Positions 1 through 46,033 of a stretch of 46,033 nucleotides of DNA are shown in pieces. Below the pieces are notes generated by a model. The model worked only from the letters and a program-made list of their open reading frames with translations, was not told the origin of the DNA and did no database searches. Numbering within the stretch: the stretch's first letter is position 1; every line of letters starts with the position of its first letter. The translations under genes and the position numbers were made by a program. The DNA is from an uncultured Eubacterium sp. (lineage in GTDB: Bacteria > Bacillota > Clostridia > Oscillospirales > Acutalibacteraceae), in assembly GCF_945980375.1 (NCBI RefSeq), contig NZ_CAMFQO010000010.1, positions 1-46,033 of the forward strand, in the 5' to 3' direction.

Positions 1-1351
1 CGTCAGCGGTAAAGTTGAATATCAGCTCCTCATTTTGATACTTTGAGGTTAGGGTTGCAGATTGCTCGGGGGTGAAGGTGGCTGATTTGATTTCATCCGG
101 ATTTTTCATTGAGCAAATTCTGCATTTGCCGTTTAGATAATCGTGGTTGTTTGTTGGGGGCACAATATCTGTTTTTTCGGTGTATTCACAGGTGGAGCAT
201 TTGTATATCTTGTAGCCCTCCCTATTGCAGGTTTCGGCTACATTTGAGTCGAGATATATGTCGTGCTCGTGCTTTTTGATAGTAAAGGTGTTTTGCTCAT
301 CGGCAATTTTATCCTTGCAATAAATACCGATGTAATATGTTTTCCCTGCTTCAAATTTGTCATATACTATTCCGGCAGAAAAATGGCTCGGGTGACCGCT
401 ATAGCCCTTTTTTTGCTGATACAATCTGTCGTTCAAAACATTATGGTCTTCGTCCATAATATACGGCAAAAAGATTGAAGAGCCGCATGTTGTAAACACA
501 GCATACTGTCCGTCGCTTTCGGGCACAAAGGAATAGTAAATGTATGTATCGCTGCTTGTAGCGGGGAGCACGTTTTCCTCGTTTTCCACAGCTTGCTTTA
601 CAGTTGTCGTGTTGTTGCACCATTTGCAAACAGGTCCGCCCTCAAACGACAGATAGTGCTTGTTTGGGTCTATGGGATTTGTATCGGTATAATTGTAGCC
701 ACAGCCCGAGCAACGATAAGTGTTGGTTGATTCCTTTGAGCAGGTGCTTGTGCCCTTTGTCAGATTAAAATTGTGCAAATGATTTTTTATAACAAACGAA
801 ATATCACCTATTGCATTACCGTTACCAAAACACACCTTTATCAAATATTCTGTGCCTTTTGTCAGCAGTGCAGTAGAATAGCTTTCGCTGTTGAAATAAA
901 TATTATATGCCAGATTTTTATTTGTAACGGTGTCCGTTATTTCGCACATATAAATTGTTGCATTTATTCCACGTACGTCATAATATCCGTCCTCGTCGGG
1001 CACAAATGAAGCGTAAACATATTCTCCCGCCTTGGTTGTTGACAGCGTTACTGTTTCATCTAATGACGCCTGCGTCGGCTCAATTTTGTAGTTTTCATCC
1101 TTTGCAGAGCAATTTTTGCATATTCCGTTTATGTAATTATGTGCTCCTGTTGCAGGAGTAATATCTGTGTGAATTGTGTGGTTGCATTTTTTACACGTCC
1201 TTTGAGTGTAGCCGTCGTTTGCACAGGTGGGAGCAACTGTTTTTACAGTAAAATAGCTATGCTCACATTCTTCTGCATACGCAGCAAAGCCAACGCTTAG
1301 GGAAGAAAAAGCAATAATTATTGAAAGTAAAATGCTGATTGTTTTTTTCAT
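1..1351 (-). CDS. Secreted Cys-module repeat protein, C-terminus cut by the window edge
   Basis: An open frame runs from an ATG at 1351 to the left edge with no stop, giving about 450 residues. AGGAGAAGG sits just upstream of the ATG. The protein starts MKKTISILL followed by a hydrophobic stretch ending near AAYAEE, a typical signal peptide. It holds three copies of a module with paired cysteines (patterns such as TCxxxGYTxRTCKKC and a later GxCKNC), separated by beta-rich stretches (residues about 28-85, 195-245 and 355-410). The spacers contain phrases such as YVYASFVPDEDGYY and YIYYSFVPESDGQY, themselves repeats. The same Cys module occurs in the anti-sigma-like protein immediately upstream (gap 11 bp), so the two are probably co-transcribed and may act together at the cell surface. 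Function is unknown; metal or disulfide binding by the modules is an inference. Confidence 0.85.
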   Translation of the reverse strand, partial: MKKTISILLSIIIAFSSLSVGFAAYAEECEHSYFTVKTVAPTCANDGYTQRTCKKCNHTIHTDITPATGAHNYINGICKNCSAKDENYKIEPTQASLDETVTLSTTKAGEYVYASFVPDEDGYYDVRGINATIYMCEITDTVTNKNLAYNIYFNSESYSTALLTKGTEYLIKVCFGNGNAIGDISFVIKNHLHNFNLTKGTSTCSKESTNTYRCSGCGYNYTDTNPIDPNKHYLSFEGGPVCKWCNNTTTVKQAVENEENVLPATSSDTYIYYSFVPESDGQYAVFTTCGSSIFLPYIMDEDHNVLNDRLYQQKKGYSGHPSHFSAGIVYDKFEAGKTYYIGIYCKDKIADEQNTFTIKKHEHDIYLDSNVAETCNREGYKIYKCSTCEYTEKTDIVPPTNNHDYLNGKCRICSMKNPDEIKSATFTPEQSATLTSKYQNEELIFNFTAD

Positions 1352-1362
1352 AGTCCTTCTCC

Positions 1363-2871
1363 TTAGTTTATTTTGATTGAGTATGTCGGCGACCATCTTC
1401 CGTTTAGCCGTGTAGATTTGTTCCACGTGTAGGATGCTCTTGCTCTGATGTAGTAGGTCTTTCCGGGGGACAATCCCAAAAGTGAAGCTGTTGTTGAATT
1501 TACACCGCTCGCAGTTACCGATTTGCTGTTCTTGAAGCTTTTTGATGCAGAATATTGAATTTCATATTTTTGTATAAAATCCTCAGTCGCAAAGCTTGGT
1601 TTTTTCAATTTTACGGTAACCGTGCCGTAGCTTGCCGATATTGACGAAATATCAATATCGGGAGGTAAAAGAGTATATCTTGCTACAAGGTAACCCGAAT
1701 ATAAATCTGTATTGTCAAATGAAGCGCTTACATAATTGTTTTTTGAACAAGACAAATCTCGGTCATATTCCGCTTTGTAGTATTTTTTGGGGATTTCGTA
1801 TCCGTTTCTGTCAAGCACTGCAATAATCTTTGGCTTGGCGGTTTTGTTGCCGTTGTAGTATACAGTCTCTGTGTCGAGCACAATGTATTTGGGGGCAGGA
1901 AGTGTTGCTTGTGCTTCAACAGAGCAGTTAACACATCTCGCCCTTACAAGCGAATCCTTTCCCTCGGTAGGGCTACCGTATGCCGCATCGTACTCAAAGC
2001 TGTGCTTGCCGGTTGCTTTGATAGGGCAGGTTTGCTTCCAACCGCAGACATTGCAGGTCCTTACCTTTTCGCCCAAAACACCGCAGGTGGCCTTTTTGGT
2101 TATTTGCCATTCGCCAAACGTATGCTCCTTTTCGTCATTTTCGTAGCAGATGTTTATCGGGTAATAATCCTGCATATATTCTTTTTCGTTGAAGTTTTGT
2201 GCAAGCTCGCTTGGGCTTTCCACCAAGTATTTGTAGCTTATATGATTAAAGGAATTGCCTTTTTTACTGTAAGATTTTTTGCCTGAGGAAAAATCATTTG
2301 GGTGCGTGACTTCCATTTTTACAACATATCCGTTTGCCTCGTTGGCAGCCTCATTTGTTGATTCAACCAATACTGCCTCATTTTGCTCCTTTGTTGATTC
2401 AGTGTTGGTTGTTGCTTCCTTTTTATCATTTTTCAAGGCAGATGTTTCGTTTTTGCCTTCATCTTCAGCATTGCTTTTGTTTTCAAACAATACCGAGCTG
2501 ACATTTTGAACTATTGATTTTCCGGTTATCTCTCCGACAGCGGCATTAACGGTTAAAGTGCCTGTTGCAATTATTGCAGCAATTATTGCAATCCTTAGCG
2601 AACGGTTAAGATTACTCCAGGAAATTCTTTGAGGGCTAACCATTTTTCTTATGCTTTCGCTTGTCAGTGCCAAATGAGGTGCAGACGATATATCATCGCT
2701 GTCCTCAAGCTCGTATAATGCATTGACACAATCATCTATCAAATTGCAATCCGGCTCTTCCTTGTTTAATTCCTCGTCAATAACCTCGTTCAAATAATCA
2801 ATAAGCTGTGCATTGTTGATTTTATCATTAAGCACTAAAAGCAGTGCCTTGCTGTTTGTTACAAGCTCCAT
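1363..2871 (-). CDS. Membrane-anchored anti-sigma-like protein with Cys module and fibronectin-III-like end
   Basis: The start at 2871 (MELVTNSKALL) is preferred because GGGAGGAGG lies 8 bases upstream; a longer frame from 2898 would overlap the sigma gene. It encodes 502 residues. The first ~85 are acidic and helical, likely cytoplasmic. One membrane segment follows (IAIIAAIIATGTLTVNAAVG), then a low-complexity Ser/Glu/Asn linker, a Cys module (ATCGVLGEKVRTCNVCGW and a later ARCVNC), and a C-terminal fibronectin-III-like domain ending near GRWSPTYSIKIN. The gene begins 1 bp after the ECF sigma stop, the usual place of a cognate anti-sigma factor, and this topology is that of a sensor-type regulator. 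The N-terminus does not show an obvious zinc anti-sigma (ZAS) HxxxCxxC motif, so the anti-sigma role rests on position and topology. Confidence 0.75.
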   Translation of the reverse strand: MELVTNSKALLLVLNDKINNAQLIDYLNEVIDEELNKEEPDCNLIDDCVNALYELEDSDDISSAPHLALTSESIRKMVSPQRISWSNLNRSLRIAIIAAIIATGTLTVNAAVGEITGKSIVQNVSSVLFENKSNAEDEGKNETSALKNDKKEATTNTESTKEQNEAVLVESTNEAANEANGYVVKMEVTHPNDFSSGKKSYSKKGNSFNHISYKYLVESPSELAQNFNEKEYMQDYYPINICYENDEKEHTFGEWQITKKATCGVLGEKVRTCNVCGWKQTCPIKATGKHSFEYDAAYGSPTEGKDSLVRARCVNCSVEAQATLPAPKYIVLDTETVYYNGNKTAKPKIIAVLDRNGYEIPKKYYKAEYDRDLSCSKNNYVSASFDNTDLYSGYLVARYTLLPPDIDISSISASYGTVTVKLKKPSFATEDFIQKYEIQYSASKSFKNSKSVTASGVNSTTASLLGLSPGKTYYIRARASYTWNKSTRLNGRWSPTYSIKIN

Positions 2872-2872
2872 G

Positions 2873-3424
2873 CTATATGCCTCCTCCCCTGATTTCATTT
2901 AATGTAGGGGTTATCAGTTCCTTGATTTTTGCCCTTAATCTTGATGTTCTCATAGCAACCGCTGACGGCGGTATATCCAATATTGAGCCTATTTCCTTTA
3001 GGGATTTTTGCTCTATATATTTCATTTGATATAGCTCAATTTCGGAATCGGTCAGCTTTGCAATAAGGATTTGATGTGCCTTTTCAATATCAATGCTGTC
3101 ATCCTGTCTTTGCTCGTATTCGTCTTCAATACAAAAGGAAATACCCTCTGCTTCTTCAAGATTTTTGGTGCGTCTTGCGTTTTTGAAGTATTTTTCCTTT
3201 GCCTTGAGCACCATATTATTTGCGGTTTTGTAAAGAAACGCTCTGGGATTTTGAAATTTTTCACCGTCAAGCAGCTTGCTGTAAAACAAGCAGTATGTAT
3301 CCTGTACACAATCGCTTGAGTATTCGCTTGCTTCTCCCAACCGAGTATAACAAAACCTTTCCAATGATTTACTGTACAAGGTAAAGGCTTCTTCAAGCTG
3401 TTCGTCGGCATAGGCTTTTCCCAT
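2873..3424 (-). CDS. ECF-type RNA polymerase sigma factor
   Basis: This 183-residue protein (start MGKAYADEQ at 3424, with AAAGGAGG 7 bases upstream) has the two helical regions of extracytoplasmic-function sigma factors. Region 2 reads SSDCVQDTYCLFYSKLLDG...NPRAFLYKTANNMVLKAKEK. Region 4 is a helix-turn-helix with IELYQMKYIEQKSLKEIGSI followed by PPSAVAMRTSRLRAKIKEL. The stop is 1 bp before the anti-sigma-like start, so the two are translationally coupled. It probably directs RNA polymerase to its own promoter and to surface-protein genes such as the two downstream. The target stimulus cannot be read from sequence. Confidence 0.9.
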   Translation of the reverse strand: MGKAYADEQLEEAFTLYSKSLERFCYTRLGEASEYSSDCVQDTYCLFYSKLLDGEKFQNPRAFLYKTANNMVLKAKEKYFKNARRTKNLEEAEGISFCIEDEYEQRQDDSIDIEKAHQILIAKLTDSEIELYQMKYIEQKSLKEIGSILDIPPSAVAMRTSRLRAKIKELITPTLNEIRGGGI

Positions 3425-3508
3425 GAGCATTCCTCCTTTCAAAAACGGTTTATTACAACCCCTCACTAATTAGTCCGCAAAATCCTTCAATATAACATAA
3501 TTTTTTTC

Positions 3509-3537
3509 ATTATACCATAATTTCCGCCTTATCAAAA
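3509..3537 (-). promoter_or_regulatory. Candidate sigma-A promoter for the ECF sigma operon
   Basis: On the minus strand TTTTGA (3537-3532) is followed after 17 bases by a perfect TATAAT (3514-3509) in a GGTATAATG context, about 85 bases upstream of the sigma start. The -35 box is weak. An additional ECF-type autoregulatory promoter cannot be excluded. Confidence 0.5.
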
Positions 3538-3570
3538 CAAAAAATGAGGCAGACACATTTAGTGTCTGCC
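3538..3570 (-). terminator. Rho-independent terminator after copA
   Basis: A perfect 9-bp stem (GGCAGACAC / GTGTCTGCC, loop 5) lies 11 bases beyond the copA stop and is followed on the minus strand by TCATTTTTT. Confidence 0.85.
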
Positions 3571-3580
3571 TGTTACCATT

Positions 3581-3784
3581 TTAGCCTATTACCTTGTAGC
3601 CTTGGTCTTCAACAGCCTGCTTCAAAGCATCGTTTGTTATTTCCTTTTCCATTGTCACAACGGCTGTTCCTGCCTTATGGCTGACCTCGGCATTTGTCAC
3701 TCCGTCAAGTGCCTCAAGTGCCTTCTTTACGTGCATCTCGCAGTGTCCGCACATCATACCTTCAATTTTTAATGTCTTTTCCAT
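3581..3784 (-). CDS. Possible separately translated CopZ-like copper chaperone (internal start in copA)
   Basis: Inside the copA frame an ATG at 3784 begins MEKTLKIEGMMCGHCEM and runs 67 residues to the shared stop, exactly the size of a free CopZ chaperone. A good ribosome site (AAGGAGAC) lies 8 bases upstream. The preceding linker is short, hydrophilic and repetitive in Lys and Thr. This pattern suggests a copA and a copZ gene that became joined by loss of the copA stop, with the copZ start retained. Both a fused pump and a free chaperone could be made. The free product is an inference. Confidence 0.5.
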   Translation of the reverse strand: MEKTLKIEGMMCGHCEMHVKKALEALDGVTNAEVSHKAGTAVVTMEKEITNDALKQAVEDQGYKVIG

Positions 3785-6100
3785 AGTTTTTGTCTCCTTT
3801 TCGGTTGTAGTTTTTAATGTATTTTTGATTTTGTGATTTTGTTTTGAATCATACATCTTAAACAGATTTAAGCGCAGTGCATTAGTGACTACGCAAAAGC
3901 TTGACAGGCTCATTGCCGCCGCAGCAAACATCGGATTAAGCCTCCAGCCAAGTATATTGATAAATACACCTGCCGCCAAGGGTATACCGATAATGTTATA
4001 AATGAATGCCCAAAAGAGATTTTCGTGAATGTTTCGCAGCGTTGCACGGCTCAGGCGAATTGCCGCAGGGACATCGGATAAACGGCTTTTCATCAGCACT
4101 ACATCTGCCGCATCAACAGCAACATCTGCTCCTGCACCGATAGCAATTCCCACATCTGCCCTTGTGAGTGCCGGAGCGTCGTTTATTCCGTCACCCACCA
4201 TAACAACATTTCCTTTTTTCTGTAGCTCGCGAATTACGTTTTCCTTGCCGTCGGGGAGCACGCCTGCAATCACTTCATCAACACCTGCTTTTGCTCCGAT
4301 TGCTTTTGCAGTGCGCTCGTTATCACCTGTCAGCATTGCAACATAGATGCCCATATTCTGCATTTCCTTTATTGCCTGCGGGCTGTCATCCTTGATAGTA
4401 TCTGCAACTGCGATGATACCGCAAAGCTCACCGTTTCGGGCAAAGAACAACGGTGTTTTTCCCTCTTCGGAAAGTCGCTCTGATTTTTCTTTCATTTCAC
4501 TCGGAACGGAAATTTGCTCGCTGATAAATTTATAGCTTCCGCCAAGTAGGGCATCACCGTTAAGATTTGCGGTAAGTCCGTTGCCCGACAAAGCCTTGAA
4601 CTGCTCTGCATCGCCGACTGTCAAGCCTTCCTGCTCGGCCCTTTGATTGATTGCTCGTGCAAGCGGATGTTCGCTTTTTTTCTCCAACGCGTAGGCAACA
4701 GACAAAAGCTCTTTTTCACTTATGCCTACGGGAATCATATCTGTTACCGTTGGCTCACCTTTGGTTATCGTTCCTGTTTTGTCAAGGGCGACAATTCGCG
4801 TTTTACCTGTTTTTTCCAAGGATACTGCGGTTTTGAACAAAATACCGTTTTTCGCACCCATTCCGTTGCCTACCATAATTGCAACAGGAGTGGCGAGCCC
4901 AAGTGCACAGGGACAACTGATTACTAACACTGATATACCCCTTGCCAAAGCAAAGCCTACTGTCTGACCGGCAATAAGCCATGCTATAACCGTTATCACT
5001 GCAATAACAATAACGGTAGGGACAAACACACCCGACACCCTGTCTGCAACCTTTGCAATAGGTGCCTTTGTTGCAGCCGCGTCGCTGACCATTTGAATAA
5101 TTTGCGAAAGTGTAGTGTCCTCACCGACTCTTGTGGCTTCGCATCGTATAAATCCCGATTGGTTAATTGTACCTGCAGAAACTGTGCTTCCAACCGTTTT
5201 GTCCACCGGAATGCTTTCACCTGTAAGAGAGGATTCATCTGCTGCGCTGTTTCCATCTAAAATTATTCCGTCCACAGGGATGCTTTCACCCGGACGAACA
5301 ACAAAAGCATCACCCTTTGCAACCTGTTCAATCGGAATAATTATTTCAGTGCCGTCACGATAGACGGTTGCAGTCTTTGGAGCAAGCCTCATCAGGCCTT
5401 TAAGAGCATCGGTTGTTTTGCCCTTTGAGCGAGCCTCAAGCATTTTTCCAAGGGTTATCAGTGCAAGTATCATAGCGGCGGATTCAAAGTAAAATTCGTG
5501 CATATATGACATTACCGCATCTGCATTGCCTTTAACCTGTGCATCTGTCATAGCAAACAGAGCAAAGGTGCTGTAACCAAAGGCAGCCGTAGCACCCAAT
5601 GCAACCAATGTGTCCATATTCGGTGCACGGTGCCACAAGCTCTTAAATCCGCTGATGAAAAATTTTTGATTGATAACCATAATTGCAACCGTCAGCAATA
5701 GCTGCAAAAGTCCCATTGCAATATGATTATTTTCAAAGAAAGACGGCAAAGGCCATCCCCACATCATATGCCCCATCGAAACATACATAAGAACAATCAA
5801 AAAGCCAAGAGATGCAATCAGCCTTTTTTTGAGCACGGGAGTTTCTCTGTCCTTTAACGCATCTTCATTGGAATATGATTGTGAATTTTGTTTGCTGTTT
5901 TCTTTTTTTAGACTTGCCGTGTATCCTGCGTTATGTACCGCCTCTATGATTTCCTTTGAATCGGCAGTACCCTCTATGCTCATTGAATTGGTTAATAGGC
6001 TGACCGAGCAGGAGGTTACACCCTTAACACCCGATACCGCCTTTTCTACCCGAGCAGTGCAGGCGGCACAGCTCATACCGTTTACAGTATATTGTTCCAT
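3581..6100 (-). CDS. copA: Copper-exporting P1B-type ATPase with C-terminal CopZ-like domain
   Basis: An 839-residue membrane pump that expels Cu(I) at the expense of ATP. An N-terminal heavy-metal domain carries GMSCAAC (residues 8-14). Then come the transmembrane core, the actuator TGES (~292), the metal-binding CPC in SCPCALGLATP (~397), the phosphorylation site DKTGT (~438), the HP motif of P1B pumps (SEHPLARAI) and GDGIND (~637). Unlike most CopA proteins, the reading frame continues after the last membrane helix through a basic/Thr-rich linker into a second metal domain with GMMCGHC (residues 773-839). It lies 21 bp after csoR, so it is probably co-transcribed and copper-induced. AGGAAGTG precedes the ATG at a rather long spacing. 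Copper specificity is inferred from CPC and from CsoR. Confidence 0.95.
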   Translation of the reverse strand: MEQYTVNGMSCAACTARVEKAVSGVKGVTSCSVSLLTNSMSIEGTADSKEIIEAVHNAGYTASLKKENSKQNSQSYSNEDALKDRETPVLKKRLIASLGFLIVLMYVSMGHMMWGWPLPSFFENNHIAMGLLQLLLTVAIMVINQKFFISGFKSLWHRAPNMDTLVALGATAAFGYSTFALFAMTDAQVKGNADAVMSYMHEFYFESAAMILALITLGKMLEARSKGKTTDALKGLMRLAPKTATVYRDGTEIIIPIEQVAKGDAFVVRPGESIPVDGIILDGNSAADESSLTGESIPVDKTVGSTVSAGTINQSGFIRCEATRVGEDTTLSQIIQMVSDAAATKAPIAKVADRVSGVFVPTVIVIAVITVIAWLIAGQTVGFALARGISVLVISCPCALGLATPVAIMVGNGMGAKNGILFKTAVSLEKTGKTRIVALDKTGTITKGEPTVTDMIPVGISEKELLSVAYALEKKSEHPLARAINQRAEQEGLTVGDAEQFKALSGNGLTANLNGDALLGGSYKFISEQISVPSEMKEKSERLSEEGKTPLFFARNGELCGIIAVADTIKDDSPQAIKEMQNMGIYVAMLTGDNERTAKAIGAKAGVDEVIAGVLPDGKENVIRELQKKGNVVMVGDGINDAPALTRADVGIAIGAGADVAVDAADVVLMKSRLSDVPAAIRLSRATLRNIHENLFWAFIYNIIGIPLAAGVFINILGWRLNPMFAAAAMSLSSFCVVTNALRLNLFKMYDSKQNHKIKNTLKTTTEKETKTMEKTLKIEGMMCGHCEMHVKKALEALDGVTNAEVSHKAGTAVVTMEKEITNDALKQAVEDQGYKVIG

Positions 6101-6121
6101 AATTAAACAGTAACACTTCCT

Positions 6122-6430
6122 TTATTTCATGAGCTTTTGTAAGGTCACTACTAACTCGTCAATTACATCATCATTGCCGTTGCGAATATCTCTTGCAACA
6201 CAGCCTCTGATGTGACTTGCCAACAGCTCCTTGTTAAAAGCATTAACAGCAGCGTTCACGGCAGCCGACTGTACCAAAATATCTGCACAGTAAGCGTCTT
6301 TTTCCACCATTTTGCGAATACCGCGAATTTGTCCTTCAATTCGGTTCAGGCGGTGGATTAGCTTTTTTCTTTCTTCATCGGAACGCTCTGTTGTTTTTTC
6401 ACAGCAAGCGCATTTTTTCATATCATCCAT
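6122..6430 (-). CDS. csoR: CsoR-family Cu(I)-sensing repressor
   Basis: This 102-residue all-helical protein has the CsoR/RcnR family pattern: LIHRLNRIEGQIRGIRKMVE in helix 1, and the Cu(I) ligand set Cys in DAYCADIL with His and Cys in ASHIRGC, matching the C-H-C triad of CsoR. The N-terminus also carries CACCEK, a short extra Cys cluster that could bind metal. It is the first gene before copA, and two palindromes of the CsoR-operator type lie just upstream. It should repress csoR-copA until Cu(I) binds. Confidence 0.93.
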   Translation of the reverse strand: MDDMKKCACCEKTTERSDEERKKLIHRLNRIEGQIRGIRKMVEKDAYCADILVQSAAVNAAVNAFNKELLASHIRGCVARDIRNGNDDVIDELVVTLQKLMK

Positions 6431-6445
6431 AACACCATTCCTTTC

Positions 6446-6490
6446 ATACCCCTGTGGGGTATTGCTATTATATACCCTTATAGGGTATAT
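6446..6490 (-). promoter_or_regulatory. Two tandem CsoR-type operators
   Basis: Site 1 (6446-6462) is a perfect palindrome, ATACCCC-TGT-GGGGTAT. Site 2 (6470-6490) has perfect 8-bp arms, ATATACCC and GGGTATAT, around TTATA. Both share the TACCC/GGGTA core of known CsoR operators. They lie 16-60 bases upstream of csoR, where bound repressor would block RNA polymerase. Confidence 0.85.
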
Positions 6491-6531
6491 GTCAAGCGTG
6501 AAGGAATTTGCTTTGGCATTTCAGCTTTTCT

Positions 6532-6906
6532 TTACAAAGGCAGTATGCGGAATATGAAGTAGATAACAAGTCCGAAAGCAAACCAAATCAGCGAAAACGG
6601 TAGGCAAATCTGCCCCATAATGTTGAGAGGAACGTTGCTGTAATCCCATACATTCATACCTAAAAAAATGTTGAATATAATGCCGAAAACAAATTCAAGC
6701 AGAGTTATAATTATTGCCGCTGCCAAAGCAAAAAGCAGGGGAGAAACCTCTCTGTTTTCTCTGTATATTACAAACAGAAAAAGCATGGCAAGACCTGCAC
6801 AAAAAAACATACTGTAATGAGTCCTTGACCTGTACAGCAGTTCAATAAGGCAGTAAATATCTCCGCCGAGCAAAAAAACCGTTGTGTACATCAAAAAAGT
6901 ATTCAT
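6532..6906 (-). CDS. Small four-helix membrane protein, CmpB-like (putative ABC-transporter type IV)
   Basis: 124 residues with four hydrophobic helices. The middle holds EFVFGIIFNIFLGMNVWDYS and the phrase WDYSNVPLNIMGQICLPFSL, which I recognise as the hallmark of the CmpB family (PF06541, called putative ABC-transporter type IV). The N-terminus has YCLIELLYR, also typical. No transporter partner sits next to it, and the biochemical role of the family is not established. No clear ribosome site precedes the ATG, so the start is less sure. Confidence 0.7.
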   Translation of the reverse strand: MNTFLMYTTVFLLGGDIYCLIELLYRSRTHYSMFFCAGLAMLFLFVIYRENREVSPLLFALAAAIIITLLEFVFGIIFNIFLGMNVWDYSNVPLNIMGQICLPFSLIWFAFGLVIYFIFRILPL

Positions 6907-7117
6907 AACGGTAGTGTTTACATTTTTTATTCAAATAAACCGACTTGCTCAAAAATGTGTTATTGTTTTACCGACAGGCAATAATTAATTCCCTTTGGAG
7001 CAATTATTTTGCTTGTCGATTTTTGGTTGTATTCCTTAAAGTACTGTTCGTTAATTTCCTTATTATTCAAGCGCTTCCTTTTTGTTTCCCTCAAAATTAG
7101 GGTTAAAGAATTTAATG
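6907..7117. other. AT-rich spacer with no recognisable gene
   Basis: This stretch lies between the CmpB-like gene and the terminator cassette. It contains no supported ORF and no clear promoter, only AT-rich sequence. Confidence 0.5.
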
Positions 7118-7181
7118 CCGTTAGCCTAATGTAAGGGTGTAAAAAAGAGAAAGAATCCTTTTCGAGATTCTTTCTCTTTTG
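7118..7181 (-). terminator. Terminator cassette, copy 1 of a duplicated 64-bp element
   Basis: A perfect 15-bp stem (7143-7157 with 7166-7180, loop 8) begins AAAAGAGAAAGAATC. On the minus strand it is followed by a T tract, so it ends the ABC exporter transcript. The stem and 20-odd flanking bases recur at 9042-9105 with 63 of 64 positions identical. Confidence 0.9.
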
Positions 7182-7189
7182 ATTTTTTA

Positions 7190-8968
7190 TTAAGCCTGAA
7201 GCATTTTGAATTGATAGAATTCGCCCTTTTTTGCCATAAGCTCGTCGTAGGTTCCTATTTCTGCACAGCCGCCGTCCTTTATTACGGCAATGCGGTCTGC
7301 GTTTTGGATGGTTGAAAGCCTGTGTGCAACAACAAATGTTGTTCTGTTTTTTGTAAGATTATCAAGAGCTTCCTTTATTTTCTTTTCGGAAACCGAGTCG
7401 AGTGCCGAGGTTGCCTCGTCAAGAACAATTACCTGCGGATTCCTGATAAGTGCTCTTGCTATTGAAATTCTTTGCCTTTGTCCACCGCTTAAATTTGAGC
7501 CGTGTTCGGTCAGCTTAGCATCAAGTCCGCCGTCGAGCTCGCTGATTAAATCCTCAAGCAACGACGCCTTTACCACCTTGTCAATTTCCTCTTGGCTTAC
7601 GTTTGCCAAGCCGTAGGTGATGTTTTCTCTTATTGTTCCGTTAAAGATTATCGGGTTTTGAGGAACAACCGCAATGTGCGAACGATATGTTCTCAAATCA
7701 ATGTCGTTAATGCTGTGGCCGTCTATTTTCAGCACACCGCTGATCGGTAAATCAAAACCTATAACAAGGTTAAGTATTGTGGACTTTCCTGCACCGCTTT
7801 CGCCGACGAGGGCAATTGTTTCTCCGGCAGGAACGTTAAGGCTAAAGCCTTTAAGCACATCCTTTTGCTTGTCGTCATCATAGTGAAAGCACACGTTTTC
7901 AAAGCAGTATTCTCCGCGAAGCTCCTTCATTTTGTACTTTCCTTCGTTGTTTTCCACATCGTTTTCAAGCAGAAGCTCGCCAATGGATGAAAGCGACTCC
8001 ATTCCTTTGGAAATTATCGGCATAAGAGTAATAAGCGCCGTGATGTTTCCGACGATTGCGGAAAAATAGCTTTGGTAAAGCACAACATCGCCCACCGGAA
8101 TTTTCTTTTTGAAGGCAAGAAATGCGGTGAAAACAAGACAGCTAAGCTGAAGCAGTTGAAACGTCAGCCACGACACAGACCCGAACAGAGCCTGAAAGGT
8201 GTCAAGCGAATAGCCCTTTTTCTTAACGTTGTTGATTTGCTTTTCCATTCTGCCAAGCTCCCAATTTTCAAGCGAGTGAGCTCTTGAAACGGGAACAAGC
8301 TCTACCATTTCAATCATTTTGGCTCCGGCGGTTTCCATCTCGCTTCTGAAAAGCTTGTTTTTCAGTCGTATCTTATTCCTAAACAACAGCGTTACAACGA
8401 CTGCGACAGGTATTGAAATAAGGAAAAATCCAAAAACGATAAGGCTTTTTGACAGTGTTACGGAAATGGTAACAATTATCGTCAGCACAAACATCAACAG
8501 ATTTACAAACAGCTGCTCCGAAAGCATTTGGAACTGTTCAACGTCACGCATCAGCTTTGCCTGAAGTCTGCCGTTTTCCGTGCTTTTATGATAGCGAATG
8601 GAAAGCTGTTGGATTTTTGAAACGAGAGCAAGCCTGAGTCCTGCCTCTGCATTTCGTATTGCCGATGAATAAAAGTGAACGTGCAGGTAGTTTAGGGGTA
8701 CGTTGATTATAAGCAGTACTCCGAACGCGACTGCATTTATCACAATTTTTGTTTTGTCCTGCGGAGTTGACGACGCAGCAAAATTTATTAGATTTGCAGT
8801 AATAATAGGAAGCAACCAAACAGGTGAGTGCTTGATTGCAAAGCAAATTGAAGAAAGCAAAATCTTCATACTGCTTCCCTTGTAAATTGCACAAAGCGTT
8901 TTGAAGGCATTGTTTTTGCCTGCCTTAAAATAACCCTCGTATTGCTTTTCGCTTTCGTTAATGTCCAT
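7190..8968 (-). CDS. ABC exporter, fused membrane and ATPase domains (type IV exporter fold)
   Basis: 592 residues. The N-terminal half has six hydrophobic helices of an ABC exporter (residues ~35-320). The C-terminal half is the ATPase, with Walker A GESGAGKST, signature LSGGQRQRIS, Walker B VIVLDEATSALD and the switch His in VAHRLST. It would work as a homodimer, or with a partner, to export lipids, peptides or drugs; substrate cannot be told. No second half-transporter is adjacent, which favours a homodimer. GGAGGGGAGATT directly precedes the ATG. It ends at the terminator cassette. Confidence 0.92.
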   Translation of the reverse strand: MDINESEKQYEGYFKAGKNNAFKTLCAIYKGSSMKILLSSICFAIKHSPVWLLPIITANLINFAASSTPQDKTKIVINAVAFGVLLIINVPLNYLHVHFYSSAIRNAEAGLRLALVSKIQQLSIRYHKSTENGRLQAKLMRDVEQFQMLSEQLFVNLLMFVLTIIVTISVTLSKSLIVFGFFLISIPVAVVVTLLFRNKIRLKNKLFRSEMETAGAKMIEMVELVPVSRAHSLENWELGRMEKQINNVKKKGYSLDTFQALFGSVSWLTFQLLQLSCLVFTAFLAFKKKIPVGDVVLYQSYFSAIVGNITALITLMPIISKGMESLSSIGELLLENDVENNEGKYKMKELRGEYCFENVCFHYDDDKQKDVLKGFSLNVPAGETIALVGESGAGKSTILNLVIGFDLPISGVLKIDGHSINDIDLRTYRSHIAVVPQNPIIFNGTIRENITYGLANVSQEEIDKVVKASLLEDLISELDGGLDAKLTEHGSNLSGGQRQRISIARALIRNPQVIVLDEATSALDSVSEKKIKEALDNLTKNRTTFVVAHRLSTIQNADRIAVIKDGGCAEIGTYDELMAKKGEFYQFKMLQA

Positions 8969-9041
8969 AATCTCCCCTCCCTGCGATAAGCACTATGCCT
9001 TTACTCTATCATATGTTAGGTGGAATTTCAACGGATTTTTA

Positions 9042-9105
9042 CCGTTACCCTAATGTAAGGGTGTAAAAAAGAGAAAGAATCCTTTTCGAGATTCTTTCTC
9101 TTTTG
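9042..9105 (-). terminator. Terminator cassette, copy 2 of a duplicated 64-bp element
   Basis: Same 15-bp stem (9067-9081 with 9090-9104) and same flank as copy 1, differing at one base (C for G). It lies just past the EamA-like stop at 9111 and would terminate that minus-strand transcript, with the T tract toward 9061. Confidence 0.9.
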
Positions 9106-9110
9106 TATTT

Positions 9111-9539
9111 TTATTTGTAGTTTATGAAGACAAGGCCGACAAGGCATATTACGATGCCTACAACCTTGTTCCAGGTGATTGCTTCCTTAAAAATCAGGTA
9201 GCCTACGAATATCAGTGCAACTGCCAAAAATGCACTTTGCACTATTGCTGCCGTGCTGACCTGCCAGCCTGCTCTGTACGCATACAGCCAACCGACCTCC
9301 AAGCCTATTATTACAAATCCAAATGCAAATGATGCCCAATTCAATTTTGAATACTCTTGAAAAAGGTTGCCGCCTTTGTTGAATACAAAGAACAGTATTA
9401 CAGATATTACCGCCCCAACCAAGTATGTTATTGAAAGCGATGCAAATGGGTTAAGGTTGCCGGGTACCGATTTTGCACAGATTTGGTACATAACATTTGA
9501 AAAAACCACAAGTGCTATCGGCCATATATAGTTTATCAT
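9111..9539 (-). CDS. EamA/DMT-superfamily half transporter
   Basis: 142 residues with four to five transmembrane helices. Features typical of an EamA half-size drug/metabolite transporter are the N-terminal IWPIALVVFSNVMYQICAKS, the WLYAYRAGWQVSTAAIVQ segment and the C-terminal IFKEAITWNKVVGIVICLVG. Full-length members have ten helices from two such repeats, so this one should dimerise. GGAGGACAAA gives a good ribosome site. It is monocistronic, with its own promoter and terminator. Substrate unknown. Confidence 0.85.
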   Translation of the reverse strand: MINYIWPIALVVFSNVMYQICAKSVPGNLNPFASLSITYLVGAVISVILFFVFNKGGNLFQEYSKLNWASFAFGFVIIGLEVGWLYAYRAGWQVSTAAIVQSAFLAVALIFVGYLIFKEAITWNKVVGIVICLVGLVFINYK

Positions 9540-9612
9540 TTTGTCCTCCGTTATATTGCCTTAAAGTTGATGCTTGCCTTTCTTGCCTGTGAACAAAGCT
9601 ATCATTTCTAAC

Positions 9613-9644
9613 ATTTTACAGGAATAATATTGATTAGTCAATAT
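9613..9644 (-). promoter_or_regulatory. Promoter of the EamA-like gene with an overlapping inverted repeat
   Basis: On the minus strand TTGACT (9641-9636), a 17-base spacer and TAAAAT (9618-9613) make a good sigma-A promoter. The inverted repeat ATATTGA-TTAG-TCAATAT (9627-9644) covers the -35 box, a natural place for a repressor. Confidence 0.65.
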
Positions 9645-9748
9645 ATATAAATTAATACATATTATAGGCTCTCGGCATAGCATTTAGGTGCATAAACAAT
9701 TTTAATGATATATCAAAATTGATAAAAAATATTGAATATAAAAAACTG

Positions 9749-9777
9749 TTGACAAATAAAAAATACAGGAGTATTAT
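9749..9777 (+). promoter_or_regulatory. glnA promoter
   Basis: A perfect TTGACA (9749-9754), a 17-base spacer and TATTAT (9772-9777) form a near-consensus sigma-A promoter. It lies about 115 bases upstream of the glnA start, leaving a leader of roughly 105 nt. Confidence 0.85.
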
Positions 9778-9794
9778 GGGAACATAAAGAACGA

Positions 9795-9864
9795 GGGCGT
9801 TCCACAATGGGTGGAGCGCCCCCTTCTCATTTTATAAGCCATTTGCGGTGTTGTACGGCTTATA
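9795..9864 (+). promoter_or_regulatory. Structured glnA leader with two hairpins
   Basis: Hairpin 1 (9795-9821) has an 11-bp stem GGGCGTTCCAC / GTGGAGCGCCC with one G-U pair and an AATGG loop. Hairpin 2 (9833-9864) pairs TATAAGCC with GGCTTATA around a 16-nt loop and ends 13 bases before the AGGAGG. No long T tract follows hairpin 1, so simple termination is not clear. A protein- or ligand-responsive leader is possible but unproven. Confidence 0.55.
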
Positions 9865-9892
9865 AATAAATATTTTAGGAGGAGTGTATTAT

Positions 9893-11236
9893 ATGAGTAA
9901 GTACACAAAGGAACAAATCTTAAAGGACGCAAAGGAAAACAATGTTGAATTCATCAGACTTCAGTTTACCGATCTTTTCGGTATTATGAAAAATGTTGCC
10001 ATTACTCTTTCACAGCTCGAAAAGGCACTTGATAACGACTGTATGTTTGACGGCTCATCTATCGACGGCTTTGTAAGAATTGATGAATCCGATATGTACC
10101 TGCATCCTGATTTTGACAGCTGGGTAATCTATCCTTGGGGCAAGCATCTTGAAGTGAAAACAGGTCGCTTGATTTGCTCTGTTTACAAGGCAGATAATGT
10201 TACTCCGTTTGAGGGTGACCCAAGAAATGTTTTGCAGAAGGTTATCAATCAGGCTGCCGAAATGGGATACGGCTTTAATGTAGGTCCTGAATGTGAGTTC
10301 TTCCTCTTTAATACAAACGAGGACGGTACCCCTACACTTGAAACCAACGACAAGGCAGGCTACTTTGACCTTAACCCAATTGATACAGGCTCAAGCTGTC
10401 GTAGAGATATTTGCCTTGCACTTGAGGATATGGGCTACACCATTGAGGCTTCTCACCACGAGGTTGCCGAGGGACAGCACGAGATTGATTTCCAATTCGG
10501 TGACGTTATGACAACAGCTGACAGAGTTATGACCTTTAAGCATGTTGTAAAAACATATGCAACAAAGCACGGTCTGCACGCAACATTTATGGCTAAGCCT
10601 ATTGAGGGAATCAACGGCTCCGGTATGCACACCAATATGTCACTTTATGACCTTAAGACAGGCGAAAATGTATTTGACGATCCAAACGGTGAGTTAGGAC
10701 TCAGCGATACTGCATACAGCTTTATTGCAGGTATTATGGCTCACATTAAGGGTATTGCGGCAATTTCTAACCCAACTGTTAACAGCTACAAGAGATTGGT
10801 TCCGGGCTATGAGGCTCCGTCGTATCTTGTATGGTCAACATCAAACAGAAGCTGTCTTGTTCGTATTCCTGCATCTCGCGGCAAGGGAACAAGAGTTGAG
10901 CTTCGTTGTCCTGATCCAACCTGCAATCCATATCTTGAAATGGCACTTTGCCTTGCAGCAGGACTTGACGGAATCAAGAAGGGCTTGAAGCCTGCACCTG
11001 CTTATGATGAAAATGTATTCGCTTTGAGCGATGAGGAATTGAAGAAAAACGGTATTGAGTGTCTTCCGGGTTCACTTGCCGAGGCTATTGCGGCTGCCGA
11101 GGCTGATCCGTTCATCAAAGAAACACTCGGTGACCATGTATTTAACAATTACATTACAGGTAAGAAGGAAGAGTGGGACAGCTACAAGACATCCGTTTCA
11201 AAGTGGGAAATTGATCAGTATATGATTAACTATTAA
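9893..11236 (+). CDS. glnA: Glutamine synthetase, type I
   Basis: 447 residues, joining ammonium to glutamate with ATP in the cytoplasm. The start is the ATG at 9893, with AGGAGG nine bases upstream; an in-frame GTG at 9884 overlaps the ribosome site. Signatures include FDGSSIDGF near the N-terminus, the glutamate/metal ligands in [22 protein letters not shown], the [10 protein letters not shown] loop and [15 protein letters not shown]. The length fits the short GSI-alpha form, without the extra segment or adenylylation loop of the enteric enzyme. It leads the nitrogen block and has its own promoter and leader. Confidence 0.97.
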
Positions 11237-11249
11237 TTAACCCTCTCTG

Positions 11250-11366
11250 GTTGACAATTGTCAACTTAAAAGTCAGCGTCTTTGAGGCTTTTGCCTCAGG
11301 GATGCTGATGAATAAAAAACATATGATGTAACGGCACATTGCGGCTTTCGTGCCATTGCATTTTAT
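11250..11366 (+). promoter_or_regulatory. Palindrome and hairpins between glnA and amt
   Basis: A perfect 16-bp palindrome, GTTGAC-AATT-GTCAAC (11250-11265), is followed by a long hairpin. Its outer stem is TCAGCGTC / GATGCTGA (11273-11308), its inner stem TGAGGC / GCCTCA, and its loop TTTT. A weaker GGCAC / GTGCC hairpin lies further on (about 11330-11360). These could end part of the glnA transcripts or form the amt leader. No convincing -35/-10 pair was seen here. Confidence 0.5.
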
Positions 11367-11403
11367 TTGATAACAAACTGATAAACTATAGGAGAAACTT
11401 AAT

Positions 11404-13125
11404 ATGAATGATTCAATATTAGAAGCAATCAGCGAAAATGTTTTTGGAGTCTGGTTTTTAATCGGCGCTGCCCTGGTATTCTTTATGCAATGTGGCTTTG
11501 CTATGGTTGAAAGTGGTTTTACAAGGGCAAAAAACGCAGGAAACATTATTATGAAAAACCTTATGGATTTCTGCATCGGCTCTGTAATGTTTATACTTAT
11601 AGGCTATAGCTTAATGTTCAGCAAAGATTATATTGCCGGACTTTTTGGTTTACCGAACCTTGGCCTGTTAACAAATTATTCGGGCTCAAGCGGTGACTGG
11701 TCAAATTTTGTATTTAACCTTGTTTTCTGTGCAACAGCGGCAACTATCGTTTCAGGCGCTATGGCAGAGAGAACAAAGTTCAGCTCGTACTGCATTTATT
11801 CAGCGGTAATTTCAGCAGTCGTTTATCCTATTGAGGCAGGCTGGATTTGGAATCCTGACGGTTGGCTTGCACAAATGGGCTTCCACGATTACGCAGGCTC
11901 AACGGCTATTCATATGGTTGGCGGTATCGCTGCTCTTATCGGTGCAATGTTTCTTGGCCCTCGTATCGGCAAGTATGTTGTTGATAAGAAGACCGGCAAG
12001 AAAAAGGCAAAGGCTATACCGGGTCACTCATTAACTCTCGGTGCTCTCGGTGTGTTCATCCTTTGGTTTGGCTGGTACGGCTTCAACGGTGCAGCAGCAA
12101 AGGATATTGACACATTGGCGTCAATCTTTTTAACAACAACTCTTGCACCGGCAGTTGCTACCTGTGTAACAATGATATTCACTTGGATTAAGGACGGCAA
12201 GCCGGATGTGTCAATGTCACTTAACGCATCCCTTGCAGGCTTGGTTGCAATTACCGCTCCGTGCGATTGTGTAAACGCACTCGGTTCAATTATAATCGGT
12301 GCCGTTTCGGGTATTCTTGTTGTAGTGGTTGTTGAGCTTCTTGACAAAAAGCTGCACATTGATGACCCTGTCGGCGCGGTTGGTGTTCATATGGCAAACG
12401 GTATTTGGGGTACTCTTGCAGTCGGCCTTTTCTCAACAGGCTACGACGGCGTAGGTAAGGGCTTGTTCTACGGCGGTGGCTTTAAGCAGTTAGGTATTCA
12501 ATTTGTAGGCTTTGCCTCGGTTGCAGCTTGGACTGTTGTTACTATGGTTGTTGTATTTGCAATCATCAAAAAGACAAACGGTCTTCGAGTTTCTGCCGAG
12601 GAAGAAATCAAGGGACTTGACGCAACAGAGCACAATCTGCCGTCCGCATATGCAGACTTTGTTCCTGCAAATGTTCTTATTGCATCAAGCAACACATATG
12701 CTCCTGCACAGTCGGTTGAAAAGGCTGTACCTGTTGAAACATTTACAACCAAGACAGACGCTGTTCTTTCAAAGGTTGTTATGATATTCAATCCGTCAAA
12801 GTTTGAGGAGCTTAAGGAGGCCATGAACGAAATCGGTGTAACCGGTATGACAGCCACAAATGTTATGGGCTGCGGTGTGCAAAAGGGACACATCAGAAAA
12901 TACCGTGGTGTAGAGATTGAGGAAATGAGCCTCCATCCAAAGATGAAGCTTGAAATGGTTGTATCGGCAGTTCCTGTTAAAAAGGTTATTGAGGCAGCGC
13001 GAGCTGTGCTTTACACAGGTAATATCGGTGACGGTAAAATCTTTGTATACGATGTTGATGACGTTGTTAAGGTTCGTACAGGCGAGCATGGATATGACGC
13101 ACTTCAGGGCGTTGACGACGAATAA
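11404..13125 (+). CDS. amt: Ammonium transporter fused to a PII regulatory domain
   Basis: 573 residues. Residues 1-~410 are an Amt channel with about eleven helices; FFMQCGFAMVESGFTRAKNAG and AIHMVGGIAALIGAMFLGPR are typical. After a ~45-residue linker, residues ~455-565 are a PII (GlnB/GlnK) domain: VVMIFNPSKFEELKEAMNEIGV, VMGCGVQKGH, the T-loop, then VVSAVPVKKVIEAARAVLYTGNIGDGKIFVYDVDDVVKVRTGE with the nucleotide-binding residues. PII proteins plug Amt pores in response to ATP/ADP and 2-oxoglutarate; here gate and channel are one chain. The T-loop reads KYRGVEIEEM, keeping the first Tyr but lacking the Tyr51 that is uridylylated in enterics. AGGAGAAACTTAAT precedes the ATG. Confidence 0.95.
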   Translation: MNDSILEAISENVFGVWFLIGAALVFFMQCGFAMVESGFTRAKNAGNIIMKNLMDFCIGSVMFILIGYSLMFSKDYIAGLFGLPNLGLLTNYSGSSGDWSNFVFNLVFCATAATIVSGAMAERTKFSSYCIYSAVISAVVYPIEAGWIWNPDGWLAQMGFHDYAGSTAIHMVGGIAALIGAMFLGPRIGKYVVDKKTGKKKAKAIPGHSLTLGALGVFILWFGWYGFNGAAAKDIDTLASIFLTTTLAPAVATCVTMIFTWIKDGKPDVSMSLNASLAGLVAITAPCDCVNALGSIIIGAVSGILVVVVVELLDKKLHIDDPVGAVGVHMANGIWGTLAVGLFSTGYDGVGKGLFYGGGFKQLGIQFVGFASVAAWTVVTMVVVFAIIKKTNGLRVSAEEEIKGLDATEHNLPSAYADFVPANVLIASSNTYAPAQSVEKAVPVETFTTKTDAVLSKVVMIFNPSKFEELKEAMNEIGVTGMTATNVMGCGVQKGHIRKYRGVEIEEMSLHPKMKLEMVVSAVPVKKVIEAARAVLYTGNIGDGKIFVYDVDDVVKVRTGEHGYDALQGVDDE

Positions 13126-13138
13126 AAACAATAAAAAT

Positions 13139-13239
13139 GCCTCCCGTATATTATGGGAGGCGGGTTGCTTTGGCAACGTGCGGGCTTTGAAATCCTGCAC
13201 ATTACCTTATGCTCAATAGCTCCCTTTGTACAAGGGAGC
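13139..13239 (+). terminator. Array of four hairpins between amt and the glutamate synthase genes
   Basis: Four stems lie in 101 bases. They are GCCTCCC/GGGAGGC (13139-13161), GTTGC/GCAAC (13164-13177), GTGCGGG/CCTGCAC with one G-U pair (13178-13200), and GCTCCCTT/AAGGGAGC (13219-13239). The first is probably the amt terminator, although no T tract follows. The last is followed by a T-rich stretch and leads into the next ribosome site. The density suggests a folded RNA or a mobile palindromic repeat. Confidence 0.55.
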
Positions 13240-13274
13240 CTTGTTCAATTTTATAAAAATAAAGGAGAGAGGTT

Positions 13275-14378
13275 ATGTTAAGAGAGGGACAAATCAGAAT
13301 CCCGTCGGGCTGTGCGATTGCGGCGATTATTGACAGAAAGGGCAATAAAATCAACGGCTCTGAAATCATTAAATCCATTGCACTTATGCACGACAGGTCA
13401 AACGGTCTCGGCGGTGGATTCGCCGCCTACGGTATTTATCCTGAACATAAGGATGAATATGCTATTCACGTGTTTTATGATAATGCGCAGGCAAAAAAAT
13501 CCTGCGAGGAGTTTTTGTTTAAGCATTTTAATATCGATGTCGCAGAAAAAATACCAACCCGTCAGGTTCCAAGCATTGAAAACGGACCTGACATTTGGCG
13601 TTATTTCGGCAAGGCAAACAGAGTAAGAATGAAAAGTGCTCGCCTTGATGAGCTTGAGTATGTTGCACAGTGCGTAACAAAGGTAAACAATTCCGTCGAC
13701 GGTGCATACATCTTTTCAAGCGGTAAAAATATGGGATGCTTTAAGGCTGTCGGTTATCCCGAGGATGTAGGCGAGTTTTATATGCTTGACCAATATGATG
13801 CATATCTTTGGACAGCACACGGAAGATTTCCAACCAACACTCCGGGCTGGTGGGGAGGCTCTCACCCGTTCAACATTCTTGATTGGTCAATAGTACATAA
13901 CGGAGAAATTTCCTCTTACGATGCAAACAGAAGATATATCGAGCAGTTCGGATATATTTGTACAATGCAAACAGATACAGAGGTTATCACATATTTGTTT
14001 GACCATTTGCTTCGTCACCACAATCTTCCTATTGAGGTTGCCGCTGATGTTTTGACGGCACCCGAATGGGATGAGATTGACCGAATGGATGACGAGAGAA
14101 AGGAATACTTTACCAATCTTCGCTCAATTTACAGCGGAGCCTTGGTTAACGGTCCGTTTTCTGTTATTCTCGGCTCAAACAAGGGCCTGCTTGCTATTAA
14201 CGATAGACTCAAGCTTCGTTCGTTAACTGCGGCAACAAAGGGTGACAGAGCATACTTTGCAAGTGAGGAATCGGCTATAAGAATTATTTGTCCAAATCCC
14301 GAAAAGGTTTGGTCGGTAAGCGGCGCAGAGCCTGTTTTCATTCCTCTTGAAATTGATGAAGAGGAGGTTGATTACTAA
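13275..14378 (+). CDS. Glutamate synthase, class II glutamine amidotransferase subunit
   Basis: 367 residues. The nucleophile is Cys13 in IPSGCAIAA, implying removal of a 12-residue propeptide as in other Ntn amidotransferases. Further motifs are TAHGRFPTNTPGWWGGSHPF and WSIVHNGEISSYDANRRYIE, the conserved Arg and Asn-Gly of the glutaminase site. It releases ammonia from glutamine for the FMN subunit encoded next. In most bacteria this domain is the N-terminus of the ~1,500-residue GltB; here it is a separate gene, the archaeal/clostridial arrangement. Its stop overlaps the next start by one base (TAATG), showing translational coupling. Confidence 0.92.
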   Translation: MLREGQIRIPSGCAIAAIIDRKGNKINGSEIIKSIALMHDRSNGLGGGFAAYGIYPEHKDEYAIHVFYDNAQAKKSCEEFLFKHFNIDVAEKIPTRQVPSIENGPDIWRYFGKANRVRMKSARLDELEYVAQCVTKVNNSVDGAYIFSSGKNMGCFKAVGYPEDVGEFYMLDQYDAYLWTAHGRFPTNTPGWWGGSHPFNILDWSIVHNGEISSYDANRRYIEQFGYICTMQTDTEVITYLFDHLLRHHNLPIEVAADVLTAPEWDEIDRMDDERKEYFTNLRSIYSGALVNGPFSVILGSNKGLLAINDRLKLRSLTAATKGDRAYFASEESAIRIICPNPEKVWSVSGAEPVFIPLEIDEEEVDY

Positions 14379-15880
14379 TGATAAACTACATTCCGAGAAG
14401 GTTTACCGTAGTTCGTGATAAGGATTTGTGCATTAATTGCGGTTGTTGCGTGCGTCAGTGTGCAAATGAGTGTCATTATTTTGCAGATGACGGCAAAACC
14501 GTTTTGGCAAATTCAACCGAATGCGTTGCCTGTCACAGATGTGTTGACCTCTGCCCGACAGGAGCACTGCGAATTGAAAAGTATGTTTGCGATTATCGTG
14601 ACAATGCAAACTGGACTGCAAGCTATCAGCAGGAGATTTGCCGTCAGGCAAATACAGGCTCAACTCTGCTTTCTGCTATGGGTAATCCAAAGCCGTACCC
14701 TATTTATTGGGATAAGATTTTGCTTAACGCATCACAGGTAACAAACCCATCCATTGATCCGTTGCGTGAGCCTATGGAAATCAGAACAATTTTGGGTCGT
14801 AAGCCTGACAGATTAGAGGTTGAAAAAAGAGGTAAATCCGTTACAAAAATGCCTCCTCAGGTTATGATAGAAACACCTATTATGTTTTCTGCAATGAGCT
14901 TTGGCTCAATCAGCCTTAATGCCCAAAAGTCGCTTGCCATGGCTGCCAAAAATCTCGGCACACTGTTTAACACGGGTGAGGGCGGCTTGCATCCCGACCT
15001 TAACGATTACGGCGACTATGCGGTTGTTCAGGTTGCATCGGGTAGATTTGGCGTTCACAAGGGCTATCTTAATAATTCAAGATTTATAGAAATTAAAATA
15101 GGTCAGGGTGCAAAGCCGGGTATCGGCGGTCACCTGCCGGGCGAAAAAGTAAATGTTGAGGTATCAAATGCCCGTATGATTCCGGAGGGCTCGGATGCTA
15201 TTTCTCCTGCACCGCACCACGACATTTATTCTATTGAGGATTTGCGTCAGCTCATTTGGAGCTTAAAGCAGGCAACCGACGGCAAAAAGCCCGTGTCGGT
15301 TAAAATTGCGGCTGTGCATAATGTTGCCGCTATCGCTTCCGGCTGTGCACGTGCAGGTGCCGACATTGTGGTTATTGACGGCTTCAGAGGCGGTACGGGT
15401 GCCGCACCTACACGTATTCGTGACAATGTGGGTATTCCTATTGAATTGGCACTTGCAGCAGCTGATCAAAGGCTTCGTGATGAGGGTATTCGTTCAACGG
15501 TTTCTCTTGTTGCGGCAGGCTCATTCCGTTGCTCAAGCGATATAGTTAAGGCTATTGCACTCGGTGCAGATGCCTGCTATGTTGCATCGGCACCGCTGAT
15601 TGCTATCGGCTGCCATATGTGTCAAACCTGTAATACAGGTAAATGTAATTGGGGCATTGCAACTCAAAGACCGGATTTGACAAAAAGATTAAATCCGGAG
15701 ATTGCCCACCAACGAGTAGAAAATCTTATTAATGCTTGGAATCACGAAATCAAGGAAATCATGGGCGGTATGGGTATTAACTCAATCGACTCGCTTCGCG
15801 GCAACAGGCTTATGCTTCGTGGCATAGGTCTTACCGAAAAGGAGCTTGAAATTCTCGGCATTAAGCATGCAGGCGAATAG
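14378..15880 (+). CDS. Glutamate synthase, FMN-binding subunit with two 4Fe-4S ferredoxin motifs
   Basis: 500 residues. Residues ~13-60 are a two-cluster ferredoxin domain: CINCGCCVRQC and CVACHRCVDLCP. The rest is the (beta/alpha)8 FMN synthase domain, with MSFGSISLNAQKSLA, GEGGLHPDL, KIGQGAKPGIGGHLPG and the terminal iron-sulfur segment CHMCQTCNTGKCNWGIATQ. It makes glutamate from 2-oxoglutarate and ammonia, drawing electrons through the clusters. No NADPH-oxidising small subunit (GltD) is nearby, so reduced ferredoxin or an unlinked partner probably supplies electrons. GAGGAGG inside the preceding gene is its ribosome site. Confidence 0.94.
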   Translation: MINYIPRRFTVVRDKDLCINCGCCVRQCANECHYFADDGKTVLANSTECVACHRCVDLCPTGALRIEKYVCDYRDNANWTASYQQEICRQANTGSTLLSAMGNPKPYPIYWDKILLNASQVTNPSIDPLREPMEIRTILGRKPDRLEVEKRGKSVTKMPPQVMIETPIMFSAMSFGSISLNAQKSLAMAAKNLGTLFNTGEGGLHPDLNDYGDYAVVQVASGRFGVHKGYLNNSRFIEIKIGQGAKPGIGGHLPGEKVNVEVSNARMIPEGSDAISPAPHHDIYSIEDLRQLIWSLKQATDGKKPVSVKIAAVHNVAAIASGCARAGADIVVIDGFRGGTGAAPTRIRDNVGIPIELALAAADQRLRDEGIRSTVSLVAAGSFRCSSDIVKAIALGADACYVASAPLIAIGCHMCQTCNTGKCNWGIATQRPDLTKRLNPEIAHQRVENLINAWNHEIKEIMGGMGINSIDSLRGNRLMLRGIGLTEKELEILGIKHAGE

Positions 15881-15891
15881 GGGGTTAGATT

Positions 15892-16623
15892 ATGATTGAA
15901 GCAGGACTTAGACGATATGAGGAAGTAAATGACGAAATCAAGACTGCCCTCAAAAAGAGCAACAAATGCACTGTTAAGGATGTTAACGGTCAGCGATATA
16001 TAGGCTGTGCACTTGATGCAGGCAAGACAATTGAGGTGCACGGAACTCCGGGTAATGATATGGCTTGCTATCTTAACGGCGGCAGGGTTGTCGTTTACGG
16101 CAATTGTCAGGATGCCGTGGGCAATACAATGAACGGCGGAGAGATCGTTGTTTACGGTCATTGCGGAGACGCTATGGGCTACGGTATGCGAGACGGTCAG
16201 ATTTACATCAAGGATAATGTTGCCTGCCGTGGCGGTATTCATATGAAGGAATTCAGAGAAATGCGACCTGTTTTGGTTATCGGTCAAAATGCAGGCTCGT
16301 TTCTCGGTGAATATATGGCAGGCGGCACCATCGTTCTTTTGGGGTTGAATATGAAGCGTGGTGAAAAGCTGTTCGGCTCTCACTGTGCAAGCGGTATGCA
16401 TGGCGGCAAAATATTTGTTCGCGGTGCATTTCCAAAGGAAAATTTAAGCGATAACATTAAGGTTGAAAAGCTAAACGATGAGGACGAAAGGGAGCTTAAG
16501 GCTTATGTAAAAAGGTATTGCAAGTATTTTGATGTAAGCTATGACAGTGTTATGTCAAAGCCGTTCAAAAAGCTTGTTCCCGCAACATCAAGACCTTATG
16601 CAAACCTGTACACGCCAAATTAA
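15892..16623 (+). CDS. Glutamate synthase GXGXG-domain subunit
   Basis: 243 residues forming the right-handed beta-helix normally at the GltB C-terminus. The repeats are visible as [23 protein letters not shown]..., [22 protein letters not shown] and AGGTIVLLG. In the full enzyme it holds the ammonia tunnel and domain contacts. The gene starts 11 bases after the FMN subunit, with GGGGGTTAG before the ATG, and completes the three-gene glutamate synthase. About 60 residues after the helix core ([22 protein letters not shown]) look like a docking tail. Confidence 0.92.
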
Positions 16624-16637
16624 AGGAGAGGGAAATT

Positions 16638-18251
16638 ATGACAAAATACGTATTTGTAACCGGCGGTGTTGTATCCGGCTTGGGCAAGGGTATAACCGCT
16701 GCATCACTTGGCAGATTGCTGAAGGCAAGAGGCTTAAAGGTAACTGCACAAAAGCTTGATCCGTATCTTAATGTTGATCCGGGTACCATGAATCCGGTTC
16801 AACACGGCGAGGTTTTTGTAACAGACGACGGTGCAGAAACCGACCTTGATTTAGGACATTACGAGAGATTTATTGACGAGTCGCTTTCGCAGAATTCAAA
16901 CCTGACATCAGGCAGAGTTTATTGGAACGTTATTTCCGACGAGCGTAAGGGAGTTTACGGTGGACAGACAATACAAATTATTCCACATGTAACCAATGAA
17001 ATAAAAAAGACCATTCGCAAAAATGCTGAACGCGGTGCAGATGTTTGTCTTGTAGAAATCGGCGGAACCATCGGCGACATCGAGTCACAACCCTTCCTTG
17101 AGGCAATCAGGCAGTATTCCGTTGATGTCGGCAGAGAAAACTGTGTTTTCATTCACGTAACTCTTGTGCCGTATCTTGCCGCAAGCGATGAGTTAAAATC
17201 AAAGCCCACTCAACACTCCGTTAAGGAAATGCTTTCAATCGGTATTCAGCCGGATATTATTGTGTGCCGTACCGAGCATCCTTTAACAAGTGATATAAAA
17301 AGAAAAATATCACTATTTTGTAATGTGGGTGTTGATTGCGTTATTGAAAACAACAACTGCGACATTCTTTATGCCGTTCCTATGATGCTAAAGGAGCAGC
17401 ATATGGATGAGGTTGTACTTAAAAAGCTTGGAATTGAAGCACCAAAGCAGGATTTGAGTGATTGGGAATGTATGCTTGACGCACTTCGTAATCCTCAGCA
17501 AACGGTTAAGATTGCAATGGTTGGCAAGTACGTTGAGCTTCACGACAGCTATATTTCGGTTAATGAGGCGTTGAAGCACGGCGGTATAGAAACACGAAGC
17601 AAGGTTGATATTAATTGGATAGACAGCGAAAGCCTTGAGGCAGACGGTGCCGACCTTGACGAAATCTTTGCCGATGTTGACGGTATTCTTGTGCCGGGAG
17701 GCTTTGGCTCTCGCGGTATTGAGGGCAAGATTCTGGCGTGCAATTATGCAAGAACACACGGCATACCTTATCTTGGCATTTGTCTCGGTATGCAGATTGC
17801 TATTATTGAGTTTGCAAGAAATGTGCTTGGACTTGACGGTGCAAATTCTGCCGAAATCAATCCTGATACAAGCTACCCGGTTATTGATATTTTGCCGGAG
17901 AAGAAAAGCATTACAGACCTTGGCGGAACATTGCGCTTGGGCGAATATCCGTGCAAGCTTAATAAGAGCTCAAAGGCTTATGAGCTGTATGGTGAGGAAA
18001 CAATTTACGAGCGCCACCGTCACAGATATGAGGTTAATAACGATTACCGTGACAGGCTCCTTGAGGGCGGTATGATTTTTGCAGGCACAAGCCCTGATGA
18101 TCATATTGTTGAAATGGTGGAAATACCGGAGCATCCGTGGTTTGTTGCAGGTCAGTTCCATCCCGAATTCAAGTCACGTCCCAACCGACCGCACCCGTTG
18201 TTCCGCGGCTTTGTCACTGCGGCATTGGAATACAACAGGTCAAAAAGGTAA
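16638..18251 (+). CDS. pyrG: CTP synthase (glutamine-hydrolysing)
   Basis: 537 residues. It aminates UTP to CTP using ATP and glutamine. The N-terminal synthetase domain begins [22 protein letters not shown], with [13 protein letters not shown] and [13 protein letters not shown]. The C-terminal class I glutaminase has [11 protein letters not shown], the nucleophile Cys in GICLGMQ and the His-Glu pair in [11 protein letters not shown]. Length equals the family norm. It starts 14 bases after the glutamate synthase genes, with AAAGGAGAGGG upstream, so it is probably in the same operon, tying CTP output to glutamine supply. Confidence 0.97.
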
Positions 18252-18272
18252 GCTTATTGCGGGAGGACAGCT

Positions 18273-19724
18273 ATGTTTAACAGTTTACACGAGGAATGCG
18301 GTGTTTTCGGTATTTTCGAAAGCAAAACCTCCTATGTGGCACAGTCGGTATATTTGGCACTTTATGCTCTTCAGCACAGGGGGCAGGAAAGCTGCGGCAT
18401 TGCCGTAAACGATGACGGTGTGTTTTTGCATCACAAGGGCAACGGACTTGTGCCGGATGTTTTTACAAAGGATAAGCTTGAGCACTTGGGTATGGGCAAT
18501 ATGGCTATCGGTCATGTCAGGTATTCAACCACAGGCGGAAAAAACATCAACAACATTCAGCCTCTTGTTATCCGTCATATAAAGGGTAATCTTGCCCTTG
18601 CTCATAACGGAAATCTTGTAAATGCAACCGATATAAGAAAAGCCTTTGAGCTAAACGGCGGAATCTTTCACGGTACAAGCGATACAGAATCCATTGCCTA
18701 TGCCATTGTGTCAAACAGACTTTACAGCAAAAGCACCGAGGAGGCTATTGAAAAAACAATGCCAAGCCTTAAAGGTGCGTATTCCTGTATAGTTATGACA
18801 GCAACAAAGATGATTGCATTTCGTGATCCAAACGGCTTTAGGCCACTTTGCATAGGTAAAACAAATGACGGAGCTTGGTGCGTCAGCAGTGAATCCTGCG
18901 CGTTGGACGCAGTAGGTGCAAGCTTTGTGCGTGATGTTTTGCCGGGCGAGATTGTTACCATTGATATGGACGGCATTCATTCAAACAAGGCTCATTGCGG
19001 TGCAAAAAGCTCATTGTGCGTTTTTGAATACATATATTTTGCCCGCCCGGACAGCGTTATTGACGGTGCGTCGGTGGAGCATGCAAGGATGAGGGCAGGC
19101 GCCTTTCTTGCAAAGGAAAGCCCCGTGGATGCTGATATTGTTATCGGTGTGCCTGACAGCGGATTGGATGCCGCACTCGGCTACGCAAACGAAAGCGGTA
19201 TACCGTACGGCATAGGCTTTATCAAAAACAAATACATAGGCAGAAGCTTTATTCAGCCAAACCAAAATCAGCGAGAGGATGCTGTGAGAATTAAGCTTAA
19301 TGTTATTAAGGAAAACATTAAGGGCAAAAGGGTAATTATGATTGATGATTCGATAGTACGCGGAACAACCTGTGCAAGAATTGTAAATCTTCTGCGTGAG
19401 GCAGGTGCAACCGAGGTGCATATGCGTGTTTCATCTCCGCCGTTTAAGCATCCTTGCTATTTTGGTACGGATGTTGACAGTCAGGAAAATCTTATTGCCT
19501 GTCAGTATGATTCGGTTGATGAGATTGCAAAGGTTATCGGCGTTGACAGCCTTGCATATCTGTCGATAGATGCAACCCACAAATTGGCAAAGGAATCATC
19601 CCTCAGCTTTTGCGACGGTTGCTTTACCGGCAATTATCCTGTTGAAATTCCTGCCGAGCAACCAAAGGATAAGTTTGAGGAAAAGATGAATAACTTTTCG
19701 TCATATTATCAGGTGCTTGACTAA
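18273..19724 (+). CDS. purF: Amidophosphoribosyltransferase
   Basis: 483 residues, catalysing the first step of purine synthesis (PRPP plus glutamine). The catalytic Cys9 follows MFNSLHEE, a short propeptide. Glutaminase residues appear in GHVRYSTTGG and AHNGNLVN, and the PRPP loop in VIMIDDSIVRGTT. Four Cys match the 4Fe-4S ligands of the Bacillus enzyme (in LCVFEYIYFARPDS, HPCYFG and FCDGC), so an oxygen-labile cluster is predicted. It follows pyrG by 21 bases. The other purine genes are not in the window. Confidence 0.96.
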   Translation: MFNSLHEECGVFGIFESKTSYVAQSVYLALYALQHRGQESCGIAVNDDGVFLHHKGNGLVPDVFTKDKLEHLGMGNMAIGHVRYSTTGGKNINNIQPLVIRHIKGNLALAHNGNLVNATDIRKAFELNGGIFHGTSDTESIAYAIVSNRLYSKSTEEAIEKTMPSLKGAYSCIVMTATKMIAFRDPNGFRPLCIGKTNDGAWCVSSESCALDAVGASFVRDVLPGEIVTIDMDGIHSNKAHCGAKSSLCVFEYIYFARPDSVIDGASVEHARMRAGAFLAKESPVDADIVIGVPDSGLDAALGYANESGIPYGIGFIKNKYIGRSFIQPNQNQREDAVRIKLNVIKENIKGKRVIMIDDSIVRGTTCARIVNLLREAGATEVHMRVSSPPFKHPCYFGTDVDSQENLIACQYDSVDEIAKVIGVDSLAYLSIDATHKLAKESSLSFCDGCFTGNYPVEIPAEQPKDKFEEKMNNFSSYYQVLD

Positions 19725-19823
19725 TGTTACAAAAAATTTGTTGATTTATTGGTATAAAAGCATATATTTTTTTCATTCACTATGAGTTATAATATTAGTG
19801 AAAAATCAAACGGAGGTGAAAAT

Positions 19824-20000
19824 ATGGTAGATTTGGACGAGATGATTTGCTTTTGCGGCAGTGTAACCGCAGGCGACATCAAGGCTGCTGTTGAGGCAGG
19901 CAACACCACACTTGAGGCGGTTAAGCAGGCAACAGGCGCATCAACACATTGCGGTGGCTGTGAGCCGAGAGTTGAAGAGCTTATTGAAGAATTTAAGTAA
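19824..20000 (+). CDS. Small BFD-type [2Fe-2S] protein
   Basis: 58 residues starting at the ATG at 19824, with CGGAGGTG nine bases upstream. Cys9-x-Cys11 and Cys43-x-x-Cys46 (ICFCG and THCGGC) form the CxC...CxxC cluster site of bacterioferritin-associated ferredoxin-like domains. Such domains also occur inside assimilatory nitrogen enzymes. It may donate electrons, possibly to the glutamate synthase upstream, which lacks a reductase here; this is an inference from position. A TATAAT at 19788-19793 may give it its own promoter, but no good -35 box is seen. Confidence 0.85.
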   Translation: MVDLDEMICFCGSVTAGDIKAAVEAGNTTLEAVKQATGASTHCGGCEPRVEELIEEFK

Positions 20001-20007
20001 AACATTA

Positions 20008-20050
20008 ATTAACGGGGGCACTTTTAACCAAGTGCTCCCGTTAATTTTTT
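20008..20050 (+). terminator. Strong rho-independent terminator ending the nitrogen block
   Basis: A 16-bp stem starting ATTAACGGG (20008-20023) pairs with 20030-20045 around TTAACC and is followed by a run of six T. Confidence 0.95.
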
Positions 20051-20104
20051 GCTCTCAAGCCTATCTTGGCTCCGTAGTTGACTGAGGGGATAAAAGCATT
20101 TTTA

Positions 20105-22666
20105 TCAGTTGATTTCCTGCTTAAGTGTTTCTACTATCGAATCATTCCTGAGCTTTGCAAAGGAGTAAAGCATTGATAGTCCTATTACTGCAAATACAAC
20201 AAGTGCTACGATAAGATAAAGCAACCAATTTATCTCAAACGGCAGTGAATCAATATCCATCGCCTTGTTCATCGCGTAGGATATTACTGCGCTTATCGGC
20301 AGGCCGAACAGCAAAGCCTTTATTCCGTAAAATGCACTTTCAAGAGCAATCATTTTGTTAAAGCCCTTTGGAGTTGTGCCAACAGATTTGAGCATTGCAA
20401 ATTCCTTTTTCCTCATTGCAATACCGGTTGAAACGGTGTTGATTATGTTAAATATTGTAATGAGGGATATAAGTGCAATAAATCCGTAAATAAGAACCTG
20501 CATTACCATTTCAATTGTTTTATGGGTTTGAGCCTGCTCCATCATATCGTAATAAAGAGTTCTTTGATAGTCGCTTTCGTCAAAGTATTTTTCAACCTCT
20601 TCAAATACATTTTCGTGATGAGCGGTTACGATTCCGAGTATATACATAAAGCTGTTGTTTTCGTCGTCGCTGTATTCTTCATTATACATTTTTTGATATT
20701 GTGATACAGGCATATACATAGATATTGTGTTCTTCGGTGCAAGATTGCAGGCATAAAAGTCCTTGTCGTATTTAATCAAATCACCGACGGTTAAGCCCTT
20801 GTATGTGAAATCCGACATATCCACACCGACAATGCTGTCCCTGAACACCTCGGCACCCGATTGATTGTGGTTTACGTTGTTCATCAAAAGAACCTTGTAG
20901 CTGCTGTAATAATCCTTCGCATTGATGGAGTTGTTGTCACATAGCTTGTTAAAGTCCTCGTCGTCAAGGGCAAATATGCTCATAGAGTGGCCGCTGTTAA
21001 AATATCCCTTGTATGTTGGGGTGAGGTATTTTTCGTTAATAATGCCCCAACTTTCGTCCTTCGCAGTCGGTGTTCGGTAATATGCGTTTGACACACAGAA
21101 AACATCGTCAACTCCGGTAATGTCCTTCATATCATCGGCAAGTCCCTCTCGTTCGTCGTATTCCACTCCGACACAGATTTGGTAAGGCACATCGGCTTCG
21201 GTTAAAAAGCTTTTGCCAAAGGCGTCGCAGAAGTAGTTACAGCTTAGGAACAGAATAACCGACAATGCGATGGAGGCTGTGATTGTTCGTGCTTTTCTGC
21301 CGTTTCTTTTAAGATTTTTGTTTGCAAGCTCGCCCTCGTACCCAAAGATAAGACGAATGAGCTTTGATGATTTGAGCCTCTTTGCCTTTATCTTAATTTC
21401 GCTGTTTTGCCTGATTGCATCGATAGGTGTGATCTTTGACGCCTTAATTGCAGGAACGAGCGAAGAAATAAAGATTGTCAATATGCTTACAAGTACTATT
21501 GCAATAATAGACAAGGGTTCAACAACAATGTTCATTTTAAGATTGTCGGCATTTGCACCCTTAATCATTCCGGTGGAGATTATGTCGTCACCAAGCAATG
21601 TTAGAGTAATTCCTATGCCTGCTATACCCGCAAGAATACCGACGGGTATACCCACCAAGCCTAATACTACACCCTCAAAGAATACGGAAAATTGCTTTTG
21701 CTTTTTGGTTGCACCCACGGAGGAAAGCATACCCAAATAACGCACTCTTTCGCTTATCGACATTGCAAATGCATTGTATATAAGCACAACGGAGGCAATC
21801 ATTATTATCGCAAGCACTATTGATGCCGCAGGTAAAACTACGGTTGTTACTGTTCCGCCTTCTTCAAAGGCAAACTGTGTTTCAAGATAATCCTTTGCAA
21901 AATTGTATTCCTCAATTTTATACTGCTTTACAATTTCCCGAAGTTCATCTAATGACTTGTAGTTTACCTCTTTTAATTCCACAAGAGCCTTGACGGTCGC
22001 GTCTTTTTCTATCTGATGCTTTGAGTAGTCAATACATCTAAGAATAGGATAGGGTGTATTTGAGGTAGACGGATTGTCGTTAAGTATAGCTGTAATAACT
22101 AAGCTCTCCTGACTGCTTCCTACAAAGAATTCACCCTTTTGGTAGCCTCCTGTTATTTGGTAGGTGCTGTCCTTTTCGTTGATGTACCTGTCTCCTGTGT
22201 TGAGTGTTACAGTATCTCCTATTTTCCAATCGAGATTGTTCTTTTCTATAAAGCCTTGCTCAACTGCTATTTCGTTGTCGTTTTCGGGAAGCTTACCCTC
22301 GTATGTGCCGGTAATCATTTGATTAATGCAGGTTTTGTCACCCGCAAGAATGTCACCTGTGCTGTTTCTTCCCGATTGGTTATAAAGTGAAAATGAGCTA
22401 CCGTCGGATTCATCAAGGATACCGATTCTGCCTATTCTGTTATCGGATTTAAGCGATTCAAGCTGCTGCAAGCTTACGCTCATTGTTGCCTGGTAGTGAC
22501 CGTCTGCAAGCAGGCAGATGTCACCGAACAAATTCATAAATGACGAAACCGCAACAAATACGGCGGTTATCATAGCAACCGAAACGCATATTCCAAGAGT
22601 GGTGATAACTGTTCGTCCCTTGTTTTCCTTGAGGTGACGCAGAGTTAATTTGTTTACGATATTCAC
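20105..22666 (-). CDS. FtsX-like ABC transporter permease
   Basis: 853 residues with the MacB/FtsX layout duplicated. An N-terminal helix (GRTVITTLGICVSVAMITAVFVAV) and an extracellular domain precede three helices (~280-420). Then come another helix (~465), a second extracellular domain, and a last group of three helices ending VETLKQEIN. The FtsX-type motif LGMLSSVGATKKQKQ and its second copy FAMLKSVGTTPKGFNK contact the ATPase. Its ATG overlaps the ATPase stop (ATGA). With the linked two-component genes it resembles peptide-antibiotic sensing and resistance systems of Firmicutes. Confidence 0.92.
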   Translation of the reverse strand: MNIVNKLTLRHLKENKGRTVITTLGICVSVAMITAVFVAVSSFMNLFGDICLLADGHYQATMSVSLQQLESLKSDNRIGRIGILDESDGSSFSLYNQSGRNSTGDILAGDKTCINQMITGTYEGKLPENDNEIAVEQGFIEKNNLDWKIGDTVTLNTGDRYINEKDSTYQITGGYQKGEFFVGSSQESLVITAILNDNPSTSNTPYPILRCIDYSKHQIEKDATVKALVELKEVNYKSLDELREIVKQYKIEEYNFAKDYLETQFAFEEGGTVTTVVLPAASIVLAIIMIASVVLIYNAFAMSISERVRYLGMLSSVGATKKQKQFSVFFEGVVLGLVGIPVGILAGIAGIGITLTLLGDDIISTGMIKGANADNLKMNIVVEPLSIIAIVLVSILTIFISSLVPAIKASKITPIDAIRQNSEIKIKAKRLKSSKLIRLIFGYEGELANKNLKRNGRKARTITASIALSVILFLSCNYFCDAFGKSFLTEADVPYQICVGVEYDEREGLADDMKDITGVDDVFCVSNAYYRTPTAKDESWGIINEKYLTPTYKGYFNSGHSMSIFALDDEDFNKLCDNNSINAKDYYSSYKVLLMNNVNHNQSGAEVFRDSIVGVDMSDFTYKGLTVGDLIKYDKDFYACNLAPKNTISMYMPVSQYQKMYNEEYSDDENNSFMYILGIVTAHHENVFEEVEKYFDESDYQRTLYYDMMEQAQTHKTIEMVMQVLIYGFIALISLITIFNIINTVSTGIAMRKKEFAMLKSVGTTPKGFNKMIALESAFYGIKALLFGLPISAVISYAMNKAMDIDSLPFEINWLLYLIVALVVFAVIGLSMLYSFAKLRNDSIVETLKQEIN

Positions 22667-23346
22667 CCGATTCTCACCTCGTCCCTTGTGATTTTGCCAT
22701 CCTCGATAGAGATGATTCTGTCAGCCGACAGGGCAATTTTTTCGTCGTGTGTAATGATAATTACTGTTTGATTGAGCGCCTTGTTAAAGTGCCTTAAAAG
22801 CGCAACAATTTCCTTGCTGTTTTCACTGTCCAGGTTGCCGGTGGGCTCGTCTGCAAGCATAAGCGCAGGGTGGTTAACAAGTGCTCTGCCTATTGATACT
22901 CTTTGTTGCTGACCGCCCGAAAGCTGGTTTGGCAAATGGTCAAGCCTATTTTCAAGCCCAAGCTTTTTAATGAGCTCGTCAATTTGCTTTTTGTCAGGCT
23001 TTCTGCCGTCTAACAAAAGGGGAAGTGTAAGATTTTCCTCAACCGTAAGGATAGGTATAAGATTGTAAAACTGATAAACAAGGCCGATTTGTCTGCGCCT
23101 AAAGATTGCAAGTGCTGTTTCGTCAAGGGTGGAAATGTCGGTATCGTTGATTATTACATTTCCGCTTGTGGGCACATCAACACCGCCCAGGATGTGAAGC
23201 AGTGTGGATTTGCCCGAGCCTGACGGACCGATGATAGCAACAAATTCGCCTTTTTCGACCGAGAACGATACATTGTCAAGCGCCTTAACCATTGTATCTC
23301 CCTTGCCGTAAGTTTTTGATAAATTTTTTACTTCAAGAATTTTCAT
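22663..23346 (-). CDS. ABC transporter ATP-binding protein (MacB/LolD type)
   Basis: 227 residues: Walker A GPSGSGKST, Q-loop VYQFYNL, signature LSGGQQQRVS, Walker B LMLADEPTGNLDS and the switch His in IITHDEK. The sequence RRRQIGLVYQ is characteristic of the MacB/LolD/FtsE group that powers mechanotransmission permeases rather than import. It energises the FtsX permease encoded next, with a 4-base overlap. About 80 bases separate it from the kinase, with an AT-rich gap and a GGGAGATAAATAT ribosome site. Confidence 0.95.
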   Translation of the reverse strand: MKILEVKNLSKTYGKGDTMVKALDNVSFSVEKGEFVAIIGPSGSGKSTLLHILGGVDVPTSGNVIINDTDISTLDETALAIFRRRQIGLVYQFYNLIPILTVEENLTLPLLLDGRKPDKKQIDELIKKLGLENRLDHLPNQLSGGQQQRVSIGRALVNHPALMLADEPTGNLDSENSKEIVALLRHFNKALNQTVIIITHDEKIALSADRIISIEDGKITRDEVRIG

Positions 23347-23426
23347 ATATTTATCTCCCTTCGTTGCTTATAGCATATAATTGCAATCTTACATCGTCGT
23401 GACATTTATCTTACAGTTTTGTCATA

Positions 23427-24419
23427 TTAAACTATTGTGTTGTAAAACCTGATTTCAAATTCGCTGCCAATGCCGATTTCGCTGTTAACGGTAATGGTTG
23501 CCCGTTCCTTTTCAAAAATAGTTTTTGCAAGAGCAAGCCCGATGCCCACGCTTTCGCAATGGGCGTTTTTGCCTTGGTAAAATCTTTCAAAAATGTGCGG
23601 CAGATCCTCAGGCTCTATTCCGCATCCGCTATCGGTAATGATAAGCGAGGTGTAAAGATTAGTGCCTTTTGATGAAATTGTGAGCCTGCCGTTTTTATCT
23701 GTATGCTCAATGCAGTTTTTGATAATGTTTTCTATTGCTTCAACTGTCCAGCCCTCGTCACCCGTAACGGTAAAATCCTCTGCATTGTTCAAAAGCTCAA
23801 TTTGCTTTAGCTCAAGAGTAACCAAAAACGGATTGAGGCTTTGCTCAACGGCATTTTTTATTGAAAACGGCTCGCTTTTGAATTCGACTGTGCCTGCATC
23901 AAGCCTTGACAGCTTCAAAAGATTTGTTATCAGCCATTTCATTTTGTCAAGCTGTCCCTCTATTATGGATAAGAACTCATCTCTCTTTTCAGGCTGGCCG
24001 TTTTCTTTTATTAAATCTGTCATAACCATCATGGAGGTTAGGGGAGTTTTCAGCTGGTGCGAAATATCGGCAAGCGAATCGGCGAGGTAGGTTTTGTCCT
24101 TAATCAGCATTTCGTTTTGCGTTTTCAAAATGGTGATAACCTTGTACAGATTGTTGCTTAATATGGAAAGCTCGCCCTCTGTATTTTCGGCAATTTTCAA
24201 ATCAAAATCACCGGAGCAAACCGCAGACAGATAGTTGTTCAGCTCGTTTAATCTGTTGTATCTCTTTTTTGTGTATAGGGCAAAAATGCCTGTTGTTAAT
24301 GCTCCGAGCAGTAATGTAATTATTGCGCATACGGGTTCAATAAACAGACAGATTATTGACATTGCGGCTGTTATAGCTACACCTAATATAATTGTTACTT
24401 TTATATCCTTATTTATCAT
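23427..24419 (-). CDS. Sensor histidine kinase
   Basis: About 330 residues. Two N-terminal membrane helices enclose almost no extracellular loop, followed by a HAMP-like linker. The phosphoacceptor is His in ISHQLKTPLTSMMVM; the ATP domain has EAIENIIKNCIEHT (N box), DSGCGIEPEDLPHIFERFYQG (G1/F) and GIGLALAK (G2). The lack of a sensing loop fits the intramembrane-sensing kinases that take their signal from a neighbouring BceAB-type transporter. The ATG at 24419 overlaps the regulator stop; a TTG at 24425 is an alternative. Confidence 0.93.
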   Translation of the reverse strand: MINKDIKVTIILGVAITAAMSIICLFIEPVCAIITLLLGALTTGIFALYTKKRYNRLNELNNYLSAVCSGDFDLKIAENTEGELSILSNNLYKVITILKTQNEMLIKDKTYLADSLADISHQLKTPLTSMMVMTDLIKENGQPEKRDEFLSIIEGQLDKMKWLITNLLKLSRLDAGTVEFKSEPFSIKNAVEQSLNPFLVTLELKQIELLNNAEDFTVTGDEGWTVEAIENIIKNCIEHTDKNGRLTISSKGTNLYTSLIITDSGCGIEPEDLPHIFERFYQGKNAHCESVGIGLALAKTIFEKERATITVNSEIGIGSEFEIRFYNTIV

Positions 24420-25089
24420 CTTCAATTATATACCCCAAGCCGCGTACGGTTTTTATATATTGCGGATTAGTAGGGTCCTCCTCAATTTTGTCGCGCAGTC
24501 GCTTAATGTATACGGTTAAGGTGCTGTCCTCAACAAAATCGCCGTCAATGTCCCAAATGTTTTCAAGCAATTGATTTCGCGAAAGTACCTTGCCTCTGTT
24601 GTTTAGCAGTATCAGCAAAAGTCTGTATTCCATAGCGGTAAGTATAATTTCGTGATTGCCCTTGTAAACCTTTGCTTCATTTGTGTTTATTATTAAATTC
24701 TGTAATCTGATGATTCCGTCGGCGGTTTCCTTGTTGTACCTGCGCAGAACACTTTTAATTCTCAGCAAAAGCTCCTTAACCCTAAACGGCTTTGAAATAT
24801 AATCGTCGGCACCCATATCAAAGCCCATAACAACGTTTACCTCATCGTCAAACGCGGTTAGAAAAATAACGGGCAAATCACCCTTTTTCTTGATTTTTTT
24901 GCAAACGTCGTAGCCACTGCCGTCGGGCAGGGTTAGGTCAAGAATATACAGCGCAAAATCGTTGTTGCTTATTATGTCGTATGCCTGCCCAACACTTTTC
25001 GCAAGCGTCACGGCATACCCCTCGTTTTCCAGGGAATATGTAAGCCCGATGCCGATTGCCTCGTCATCCTCAAGAATAAAAATCTGCAC
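24409..25089 (-). CDS. OmpR-family response regulator
   Basis: 226 residues. The receiver has the acidic pair in ILEDDEA, the phospho-acceptor Asp in LYILDLTLPDGSG, T in FLTAFDD and K in DYISKPF. A winged helix follows, with LTAMEYRLLLILLNNRGKVLSRNQLLENIWD and VYIKRLRDKIEEDP. The start is a GTG at 25089 preceded by TTGAGGTGATT. It begins the four-gene operon (regulator, kinase, ATPase, permease) and probably activates it when the kinase senses a peptide. Confidence 0.95.
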   Translation of the reverse strand: MQIFILEDDEAIGIGLTYSLENEGYAVTLAKSVGQAYDIISNNDFALYILDLTLPDGSGYDVCKKIKKKGDLPVIFLTAFDDEVNVVMGFDMGADDYISKPFRVKELLLRIKSVLRRYNKETADGIIRLQNLIINTNEAKVYKGNHEIILTAMEYRLLLILLNNRGKVLSRNQLLENIWDIDGDFVEDSTLTVYIKRLRDKIEEDPTNPQYIKTVRGLGYIIEDDK

Positions 25090-25134
25090 ACAATCACCTC
25101 AACTGCATTTTATCATATATCCCGCATTAATTCT

Positions 25135-25150
25135 ATTACAATATTGTAAT
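25135..25150 (-). promoter_or_regulatory. 16-bp palindrome upstream of the response regulator
   Basis: ATTACAAT-ATTGTAAT is perfectly symmetric and lies 46-61 bases before the regulator start, next to AT-rich promoter-like sequence (TTGCAA upstream, TATGAT downstream). It is a plausible autoregulatory binding site. Confidence 0.45.
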
Positions 25151-25214
25151 ATTAACCTTTGCAACAATTTGCCGTCTATATATAACGGATATTACTGATT
25201 TTACAGTATATAGT

Positions 25215-25262
25215 ATTAAAAAAATCAAACTGACTTCGTCGAAATAACGAAATCAGTTTGAT
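25215..25262 (-). terminator. Terminator after the GtrA/phosphoesterase operon
   Basis: A 10-bp stem (ATCAAACTGA with TCAGTTTGAT), extended by TTCG/CGAA, is followed on the minus strand by seven T. It lies about 100 bases past the phosphoesterase stop, between two minus-strand operons. Confidence 0.85.
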
Positions 25263-25365
25263 GATTGTTTTTATTTACTATATTATACCTAACTTTTTAT
25301 ATGCTGTATGTAGAACACGGAGGAAGATTCATCAATCCTGCAATGCTGTTTTGTTTTAATAATTT

Positions 25366-26490
25366 TTATAATAGCGATAACAAAATGAATGCCAATGCAA
25401 CAATTCCGATAAAAGTGAATGCTCTGATTATCAGCGGTATGGCAGCATCCGTTGTTTCCGGAGCCATTGATGACAAAAGGTCAAGCATGGGTCGGTGCAA
25501 TTTGTCACCGACTGCCTCATCAAATGTTCTTGTATATGTGCGGTAGGTGTTGGGGCTTTGCTCATCAAGCTCAATCAGCCTTACACCGCGCTTTTTTCTG
25601 TTGCCGTACGCATTAAATCCACATGATTGTGTAAAGCCCAAATCGATATTTTTATATTTTCCGACAAAGCTATTCTTGTGGTCGTGACCTGCAAATACAG
25701 CCATAATGTCGCCGCATTCGCAAAGGGCTTCGAATTCACCTGTATTTTCATTTGGTATAGACGGAGGCTCAAGAAAAATTCCGTCACTGTTGCAGGTGTC
25801 GTTCAAAACATAGTATTCGTTTTTGTGAGTTCTGTAAGCCCGCACAGCGTTTTTTGTATGTTTTGGTACCCGCTTGAGTACATTGTAGTATTCGCAAAGC
25901 GGAATATGCTGAAATACTATCGACGGCACATAATCGCCGTTTTTTTCTTTTAGCTCGTTGCGCTCTTTCCTGTACCAGCTGATGATATCCTTGCTGAACG
26001 GTTCATATCCGCCGCCCTTTGCATCGGTTCCGCTGTCAAAAAGATATATATTATTTACAATTTTGCCGGAATCAGATGACATTATTGGTATGCTGAACGT
26101 TGCGCCTAAATCAACACCGCCTGACAGCTCGCCAATGCAGTTTCCAATGCTTTTGTATATCCTGTTGAACTGCTCGGTGTTTGATATACCTACCTGACGG
26201 TCGTGATTTCCAAAGGTTACTGCATATGGTATTCCTGCATCCGTAACAGGCTTTAGCAATGCTTCAAGTGTTTCCTTTAATGCTTGAACGGTATCCCTTC
26301 CTTTTACCTTGTAGGAAGCGCCATAGCCTTTTATTTGGTCGCCTGTCAGCACAACAAGGTCGGGCTTTTCCTGCTCAATTACGGCATTAAGTAATTTTTT
26401 GGTATCGGGAGATATTTTTGGAACTTCCTGAATATCCGTAATTTGCATTATCTTAAATTTTTTGTTTTTGTTATATTTTAGCATGGCCAT
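25366..26490 (-). CDS. Calcineurin-like metallophosphoesterase with C-terminal membrane anchor
   Basis: 374 residues. The dinuclear-metal motifs are ITDIQEV (D, with Q in place of the usual H), LVVLTGDQI, TFGNHDRQ and VFAGHDHKNSF, as in cytoplasm- or surface-facing calcineurin-like enzymes. The end (IPLIIRAFTFIGIVALAFILLSLL) is a single membrane helix without a following tail, so the enzyme is tail-anchored. It overlaps the upstream MBL gene by a few bases and is the last gene of an overlapping five-gene operon. Substrate unknown; the set suggests envelope or nucleotide metabolism. Confidence 0.85.
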   Translation of the reverse strand: MAMLKYNKNKKFKIMQITDIQEVPKISPDTKKLLNAVIEQEKPDLVVLTGDQIKGYGASYKVKGRDTVQALKETLEALLKPVTDAGIPYAVTFGNHDRQVGISNTEQFNRIYKSIGNCIGELSGGVDLGATFSIPIMSSDSGKIVNNIYLFDSGTDAKGGGYEPFSKDIISWYRKERNELKEKNGDYVPSIVFQHIPLCEYYNVLKRVPKHTKNAVRAYRTHKNEYYVLNDTCNSDGIFLEPPSIPNENTGEFEALCECGDIMAVFAGHDHKNSFVGKYKNIDLGFTQSCGFNAYGNRKKRGVRLIELDEQSPNTYRTYTRTFDEAVGDKLHRPMLDLLSSMAPETTDAAIPLIIRAFTFIGIVALAFILLSLL

Positions 26491-27341
26491 TTTGTAATAT
26501 TTGTTGTTGGCTCAAGAGCCTTGTCAAAATCAAATTTCACTCCGTTTGTGTCTGCGGTGCAAAACAGAGTGCTCTTAATTATTTTAGTTAGCTTGTATTT
26601 TACGTGAGGATAAATTCGTTTTTCGCTGTTGCATACTACTGAAACTTTCGGCGCAAGTGCTTTCAGCCAATGCAAGGATGAAGAAAACGGATAGCCGTGA
26701 TGTCCGACCTTAAGCAAATCAACGTTACCGATTTGGTTTGCAAGCCTGTATTCGTCAAATGCTTTGTTGTTTAGATCGCCTGCCAGTAAAGCACGCCTGC
26801 CGTTACATTCGGCAAGAACAACAACACTGTTTATGTTTTCACCGTACTTAAATATGTGTTTTTTGTATTCGCCGTTAAAAAAGGTTATTTCAAAGTCACC
26901 GAGTGTTGTGAAGGCTCCGTCAAAGCTCTCTGTAATTTCAACTCCGTTATTGATCAAGGCGTCTTTCATTTGTTTGTATACTTCTTGATTATCCCATCTT
27001 AAACGCTCATATATAAAAACATTTTTTTCATTGTACGGCTTTAGATATGCTTTTTTGACAGTGATTAACGGATGGTTGATAACCGTGTCAAATCCGCCTA
27101 TGTGATCGGAATGAGCGTGAGTGCCGAGTACAAAGTCAAGCGTTACGGTGCCGTCTGTGTTACAACAGTTTTTCAGCAAATAGTCGCACACAGTATCTTC
27201 GTATCCCGTATAATTAAGATGCGGCTTGTCGGCGGGAAAGTCTGTATCCTCGCCGGCGTCTATCATTGCAAAATGTCCGTTGCTTTCTATGATAATACAG
27301 TCGGACGCACCGGTGTTCAAAAAATGTATAGAATTACCCAT
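26478..27341 (-). CDS. MBL-fold hydrolase related to the ComEC C-terminal domain
   Basis: The start at ATG 27341 (MGNSIHFLNTGASDC) is preferred because the first beta strand of this family begins there; a GTG start at 27395 would overlap the GtrA-HAD gene further. It encodes about 287 residues. Motif THAHSDHIGG (residues 74-83) supplies metal ligands, with MIDAGED before and VDLLKVGHHGYPFSS after, the ComEC/Rec2-like pattern. There are no membrane helices, so it is a free hydrolase. It might act on nucleic acid or phosphodiesters. It sits between the GtrA-HAD and metallophosphoesterase genes. Confidence 0.82.
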   Translation of the reverse strand: MGNSIHFLNTGASDCIIIESNGHFAMIDAGEDTDFPADKPHLNYTGYEDTVCDYLLKNCCNTDGTVTLDFVLGTHAHSDHIGGFDTVINHPLITVKKAYLKPYNEKNVFIYERLRWDNQEVYKQMKDALINNGVEITESFDGAFTTLGDFEITFFNGEYKKHIFKYGENINSVVVLAECNGRRALLAGDLNNKAFDEYRLANQIGNVDLLKVGHHGYPFSSSLHWLKALAPKVSVVCNSEKRIYPHVKYKLTKIIKSTLFCTADTNGVKFDFDKALEPTTNITKWPC

Positions 27342-27367
27342 AAATACAATCTTATCAGTGTGATTTT

Positions 27368-28693
27368 TTACACTGCTTCCTTTTCCATATAGCACATAAT
27401 ATTTTCATCGTTTGAGCAGATAATTTTATCCGCAAGAGCCTTTATCTCGTCGCACGCGTTGGCAACTGCATATTTTTTAGCATTTGTTTTGAATGCAGAA
27501 ATGTCGTTTTTGCTGTCGCCTATTACCGTAATGTCTTTAATGTTGTAGTCGGCAATGTTGCAAAGCTCGGTCAAGGCAGTACCTTTGTTTGTTCCGGCAG
27601 TCATTATTTCCAAATTGTTTTGCATAGACGAGGTTATTTCTATTTCATCAATCTCGTTTTTCAGTCTTGACATACACTGATCCCGTTCATCAGGATTTCT
27701 AAAAAAAACATCAAACATTTCCGTTTTGTATGATGGGTCAAAAATCAGCTCTTCAAGGCTGTTTGCCTGTTTTCTGCTTTTGTACAGCTCCGGAATAAAG
27801 TCACTGTCTATTTTATAATATTCAAAGCTTTCGACAGAGAATTTACTTTTTTCAACATACGGTGATCCACATGTGTAGACCTCAATAAAGGTTTCGTATT
27901 CACTCAAAATAGAATATATTTTATACGCTGTGGTGTTCGATATGGTTTTATATCGTATCATACCTTTGTCCTTGTGATGTATGCCGGCACCGTTGGAATA
28001 AATTATGTATTCCACACCGCTGCATGTGCGTAGCTCAAGGGGTATTTCATAAAGCGTTCTTCCGGTTAAAAGAATAATTTTTGTATTGTTTTTTGCAAGT
28101 CGCTTCATTGCGTTTAGGTTTTCCGTACTGATGTCGGTGTCGCTTTTCAGTAAGGTTCCGTCAAGGTCAGTTGCAATTATAGATGCAGGCCTTTTTTCTT
28201 TTTTTCGTATTTGGATTATATATCTTTCCAACGGATAGGTCCATATTGTAGGAATGTTTATTATGATAAGCTTTGATATTATCTCTATAATAGGAGATGA
28301 TAGCTCCTTTGCTTTTATAAATGTACCGAAAGCCCCGCCGATGTATGAGCTAACAATAATGTTGAATACTGCCATAATAAAGTACAAAACGGAGCTGTAT
28401 ATAGGGTTTATATCGGATTTGAAGGTGATTTTTCTGTTAATCAAATAAGCAGCGGCATAGCCGATAGATGTAGATATAAGATATGCGTAAAGGTAGCCTC
28501 TGTACCGTATACCCAAAAATGACAGCAGTGCCGAGTCGGGCAGAGGAGTGTCGTTATATTTTTTGAATACTGTATACAGAAGAAAAATATAACAAAGCAC
28601 ATCAAGTGCCGAGGTTACGATTACACAGATGTTGAATTTGATAAATTTATGCAATTCCGATTTCATTTTGAAATGCTTGGTTGTTGATTTCAT
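27368..28693 (-). CDS. GtrA-like membrane domain fused to a Cof-type HAD phosphatase
   Basis: 441 residues. Residues ~10-150 are a GtrA domain with four helices (FIKFNICVIVTSALDVLCYIFLLY... GYAAAYLINRKITFKSD... TIWTYPLERYII). It is a clear paralogue of the separate GtrA gene just upstream. Residues ~165-435 are a HAD hydrolase of the Cof class: ATDLDGTLLKSD, LLTGR, and ITVIGDSKNDISAF. GtrA proteins are thought to move polyprenyl-linked sugars, and Cof enzymes dephosphorylate sugar phosphates or nucleotides. An ATG at 28666 is an alternative start. The 47-base overlap with GtrA indicates coupling. Confidence 0.88.
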   Translation of the reverse strand: MKSTTKHFKMKSELHKFIKFNICVIVTSALDVLCYIFLLYTVFKKYNDTPLPDSALLSFLGIRYRGYLYAYLISTSIGYAAAYLINRKITFKSDINPIYSSVLYFIMAVFNIIVSSYIGGAFGTFIKAKELSSPIIEIISKLIIINIPTIWTYPLERYIIQIRKKEKRPASIIATDLDGTLLKSDTDISTENLNAMKRLAKNNTKIILLTGRTLYEIPLELRTCSGVEYIIYSNGAGIHHKDKGMIRYKTISNTTAYKIYSILSEYETFIEVYTCGSPYVEKSKFSVESFEYYKIDSDFIPELYKSRKQANSLEELIFDPSYKTEMFDVFFRNPDERDQCMSRLKNEIDEIEITSSMQNNLEIMTAGTNKGTALTELCNIADYNIKDITVIGDSKNDISAFKTNAKKYAVANACDEIKALADKIICSNDENIMCYMEKEAV

Positions 28694-29198
28694 CTTGAGG
28701 CTTTTTCTTTCTGTGGATTACAAAACGGTTTAGCGGATAGGTCCAAATTGTCGGAACAGTCATAACGATTACCTTTGTAATCATTTCAACTATTGCGTTA
28801 TCCCAACCGTTGTTTTTTATTACAGTTCCCAAAAATGCACCGAACCATGTGTTAAATGCTATTGTGCCTGCCACCATTATTACATAAATTATTGTAGATA
28901 ATACAGGATTTGCATCTGCCTTAAAGGTAAGCTTTCTGTTCATAATATAAGCGGCAGCGTAGCCGATTGTTGCCGATATGGCATATGAGTATAAATAGCC
29001 ATTGTATTCTATTCCCAAAAATGCAAGTATTGGGCTGTTTGTTACCGGTGCTTCGTTTAAGGATTTGAACACCACATATTGCAGTATCATAAAGATACCG
29101 AGCTCTAATACGGATGTGCTTGCGCCTGTAAAGGAAAATTTAATGAATTTCCAAATTTCCCCGTGCTTTTCAATAAATTGCTTTGCTTTAGCCTTCAT
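28647..29198 (-). CDS. GtrA-family membrane protein
   Basis: 183 residues from the ATG at 29198 (MKAKAKQFIEKHG), with GAGG nine bases upstream. Four helices carry the GtrA signature: IWKFIKFSFTGASTSVLELGIF, IGYAAAYIMNRKLTFKAD and VPTIWTYPLNRFVI. The family is linked to transfer of undecaprenyl-phosphate-linked sugars for surface polysaccharides. It is about the same as the N-terminal third of the next gene, implying tandem duplication. The short tail KKKPQDEINNQ is cytoplasmic. Confidence 0.9.
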   Translation of the reverse strand: MKAKAKQFIEKHGEIWKFIKFSFTGASTSVLELGIFMILQYVVFKSLNEAPVTNSPILAFLGIEYNGYLYSYAISATIGYAAAYIMNRKLTFKADANPVLSTIIYVIMVAGTIAFNTWFGAFLGTVIKNNGWDNAIVEMITKVIVMTVPTIWTYPLNRFVIHRKKKPQDEINNQAFQNEIGIA

Positions 29199-29394
29199 TT
29201 TTTCTTTCCTCATTTCTTGTCACCAAAAGTACCATCGTTGCACACAAGGCAATTGCAAAACCGACGGAGCAAAGTGCGTAGCCAACAAGACATTCAATAC
29301 CTGCCTTGCCTACAGTACTTTCAATAGAAACAAATCCGGCACCGAACATAAGCAATGTAGCCACAATGATAATTGCGTATTTTTTTAGGCTCAT
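29188..29394 (-). CDS. Small two-helix membrane protein
   Basis: 68 residues with two hydrophobic helices (YAIIIVATLLMFGAGFVSI and LVGYALCSVGFAIALCATMVLLV) and a charged tail RNEERKNEG. GGAGGTAATATT gives a strong ribosome site, and the end overlaps the GtrA start, so it is real and translationally coupled. I do not recognise a family. It may be a subunit or regulator of the GtrA membrane proteins. Confidence 0.75.
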   Translation of the reverse strand: MSLKKYAIIIVATLLMFGAGFVSIESTVGKAGIECLVGYALCSVGFAIALCATMVLLVTRNEERKNEG

Positions 29395-29432
29395 AATATT
29401 ACCTCCTGCATTTGTTTATTGCTTCTAAATAC

Positions 29433-29460
29433 ACAATATCACCTTATTGTAAAGTTTCAA
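29433..29460 (-). promoter_or_regulatory. Promoter of the GtrA operon
   Basis: On the minus strand TTGAAA (29460-29455), a 16-base spacer and TATTGT (29438-29433) lie about 40 bases before the first ATG. Confidence 0.55.
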
Positions 29461-29483
29461 AATGCACTACGGTAAAAATTTTG

Positions 29484-29518
29484 TAAAATAAAAAAAGACA
29501 GGTCATTGACCTGTCTTT
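29484..29518 (-). terminator. Terminator after the truncated four-helix-bundle gene
   Basis: A perfect 11-bp stem, AAAGACAGGTC / GACCTGTCTTT with a 3-base loop, is followed on the minus strand by a T-rich tract. Confidence 0.85.
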
Positions 29519-29558
29519 GTGTGTTTATGTAACGAAAATCAAACCACTAAAAGGAAAT

Positions 29559-29777
29559 TTATTCCATATTTTCTTTTGCAGTGTTAATGGATGATATTAA
29601 TATCTTTTTTATTTCAATACATTTTTCTTGTATTTCTTTGTTATTATAGTATCCACCATCAATTAAAAGCTCAATCCAATATTCTGTTTCGTAACATTCT
29701 TTTAAAGCTATTTGTAACTTTGATACAAAGTCAGCTTTACTATGTGCATAAAAAGCTTCACGAATATATTGTAACAA
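29559..29777 (-). pseudogene. N-terminally truncated four-helix-bundle (23S IVP / bAvd-like) gene
   Basis: The 72-residue frame reads IREAFYAHSKADFVSKLQIA and then ALKECYETEYWIELLIDGGY, which is the second half of the four-helix-bundle family found in 23S rRNA intervening sequences and related to the Avd protein of diversity-generating retroelements. Members are usually ~115-125 residues and read GANIREA at the midpoint. Here the homology begins exactly at IREA, and the upstream sequence is unrelated with a TAG just before. No ribosome site or good start is seen. The N-terminal half is not found beyond the recombinase. A decayed remnant is the best reading. Confidence 0.7.
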
Positions 29778-29798
29778 TAAAAGCTACTTATTACAATA

Positions 29799-29889
29799 CA
29801 CTTCTTCACTATTCACTCTTACTTCTTACCTGAAATTTCGTTCGCGAAAAGCTTTTAGTGAAAAGTGAATAGTTAATAGTGAATAAGTA
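29799..29889. repeat. Heptamer-like TTCACTA/TAGTGAA repeats in inverted orientation
   Basis: Left block 29799-29829 has repeated TTCACT-type units (CTTCTTCACTATTCACTCTTA). Right block 29857-29889 has AGTGAAAAGTGAATAG and TAGTGAATAAGTA. Together they form an imperfect inverted repeat around a unique GAAATTTCGTTCGCGAAAAGC core. It sits between the truncated gene and the recombinase. Confidence 0.6.
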
Positions 29890-29922
29890 AAAATTCCGTC
29901 CACTATCGTGAACGGAATTTTA
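29889..29922 (-). terminator. Terminator of the serine recombinase
   Basis: AAATTCCGT / ACGGAATTT with inner CAC/GTG pairing (29891-29920), followed on the minus strand by TTTTTA, overlaps the recombinase stop. Confidence 0.75.
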
Positions 29923-31389
29923 TGGCTCCCCCTCGCAAATGACGGGGGAACAATTTGAAAATGCTTCAACTTCACTTAACGGAATGGTTTGTGTTCCGTC
30001 TTGATAATTTAATATCAAATCTAATTTATCGTCATACAAATAAATCGCATTAACGAATGTGTTTATCAGCTTTCTGCGATTAAATAATTTTGTTGGGTCA
30101 ATGCCTTTGAACTGCTCTAAATAAAATCTCAATTTGTTTTCATCAATGAGATTGCTTTCCATTTGCTCCCTTGCAATTTCTATCTGTAAATTGTTGCATT
30201 GCATTTCCAGCTCGTCAAGCCTTTGCTTTGTCGTTGCATTTACAATTCCCATTTCAATTGCATTAAGTAGATTGGCTTTTCGTTTTTCAACATCGGCTAA
30301 TTCTGCTTCAAGCGTTGGCAAAACTCTGTTGCCTTTCTCTTGATAGATTAAAACATTCTTTATGATTTCATTTATTGCTTCAGGGTTGTTTACAATCTTC
30401 ATTATTCTATCAATGACGAAATCTTCAATTCGTTCTTTTTTGATAGTTTTCTTATCGCAACCGTAATGATACTTTACTCCGACACATTTGTAGTAACGAT
30501 ACTTAACACCGTTTCTATTCGTACCACTTTCACCTGCCATCATTCTGCCACACTTACCGCAGAACAGTTTTGTAGTAAGCAGGTATTCACAATCTGCCTT
30601 GTAATGACTTGGTGCTTTCTTGTTCATCACCATTCTTTCCTGTACTCGAAGGAATAATGATTCGGGTACAATGGCTGGCATACCGCCCGGCACAACAACA
30701 TCCTTGAATTTGTATTCGCCGATATACTTTCTGTTGTGCAACATATTAGTTATACAATTTATTGAAATCTTTTTACCTCTCTGCGTTTTCAAACCACGAG
30801 CATTAAAATCTGATGCAATCTGCTGAATCGTTGTTCCGTTGTCGTACATATTAAATGCTTCAAGAACAATAGGAGCATACTGCTCATCAACGATATAATT
30901 TAGATTTTCGTCAACTGCAAAACCTAACGGACACAAGCCACCATTATGCTTACACTTCAAGGCATTTTCGGTCATACCACGCAAGGTCTTTTCGCCGAGT
31001 TCTTTAGAATAATATTCAGCCATACCCTCAAGCATTGATTCCAAGAGCACACCCTCTGCACCTTCACTAATCGTTTCCGTTGCAGAGATTACCTTTACTC
31101 CATTCTTACGAAGAATAGATTTATAATGTGCCGAGTCGTAACGATTACGAGCAAATCTATCAAGTTTCCAGACAATAATAATTTCAAATGCGTGTTTACT
31201 ACTTTCAGCTATCATGTGCTGAAACTCCGGACGATTGGCCGTCGTAGCCGATTTTGCCCTATCTATGTATTCACCAACGATAGTCATTCCGTTGCGTTCG
31301 GCAAATGCTTTACACTCACGAAGCTGACCTTCAATAGACTCCTCACGCTGATTGTCACTTGAATATCGAGCATATATTACTGCATTCAC
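29920..31389 (-). CDS. Large serine recombinase
   Basis: 489 residues from a GTG at 31389 (VNAVIYARYSSDNQ), with GAGGTGATATAT upstream. The N-terminal resolvase domain has the catalytic Ser in ARYSSDNQREESIEGQ and the Arg cluster WKLDRFARNRYDSA. A recombinase domain (LGFAVDENLNYIVDEQYAP...) follows, then a zinc ribbon (LFCGKCGRMMAGESG...YKCVG...CDKK) and a coiled coil near 380-430. Such enzymes integrate and excise mobile elements. No other element genes flank it and no att repeat was found, so it may be a remnant or a lone insertion. Confidence 0.94.
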   Translation of the reverse strand: MNAVIYARYSSDNQREESIEGQLRECKAFAERNGMTIVGEYIDRAKSATTANRPEFQHMIAESSKHAFEIIIVWKLDRFARNRYDSAHYKSILRKNGVKVISATETISEGAEGVLLESMLEGMAEYYSKELGEKTLRGMTENALKCKHNGGLCPLGFAVDENLNYIVDEQYAPIVLEAFNMYDNGTTIQQIASDFNARGLKTQRGKKISINCITNMLHNRKYIGEYKFKDVVVPGGMPAIVPESLFLRVQERMVMNKKAPSHYKADCEYLLTTKLFCGKCGRMMAGESGTNRNGVKYRYYKCVGVKYHYGCDKKTIKKERIEDFVIDRIMKIVNNPEAINEIIKNVLIYQEKGNRVLPTLEAELADVEKRKANLLNAIEMGIVNATTKQRLDELEMQCNNLQIEIAREQMESNLIDENKLRFYLEQFKGIDPTKLFNRRKLINTFVNAIYLYDDKLDLILNYQDGTQTIPLSEVEAFSNCSPVICEGEP

Positions 31390-31407
31390 ATATATCACCT
31401 CAAGTGT

Positions 31408-31436
31408 ATATAACCATAACAAAAACCTTTTTGCAA
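31408..31436 (-). promoter_or_regulatory. Promoter of the serine recombinase
   Basis: TTGCAA (31436-31431), 17 bases, then TTATAT (31413-31408) on the minus strand, about 20 bases before the ribosome site. Confidence 0.55.
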
Positions 31437-31488
31437 GTCGTTTTGAAAATTATGTTTTTTTTGTACAAATTTGAGTACTATCATAGCA

Positions 31489-31519
31489 AAAGGCTGATGC
31501 AAAATCTGCACCAGCCTTT
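31489..31519 (-). terminator. Hairpin downstream of the dGTPase-like gene
   Basis: AAAGGCTGATGCA pairs with TGCACCAGCCTTT (one mismatch, loop 5), followed on the minus strand by TTTTG. It probably ends the dgt transcript, though 185 bases past the stop. The rest of 31437-31704 is AT-rich with no supported gene. Confidence 0.6.
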
Positions 31520-31704
31520 ATATAGAAATTAACAACAAGCAATATAAAACATAAAAAAGCATAATTGCCAATATAGCTTTTATCATTTAAAGCAACTGCT
31601 TTTGTGAAACAAATCCCTGTTACAGTAGATATATCACGATTTGTTTCTGTTTTGGGATAATTCTTGTAATTGTATTTTTTGTAAACTCTAATGTATTTTG
31701 ATTT

Positions 31705-32919
31705 TTATTTAAAATACGGCTCATATTCTATTTTGTGTTTACTATCCGGGAACAGATGCTTGTGCAAATCAATAAAGTAATCATCTGTCATACTCGCTAT
31801 GTAATCTACAACAATTTGATTTTTCTCTTCTGCCGAATATTCGACACCGTGATATTGCTTCAAGGCGTTACCTATCGGGTTAATATGATGCTTATAAATT
31901 ATTGAGTCAGTATCATTTCTCTTTACATCATCAAGAAGCTTATAATACAACTCTTCAAACATAGGCTTGATGCTTTTGTCATACTGCTGATTTATTGTAT
32001 TGTTATTATATATTACTTGGTAATTTTCTTTTTTTGCCGTGCTTAAATCCTTGAAAGCGGTGTCGCTGAGCATTATATAATCCTTGCCGTAGCTATGCTC
32101 AATAATATCAACTGTTAAATTGTTTATTATTTTTGCATTTTCCGTGCCTATCAGTTCTGTGTTGAATTTATAGTCAGGTTCAATTATTCCTGCCAGCACA
32201 GCATCTTGTCTGTCCTTGCCTAAATAGGCTATCATATCGCATATACGAACAACACAGCCCTCAAGCGTTGAGGGAATAAGTCTTTTAATTGCACGAGCAC
32301 CCTCTATATAGCAAGCCTCAACCTCTTTATCATATTCATTAAAAGTCTTTGAATACTGCGGTCTATACTCCTGCTGCTCAAATTCACCGTTATGACACAG
32401 TACACCGTCTAAGGTCTGCAATGTAAAATTCCGTGCAAAAATTCTATCAAGCACTCTTGTACTGTGAACATTGTGATTAAAATATCTGCCCGTTTCATTG
32501 TGGTATAATTCACTCAAAAATCTTTCGCCTGCATGACCGAAGGGCGTATGACCTATATCGTGACCTAATGCAATAGCCTCAATCAAATCAAGATTTAATC
32601 CTAATACCGAGCCGATATTTCTGGCAATTCGGGATACAAGCTGAACATGCTGTGCCCTTCTCGTTATATCGTCATTGTTTTTAAAAGAGAATACCTGTGT
32701 TTTATCAGCGTACCTGTTGTAATAAGGCAGGTGCATTATTTTTTCTGTGTCACGGACAAAAACAGGGCGCCACAAATTAGCCTTGTCCACACTGTTGTCA
32801 CGCCTTATTGCATTTTCATCCTTGAACGCATAAGGATTAACCCAGTGATTTTTCCTGTCATATTTGATTTTTTGCTGTAATTCTTCATTGATTTTGTTAA
32901 ATTTCAAGGCATCTGCCAT
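31705..32919 (-). CDS. dgt: dGTPase-like HD-domain dNTP triphosphohydrolase
   Basis: 404 residues. The HD metal site is RAQHVQLVSRIAR, then LGHDIGHTPFGHAGE, and later VRICDMIAYLGKDRQDA. The N-terminus (NLWRPVFVRDTEKIMHLPYYNRYADKTQVF) is the dGTPase pattern. It cleaves dGTP, or dNTPs, to the nucleoside and triphosphate. Besides nucleotide balance, members of this family deplete dNTPs during phage infection. Its place next to a nuclease/retron cluster makes that role worth considering, but sequence alone does not decide. GGAGTTGAGC precedes the ATG. Confidence 0.9.
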   Translation of the reverse strand: MADALKFNKINEELQQKIKYDRKNHWVNPYAFKDENAIRRDNSVDKANLWRPVFVRDTEKIMHLPYYNRYADKTQVFSFKNNDDITRRAQHVQLVSRIARNIGSVLGLNLDLIEAIALGHDIGHTPFGHAGERFLSELYHNETGRYFNHNVHSTRVLDRIFARNFTLQTLDGVLCHNGEFEQQEYRPQYSKTFNEYDKEVEACYIEGARAIKRLIPSTLEGCVVRICDMIAYLGKDRQDAVLAGIIEPDYKFNTELIGTENAKIINNLTVDIIEHSYGKDYIMLSDTAFKDLSTAKKENYQVIYNNNTINQQYDKSIKPMFEELYYKLLDDVKRNDTDSIIYKHHINPIGNALKQYHGVEYSAEEKNQIVVDYIASMTDDYFIDLHKHLFPDSKHKIEYEPYFK

Positions 32920-32944
32920 AATTGCTCAACTCCGTTTCATACTT

Positions 32945-32974
32945 ATTCTAAAATAATGAGTAATGAAATGTCAA
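32945..32974 (-). promoter_or_regulatory. Promoter of the dGTPase-like gene
   Basis: TTGACA (32974-32969), an 18-base spacer and TAGAAT (32950-32945) on the minus strand, about 25 bases before the ATG. It lies in the divergent region shared with the WYL gene. Confidence 0.65.
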
Positions 32975-33065
32975 TACTCTATCATTATAAGTGATGTACT
33001 GTTTTTATCGCATAAGGTATTGTATTATTGTGCCGTAAGATGTAAAATGTATATGAGGTGATTTT

Positions 33066-34124
33066 ATGGCAATCGGCAGACCGAAGAAAATGATGAATAT
33101 GTATATCCTTGATATACTCAAGAGAAATACTGACATTGACCACGCAATAACCCAAAAGGAAATTCAAAAAAGGCTTGAAACGGAATACGATATGGTTGTT
33201 GACAGAAAGGCTGTTAAGGCTAATCTTGAGGACCTTATCAATGACGACACTTACGATATTTACTGCGAAACGAAAACCCGTTTAACGCCTAATGCAAAAA
33301 CAGGAGAGTTAGAGAAAAGCGAGGTTTGCACAGGCTTTTATCATGAGTCAAAATTTACCGATTCAGAGTTAAGACTGCTTATTGACTCCGTTCTTTTTTC
33401 AAAAAGCATTCCCACTCATAACAAGTCGGCTATCATTGATAATCTTAAATCTCTCTCAAACAAGTATTTCAAATTCAATGTCGGTCATATTAAATCCTTT
33501 GAATCTGCCGACAGAGAGATTAACAAAAATCTGTTTTTCACTATTGAAACGCTTAACGAGGCCATTGACAAAGGACTTCAGGTTAAGTTCCATTACAACG
33601 AATACGGTGCAGATAAAAAGCTACATAACCGCCTTGATGATAACGGAGAGCCGAGGGAATACATAATCAACCCTTACCAAATTGTTGCCACTAACGGCAG
33701 ATATTATCTTATCTGCAACTATGATAAGTATGACGATTTGGCAAATTACAGGCTTGACAGGATAACGGATATTGAGCTTTTAGACACTCCGAGAAAGCCA
33801 AAGAATAAGGTTCAGGGACTTGTTGGTCTTGATATTGCGCAGTATATGAACGAGCATATTTATATGTTTACAGGCAAATCTGTCAGAGCAAAATTTGAAG
33901 CACCAAAATACTTGATTTCGGACATTCTTGACTATTTCAAGGCATATGTAAATTTCAAAGAGCTTGACGAAAAGAATGTAATCGCAACGGTTAAGGCTAA
34001 CGAAACAGACCTTCGCCTGTGGGCAAGGCAGTATGCAGGGCAGATTAAAATTACCGAGCCGACAGAGCTTACCCAAGCATGCAAGCAGGATTTATTAGAG
34101 GCTATTAAATTATATGAGGACTGA
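33066..34124 (+). CDS. WYL-domain transcriptional regulator
   Basis: 352 residues. An N-terminal winged helix (DHAITQKEIQKRLETEYDMVVDRKAVKANLEDL) is followed by a WYL domain: VKFHYNEYGADKKL..., REYIINPYQIVATNGRYYLICNYDKYDDLANYRLDRITDIELLD, and a C-terminal extension. WYL regulators bind nucleotides or nucleic acid and control DNA-damage and phage-defence genes. It is the first gene of a co-directional run with a DUF2779 nuclease, a PD-(D/E)XK protein and a retron. GAGGTGATTTT precedes the ATG. Confidence 0.9.
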   Translation: MAIGRPKKMMNMYILDILKRNTDIDHAITQKEIQKRLETEYDMVVDRKAVKANLEDLINDDTYDIYCETKTRLTPNAKTGELEKSEVCTGFYHESKFTDSELRLLIDSVLFSKSIPTHNKSAIIDNLKSLSNKYFKFNVGHIKSFESADREINKNLFFTIETLNEAIDKGLQVKFHYNEYGADKKLHNRLDDNGEPREYIINPYQIVATNGRYYLICNYDKYDDLANYRLDRITDIELLDTPRKPKNKVQGLVGLDIAQYMNEHIYMFTGKSVRAKFEAPKYLISDILDYFKAYVNFKELDEKNVIATVKANETDLRLWARQYAGQIKITEPTELTQACKQDLLEAIKLYED

Positions 34125-34126
34125 CT

Positions 34127-35608
34127 ATGAATTTAAGTAAATCAAAATATGTAAGAGGCTTGCAATGTCCTAAAATGCTGTGGATGGACAGGTACAAGCC
34201 TGAAATGGCAGAGCAAAATCCCGCACTTGAAGGTATTTTTGCCACAGGCAATGAGGTTGGCGACCTGGCACGCAGATACTTTGGCGAATATGACCTTGTT
34301 GATTTTGATTTGGGCATTGACAGTATGCTCAGGCAAACACAGGAATTTATAAATAACGGCAGTAAAAACATTGCAGAGGCAAGCTTTTATGTAGACAACC
34401 TTTTTTGCAGTGTTGATATTCTGCATAAAAATCCCTACGGCTGGGATATTGTTGAGGTTAAAAGCTCAACCGCCGTTCACGATGTTTATCTTGACGATAT
34501 GGCTTTTCAGCTTTATGTGCTTAATAAGGCCGGGCTAAATATCACAGGCGTTTACAATATGCACCTTAATTCAAATTATGTCCGCTACGGTGATTTGGAT
34601 TTAAATCAGCTTTTTGTGCTTGAAGATTGCACTGAAATCTGTATGTTTAAGCAAGGTGATGTTCAGCAGAATATAGCAGATATTTGCAGATATATGGCTA
34701 TGGCTGATGATTTTGAGCCTGAAAAGGATATTGATGTTTGCTGTGAAAGTCCTTATGAATGTGCTTATAAAGGCTACTGTTCAAGGCATTTGCCATACCC
34801 ATCTGTTTTTAATATCAGCAGGCTTAATACAAATAAAAAGTATGAGTTTTATCATAACGGCATTATCAGCTTTGAGGATATTGAAAAGAAAAAGCCAAAG
34901 CTTTCTGCAAAGCAATGGCAACAGGTTGATACGGCATATTATCATTACGCGCCCACTATTGATAAAATAGGCATTAGGTCTTGTATTGAACAATACACAT
35001 ATCCTCTTTACTATCTTGATTTTGAAACATATCAGCCTGCCGTACCGCCCTATGACGGAATAAAGCCGTATATGCAGGTAACCTTTCAGTATTCACTTCA
35101 TATTCAGTATGAAAAGGGCGGAGAGTTGGAGCACAGGGAATTTTTAGGCGAGGCAGGTGTTGACCCTCGCAGAGCCTTGGCAGAACAGCTTTGCAGAGAT
35201 ATACCAAAAGATGTTTGCACCCTTGCATACAATATGTCCTTTGAAAAGACGAGAATTAAGGAGCTGGCAAATCAGTTTCCCGACCTTGCAGAGCACCTTA
35301 TGAATATCCACGATAATATCAAGGATTTGATGCTCCCCTTTCAAAATCACTACTATTACAGCAAAGCCCTTGAAGGCTCATACTCAATCAAGAAGGTGCT
35401 ACCTGCCCTTTGCCCTAACGACCCCGAGCTTGATTATCACGCACTTGAGGGAATACATAACGGCGGTGAGGCTATGCAGGCATACCCGGACCTTGTAAAT
35501 CATACACCCGAGGAGCAGGCAATTATCCGCAAAAACCTCCTCGCCTATTGCCGATTAGACACTCTCGCAATGGTCAAGGTGCTGGAAAAGCTGTATGATA
35601 TGTGTTAG
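34127..35608 (+). CDS. DUF2779 protein: Cas4-like nuclease fused to a DEDD-like exonuclease
   Basis: 493 residues. It starts MNLSKSKYVRGLQCPKMLWM with a Cys that, together with the cluster CCESPYECAYKGYC (~residue 205), resembles the 4Fe-4S ligands of Cas4/AddB-type nucleases. The PD-(D/E)XK core shows SVDILHKNPYGWDIVEVKSS. The C-terminal DUF2779 has YYLDFETYQPAVPPYDG, AYNMSFEKTRI and AYCRLDTLAMVKVLEKL, an RNase H/DEDD exonuclease pattern. It starts 2 bases after the WYL stop. A DNA-processing role in defence or repair is inferred; no experimental role is known to me. Confidence 0.85.
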   Translation: MNLSKSKYVRGLQCPKMLWMDRYKPEMAEQNPALEGIFATGNEVGDLARRYFGEYDLVDFDLGIDSMLRQTQEFINNGSKNIAEASFYVDNLFCSVDILHKNPYGWDIVEVKSSTAVHDVYLDDMAFQLYVLNKAGLNITGVYNMHLNSNYVRYGDLDLNQLFVLEDCTEICMFKQGDVQQNIADICRYMAMADDFEPEKDIDVCCESPYECAYKGYCSRHLPYPSVFNISRLNTNKKYEFYHNGIISFEDIEKKKPKLSAKQWQQVDTAYYHYAPTIDKIGIRSCIEQYTYPLYYLDFETYQPAVPPYDGIKPYMQVTFQYSLHIQYEKGGELEHREFLGEAGVDPRRALAEQLCRDIPKDVCTLAYNMSFEKTRIKELANQFPDLAEHLMNIHDNIKDLMLPFQNHYYYSKALEGSYSIKKVLPALCPNDPELDYHALEGIHNGGEAMQAYPDLVNHTPEEQAIIRKNLLAYCRLDTLAMVKVLEKLYDMC

Positions 35609-35632
35609 GATATAATAAAGGAGATGCGTTTA

Positions 35633-36859
35633 ATGAAAAAATACGAAGCCGATATTTTCGATATGTTAGGAATTAATGGAAGAGAAGATAGCTACACTAA
35701 TTTGTTAAAAGTGCTTTTTGACAATGTTTTAGAGTACAGATCTTTTTTACTTAATATGTTGTTTCCCAAGGAAGCATTAGACCCTGATGCATTTTATTTT
35801 GAAACAAGAAACAAATATTCTCGGAAAGATTCAAATGAAAAAAATCATAATGAAATACCTGATATAATTATTGTGGATAAGAGTGGTAATCATTTTGCCC
35901 TAATTGAAGTGAAAATTTTTTCGGGAGAGGGTGATCGCCAAACGGAAAGATACTATAATCTATTTTCAAACGACATTCCAGATATAACGATTCACGATTG
36001 TAATAAAGAAAATATTCCCATTAGAAAAAATGCTGTTAGAAAATTTTATTTTTTAACTATTTATGAAAGCAAAGCTCAATGCGAAGAATTTATAAACATT
36101 AAATGGTCAAGAATCATAGAACCTCTTAAACAAATTCAAATAAAAAATGAGTATTTGAATTTGCTCGCAAAGTCTTTAATTAACAAGGTTGAAAGCAGTA
36201 AAACCATTGATTCTATATCAAAGGATATGATTTGGAATGATTCGATGGGTTTTGGCTGGGCAAAAGAGCAAAATCTTTTCAAAGTGCTAAAATCCTTCTG
36301 CTTTAAGGATGAAGAAATATGGGACTATTATGAAAGCTGGAATGGCTACAACAAGGATTCAAATACTTATGAGTTAAAATGCTTGTTTGGCAGAGAATGC
36401 TGGAGAGGGATACATCTTAAAAATATTAACAACGATAATTTGGAAAAATGCTTTGAGTTCCACTACGAATTTGCATACAGCCCAAATGAAGACAGAATTA
36501 CCGTAAGGCTGGATTATCATTTGAGGCCGTATCTGTCAATCTCCGATATAAATAAATGCAAATTTTATAACAAAGCCAGTTTTTACGATGTCCCAGAAGA
36601 AGATTACAACAAAATTAAAGATTTGGCAAACAGAGCCAATGAAATAAGGAAAAACAAAGCTGACGAAATCAAAAACAGTATAATGAATTCTACTAATAAT
36701 GACAGTATAATTCGAGTGAAAAACAATAGCAATCCAATGATTTTAGTAAAACAATCTATTGATGGTACAAGCAAAAAAACAATAGAAGAAATAACAAAAA
36801 TAATAAATGTTTTTGTGAAAAACACAAAGACAATAATTGATGATTTTGTTGCAAAGTAA
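35633..36859 (+). CDS. PD-(D/E)XK nuclease-superfamily protein (PF14281-like)
   Basis: 408 residues from the ATG at 35633, with AAAGGAG nine bases upstream; an ATG at 35624 overlaps that site. The N-terminus EADIFDMLGINGREDSYTNLLKVLF and the catalytic set PDIIIVDKSGNHFALIEVKIFSGEGDRQTERYY (Asp, then Glu-x-Lys) match the PDDEXK_4 group. The middle has many aromatic residues (GMGFGWAKEQNLF, WRGIHLKNI), and the last ~100 residues are Lys/Asn-rich and probably helical. It is very AT-rich relative to the upstream genes, suggesting transfer. It ends 31 bases before the retron RNA gene and is the most likely retron partner. Confidence 0.8.
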   Translation: MKKYEADIFDMLGINGREDSYTNLLKVLFDNVLEYRSFLLNMLFPKEALDPDAFYFETRNKYSRKDSNEKNHNEIPDIIIVDKSGNHFALIEVKIFSGEGDRQTERYYNLFSNDIPDITIHDCNKENIPIRKNAVRKFYFLTIYESKAQCEEFINIKWSRIIEPLKQIQIKNEYLNLLAKSLINKVESSKTIDSISKDMIWNDSMGFGWAKEQNLFKVLKSFCFKDEEIWDYYESWNGYNKDSNTYELKCLFGRECWRGIHLKNINNDNLEKCFEFHYEFAYSPNEDRITVRLDYHLRPYLSISDINKCKFYNKASFYDVPEEDYNKIKDLANRANEIRKNKADEIKNSIMNSTNNDSIIRVKNNSNPMILVKQSIDGTSKKTIEEITKIINVFVKNTKTIIDDFVAK

Positions 36860-36890
36860 TAGTTTTAATAAAAATTTGTAATATGTGTTT

Positions 36891-37064
36891 AAAACAGCGG
36901 TGATAGCGTTACTTTAATTGAGATTAAAGTTGGTCAGCGAGTCGTTGACTGTAATCAAAAAATTGTCTGCAACATACGAAAACTGCTTCGCTTAATCAAA
37001 ATTCACTGCACGAATCAGAATTAAGCTACGCACCATTCTTATCATTTTGTATCACCGCTGTTTT
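36891..37064 (+). ncRNA. Retron msr-msd RNA gene
   Basis: The a1 repeat AAAACAGCGGTGATA (36891-36905) is perfectly complementary over 15 bases to a2 TATCACCGCTGTTTT (37050-37064). Directly after a1 comes GC in a TAGCG context, so the branching guanosine would be 36906, as in the TAGC/AGC start of known msr. Hairpin 1 has an 8-bp stem ACTTTAAT / ATTAAAGT with a TGAG loop (36911-36930). Hairpin 2 is GTCAGC / GTTGAC (36933-36949). The msd arm pairs GCTTAAT with ATTAAGC (36990-37026), plus TGC/GCA outside and ATTC/GAAT inside. A retron RT follows at once. Confidence 0.88.
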
Positions 37065-37076
37065 TATTTGAAAAAT

Positions 37077-37964
37077 ATGGAAAGTAAACTTATATCCGGT
37101 GTTAGCAACAGAGAGTTATATTATATCTCAAACAACACCGACAAATTTTACAATAGAATATCAATACCCAAGAAAACCGGTGGAGTAAGAATGGTATATG
37201 CTCCTAAACCACAATTGAAATGGTGTCAACATTATATTGCAGAAAATTATCTTGATGTTTATAGGGAATCCAAGTATGCAACCGCATATCATAAGGGCTC
37301 AAATATTCTTGCTAACGCTTCTCCTCATTGCAACAAGAAGAATATTTTAAAGCTTGATATTGAAAATTTTTTTGGCAGTATTACATTTATGCAGGTATAT
37401 AATGTTTTTTATAAATGTTATCCTGCAAATGTCAGCAAACAGTTGGCAGAGCTTTGCTGTTATCATGACAGTCTTGTTCAAGGCTCACCGGCATCACCGA
37501 AATTATCAAATGTGGTTATGTATAGTTTTGATAACAAAATCGGAAAGTGGTGCGAGGAAAGAAATATTACCTACACTCGCTATTGTGATGATTTAACATT
37601 TTCATCAAATGATGATTTGCATAGTGTTTATTACAAGGTTAAGTCCTTACTAAAGAGTAATAGATTTTATTTAAACAATAAAAAAACACATTTTGTAAAT
37701 GCAAATCACAGGCAAAGTGTTACCGGAATAGTGGTTAACGAATTTCCTCAAGTATCAAAAGAGTATAGAAAAAAGCTTAGACAGGAAATATATTATTGTC
37801 AAAAATATGGTATAAAAAATCATTTAAAACACATTGGTTCCGATTTAACCGAAGAAGAATACTGTAAGGTGTTAAAGGGCAAGATTAATTATGTTTTATC
37901 TGTAAATCCAAATGATTTAGAATTTAAGAATTTGCAACAATCGTTATACAGGGATAATATTTAA
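37077..37964 (+). CDS. Retron reverse transcriptase
   Basis: 295 residues from the ATG at 37077. RT motifs in order are PKKTGGVRMVYAP (RT1, ~31-43), NASPH (80-84, the retron NAxxH), LKLDIENFFGSI (motif A, ~91-102), QGSPASP (135-141), YCDD (169-172, catalytic) and VTG (215-217, the retron primer/RNA-recognition motif). NAxxH and VTG together separate retron RTs from group II intron and DGR enzymes. No clear ribosome site is visible because the start lies just after a2; TTG codons at 37047 and 37068 are in frame. It would convert the upstream RNA into a branched RNA-DNA hybrid (msDNA). Confidence 0.93.
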   Translation: MESKLISGVSNRELYYISNNTDKFYNRISIPKKTGGVRMVYAPKPQLKWCQHYIAENYLDVYRESKYATAYHKGSNILANASPHCNKKNILKLDIENFFGSITFMQVYNVFYKCYPANVSKQLAELCCYHDSLVQGSPASPKLSNVVMYSFDNKIGKWCEERNITYTRYCDDLTFSSNDDLHSVYYKVKSLLKSNRFYLNNKKTHFVNANHRQSVTGIVVNEFPQVSKEYRKKLRQEIYYCQKYGIKNHLKHIGSDLTEEEYCKVLKGKINYVLSVNPNDLEFKNLQQSLYRDNI

Positions 37965-37994
37965 TTTGTCAAATTAGCCAAAGAGATATAAACT

Positions 37995-38705
37995 ATGACC
38001 TACGTAATTTCCGACCTACACGGTTATCCGCTTGAAAAATTTAAAATGCTGCTTGGCAAAGCCGGGTTTTGTGATGATGACGAATTGTTTATTCTCGGTG
38101 ATGTTGTTGACCGAAACGGTGACGGCGGAGTAGAAATGCTCTGCTGGTTACTTTCTCAACCCAACATTTACTTGATTTTCGGCAATCACGAGGCTATGCT
38201 TTTGTCCTGCTCATTTGTATTGGAGCAGGTAACGGACGAATTTGTTGAGTCGCTGTCAAAGCATAATCAAATTGAAATTTTGAGCGAGTATATGTTCAAC
38301 GGCGGTGATGTTACATTAAAGGCACTTAGCGAGCTGAACAAAAAATCGCCCGAAGCAGTTGCAGATATATTTGATTATCTTCGTGAGGCACCGCTTTACG
38401 ATATAGTTGAAATCGGCGGCACAAACTATTTGCTGACACACAGCGGTATTGATAATTTTGAAAAGGGCAAGCCGTTATCAAGCTATACACCTGATGATTT
38501 TCTGTGGAACAGACCGAAGCTTGACGATGAATATTTTGAAAAATCAATAACCGTTTTCGGTCATACCCCCACAATCTGCTTTGGCGAGGAATACAAAGGT
38601 GAAATCATCAAAACGAAAACCTGGATTGACATTGATGTGGGTGCGGCAGGCGGATTTGAGCCTGTCCTTCTCCGTCTTGATGATATGAAGGAATTTAGAA
38701 ACTAA
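37995..38705 (+). CDS. PP2A/ApaH-like metallophosphoesterase
   Basis: 236 residues. Motifs of the bacterial Ser/Thr-phosphatase/ApaH group are ISDLHGYPLEKF, FILGDVVDRNGDGGVEML, IFGNHEAMLL, LLTHSGID and VFGHTPTICFG with a final DIDVGAAGG. It could remove phosphate from proteins or cleave dinucleotide polyphosphates. It starts 30 bases after the retron RT, with AAAGAGATATAAACT upstream, so it may be in the same transcript. Base composition is less AT-rich than the RT, arguing for a different origin. A retron role is possible but not indicated by known systems. Confidence 0.88.
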   Translation: MTYVISDLHGYPLEKFKMLLGKAGFCDDDELFILGDVVDRNGDGGVEMLCWLLSQPNIYLIFGNHEAMLLSCSFVLEQVTDEFVESLSKHNQIEILSEYMFNGGDVTLKALSELNKKSPEAVADIFDYLREAPLYDIVEIGGTNYLLTHSGIDNFEKGKPLSSYTPDDFLWNRPKLDDEYFEKSITVFGHTPTICFGEEYKGEIIKTKTWIDIDVGAAGGFEPVLLRLDDMKEFRN

Positions 38706-38717
38706 ATATAAAACAGC

Positions 38718-38754
38718 AGCACCACGATGATTTAATTCATCGTGGTGCTTTTTT
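38718..38754 (+). terminator. Terminator after the metallophosphoesterase
   Basis: A perfect 13-bp stem, AGCACCACGATGA / TCATCGTGGTGCT with loop TTTAAT, is followed by TTTTT. It would end the WYL-to-phosphoesterase transcript. Confidence 0.95.
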
Positions 38755-38815
38755 ATGCACAAAAAACCTCTCATTGAACTTATTATAATTACATTGTAAC
38801 AAGAAAACAGGAGGT

Positions 38816-39256
38816 GTGATTACCATAAAAATTAAGGCTTTAAGCAGAGAAAAGGCTATCAGGCTAAGTTATAGTGATTTTGATGATGCCAAAATAATTA
38901 TATCTATCAGAGACCCGAATAAAGTTAAGCCGGAATTTAATATCAATAACAGCTCGATAAAGGATATTTTGTATCTGTCATTTTTCGACATCAGTGAGGA
39001 AACAAAAAGCATTTTCGGCGGGTACGAATCTATGTCGCCCATTGATGCAATTTTGATTCGTGATTTTGTTTTGAAATGGCAGGGCGAAATTGACACAATA
39101 TGGGTTCAATGCGAAATAGGAATGTCACGCAGTGCAGGAATTGCGGCAGCCATTATGGAGTATTTTGATATGGATTCAAAGAAGATACTCGAAAGCAATC
39201 AGTATTATCCAAATAGGCTATGCTATAACCTAACTAAAGGTGCATTTAACAAATAA
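38816..39256 (+). CDS. Tyrosine/dual-specificity phosphatase-like protein
   Basis: The CX5R signature is in VQCEIGMSRSAG, with a possible general acid in SFFDIS. Length is ~143-146 residues, a minimal PTP-like fold. The first codon is unclear. A GTG at 38816 is only one base after AGGAGG, too close. By alignment with the paralogue at 41402 (MKVTIYSRKAVE) the protein should start at codon 38825, which is ATA, ten bases from AGGAGG, reading (M)KIKALSREKAI. Start is therefore GTG, ATT or a non-standard ATA. It lies between defence-type genes; no substrate is known. Confidence 0.75.
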   Translation: MITIKIKALSREKAIRLSYSDFDDAKIIISIRDPNKVKPEFNINNSSIKDILYLSFFDISEETKSIFGGYESMSPIDAILIRDFVLKWQGEIDTIWVQCEIGMSRSAGIAAAIMEYFDMDSKKILESNQYYPNRLCYNLTKGAFNK

Positions 39257-39277
39257 AACCTTGCTGGGAGGGGAATT

Positions 39278-40609
39278 ATGACTTATACAAGATTTCAGGT
39301 CCCGATATTTCATAATACACAAAACACTTTATATTCCGAAGATAACAAGCTAAAGCAAATATCATTTGTAGATTCCTGTGTTGATATGTTTTTATTCTGT
39401 GGTGACAAATCACTTGAAATCGGAATGAAAATAGATAGTATAAAAGCACTTTTGGATATTCCGTGGACCAATGATATTGAGAATATTACTGCTTTTGATT
39501 TCAGTGAAAAAATAGTTTTTGATTTTGATACAGGCGAAACTAATGCCTGTCTTTTCAACGGCGAAACACTTGTTCAGAGTAAAAATATTTATGAAATAAT
39601 TGATGAAGATTTAGAAGATATGCTGTGCAAAATCATTTCAAAAAATAATCATGTAAAAGAAAAACTTAAAAATGCTTTTACTGAAAATTATAATATTTTC
39701 GTTCCATTCCCTTTGAATGAATTGAACCTGAAATATTTTGCTCTTATGACGCAGTATCAAGGTTATAACAAAGAATTTTATTATTCAATTCCCTTTGATG
39801 ACCGCAAAACCATTACTCATTTTACATTCAATGACATTTCAAAGGAATTAAAAAACGGCAACAACGCAATGAGTTTGCTTGAAAAATACAATGTCCCTCA
39901 CAAAAAGTCTATCAAGCGAATATTTGCAGAGAGGCAAGGCTTATTTTTCTATCTCAAAGAATGTGGGATAATGTATAATGTTATTAACAACATTGATTTA
40001 TTTTCAAGCTTTTTGAATGATAAATTTTGCTATTATATTCTATCATATTTGCATACTTATCCGGCACTTGAAAACTATTTTAAGGACTTTGTTAAATATA
40101 CAAATATTGTGAGCTTTTGCAACAAGATGAAAAAGAACTTATCTTTTTTGAGTTATGCATTTGAATATAATTCCTTGCGTAGTGATATGAAGCAGGAAAA
40201 AATCAAGTATATTAACAAACAACGCTACAAATATGAAGCGTATCCTTGTATTACTATTCCCTTTTCTATAAAGCTCATAAATACCATTGATGTTGAGGTT
40301 AAAGTAATCGACGGATACGAATTTATACCGCTGAAAAACACAAGCGATTGCCATATCACAGGCAAACAGCTTTCTAACAGTCTTAAAAATTGGGAATATT
40401 TTTACGAGCCTGTTGTTATTGTGCGTGACTACAAAAAAACGATTGCGGCGATTGAATTTTCTGATAATCACCTTCGTTCTGCATACAAAGCATATCACTG
40501 TCCTGTAAGTACCGATATTCCTCTTTGTAATACATTGAAAAAATGGTGCGTTGATTCAGGTATTGACTACATTAGCTTTTTTAGCTATTATCAGATTGAG
40601 GACCACTAA
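39278..40609 (+). CDS. Unrecognised 443-residue protein, weakly PcfJ-like
   Basis: GGGAGGGGAATT precedes the ATG 21 bases after the PTP-like stop. The protein has no membrane segment or signal peptide. The C-terminal third (FSIKLINTIDVEVKVIDGYEFIPLKN, VVIVRDYKKTIAAIEFSDNHLRSAYKAYHCPV, LKKWCVDSGIDY) recalls the PcfJ-like family of plasmid and element proteins in order and spacing, but the key residues are not clear to me. The N-terminal half (FDFDTGETNACLFNGETLV) is unassigned. It is AT-rich and Lys/Asn-rich like the retron region. Confidence 0.6.
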   Translation: MTYTRFQVPIFHNTQNTLYSEDNKLKQISFVDSCVDMFLFCGDKSLEIGMKIDSIKALLDIPWTNDIENITAFDFSEKIVFDFDTGETNACLFNGETLVQSKNIYEIIDEDLEDMLCKIISKNNHVKEKLKNAFTENYNIFVPFPLNELNLKYFALMTQYQGYNKEFYYSIPFDDRKTITHFTFNDISKELKNGNNAMSLLEKYNVPHKKSIKRIFAERQGLFFYLKECGIMYNVINNIDLFSSFLNDKFCYYILSYLHTYPALENYFKDFVKYTNIVSFCNKMKKNLSFLSYAFEYNSLRSDMKQEKIKYINKQRYKYEAYPCITIPFSIKLINTIDVEVKVIDGYEFIPLKNTSDCHITGKQLSNSLKNWEYFYEPVVIVRDYKKTIAAIEFSDNHLRSAYKAYHCPVSTDIPLCNTLKKWCVDSGIDYISFFSYYQIEDH

Positions 40610-40693
40610 ATATGCCGTTATTCATTGAGAAGGGCACTATTTGTGATAGAATAATTTTAAGTAAAAATTGAAAATCAAGGGAGAAATAAAATT

Positions 40694-41380
40694 ATGAGTA
40701 AATATGATGATATTGTTTTGCCGACACCTGATTTTATTGATAAAAAAATCAAAGAATTTGATAATAATGAGCAACTAAATGAAAAAGCATTGGAATTATT
40801 ATTCAATACATTTAAAAGTAATACGGATGAAAAAGAAATTCTTTTGAAAGTGGTTACGCTCAATAATCGTTATAGCGCAGGCTTAACAGACAATTTTTTG
40901 AGCAAAGAAAAATGTGATATATATGAAAAAGAAAACAAGGATAAACCAACAAATGTAATAGTAATGACAAAACACATAGCTGAAATTGAATCACAACAAA
41001 ATTACTTTTCAGAAGAGGACGATCCAATATCCATTGTTAAAGAACTCAGACATATTGAAGGATATCAAGATTCATACTCTTTTGCAACAAAATATGTTGC
41101 GTGGACATTCCGTGATAAAAACATTCCTATTGTTGATGGCTATGTAAAAAAATTATTGTATTCCATAAATAAAAAAAGCAAAGAAGCATGTTTCTATGAA
41201 AAGTTAACATGGAATGATTTGGAAGACTATCCAACTTACTGTGAAGTTTACAAATCATTTGTTGAACATTTTAAGTTGGATAACTACAGTTATAAACAGA
41301 TTGATAAGTATTTATGGCTCTATGGAAAAGAATTAGCCCAAGGTAAAAATACTCAATCACAAGGCACAACACCCCTATAA
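40694..41380 (+). CDS. Unassigned 228-residue helical protein, possible HhH/glycosylase-like fold
   Basis: GGGAGAAATAAAATT precedes the ATG. Helical segments include ALELLFNTFKSNTDEKEILLKVVTLNNRYSAGLTDNFL and then SFATKYVAWTFRDKNIPIVDGYVKKLL and QIDKYLWLYGKELA. This order (NNRYS near the start, SFA-KY, P-I-x-D-x-Y/F-V-x-K-x-L, DKYLW) recurs in restriction-linked hypothetical proteins that I associate with helix-hairpin-helix folds; that link is an impression, not a proof. The stop lies inside a terminator stem. Function unknown. Confidence 0.65.
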   Translation: MSKYDDIVLPTPDFIDKKIKEFDNNEQLNEKALELLFNTFKSNTDEKEILLKVVTLNNRYSAGLTDNFLSKEKCDIYEKENKDKPTNVIVMTKHIAEIESQQNYFSEEDDPISIVKELRHIEGYQDSYSFATKYVAWTFRDKNIPIVDGYVKKLLYSINKKSKEACFYEKLTWNDLEDYPTYCEVYKSFVEHFKLDNYSYKQIDKYLWLYGKELAQGKNTQSQGTTPL

Positions 41381-41397
41381 TAATACAGGGGTGTTGT
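41366..41397. terminator. Bidirectional terminator between convergent genes
   Basis: An 11-bp stem ACAACACCCCT / AGGGGTGTTGT with a 10-base AT loop lies at the meeting of a plus-strand gene (ends 41380) and a minus-strand gene (ends 41402). T tracts are short on both sides. Confidence 0.7.
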
Positions 41398-41401
41398 GTT
41401 G

Positions 41402-41848
41402 TTAAAGGCTGTTTAATGCATCATATATTTTGTTGAAAATCAGTTGATTTGGATAATATTTGTAATCCCGGAATATATCTATGCCTCTGTGTTCATAATG
41501 TTCAAGTATTGCGGCGGCACAGCCTGCGCTACGGCTTTGCCCGTATTCGCATTGACAGATTATATCCATCCCGTCATTTTTTGCCTTGTCAATAAACTTG
41601 GCAAGCACATTTACCTCGGGGAAATATGTTTCATAAGTAAGACCGAAATCCCCAAGCACCTCAATATCAATGTCATAAATCGGAACATAAAACACTCTGT
41701 CAGCCTTGCCCGAATAATCAACAAGTGCATAATCGTTCTTGTTTCTGCGGTCAATGGGGTCGTAAAAGCTGATAACCGCCGTGTTTTCGGGAAAACCGTT
41801 TCGCAGTAACGACTCAACTGCTTTTCTTGAATAGATCGTAACCTTCAT
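41402..41848 (-). CDS. Second tyrosine/dual-specificity phosphatase-like protein
   Basis: 148 residues from the ATG at 41848 (MKVTIYSRKAVE), with AAAGGAGTTGATTTT upstream. The active-site loop is QCEYGQSRSAG (CX5R), preceded by VPIYDID and followed by AAAILEHYEHRGIDIF and YYPNQLIFNKIYDAL. It is a paralogue of the protein at 38816: the loop and the YYPN-x-L tail match. The two copies flank two unrecognised genes and lie on opposite strands. Its function in this island is unknown. Confidence 0.8.
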   Translation of the reverse strand: MKVTIYSRKAVESLLRNGFPENTAVISFYDPIDRRNKNDYALVDYSGKADRVFYVPIYDIDIEVLGDFGLTYETYFPEVNVLAKFIDKAKNDGMDIICQCEYGQSRSAGCAAAILEHYEHRGIDIFRDYKYYPNQLIFNKIYDALNSL

Positions 41849-41927
41849 AAAATCAACTCCTTTATACATATAATAACACAGCAGATGCACCGAAATTAGT
41901 ACATCTGCTGTATGCTTGATTATTTAC

Positions 41928-42647
41928 TTATTTTTCCCTTCTTTTCTTTGCAATTTCGATCCAAGCCTTATGCTCCCAATCAAGCGGAGTTTGATGATCT
42001 TTAAAAATCTTAGGTAAATGCTCTTGAAATTCTTTGTATTCGGTATCATCCCATTTACTCCACGGCGTAACCTTTTCCGAGGAATATACTCCTCGAGTCC
42101 CGTTCTTCAAAAGATTTTCCTTAACTAATGGCAATGTAACATTTTCGTTGTTCCAAACAGATTCTATAATAAAGCTGTCAACAGGTACTTGGAAATATTT
42201 ATATAATCCTTGAATTTTCTTGTATTTTTTACAATCAACACAATCATTTTTATATTCAAGAAAAATCTCCGATAAAATATATAAATATTTCATTGTCATA
42301 TTAACCCATTTTTGAGCATTACCATAAGAAAAAGCAGGACTTTTATCTTTTAAAGACACTTTTTCATAGTGTTTTACTAATTCTTTACAGGTGGCTTTAT
42401 GCCATTTTTCATAACCATTTGAATTTTCTTTTAATAGCTCTTTTATTGTATTTTCTAATTCTTGTGCAACCTTATCATAATCTATCTCTTCAGCATTTTC
42501 CTTTTCTAATGCGTTATAAGCACCTTGCATAGTTGCATCATTATATGCAACTTTAATTGCAGATTTTAATATGGTGTCGAAATTATCTTTAAAACATACA
42601 CCAAAATATGTAAAAATAAGAAATTCAACCGAATTTTCTAAACTCAT
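41928..42647 (-). CDS. Unassigned 239-residue protein
   Basis: GAGGGGATTTTT precedes the ATG. Residues 1-110 are helical and charged, with a coiled-coil look (NALEKENAEEIDYDKVAQELENTI). Then AFSYGNAQKWVNMTMKYLYILSEIF, VPVDSFIIESVWN, VTPWSKWDDTEYKEFQ and PLDWEHKAWIEIAKKR follow, a tryptophan-rich second half. I have the impression of a family of small cytosolic proteins in defence neighbourhoods but cannot name it. It shares a transcript with the gene 22 bases upstream. Confidence 0.65.
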   Translation of the reverse strand: MSLENSVEFLIFTYFGVCFKDNFDTILKSAIKVAYNDATMQGAYNALEKENAEEIDYDKVAQELENTIKELLKENSNGYEKWHKATCKELVKHYEKVSLKDKSPAFSYGNAQKWVNMTMKYLYILSEIFLEYKNDCVDCKKYKKIQGLYKYFQVPVDSFIIESVWNNENVTLPLVKENLLKNGTRGVYSSEKVTPWSKWDDTEYKEFQEHLPKIFKDHQTPLDWEHKAWIEIAKKRREK

Positions 42648-42669
42648 AAAAATCCCCTCGGTTATATAA

Positions 42670-43095
42670 TCACTTTCTATATTTGTTGCAAATATCTAAA
42701 CATTCATCAAGCATATGTATTGCCTTTTTTGCTTCGTCAATTTGTTCATTTATTCTGCCTTTCATTTGTCTGATTGATGAAACGCAGGTTTCAAAGGCTT
42801 TGTTTGCATTATGTTTACTTGATTTTTTATCACTATCAAGTATATTAAGTGCATTTTCTATCATATTAAGCCTTATGCTGAGGTCTTCGATATAAATAGC
42901 AGAGGGCAATTTTTCGTCCATTGCTAACATATTCATAATGTCATGTACTACTGCAAGGTCTGATTCAAACTCCTCTTCGTCAACACCGTGATCGTCGTTA
43001 TACTGTTCAAAATAATTATCATATTGCTTTTGCAATTTTTCTTTAGTTTCTTCAATATACTTTAAGTCCTTTGATATATTCTCTTTAATATCCAT
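42670..43095 (-). CDS. Unassigned coiled-coil protein
   Basis: 141 residues, start preceded by TGGAGGTGAAATT. Nearly all helical and charged, with heptad-like stretches (ISKDLKYIEETKEKLQKQYDNYFEQYND and GRINEQIDEAKKAIHMLDECL). No membrane segment and no motif I recognise. It leads a two-gene minus-strand unit that diverges from the helicase gene. Such proteins often serve as structural partners. Confidence 0.65.
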   Translation of the reverse strand: MDIKENISKDLKYIEETKEKLQKQYDNYFEQYNDDHGVDEEEFESDLAVVHDIMNMLAMDEKLPSAIYIEDLSIRLNMIENALNILDSDKKSSKHNANKAFETCVSSIRQMKGRINEQIDEAKKAIHMLDECLDICNKYRK

Positions 43096-43262
43096 AATTT
43101 CACCTCCAAAATTTCTATCAATATTAAATCATATTGCGTGTACCGAAAATGTCGCATAGGCATTAATGATTTATAATTCAATTATAGCACATTAATACTT
43201 AGAAATAAATATGTTCAAAAAACCACCCATAGCACTTGTTACAATACTGTTAGGGTGATGAA

Positions 43263-46033
43263 ATGAACGATAAGGAAATACGAAAAATACTGATTTCATA
43301 TCTTGAAGCTGTTTGCAGTGAGGTTAGAATTTATCAAGAAAAAAACATCGGTTCATCAATTTGTGATATTATGGCTGTTACAAATTGTTTAACGGGTTTT
43401 GAAATAAAAAGTGATGCAGATAATTACACAAGACTTCAATATCAAGTGAATTCATATGATAAATTTTTTGATAAAAACTATATCGTTGTTAGTTCAAAGC
43501 ACGAAAAATCAGTTCCAAACAAAGTGCCTGACCACTGGGGGATAATGAGCATAAAAAACGATAGCATTGAAATTATCAAAAAAGCAAAAAAGAGCCCTAA
43601 TGTAAGCAGATACCAACAGTTGTCTGTTTTGTGGAAAGTTGAGCTTAACAATATATTGATTAAAAACAATATGCCGATTTTTGCTCAAAAAAATAAAAAC
43701 TATATTAAATCTCAACTATCAGACAATGTTGACGAGAAAATTCTCGGTGAACAAATTGCATATGAACTTCTTAAAAGAGATTATTCCGTTTTTAACGCAA
43801 CTGATTATACAATTCATGCAAATTCTAATATCCCGGAGTTTGAAATTATTGATTGCCTATCCGAAGAAAATGAGATGAATTATTCACTTGATGAATGGAT
43901 AAATCTTTATAGAAAGGCTCAGGAATTAAAGGCTGAAAAGAAAGCTATATATAGAAATTCTCCTGTAATAAGACCTGCTCACAAAATTAAATATACTGAT
44001 ATTGAAGTCCGCTTGGGTGCTCCGTGGATTTCAAAGGATATAATTGGAGAATTTATATTCTATATAATCAATGGAAAAGAGGCAAAAGACTCAAAGTCAT
44101 ATTTTGTAGAATATGATGATGTCACAGGCAACTGGAATATACCGAATAAGAATTACTACGGCGACAATTTAAGATGTAAAGTTGAATTCGGGACAAATAG
44201 GTATAATGCACTTTATATAATTGAAGCAACCCTTAATTTAAGACCAATAAAAATCTGCAATGGCGGAGTATTTGACGAAAAAGAAACAATACTTGCTGTT
44301 GAAAAACAGAAAATAATCATAGAGGAATTCAGTAATTGGATATGGAAAAGTGAGGATAGAATTTGGGAGGTAGAGGAAGCATATAACAAGGCTTTTGCGG
44401 AATTTAATAAGAAAAATTACGATGGAAGCCGTCTTGAATTTCCTGAGATAGCCGATGGATTTGAGCTTTATGATTACCAAAAAGATGCTGTACAAAAAAT
44501 AATTTCAGAAAAAAACACACTTCTTGCATTTGATGTAGGAGCCGGAAAAACATACATTATGATTGCGGCAGCTATGAAAATGCGACAAATGGGTATTTCG
44601 CGAAAAAATCTTTTTGTTGTGCCAAATAATATAGTCGGTCAGTGGGAAAAGATGTTCCTGACGCTATATCCAAAAGCAAAGTTGTTAACGATTGATTCAA
44701 AAACATTCAAACCAGCATTAAGAGAAAAGGTTCTTATTCAAATACGTGACGGCGATTATGACGGAATAATAATGGCTTATAGTTGTTTTGAAATGATACC
44801 GTTATCCAGCAACTATGTGCTAAGCCAAATGGAAAAGGATATAGAAGAATTAAATATAGCCGTCCGTCAATACACCGGATACTCCTATGAACAATCGCAA
44901 AGGTGCAAAGCTCGAGATAATATTAAGAATCTTGCGTATAAGTTTATGCAAAGTATGGATAAAAAGCCTGTCCATAATGTCACGTTTGACGAGCTTGAAA
45001 TAAACACAATTTTTCTTGACGAGGCACATAATTTCAAAAATATTCCCATTAAAACAAAAATGCGTGATTTAACAGGGATAAACACAAAAGGTTCATTGAA
45101 ATGCCTTGAAATGCAAAGAAAAATACAATGCGTTCAGGAGCAAAACGGTGGCAGAGGAGCAGTGTTTGCAACAGGTACTCCGCTTTGTAATTCTATTTCC
45201 GATGCGTATGCTATGCAAATGTATTTGCAAAGAGAAAAAATGCACGAGTTAAAGCTTGATATTTTTGATAACTGGGTTAAAACATTTGCCGCACCCGAAG
45301 AAATATGTGAAATTGATGTAGATACTTCAAAGTTCAGAATAGTAAGAAGATTTGCAAGGTTTTTTAATTTAAAGGAATTATCAAAAATGTTTTCATCTAT
45401 TGCTGTTTTTCACGCAGTTGAGCAAACAGGGTTGCCAAAGTTAAATGGATATACAGATGTTGTTATACACAAAAACAAAGCTCTTCGTAATTATATGCTT
45501 TCCCTTTGTGAACGCACAGCGCTGATAAGAGATAAGGTCGTTGACAAATCACATGATAATATGTTGAAAGTCAGTGCCGATGGACGAAAGGCAGCGCTTG
45601 ATTTGAATTTGGTAGGGAAAGAACAAAAATACGATAAAACATCAAAGGTGTTTTTATGCGTAAAAAGAGTTGTTGAAATATACAACAAATATTCGGACAC
45701 TTCTCAACTTATATTTTGCGACTATTCAACTCCAAAAGGCGACAGATTCAATGTTTATGATAAGCTTAAAGAGCTGTTAATTGATAGCGGAATAAAAGCA
45801 AAAGAAATTGCTTTTATTCATTCTTACCAAACAGAAGCAAGAAAAATGAAACTTTATCAAGAGGTTAATGAAGGAAAGATTAAAATTCTGATAGGCTCAA
45901 CCTTTAAACTCGGAATCGGTGCAAATGTTCAAACAAAGTTAAAGGCGATACATCATCTTGATGTACCTTGGCGTCCTGCCGATGTAGGACGGATTTTGCG
46001 GACATTCAAAATAAAAAAGAATGTGGAGGTAAC
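43263..46033 (+). CDS. sce7726-like nuclease domain fused to an SNF2-type helicase, 3' end off the window
   Basis: An open frame from the ATG at 43263 (AGGGTG upstream) reaches the right edge without a stop, at least 923 residues. Residues ~1-185 match the sce7726 family: SICDIMAVTNCLTGFEIKSD, ADNYTRLQYQVNSYDKFFD, VPDHWGI. EIKSD could be the nuclease E-x-K. From ~410 an SNF2/DEAH helicase follows: Walker A FDVGAGKTYIM (~424), VVPNNIVGQWEKM, DEAH in LDEAHNFKN (~586), ATGTPLCNS (~637), and a C-terminal lobe with LIGSTFKLGIGANVQ and LDVPWRPADVGRILR (~900). A DNA-remodelling or cleaving defence role is inferred. The gene was probably overlooked by closed-frame scans because it lacks a stop. Confidence 0.85.
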   Translation, partial: MNDKEIRKILISYLEAVCSEVRIYQEKNIGSSICDIMAVTNCLTGFEIKSDADNYTRLQYQVNSYDKFFDKNYIVVSSKHEKSVPNKVPDHWGIMSIKNDSIEIIKKAKKSPNVSRYQQLSVLWKVELNNILIKNNMPIFAQKNKNYIKSQLSDNVDEKILGEQIAYELLKRDYSVFNATDYTIHANSNIPEFEIIDCLSEENEMNYSLDEWINLYRKAQELKAEKKAIYRNSPVIRPAHKIKYTDIEVRLGAPWISKDIIGEFIFYIINGKEAKDSKSYFVEYDDVTGNWNIPNKNYYGDNLRCKVEFGTNRYNALYIIEATLNLRPIKICNGGVFDEKETILAVEKQKIIIEEFSNWIWKSEDRIWEVEEAYNKAFAEFNKKNYDGSRLEFPEIADGFELYDYQKDAVQKIISEKNTLLAFDVGAGKTYIMIAAAMKMRQMGISRKNLFVVPNNIVGQWEKMFLTLYPKAKLLTIDSKTFKPALREKVLIQIRDGDYDGIIMAYSCFEMIPLSSNYVLSQMEKDIEELNIAVRQYTGYSYEQSQRCKARDNIKNLAYKFMQSMDKKPVHNVTFDELEINTIFLDEAHNFKNIPIKTKMRDLTGINTKGSLKCLEMQRKIQCVQEQNGGRGAVFATGTPLCNSISDAYAMQMYLQREKMHELKLDIFDNWVKTFAAPEEICEIDVDTSKFRIVRRFARFFNLKELSKMFSSIAVFHAVEQTGLPKLNGYTDVVIHKNKALRNYMLSLCERTALIRDKVVDKSHDNMLKVSADGRKAALDLNLVGKEQKYDKTSKVFLCVKRVVEIYNKYSDTSQLIFCDYSTPKGDRFNVYDKLKELLIDSGIKAKEIAFIHSYQTEARKMKLYQEVNEGKIKILIGSTFKLGIGANVQTKLKAIHHLDVPWRPADVGRILRTFKIKKNVEV

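Follow-up and report, generated by a model that had tools for sequence, protein, structure and literature searches.

Retrons of the kind considered here were first seen as Ec107 in Escherichia coli, an element whose cDNA is 107 nt long and whose site we take to be the slmA-pyrE junction. In passages of a review, Ec107 is described as replacing a palindromic 34 bp, as having the YCDD motif, and as starvation-induced in its expression; the section on accessory ORFs names none for Ec107, and on its role the review, where it takes this up, offers only hypotheses (PMC6868368). Retron synthesis is described as priming at a branched G, with the RT-DNA length set by host RNase H1 (passages in PMC8867640 and PMC8989520), and retron phage defense is reported to need the RT, the RT-DNA, and an accessory protein (a passage in PMC8989520). 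Some retrons seem to be without proximal effectors, according to a passage in PMC8867640, and among the literature matches listed none was specific to effector-less retrons. Type III-A retrons are described in PMC12548924 with phosphoribosyltransferase (PRTase) and winged-helix genes.

Here, we analyze a 46,033-nt stretch of DNA (the window) from an uncultured Eubacterium sp. in which an RNA gene is followed by a reverse transcriptase (RT) gene. Taking together its anatomy, its assignment to the Ec107-like retrons, and the absence of an effector in cis, we read the element as a two-part Ec107-like retron, with a probability of roughly 0.88.

Anatomy of the Locus

The retron RNA gene occupies 36891-37064 (174 nt) and is bounded by an a1/a2 repeat that is 15/15 complementary, with 144 nt separating the arms, which confirms the coordinates and lengths of the original prediction. 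The RT ORF opens with an ATG at 37077, 12 nt 3' of a2, and its stop ends at 37964; the 295-aa translation carries the expected NAxxH, YCDD, and VTG motifs as NASPH, YCDD, and VTG. The features are as follows.

36891-36905, + strand: a1 arm, 15/15 complementary to 37050-37064
36906, + strand: predicted branching G (2'-5' priming nucleotide), first base past a1; priming role by analogy
36911-36930, + strand: msr hairpin 1, from the fold of the window RNA; weakly supported by relatives (57% of cells)
36932-36950, + strand: msr hairpin 2 with the GCGAGTCG core; 94.3% of cells paired
36955-37049, + strand: predicted msd template, ~95 nt with uncertain ends, inferred from alignment with Ec107
36978-37038, + strand: msd stem; main stem pairs kept in 77.8% of cells
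37001-37015, + strand: msd tip hairpin; tip pairs kept in 94.5% of cells
37050-37064, + strand: a2 arm, 15/15 complementary to a1
37077-37964, + strand: retron RT, 295 aa, Ec107-like by PADLOC and the E. coli alignment; NCBIfam and PDB matches are to the St85 and Ec86 retron RTs
35624-36859, + strand: upstream flanking gene, 411 aa, PD-(D/E)XK-like (PDDEXK_4 and PDC-S26 matches), outside the retron
37995-38705, + strand: downstream flanking gene, metallophosphatase (Pfam Metallophos, 9e-11), outside the retron

The retron begins 31 nt after the upstream gene and ends 30 nt ahead of the downstream one. No other exact 15-bp inverted repeat in the window has arms that start 60-260 nt from each other, and the longest comparable repeat in 1,000 dinucleotide shuffles of the 217-nt intergenic region was 13. 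Folding of region 36885-37070 gave z = -3.75. A search against RNA models, which had been proposed along with the original prediction, returned no Rfam match at the gathering threshold anywhere in the window. Sequence and conservation together support the earlier description of a complete retron.

Conservation and Covariation of the Retron RNA

The RNA was compared across a set of 44 loci, consisting of the window, L002-L004, and 40 whole-genome loci; two further RT matches at E <= 1e-40 were excluded, one on a short contig (G123) and one at 36% identity (G216). A motif search succeeded at 39 of the 44 loci and, with E. coli locus L121 added, gave 40 candidates. Poorly delimited RNAs or those of another type (L004, L056, L082, L083, L085, L090, and L094) were left out, and the covariation alignment contains 33 RNAs, L121 included. 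The msd and msr structure tested in these relatives derives from the window RNA's own fold.

Across the 33 RNAs, the window structure is paired in 80.5% of cells, vs. 58.1% for shuffled and 36-46% for slid versions (maximum 45.5%), and double-sided changes number 381 vs. 140.1 in shuffles. The a1/a2 arms were picked by complementarity, unlike the msd tip, msr hairpin 2, and the msd stem; their pairing is kept in 95.2% of cells, with both sides changed at 13 of 15 pairs. Unconserved a1/a2 pairing had been named beforehand as an argument against a retron, and the outcome is the opposite, a pairing conserved with compensatory changes. Both sides have also changed at five of the eight pairs of msr hairpin 2. 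Covariation backs this hairpin and the msd stem, as predicted; the other predicted msr hairpin is present in the fold of the window RNA, but in the alignment just 57% of the cells of its six outer pairs are standard pairs. None of the 33 sequences, E. coli included, departs from A15 and G16 of the RNA, in agreement with the branching-G context proposed after a1. Invariant as well are the GCGAGTCG core, the G preceding a2, and the first T of a2 (33/33 for these last two).

Stems of at least 10 exact pairs joining the regions of the two arms were found within their own locus at 25 of 41 loci, vs. 26 of 1,640 cross-locus pairings, in a test that used the first motif only and therefore misplaced some loci and lowered the own-locus count. 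A GCGA(A)GTCG core lies upstream of the RT at 41 of the 44 loci with related RTs; since III-A loci account for two of these (L004 and L094), the core by itself does not define the Ec107-like group. The covariance model built from the RNA alignment matches all 41 non-PRT Ec107-like loci, 32 of them in the model and nine outside it, the latter at 26 to 106 bits. Of the RNAs used to build it, that of the window scores 123.9 bits and that of L121 93.5 bits; L122, which was not used, scores 92.2 bits.

Classification of the RT

In the PADLOC ranking, the window RT matches RT_Ec107-like (PDLC03739) best, at 385 bits (6.1e-116), followed by RT_III-A at 328 bits (2e-98); the ranking is reversed for the III-A RT of L112, which served as a control (Ec107-like 320 vs. 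RT_III-A 409 bits). The NCBIfam model of the retron St85 RT gives 242 bits (cut-off 235), and the group II intron maturase model gives 55 bits (cut-off 300), the reverse of what an RT of group II intron type would give. No DGR RT is among the NCBIfam matches, in a search without a DGR-specific model. The best PDB sequence match is the Ec86 RT (1.6e-36), and the nearest named RT relatives, L002-L004, are Bacillota.

The RT tree (50 rows) pairs the window with G052, whose RT is its closest relative at 64%, with support of 100/100. The PRTase-bearing rows cluster (96/97, with one long-branch outgroup row inside), and the window RT, the E. coli RT, and the rest stand apart from that group. Locus L090, with its RT in two frames, was omitted from the tree, from the flanking-protein scan, and from the promoter and terminator counts.

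These relations bear on whether the element could be a type III-A retron stripped of its two partners, the phosphoribosyltransferase and the winged-helix protein. In favor of this, RT_III-A ranks second among the profiles, and two III-A loci share the hairpin core; given this shared core and a partial match of the covariance model at L004, the Ec107-like RNA is not wholly distinct from III-A RNAs. However, the PRTase-bearing RTs cluster apart from the window, and at the six PRTase (III-A) loci that served as a positive control for the RNA model, five gave no match and only L004 a partial one (24.9 bits). PADLOC and Pfam profiles detect no PRTase and winged-helix genes beside the window ncRNA, and the window's own genome contains no PRTase_III-A match at E <= 0.001. 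Positive-control loci L111, L112, and L114 have proteins of 285-300 aa and 103-106 aa just 5' of the RNA region, which at L112 are PRTase_III-A and WH_III-A by profile. We consider such a stripped III-A element highly improbable.

Relation to the E. coli slmA-pyrE Retron

The K-12 slmA-pyrE junction, used as a query against E. coli genomes, matched 5,374 of 5,426, and an RT is present at the junction in five of 60 evenly spaced matches listed. Between slmA and pyrE, L121 has a single annotated gene, which is preceded by an ncRNA and encodes a 319-aa RT scoring 437 bits on the PADLOC Ec107-like profile. In K-12 the gap is 36 nt, palindromic, and retron-free. Based on the place of Ec107, the palindromic K-12 gap, and the 437-bit score, we identify the slmA-pyrE retron as Retron-Eco5 (Ec107). 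The K-12 gap agrees with the replacement of a palindromic 34 bp given for Ec107 in a passage of PMC6868368.

The window RT is identical to the E. coli RT at 135 of 290 aligned residues (47%). The L121 RNA contains, in order, a1, AGCGTT, a hairpin, GGTCGGCGAGTCGCTGAC, a long msd stem, and a2; the window RNA has GGTCAGCGAGTCGTTGACT where L121 has GGTCGGCGAGTCGCTGAC. The original prediction had suggested that the element may belong to an unlisted type. That suggestion is not supported, since the best profile is RT_Ec107-like (6e-116) and the RNA plan is that of the E. coli slmA-pyrE retron. Judged by the sequences of both RT and RNA, the window retron is a new member of the known Ec107-like group and no new type, a filing that rests on PADLOC profile names and on our own comparison.

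Flanking Genes and the Search for an Effector

Alternatively, the retron might be of a new, tripartite type in which the upstream PD-(D/E)XK-like protein, alone or together with the downstream metallophosphatase, serves as the effector. The upstream gene is co-directional with the retron and stops 31 nt short of a1, where the III-A partner genes also lie, and its 411-aa product has a sub-cut-off match to Pfam PDDEXK_4 (0.0028) and a weak defense-candidate match to PADLOC PDC-S26 (1.4e-6). A retron so close behind a nuclease-like gene leaves room for a link to that gene specific to this locus. Against this, the upstream gene belongs to no neighbor cluster, the phosphatase cluster lies within five genes of the RT at no other locus, and the flanks differ at the 64% relative in G052, which is preceded by an NrdR-like gene and followed by a weak DUF4179 match next to a sigma-factor gene. 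Moreover, homologues of both flanking genes adjoin one another in G027, a genome of the same genus, where DUF2779-gene fragments are followed, in the window's order, by homologues of the 411-aa protein (54%) and the metallophosphatase (65%) that overlap by ATGA with no retron between. We regard the tripartite reading as quite unlikely.

The window retron sits exactly at the G027 overlap, and the upstream protein ends ~9 residues earlier in the window. By this comparison, the difference consists of the retron plus 31 nt of leading and 30 nt of trailing sequence, together with a small loss of target sequence, and the window retron looks, from gene order, as if it lay within a former operon. This pair alone fits a gain in the window and a loss in G027 equally. 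Three loci have retron-free counterparts. That of the window is G027 and that of the E. coli retron is K-12; for G052 it is the genome G011, whose gene order is identical apart from the missing RT, with other small ORFs, read by eye, in the gap.

Across the 44 loci, no neighbor cluster within two genes of the RT occurs at more than two, and the commonest within five genes, WYL regulators, occurs at four. PRTase homologues are confined to L004, L088, and L094; the other 41 loci, of which five have flanks shorter than 2 kb upstream and six downstream in the available sequence, have none. Flanking proteins of at least 120 aa, up to four per locus, were collected at 40 loci (151 proteins); with six very long ones omitted, every family matched among the remaining 145 at the thresholds used (Pfam 1e-5, PADLOC 1e-8) occurs in at most two proteins, and several of the families listed are metabolic enzymes. 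PRTase_III-A matches are present in seven of 40 retron-carrying genomes. The strong ones, in G296 (3.5e-82) and G551 (3.6e-18) only, each adjoin the III-A RT of that genome; five other genomes have weak matches (4e-4 to 8e-4), and these, like an additional weak match each in G296 and G551, are read as ordinary phosphoribosyltransferases. No third-part effector is conserved in cis, and the search in trans covered PRTase_III-A alone. The absence of the usual effectors, already remarked at this locus, is accordingly a trait of the Ec107-like group and not of the window locus alone; that a conserved cis effector is typically missing in the group is well supported.

The wider surroundings include several features of separate interest. 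At 29920-35608 of the window, a serine recombinase, a dGTPase-like HD protein, a WYL regulator, and a DUF2779 protein (weak Cas4 match) follow consecutively, possibly a variable island beside the retron. A same-genus genome (L056, G025:C26:157000-176900) has two Ec107-like retrons (7627-8757 and 12237-13967) in a matching WYL-DUF2779 neighborhood, a region that may be an insertion hotspot. The first lies between WYL and DUF2779 and is decayed. The RT of the second has 525 aa with a 171-aa C-terminal extension, possibly a fused effector, for which no Pfam match exceeds the cut-off. Two related small proteins are encoded at 38816-39256 and 41402-41890 of the window, one with a sub-cut-off dual-specificity phosphatase match, and two homologues (56% and 61% identity) lie near the second G025 retron. 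A large ORF with SNF2/ResIII helicase domains (43263-46031) runs off the window end; its N-terminal part is of no recognized kind.

Distribution, Selection, and Expression

Of the genomes sampled, 27 of 398 from the family and 20 of 394 from the order have an RT match at E <= 1e-40, III-A relatives included. In 300 family genomes, the covariance model gave 26 matches in 25 genomes, and all 26 adjoin an RT; no RNA copy without an RT was seen among them, with the best eight candidates per genome scored, so that weak solitary copies could be missed. In three cases (the first G025 copy, G226, and G340), the RT beside the RNA is decayed or split. Two of these loci, L150 (G340:C24:1-12000, ~4762-5952) and L090 (G226:C25), are Ec107-like retrons with an intact RNA and an RT split over two frames, through either decay or assembly error. 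A peptide-pattern scan of viral contigs found no relative, and a phage collection gave one 46% match, on the unverified fecal contig MT838960.

This distribution could also reflect a selfish or hitch-hiking retroelement without a host role, moved between sites by recombination. Its surroundings differ at nearly every locus, the RT is patchily distributed in both family and order, and decayed copies exist. The palindrome that Ec107 is described as replacing (a passage in PMC6868368) would also suit such an element. In contrast, to our knowledge no transposition route is known for retrons, the RNA is always found with an RT in the 26 matches, and RT dN/dS is 0.250 for G529/G566, 0.138 for two E. 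coli RTs, and 0.211 for G276/G185; the value for the window and G052 (0.148) is not relied on, as dS is saturated at 2.0. On balance, we judge a purely selfish element unlikely.

A promoter-like site (at least 9 of 12) precedes a1 at 20 of 36 loci vs. 6.6% of shuffles, and at 10 of 40 loci, vs. 2% of shuffles, the RT is followed within 80 nt by a terminator-like site; these shuffles keep letter pairs only as blocks. The window itself has no promoter-like match directly 5' of a1, and its retron may be read from the upstream gene.

Proposed Mechanism and Significance

We propose that the ncRNA at 36891-37064 and the downstream RT make up the whole element. The msr would be bound by the RT, and a1/a2 pairing would position the 2'-OH of G36906 as primer; the RT would then copy the msd (~36955-37049) into a ~95-nt ssDNA linked 2'-5' to the msr RNA. 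By analogy with described retrons, msDNA synthesis by branched-G priming is very likely, with G36906 as the inferred branch point and ~95 nt around 36955-37049 as the portion copied. The complement of the predicted msd template self-folds as DNA (z = -2.1; 7 of 200 shuffles are equally good).

The conservation of RT and RNA, set against neighbors that vary freely, suggests that the RT-msDNA particle functions either by itself or together with a partner encoded elsewhere. That it works with a trans partner encoded elsewhere in the host is a tentative guess, and that it acts on its own a rather doubtful one; as to its role, a stress or phage response seems the most likely guess. More broadly, the Ec107-like retrons may form a self-contained two-part class of RNA plus RT, often with its own promoter, dispersed among ordinary genes of the chromosome and kept by selection, whose msDNA particle operates without a dedicated toxin gene, a view to which we give slightly less than an even chance. 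If it is true, these retrons would be a functional branch separate from the toxin-guarding systems, with a particle that works alone or on a host protein. A three-part requirement is reported for retron defense in a passage of PMC8989520; the Ec107 group shows no cis accessory gene in this analysis. The locus supplies aligned relatives, an RNA covariance model, and retron-free loci that mark the element as RNA plus RT, and together these make whether a retron is functional without a cis effector a clean laboratory question.

Comparison with Known Retrons

Among described retrons, Retron-Eco1 (Ec86) shares the retron RT class with the window element and differs in having an NDT-like accessory protein (a passage in PMC8989520). 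Retron-Sda1 and Retron-Bth1 are likewise reported without the usual effector; the former, however, is III-A1-like with HipA/DUF3037 genes, and the latter has an unclassified RT that contains a group II intron (both from passages in PMC12548924). Type III-A retrons, such as that of Vagococcus lutrae plasmid pK136-2-B, have in common with the window the second-best RT profile group, an RNA region immediately 5' of the RT, and, at two loci, the hairpin core; they differ in the upstream PRTase_III-A and WH_III-A genes and in RNAs that the covariance model mostly misses. Retron-Eco5 (Ec107) has an RT 47% identical to that of the window with YCDD and NAxxH, and an RNA with a1, AG, the GGTCGGCGAGTCGCTGAC hairpin, an msd stem, and a2. 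Its RNA is longer (194 nt vs. 174), as is its RT (319 aa vs. 295), and it lies between convergent genes, whereas the window retron lies inside a co-directional gene pair; both consist of an ncRNA and an RT only, set between unrelated genes.
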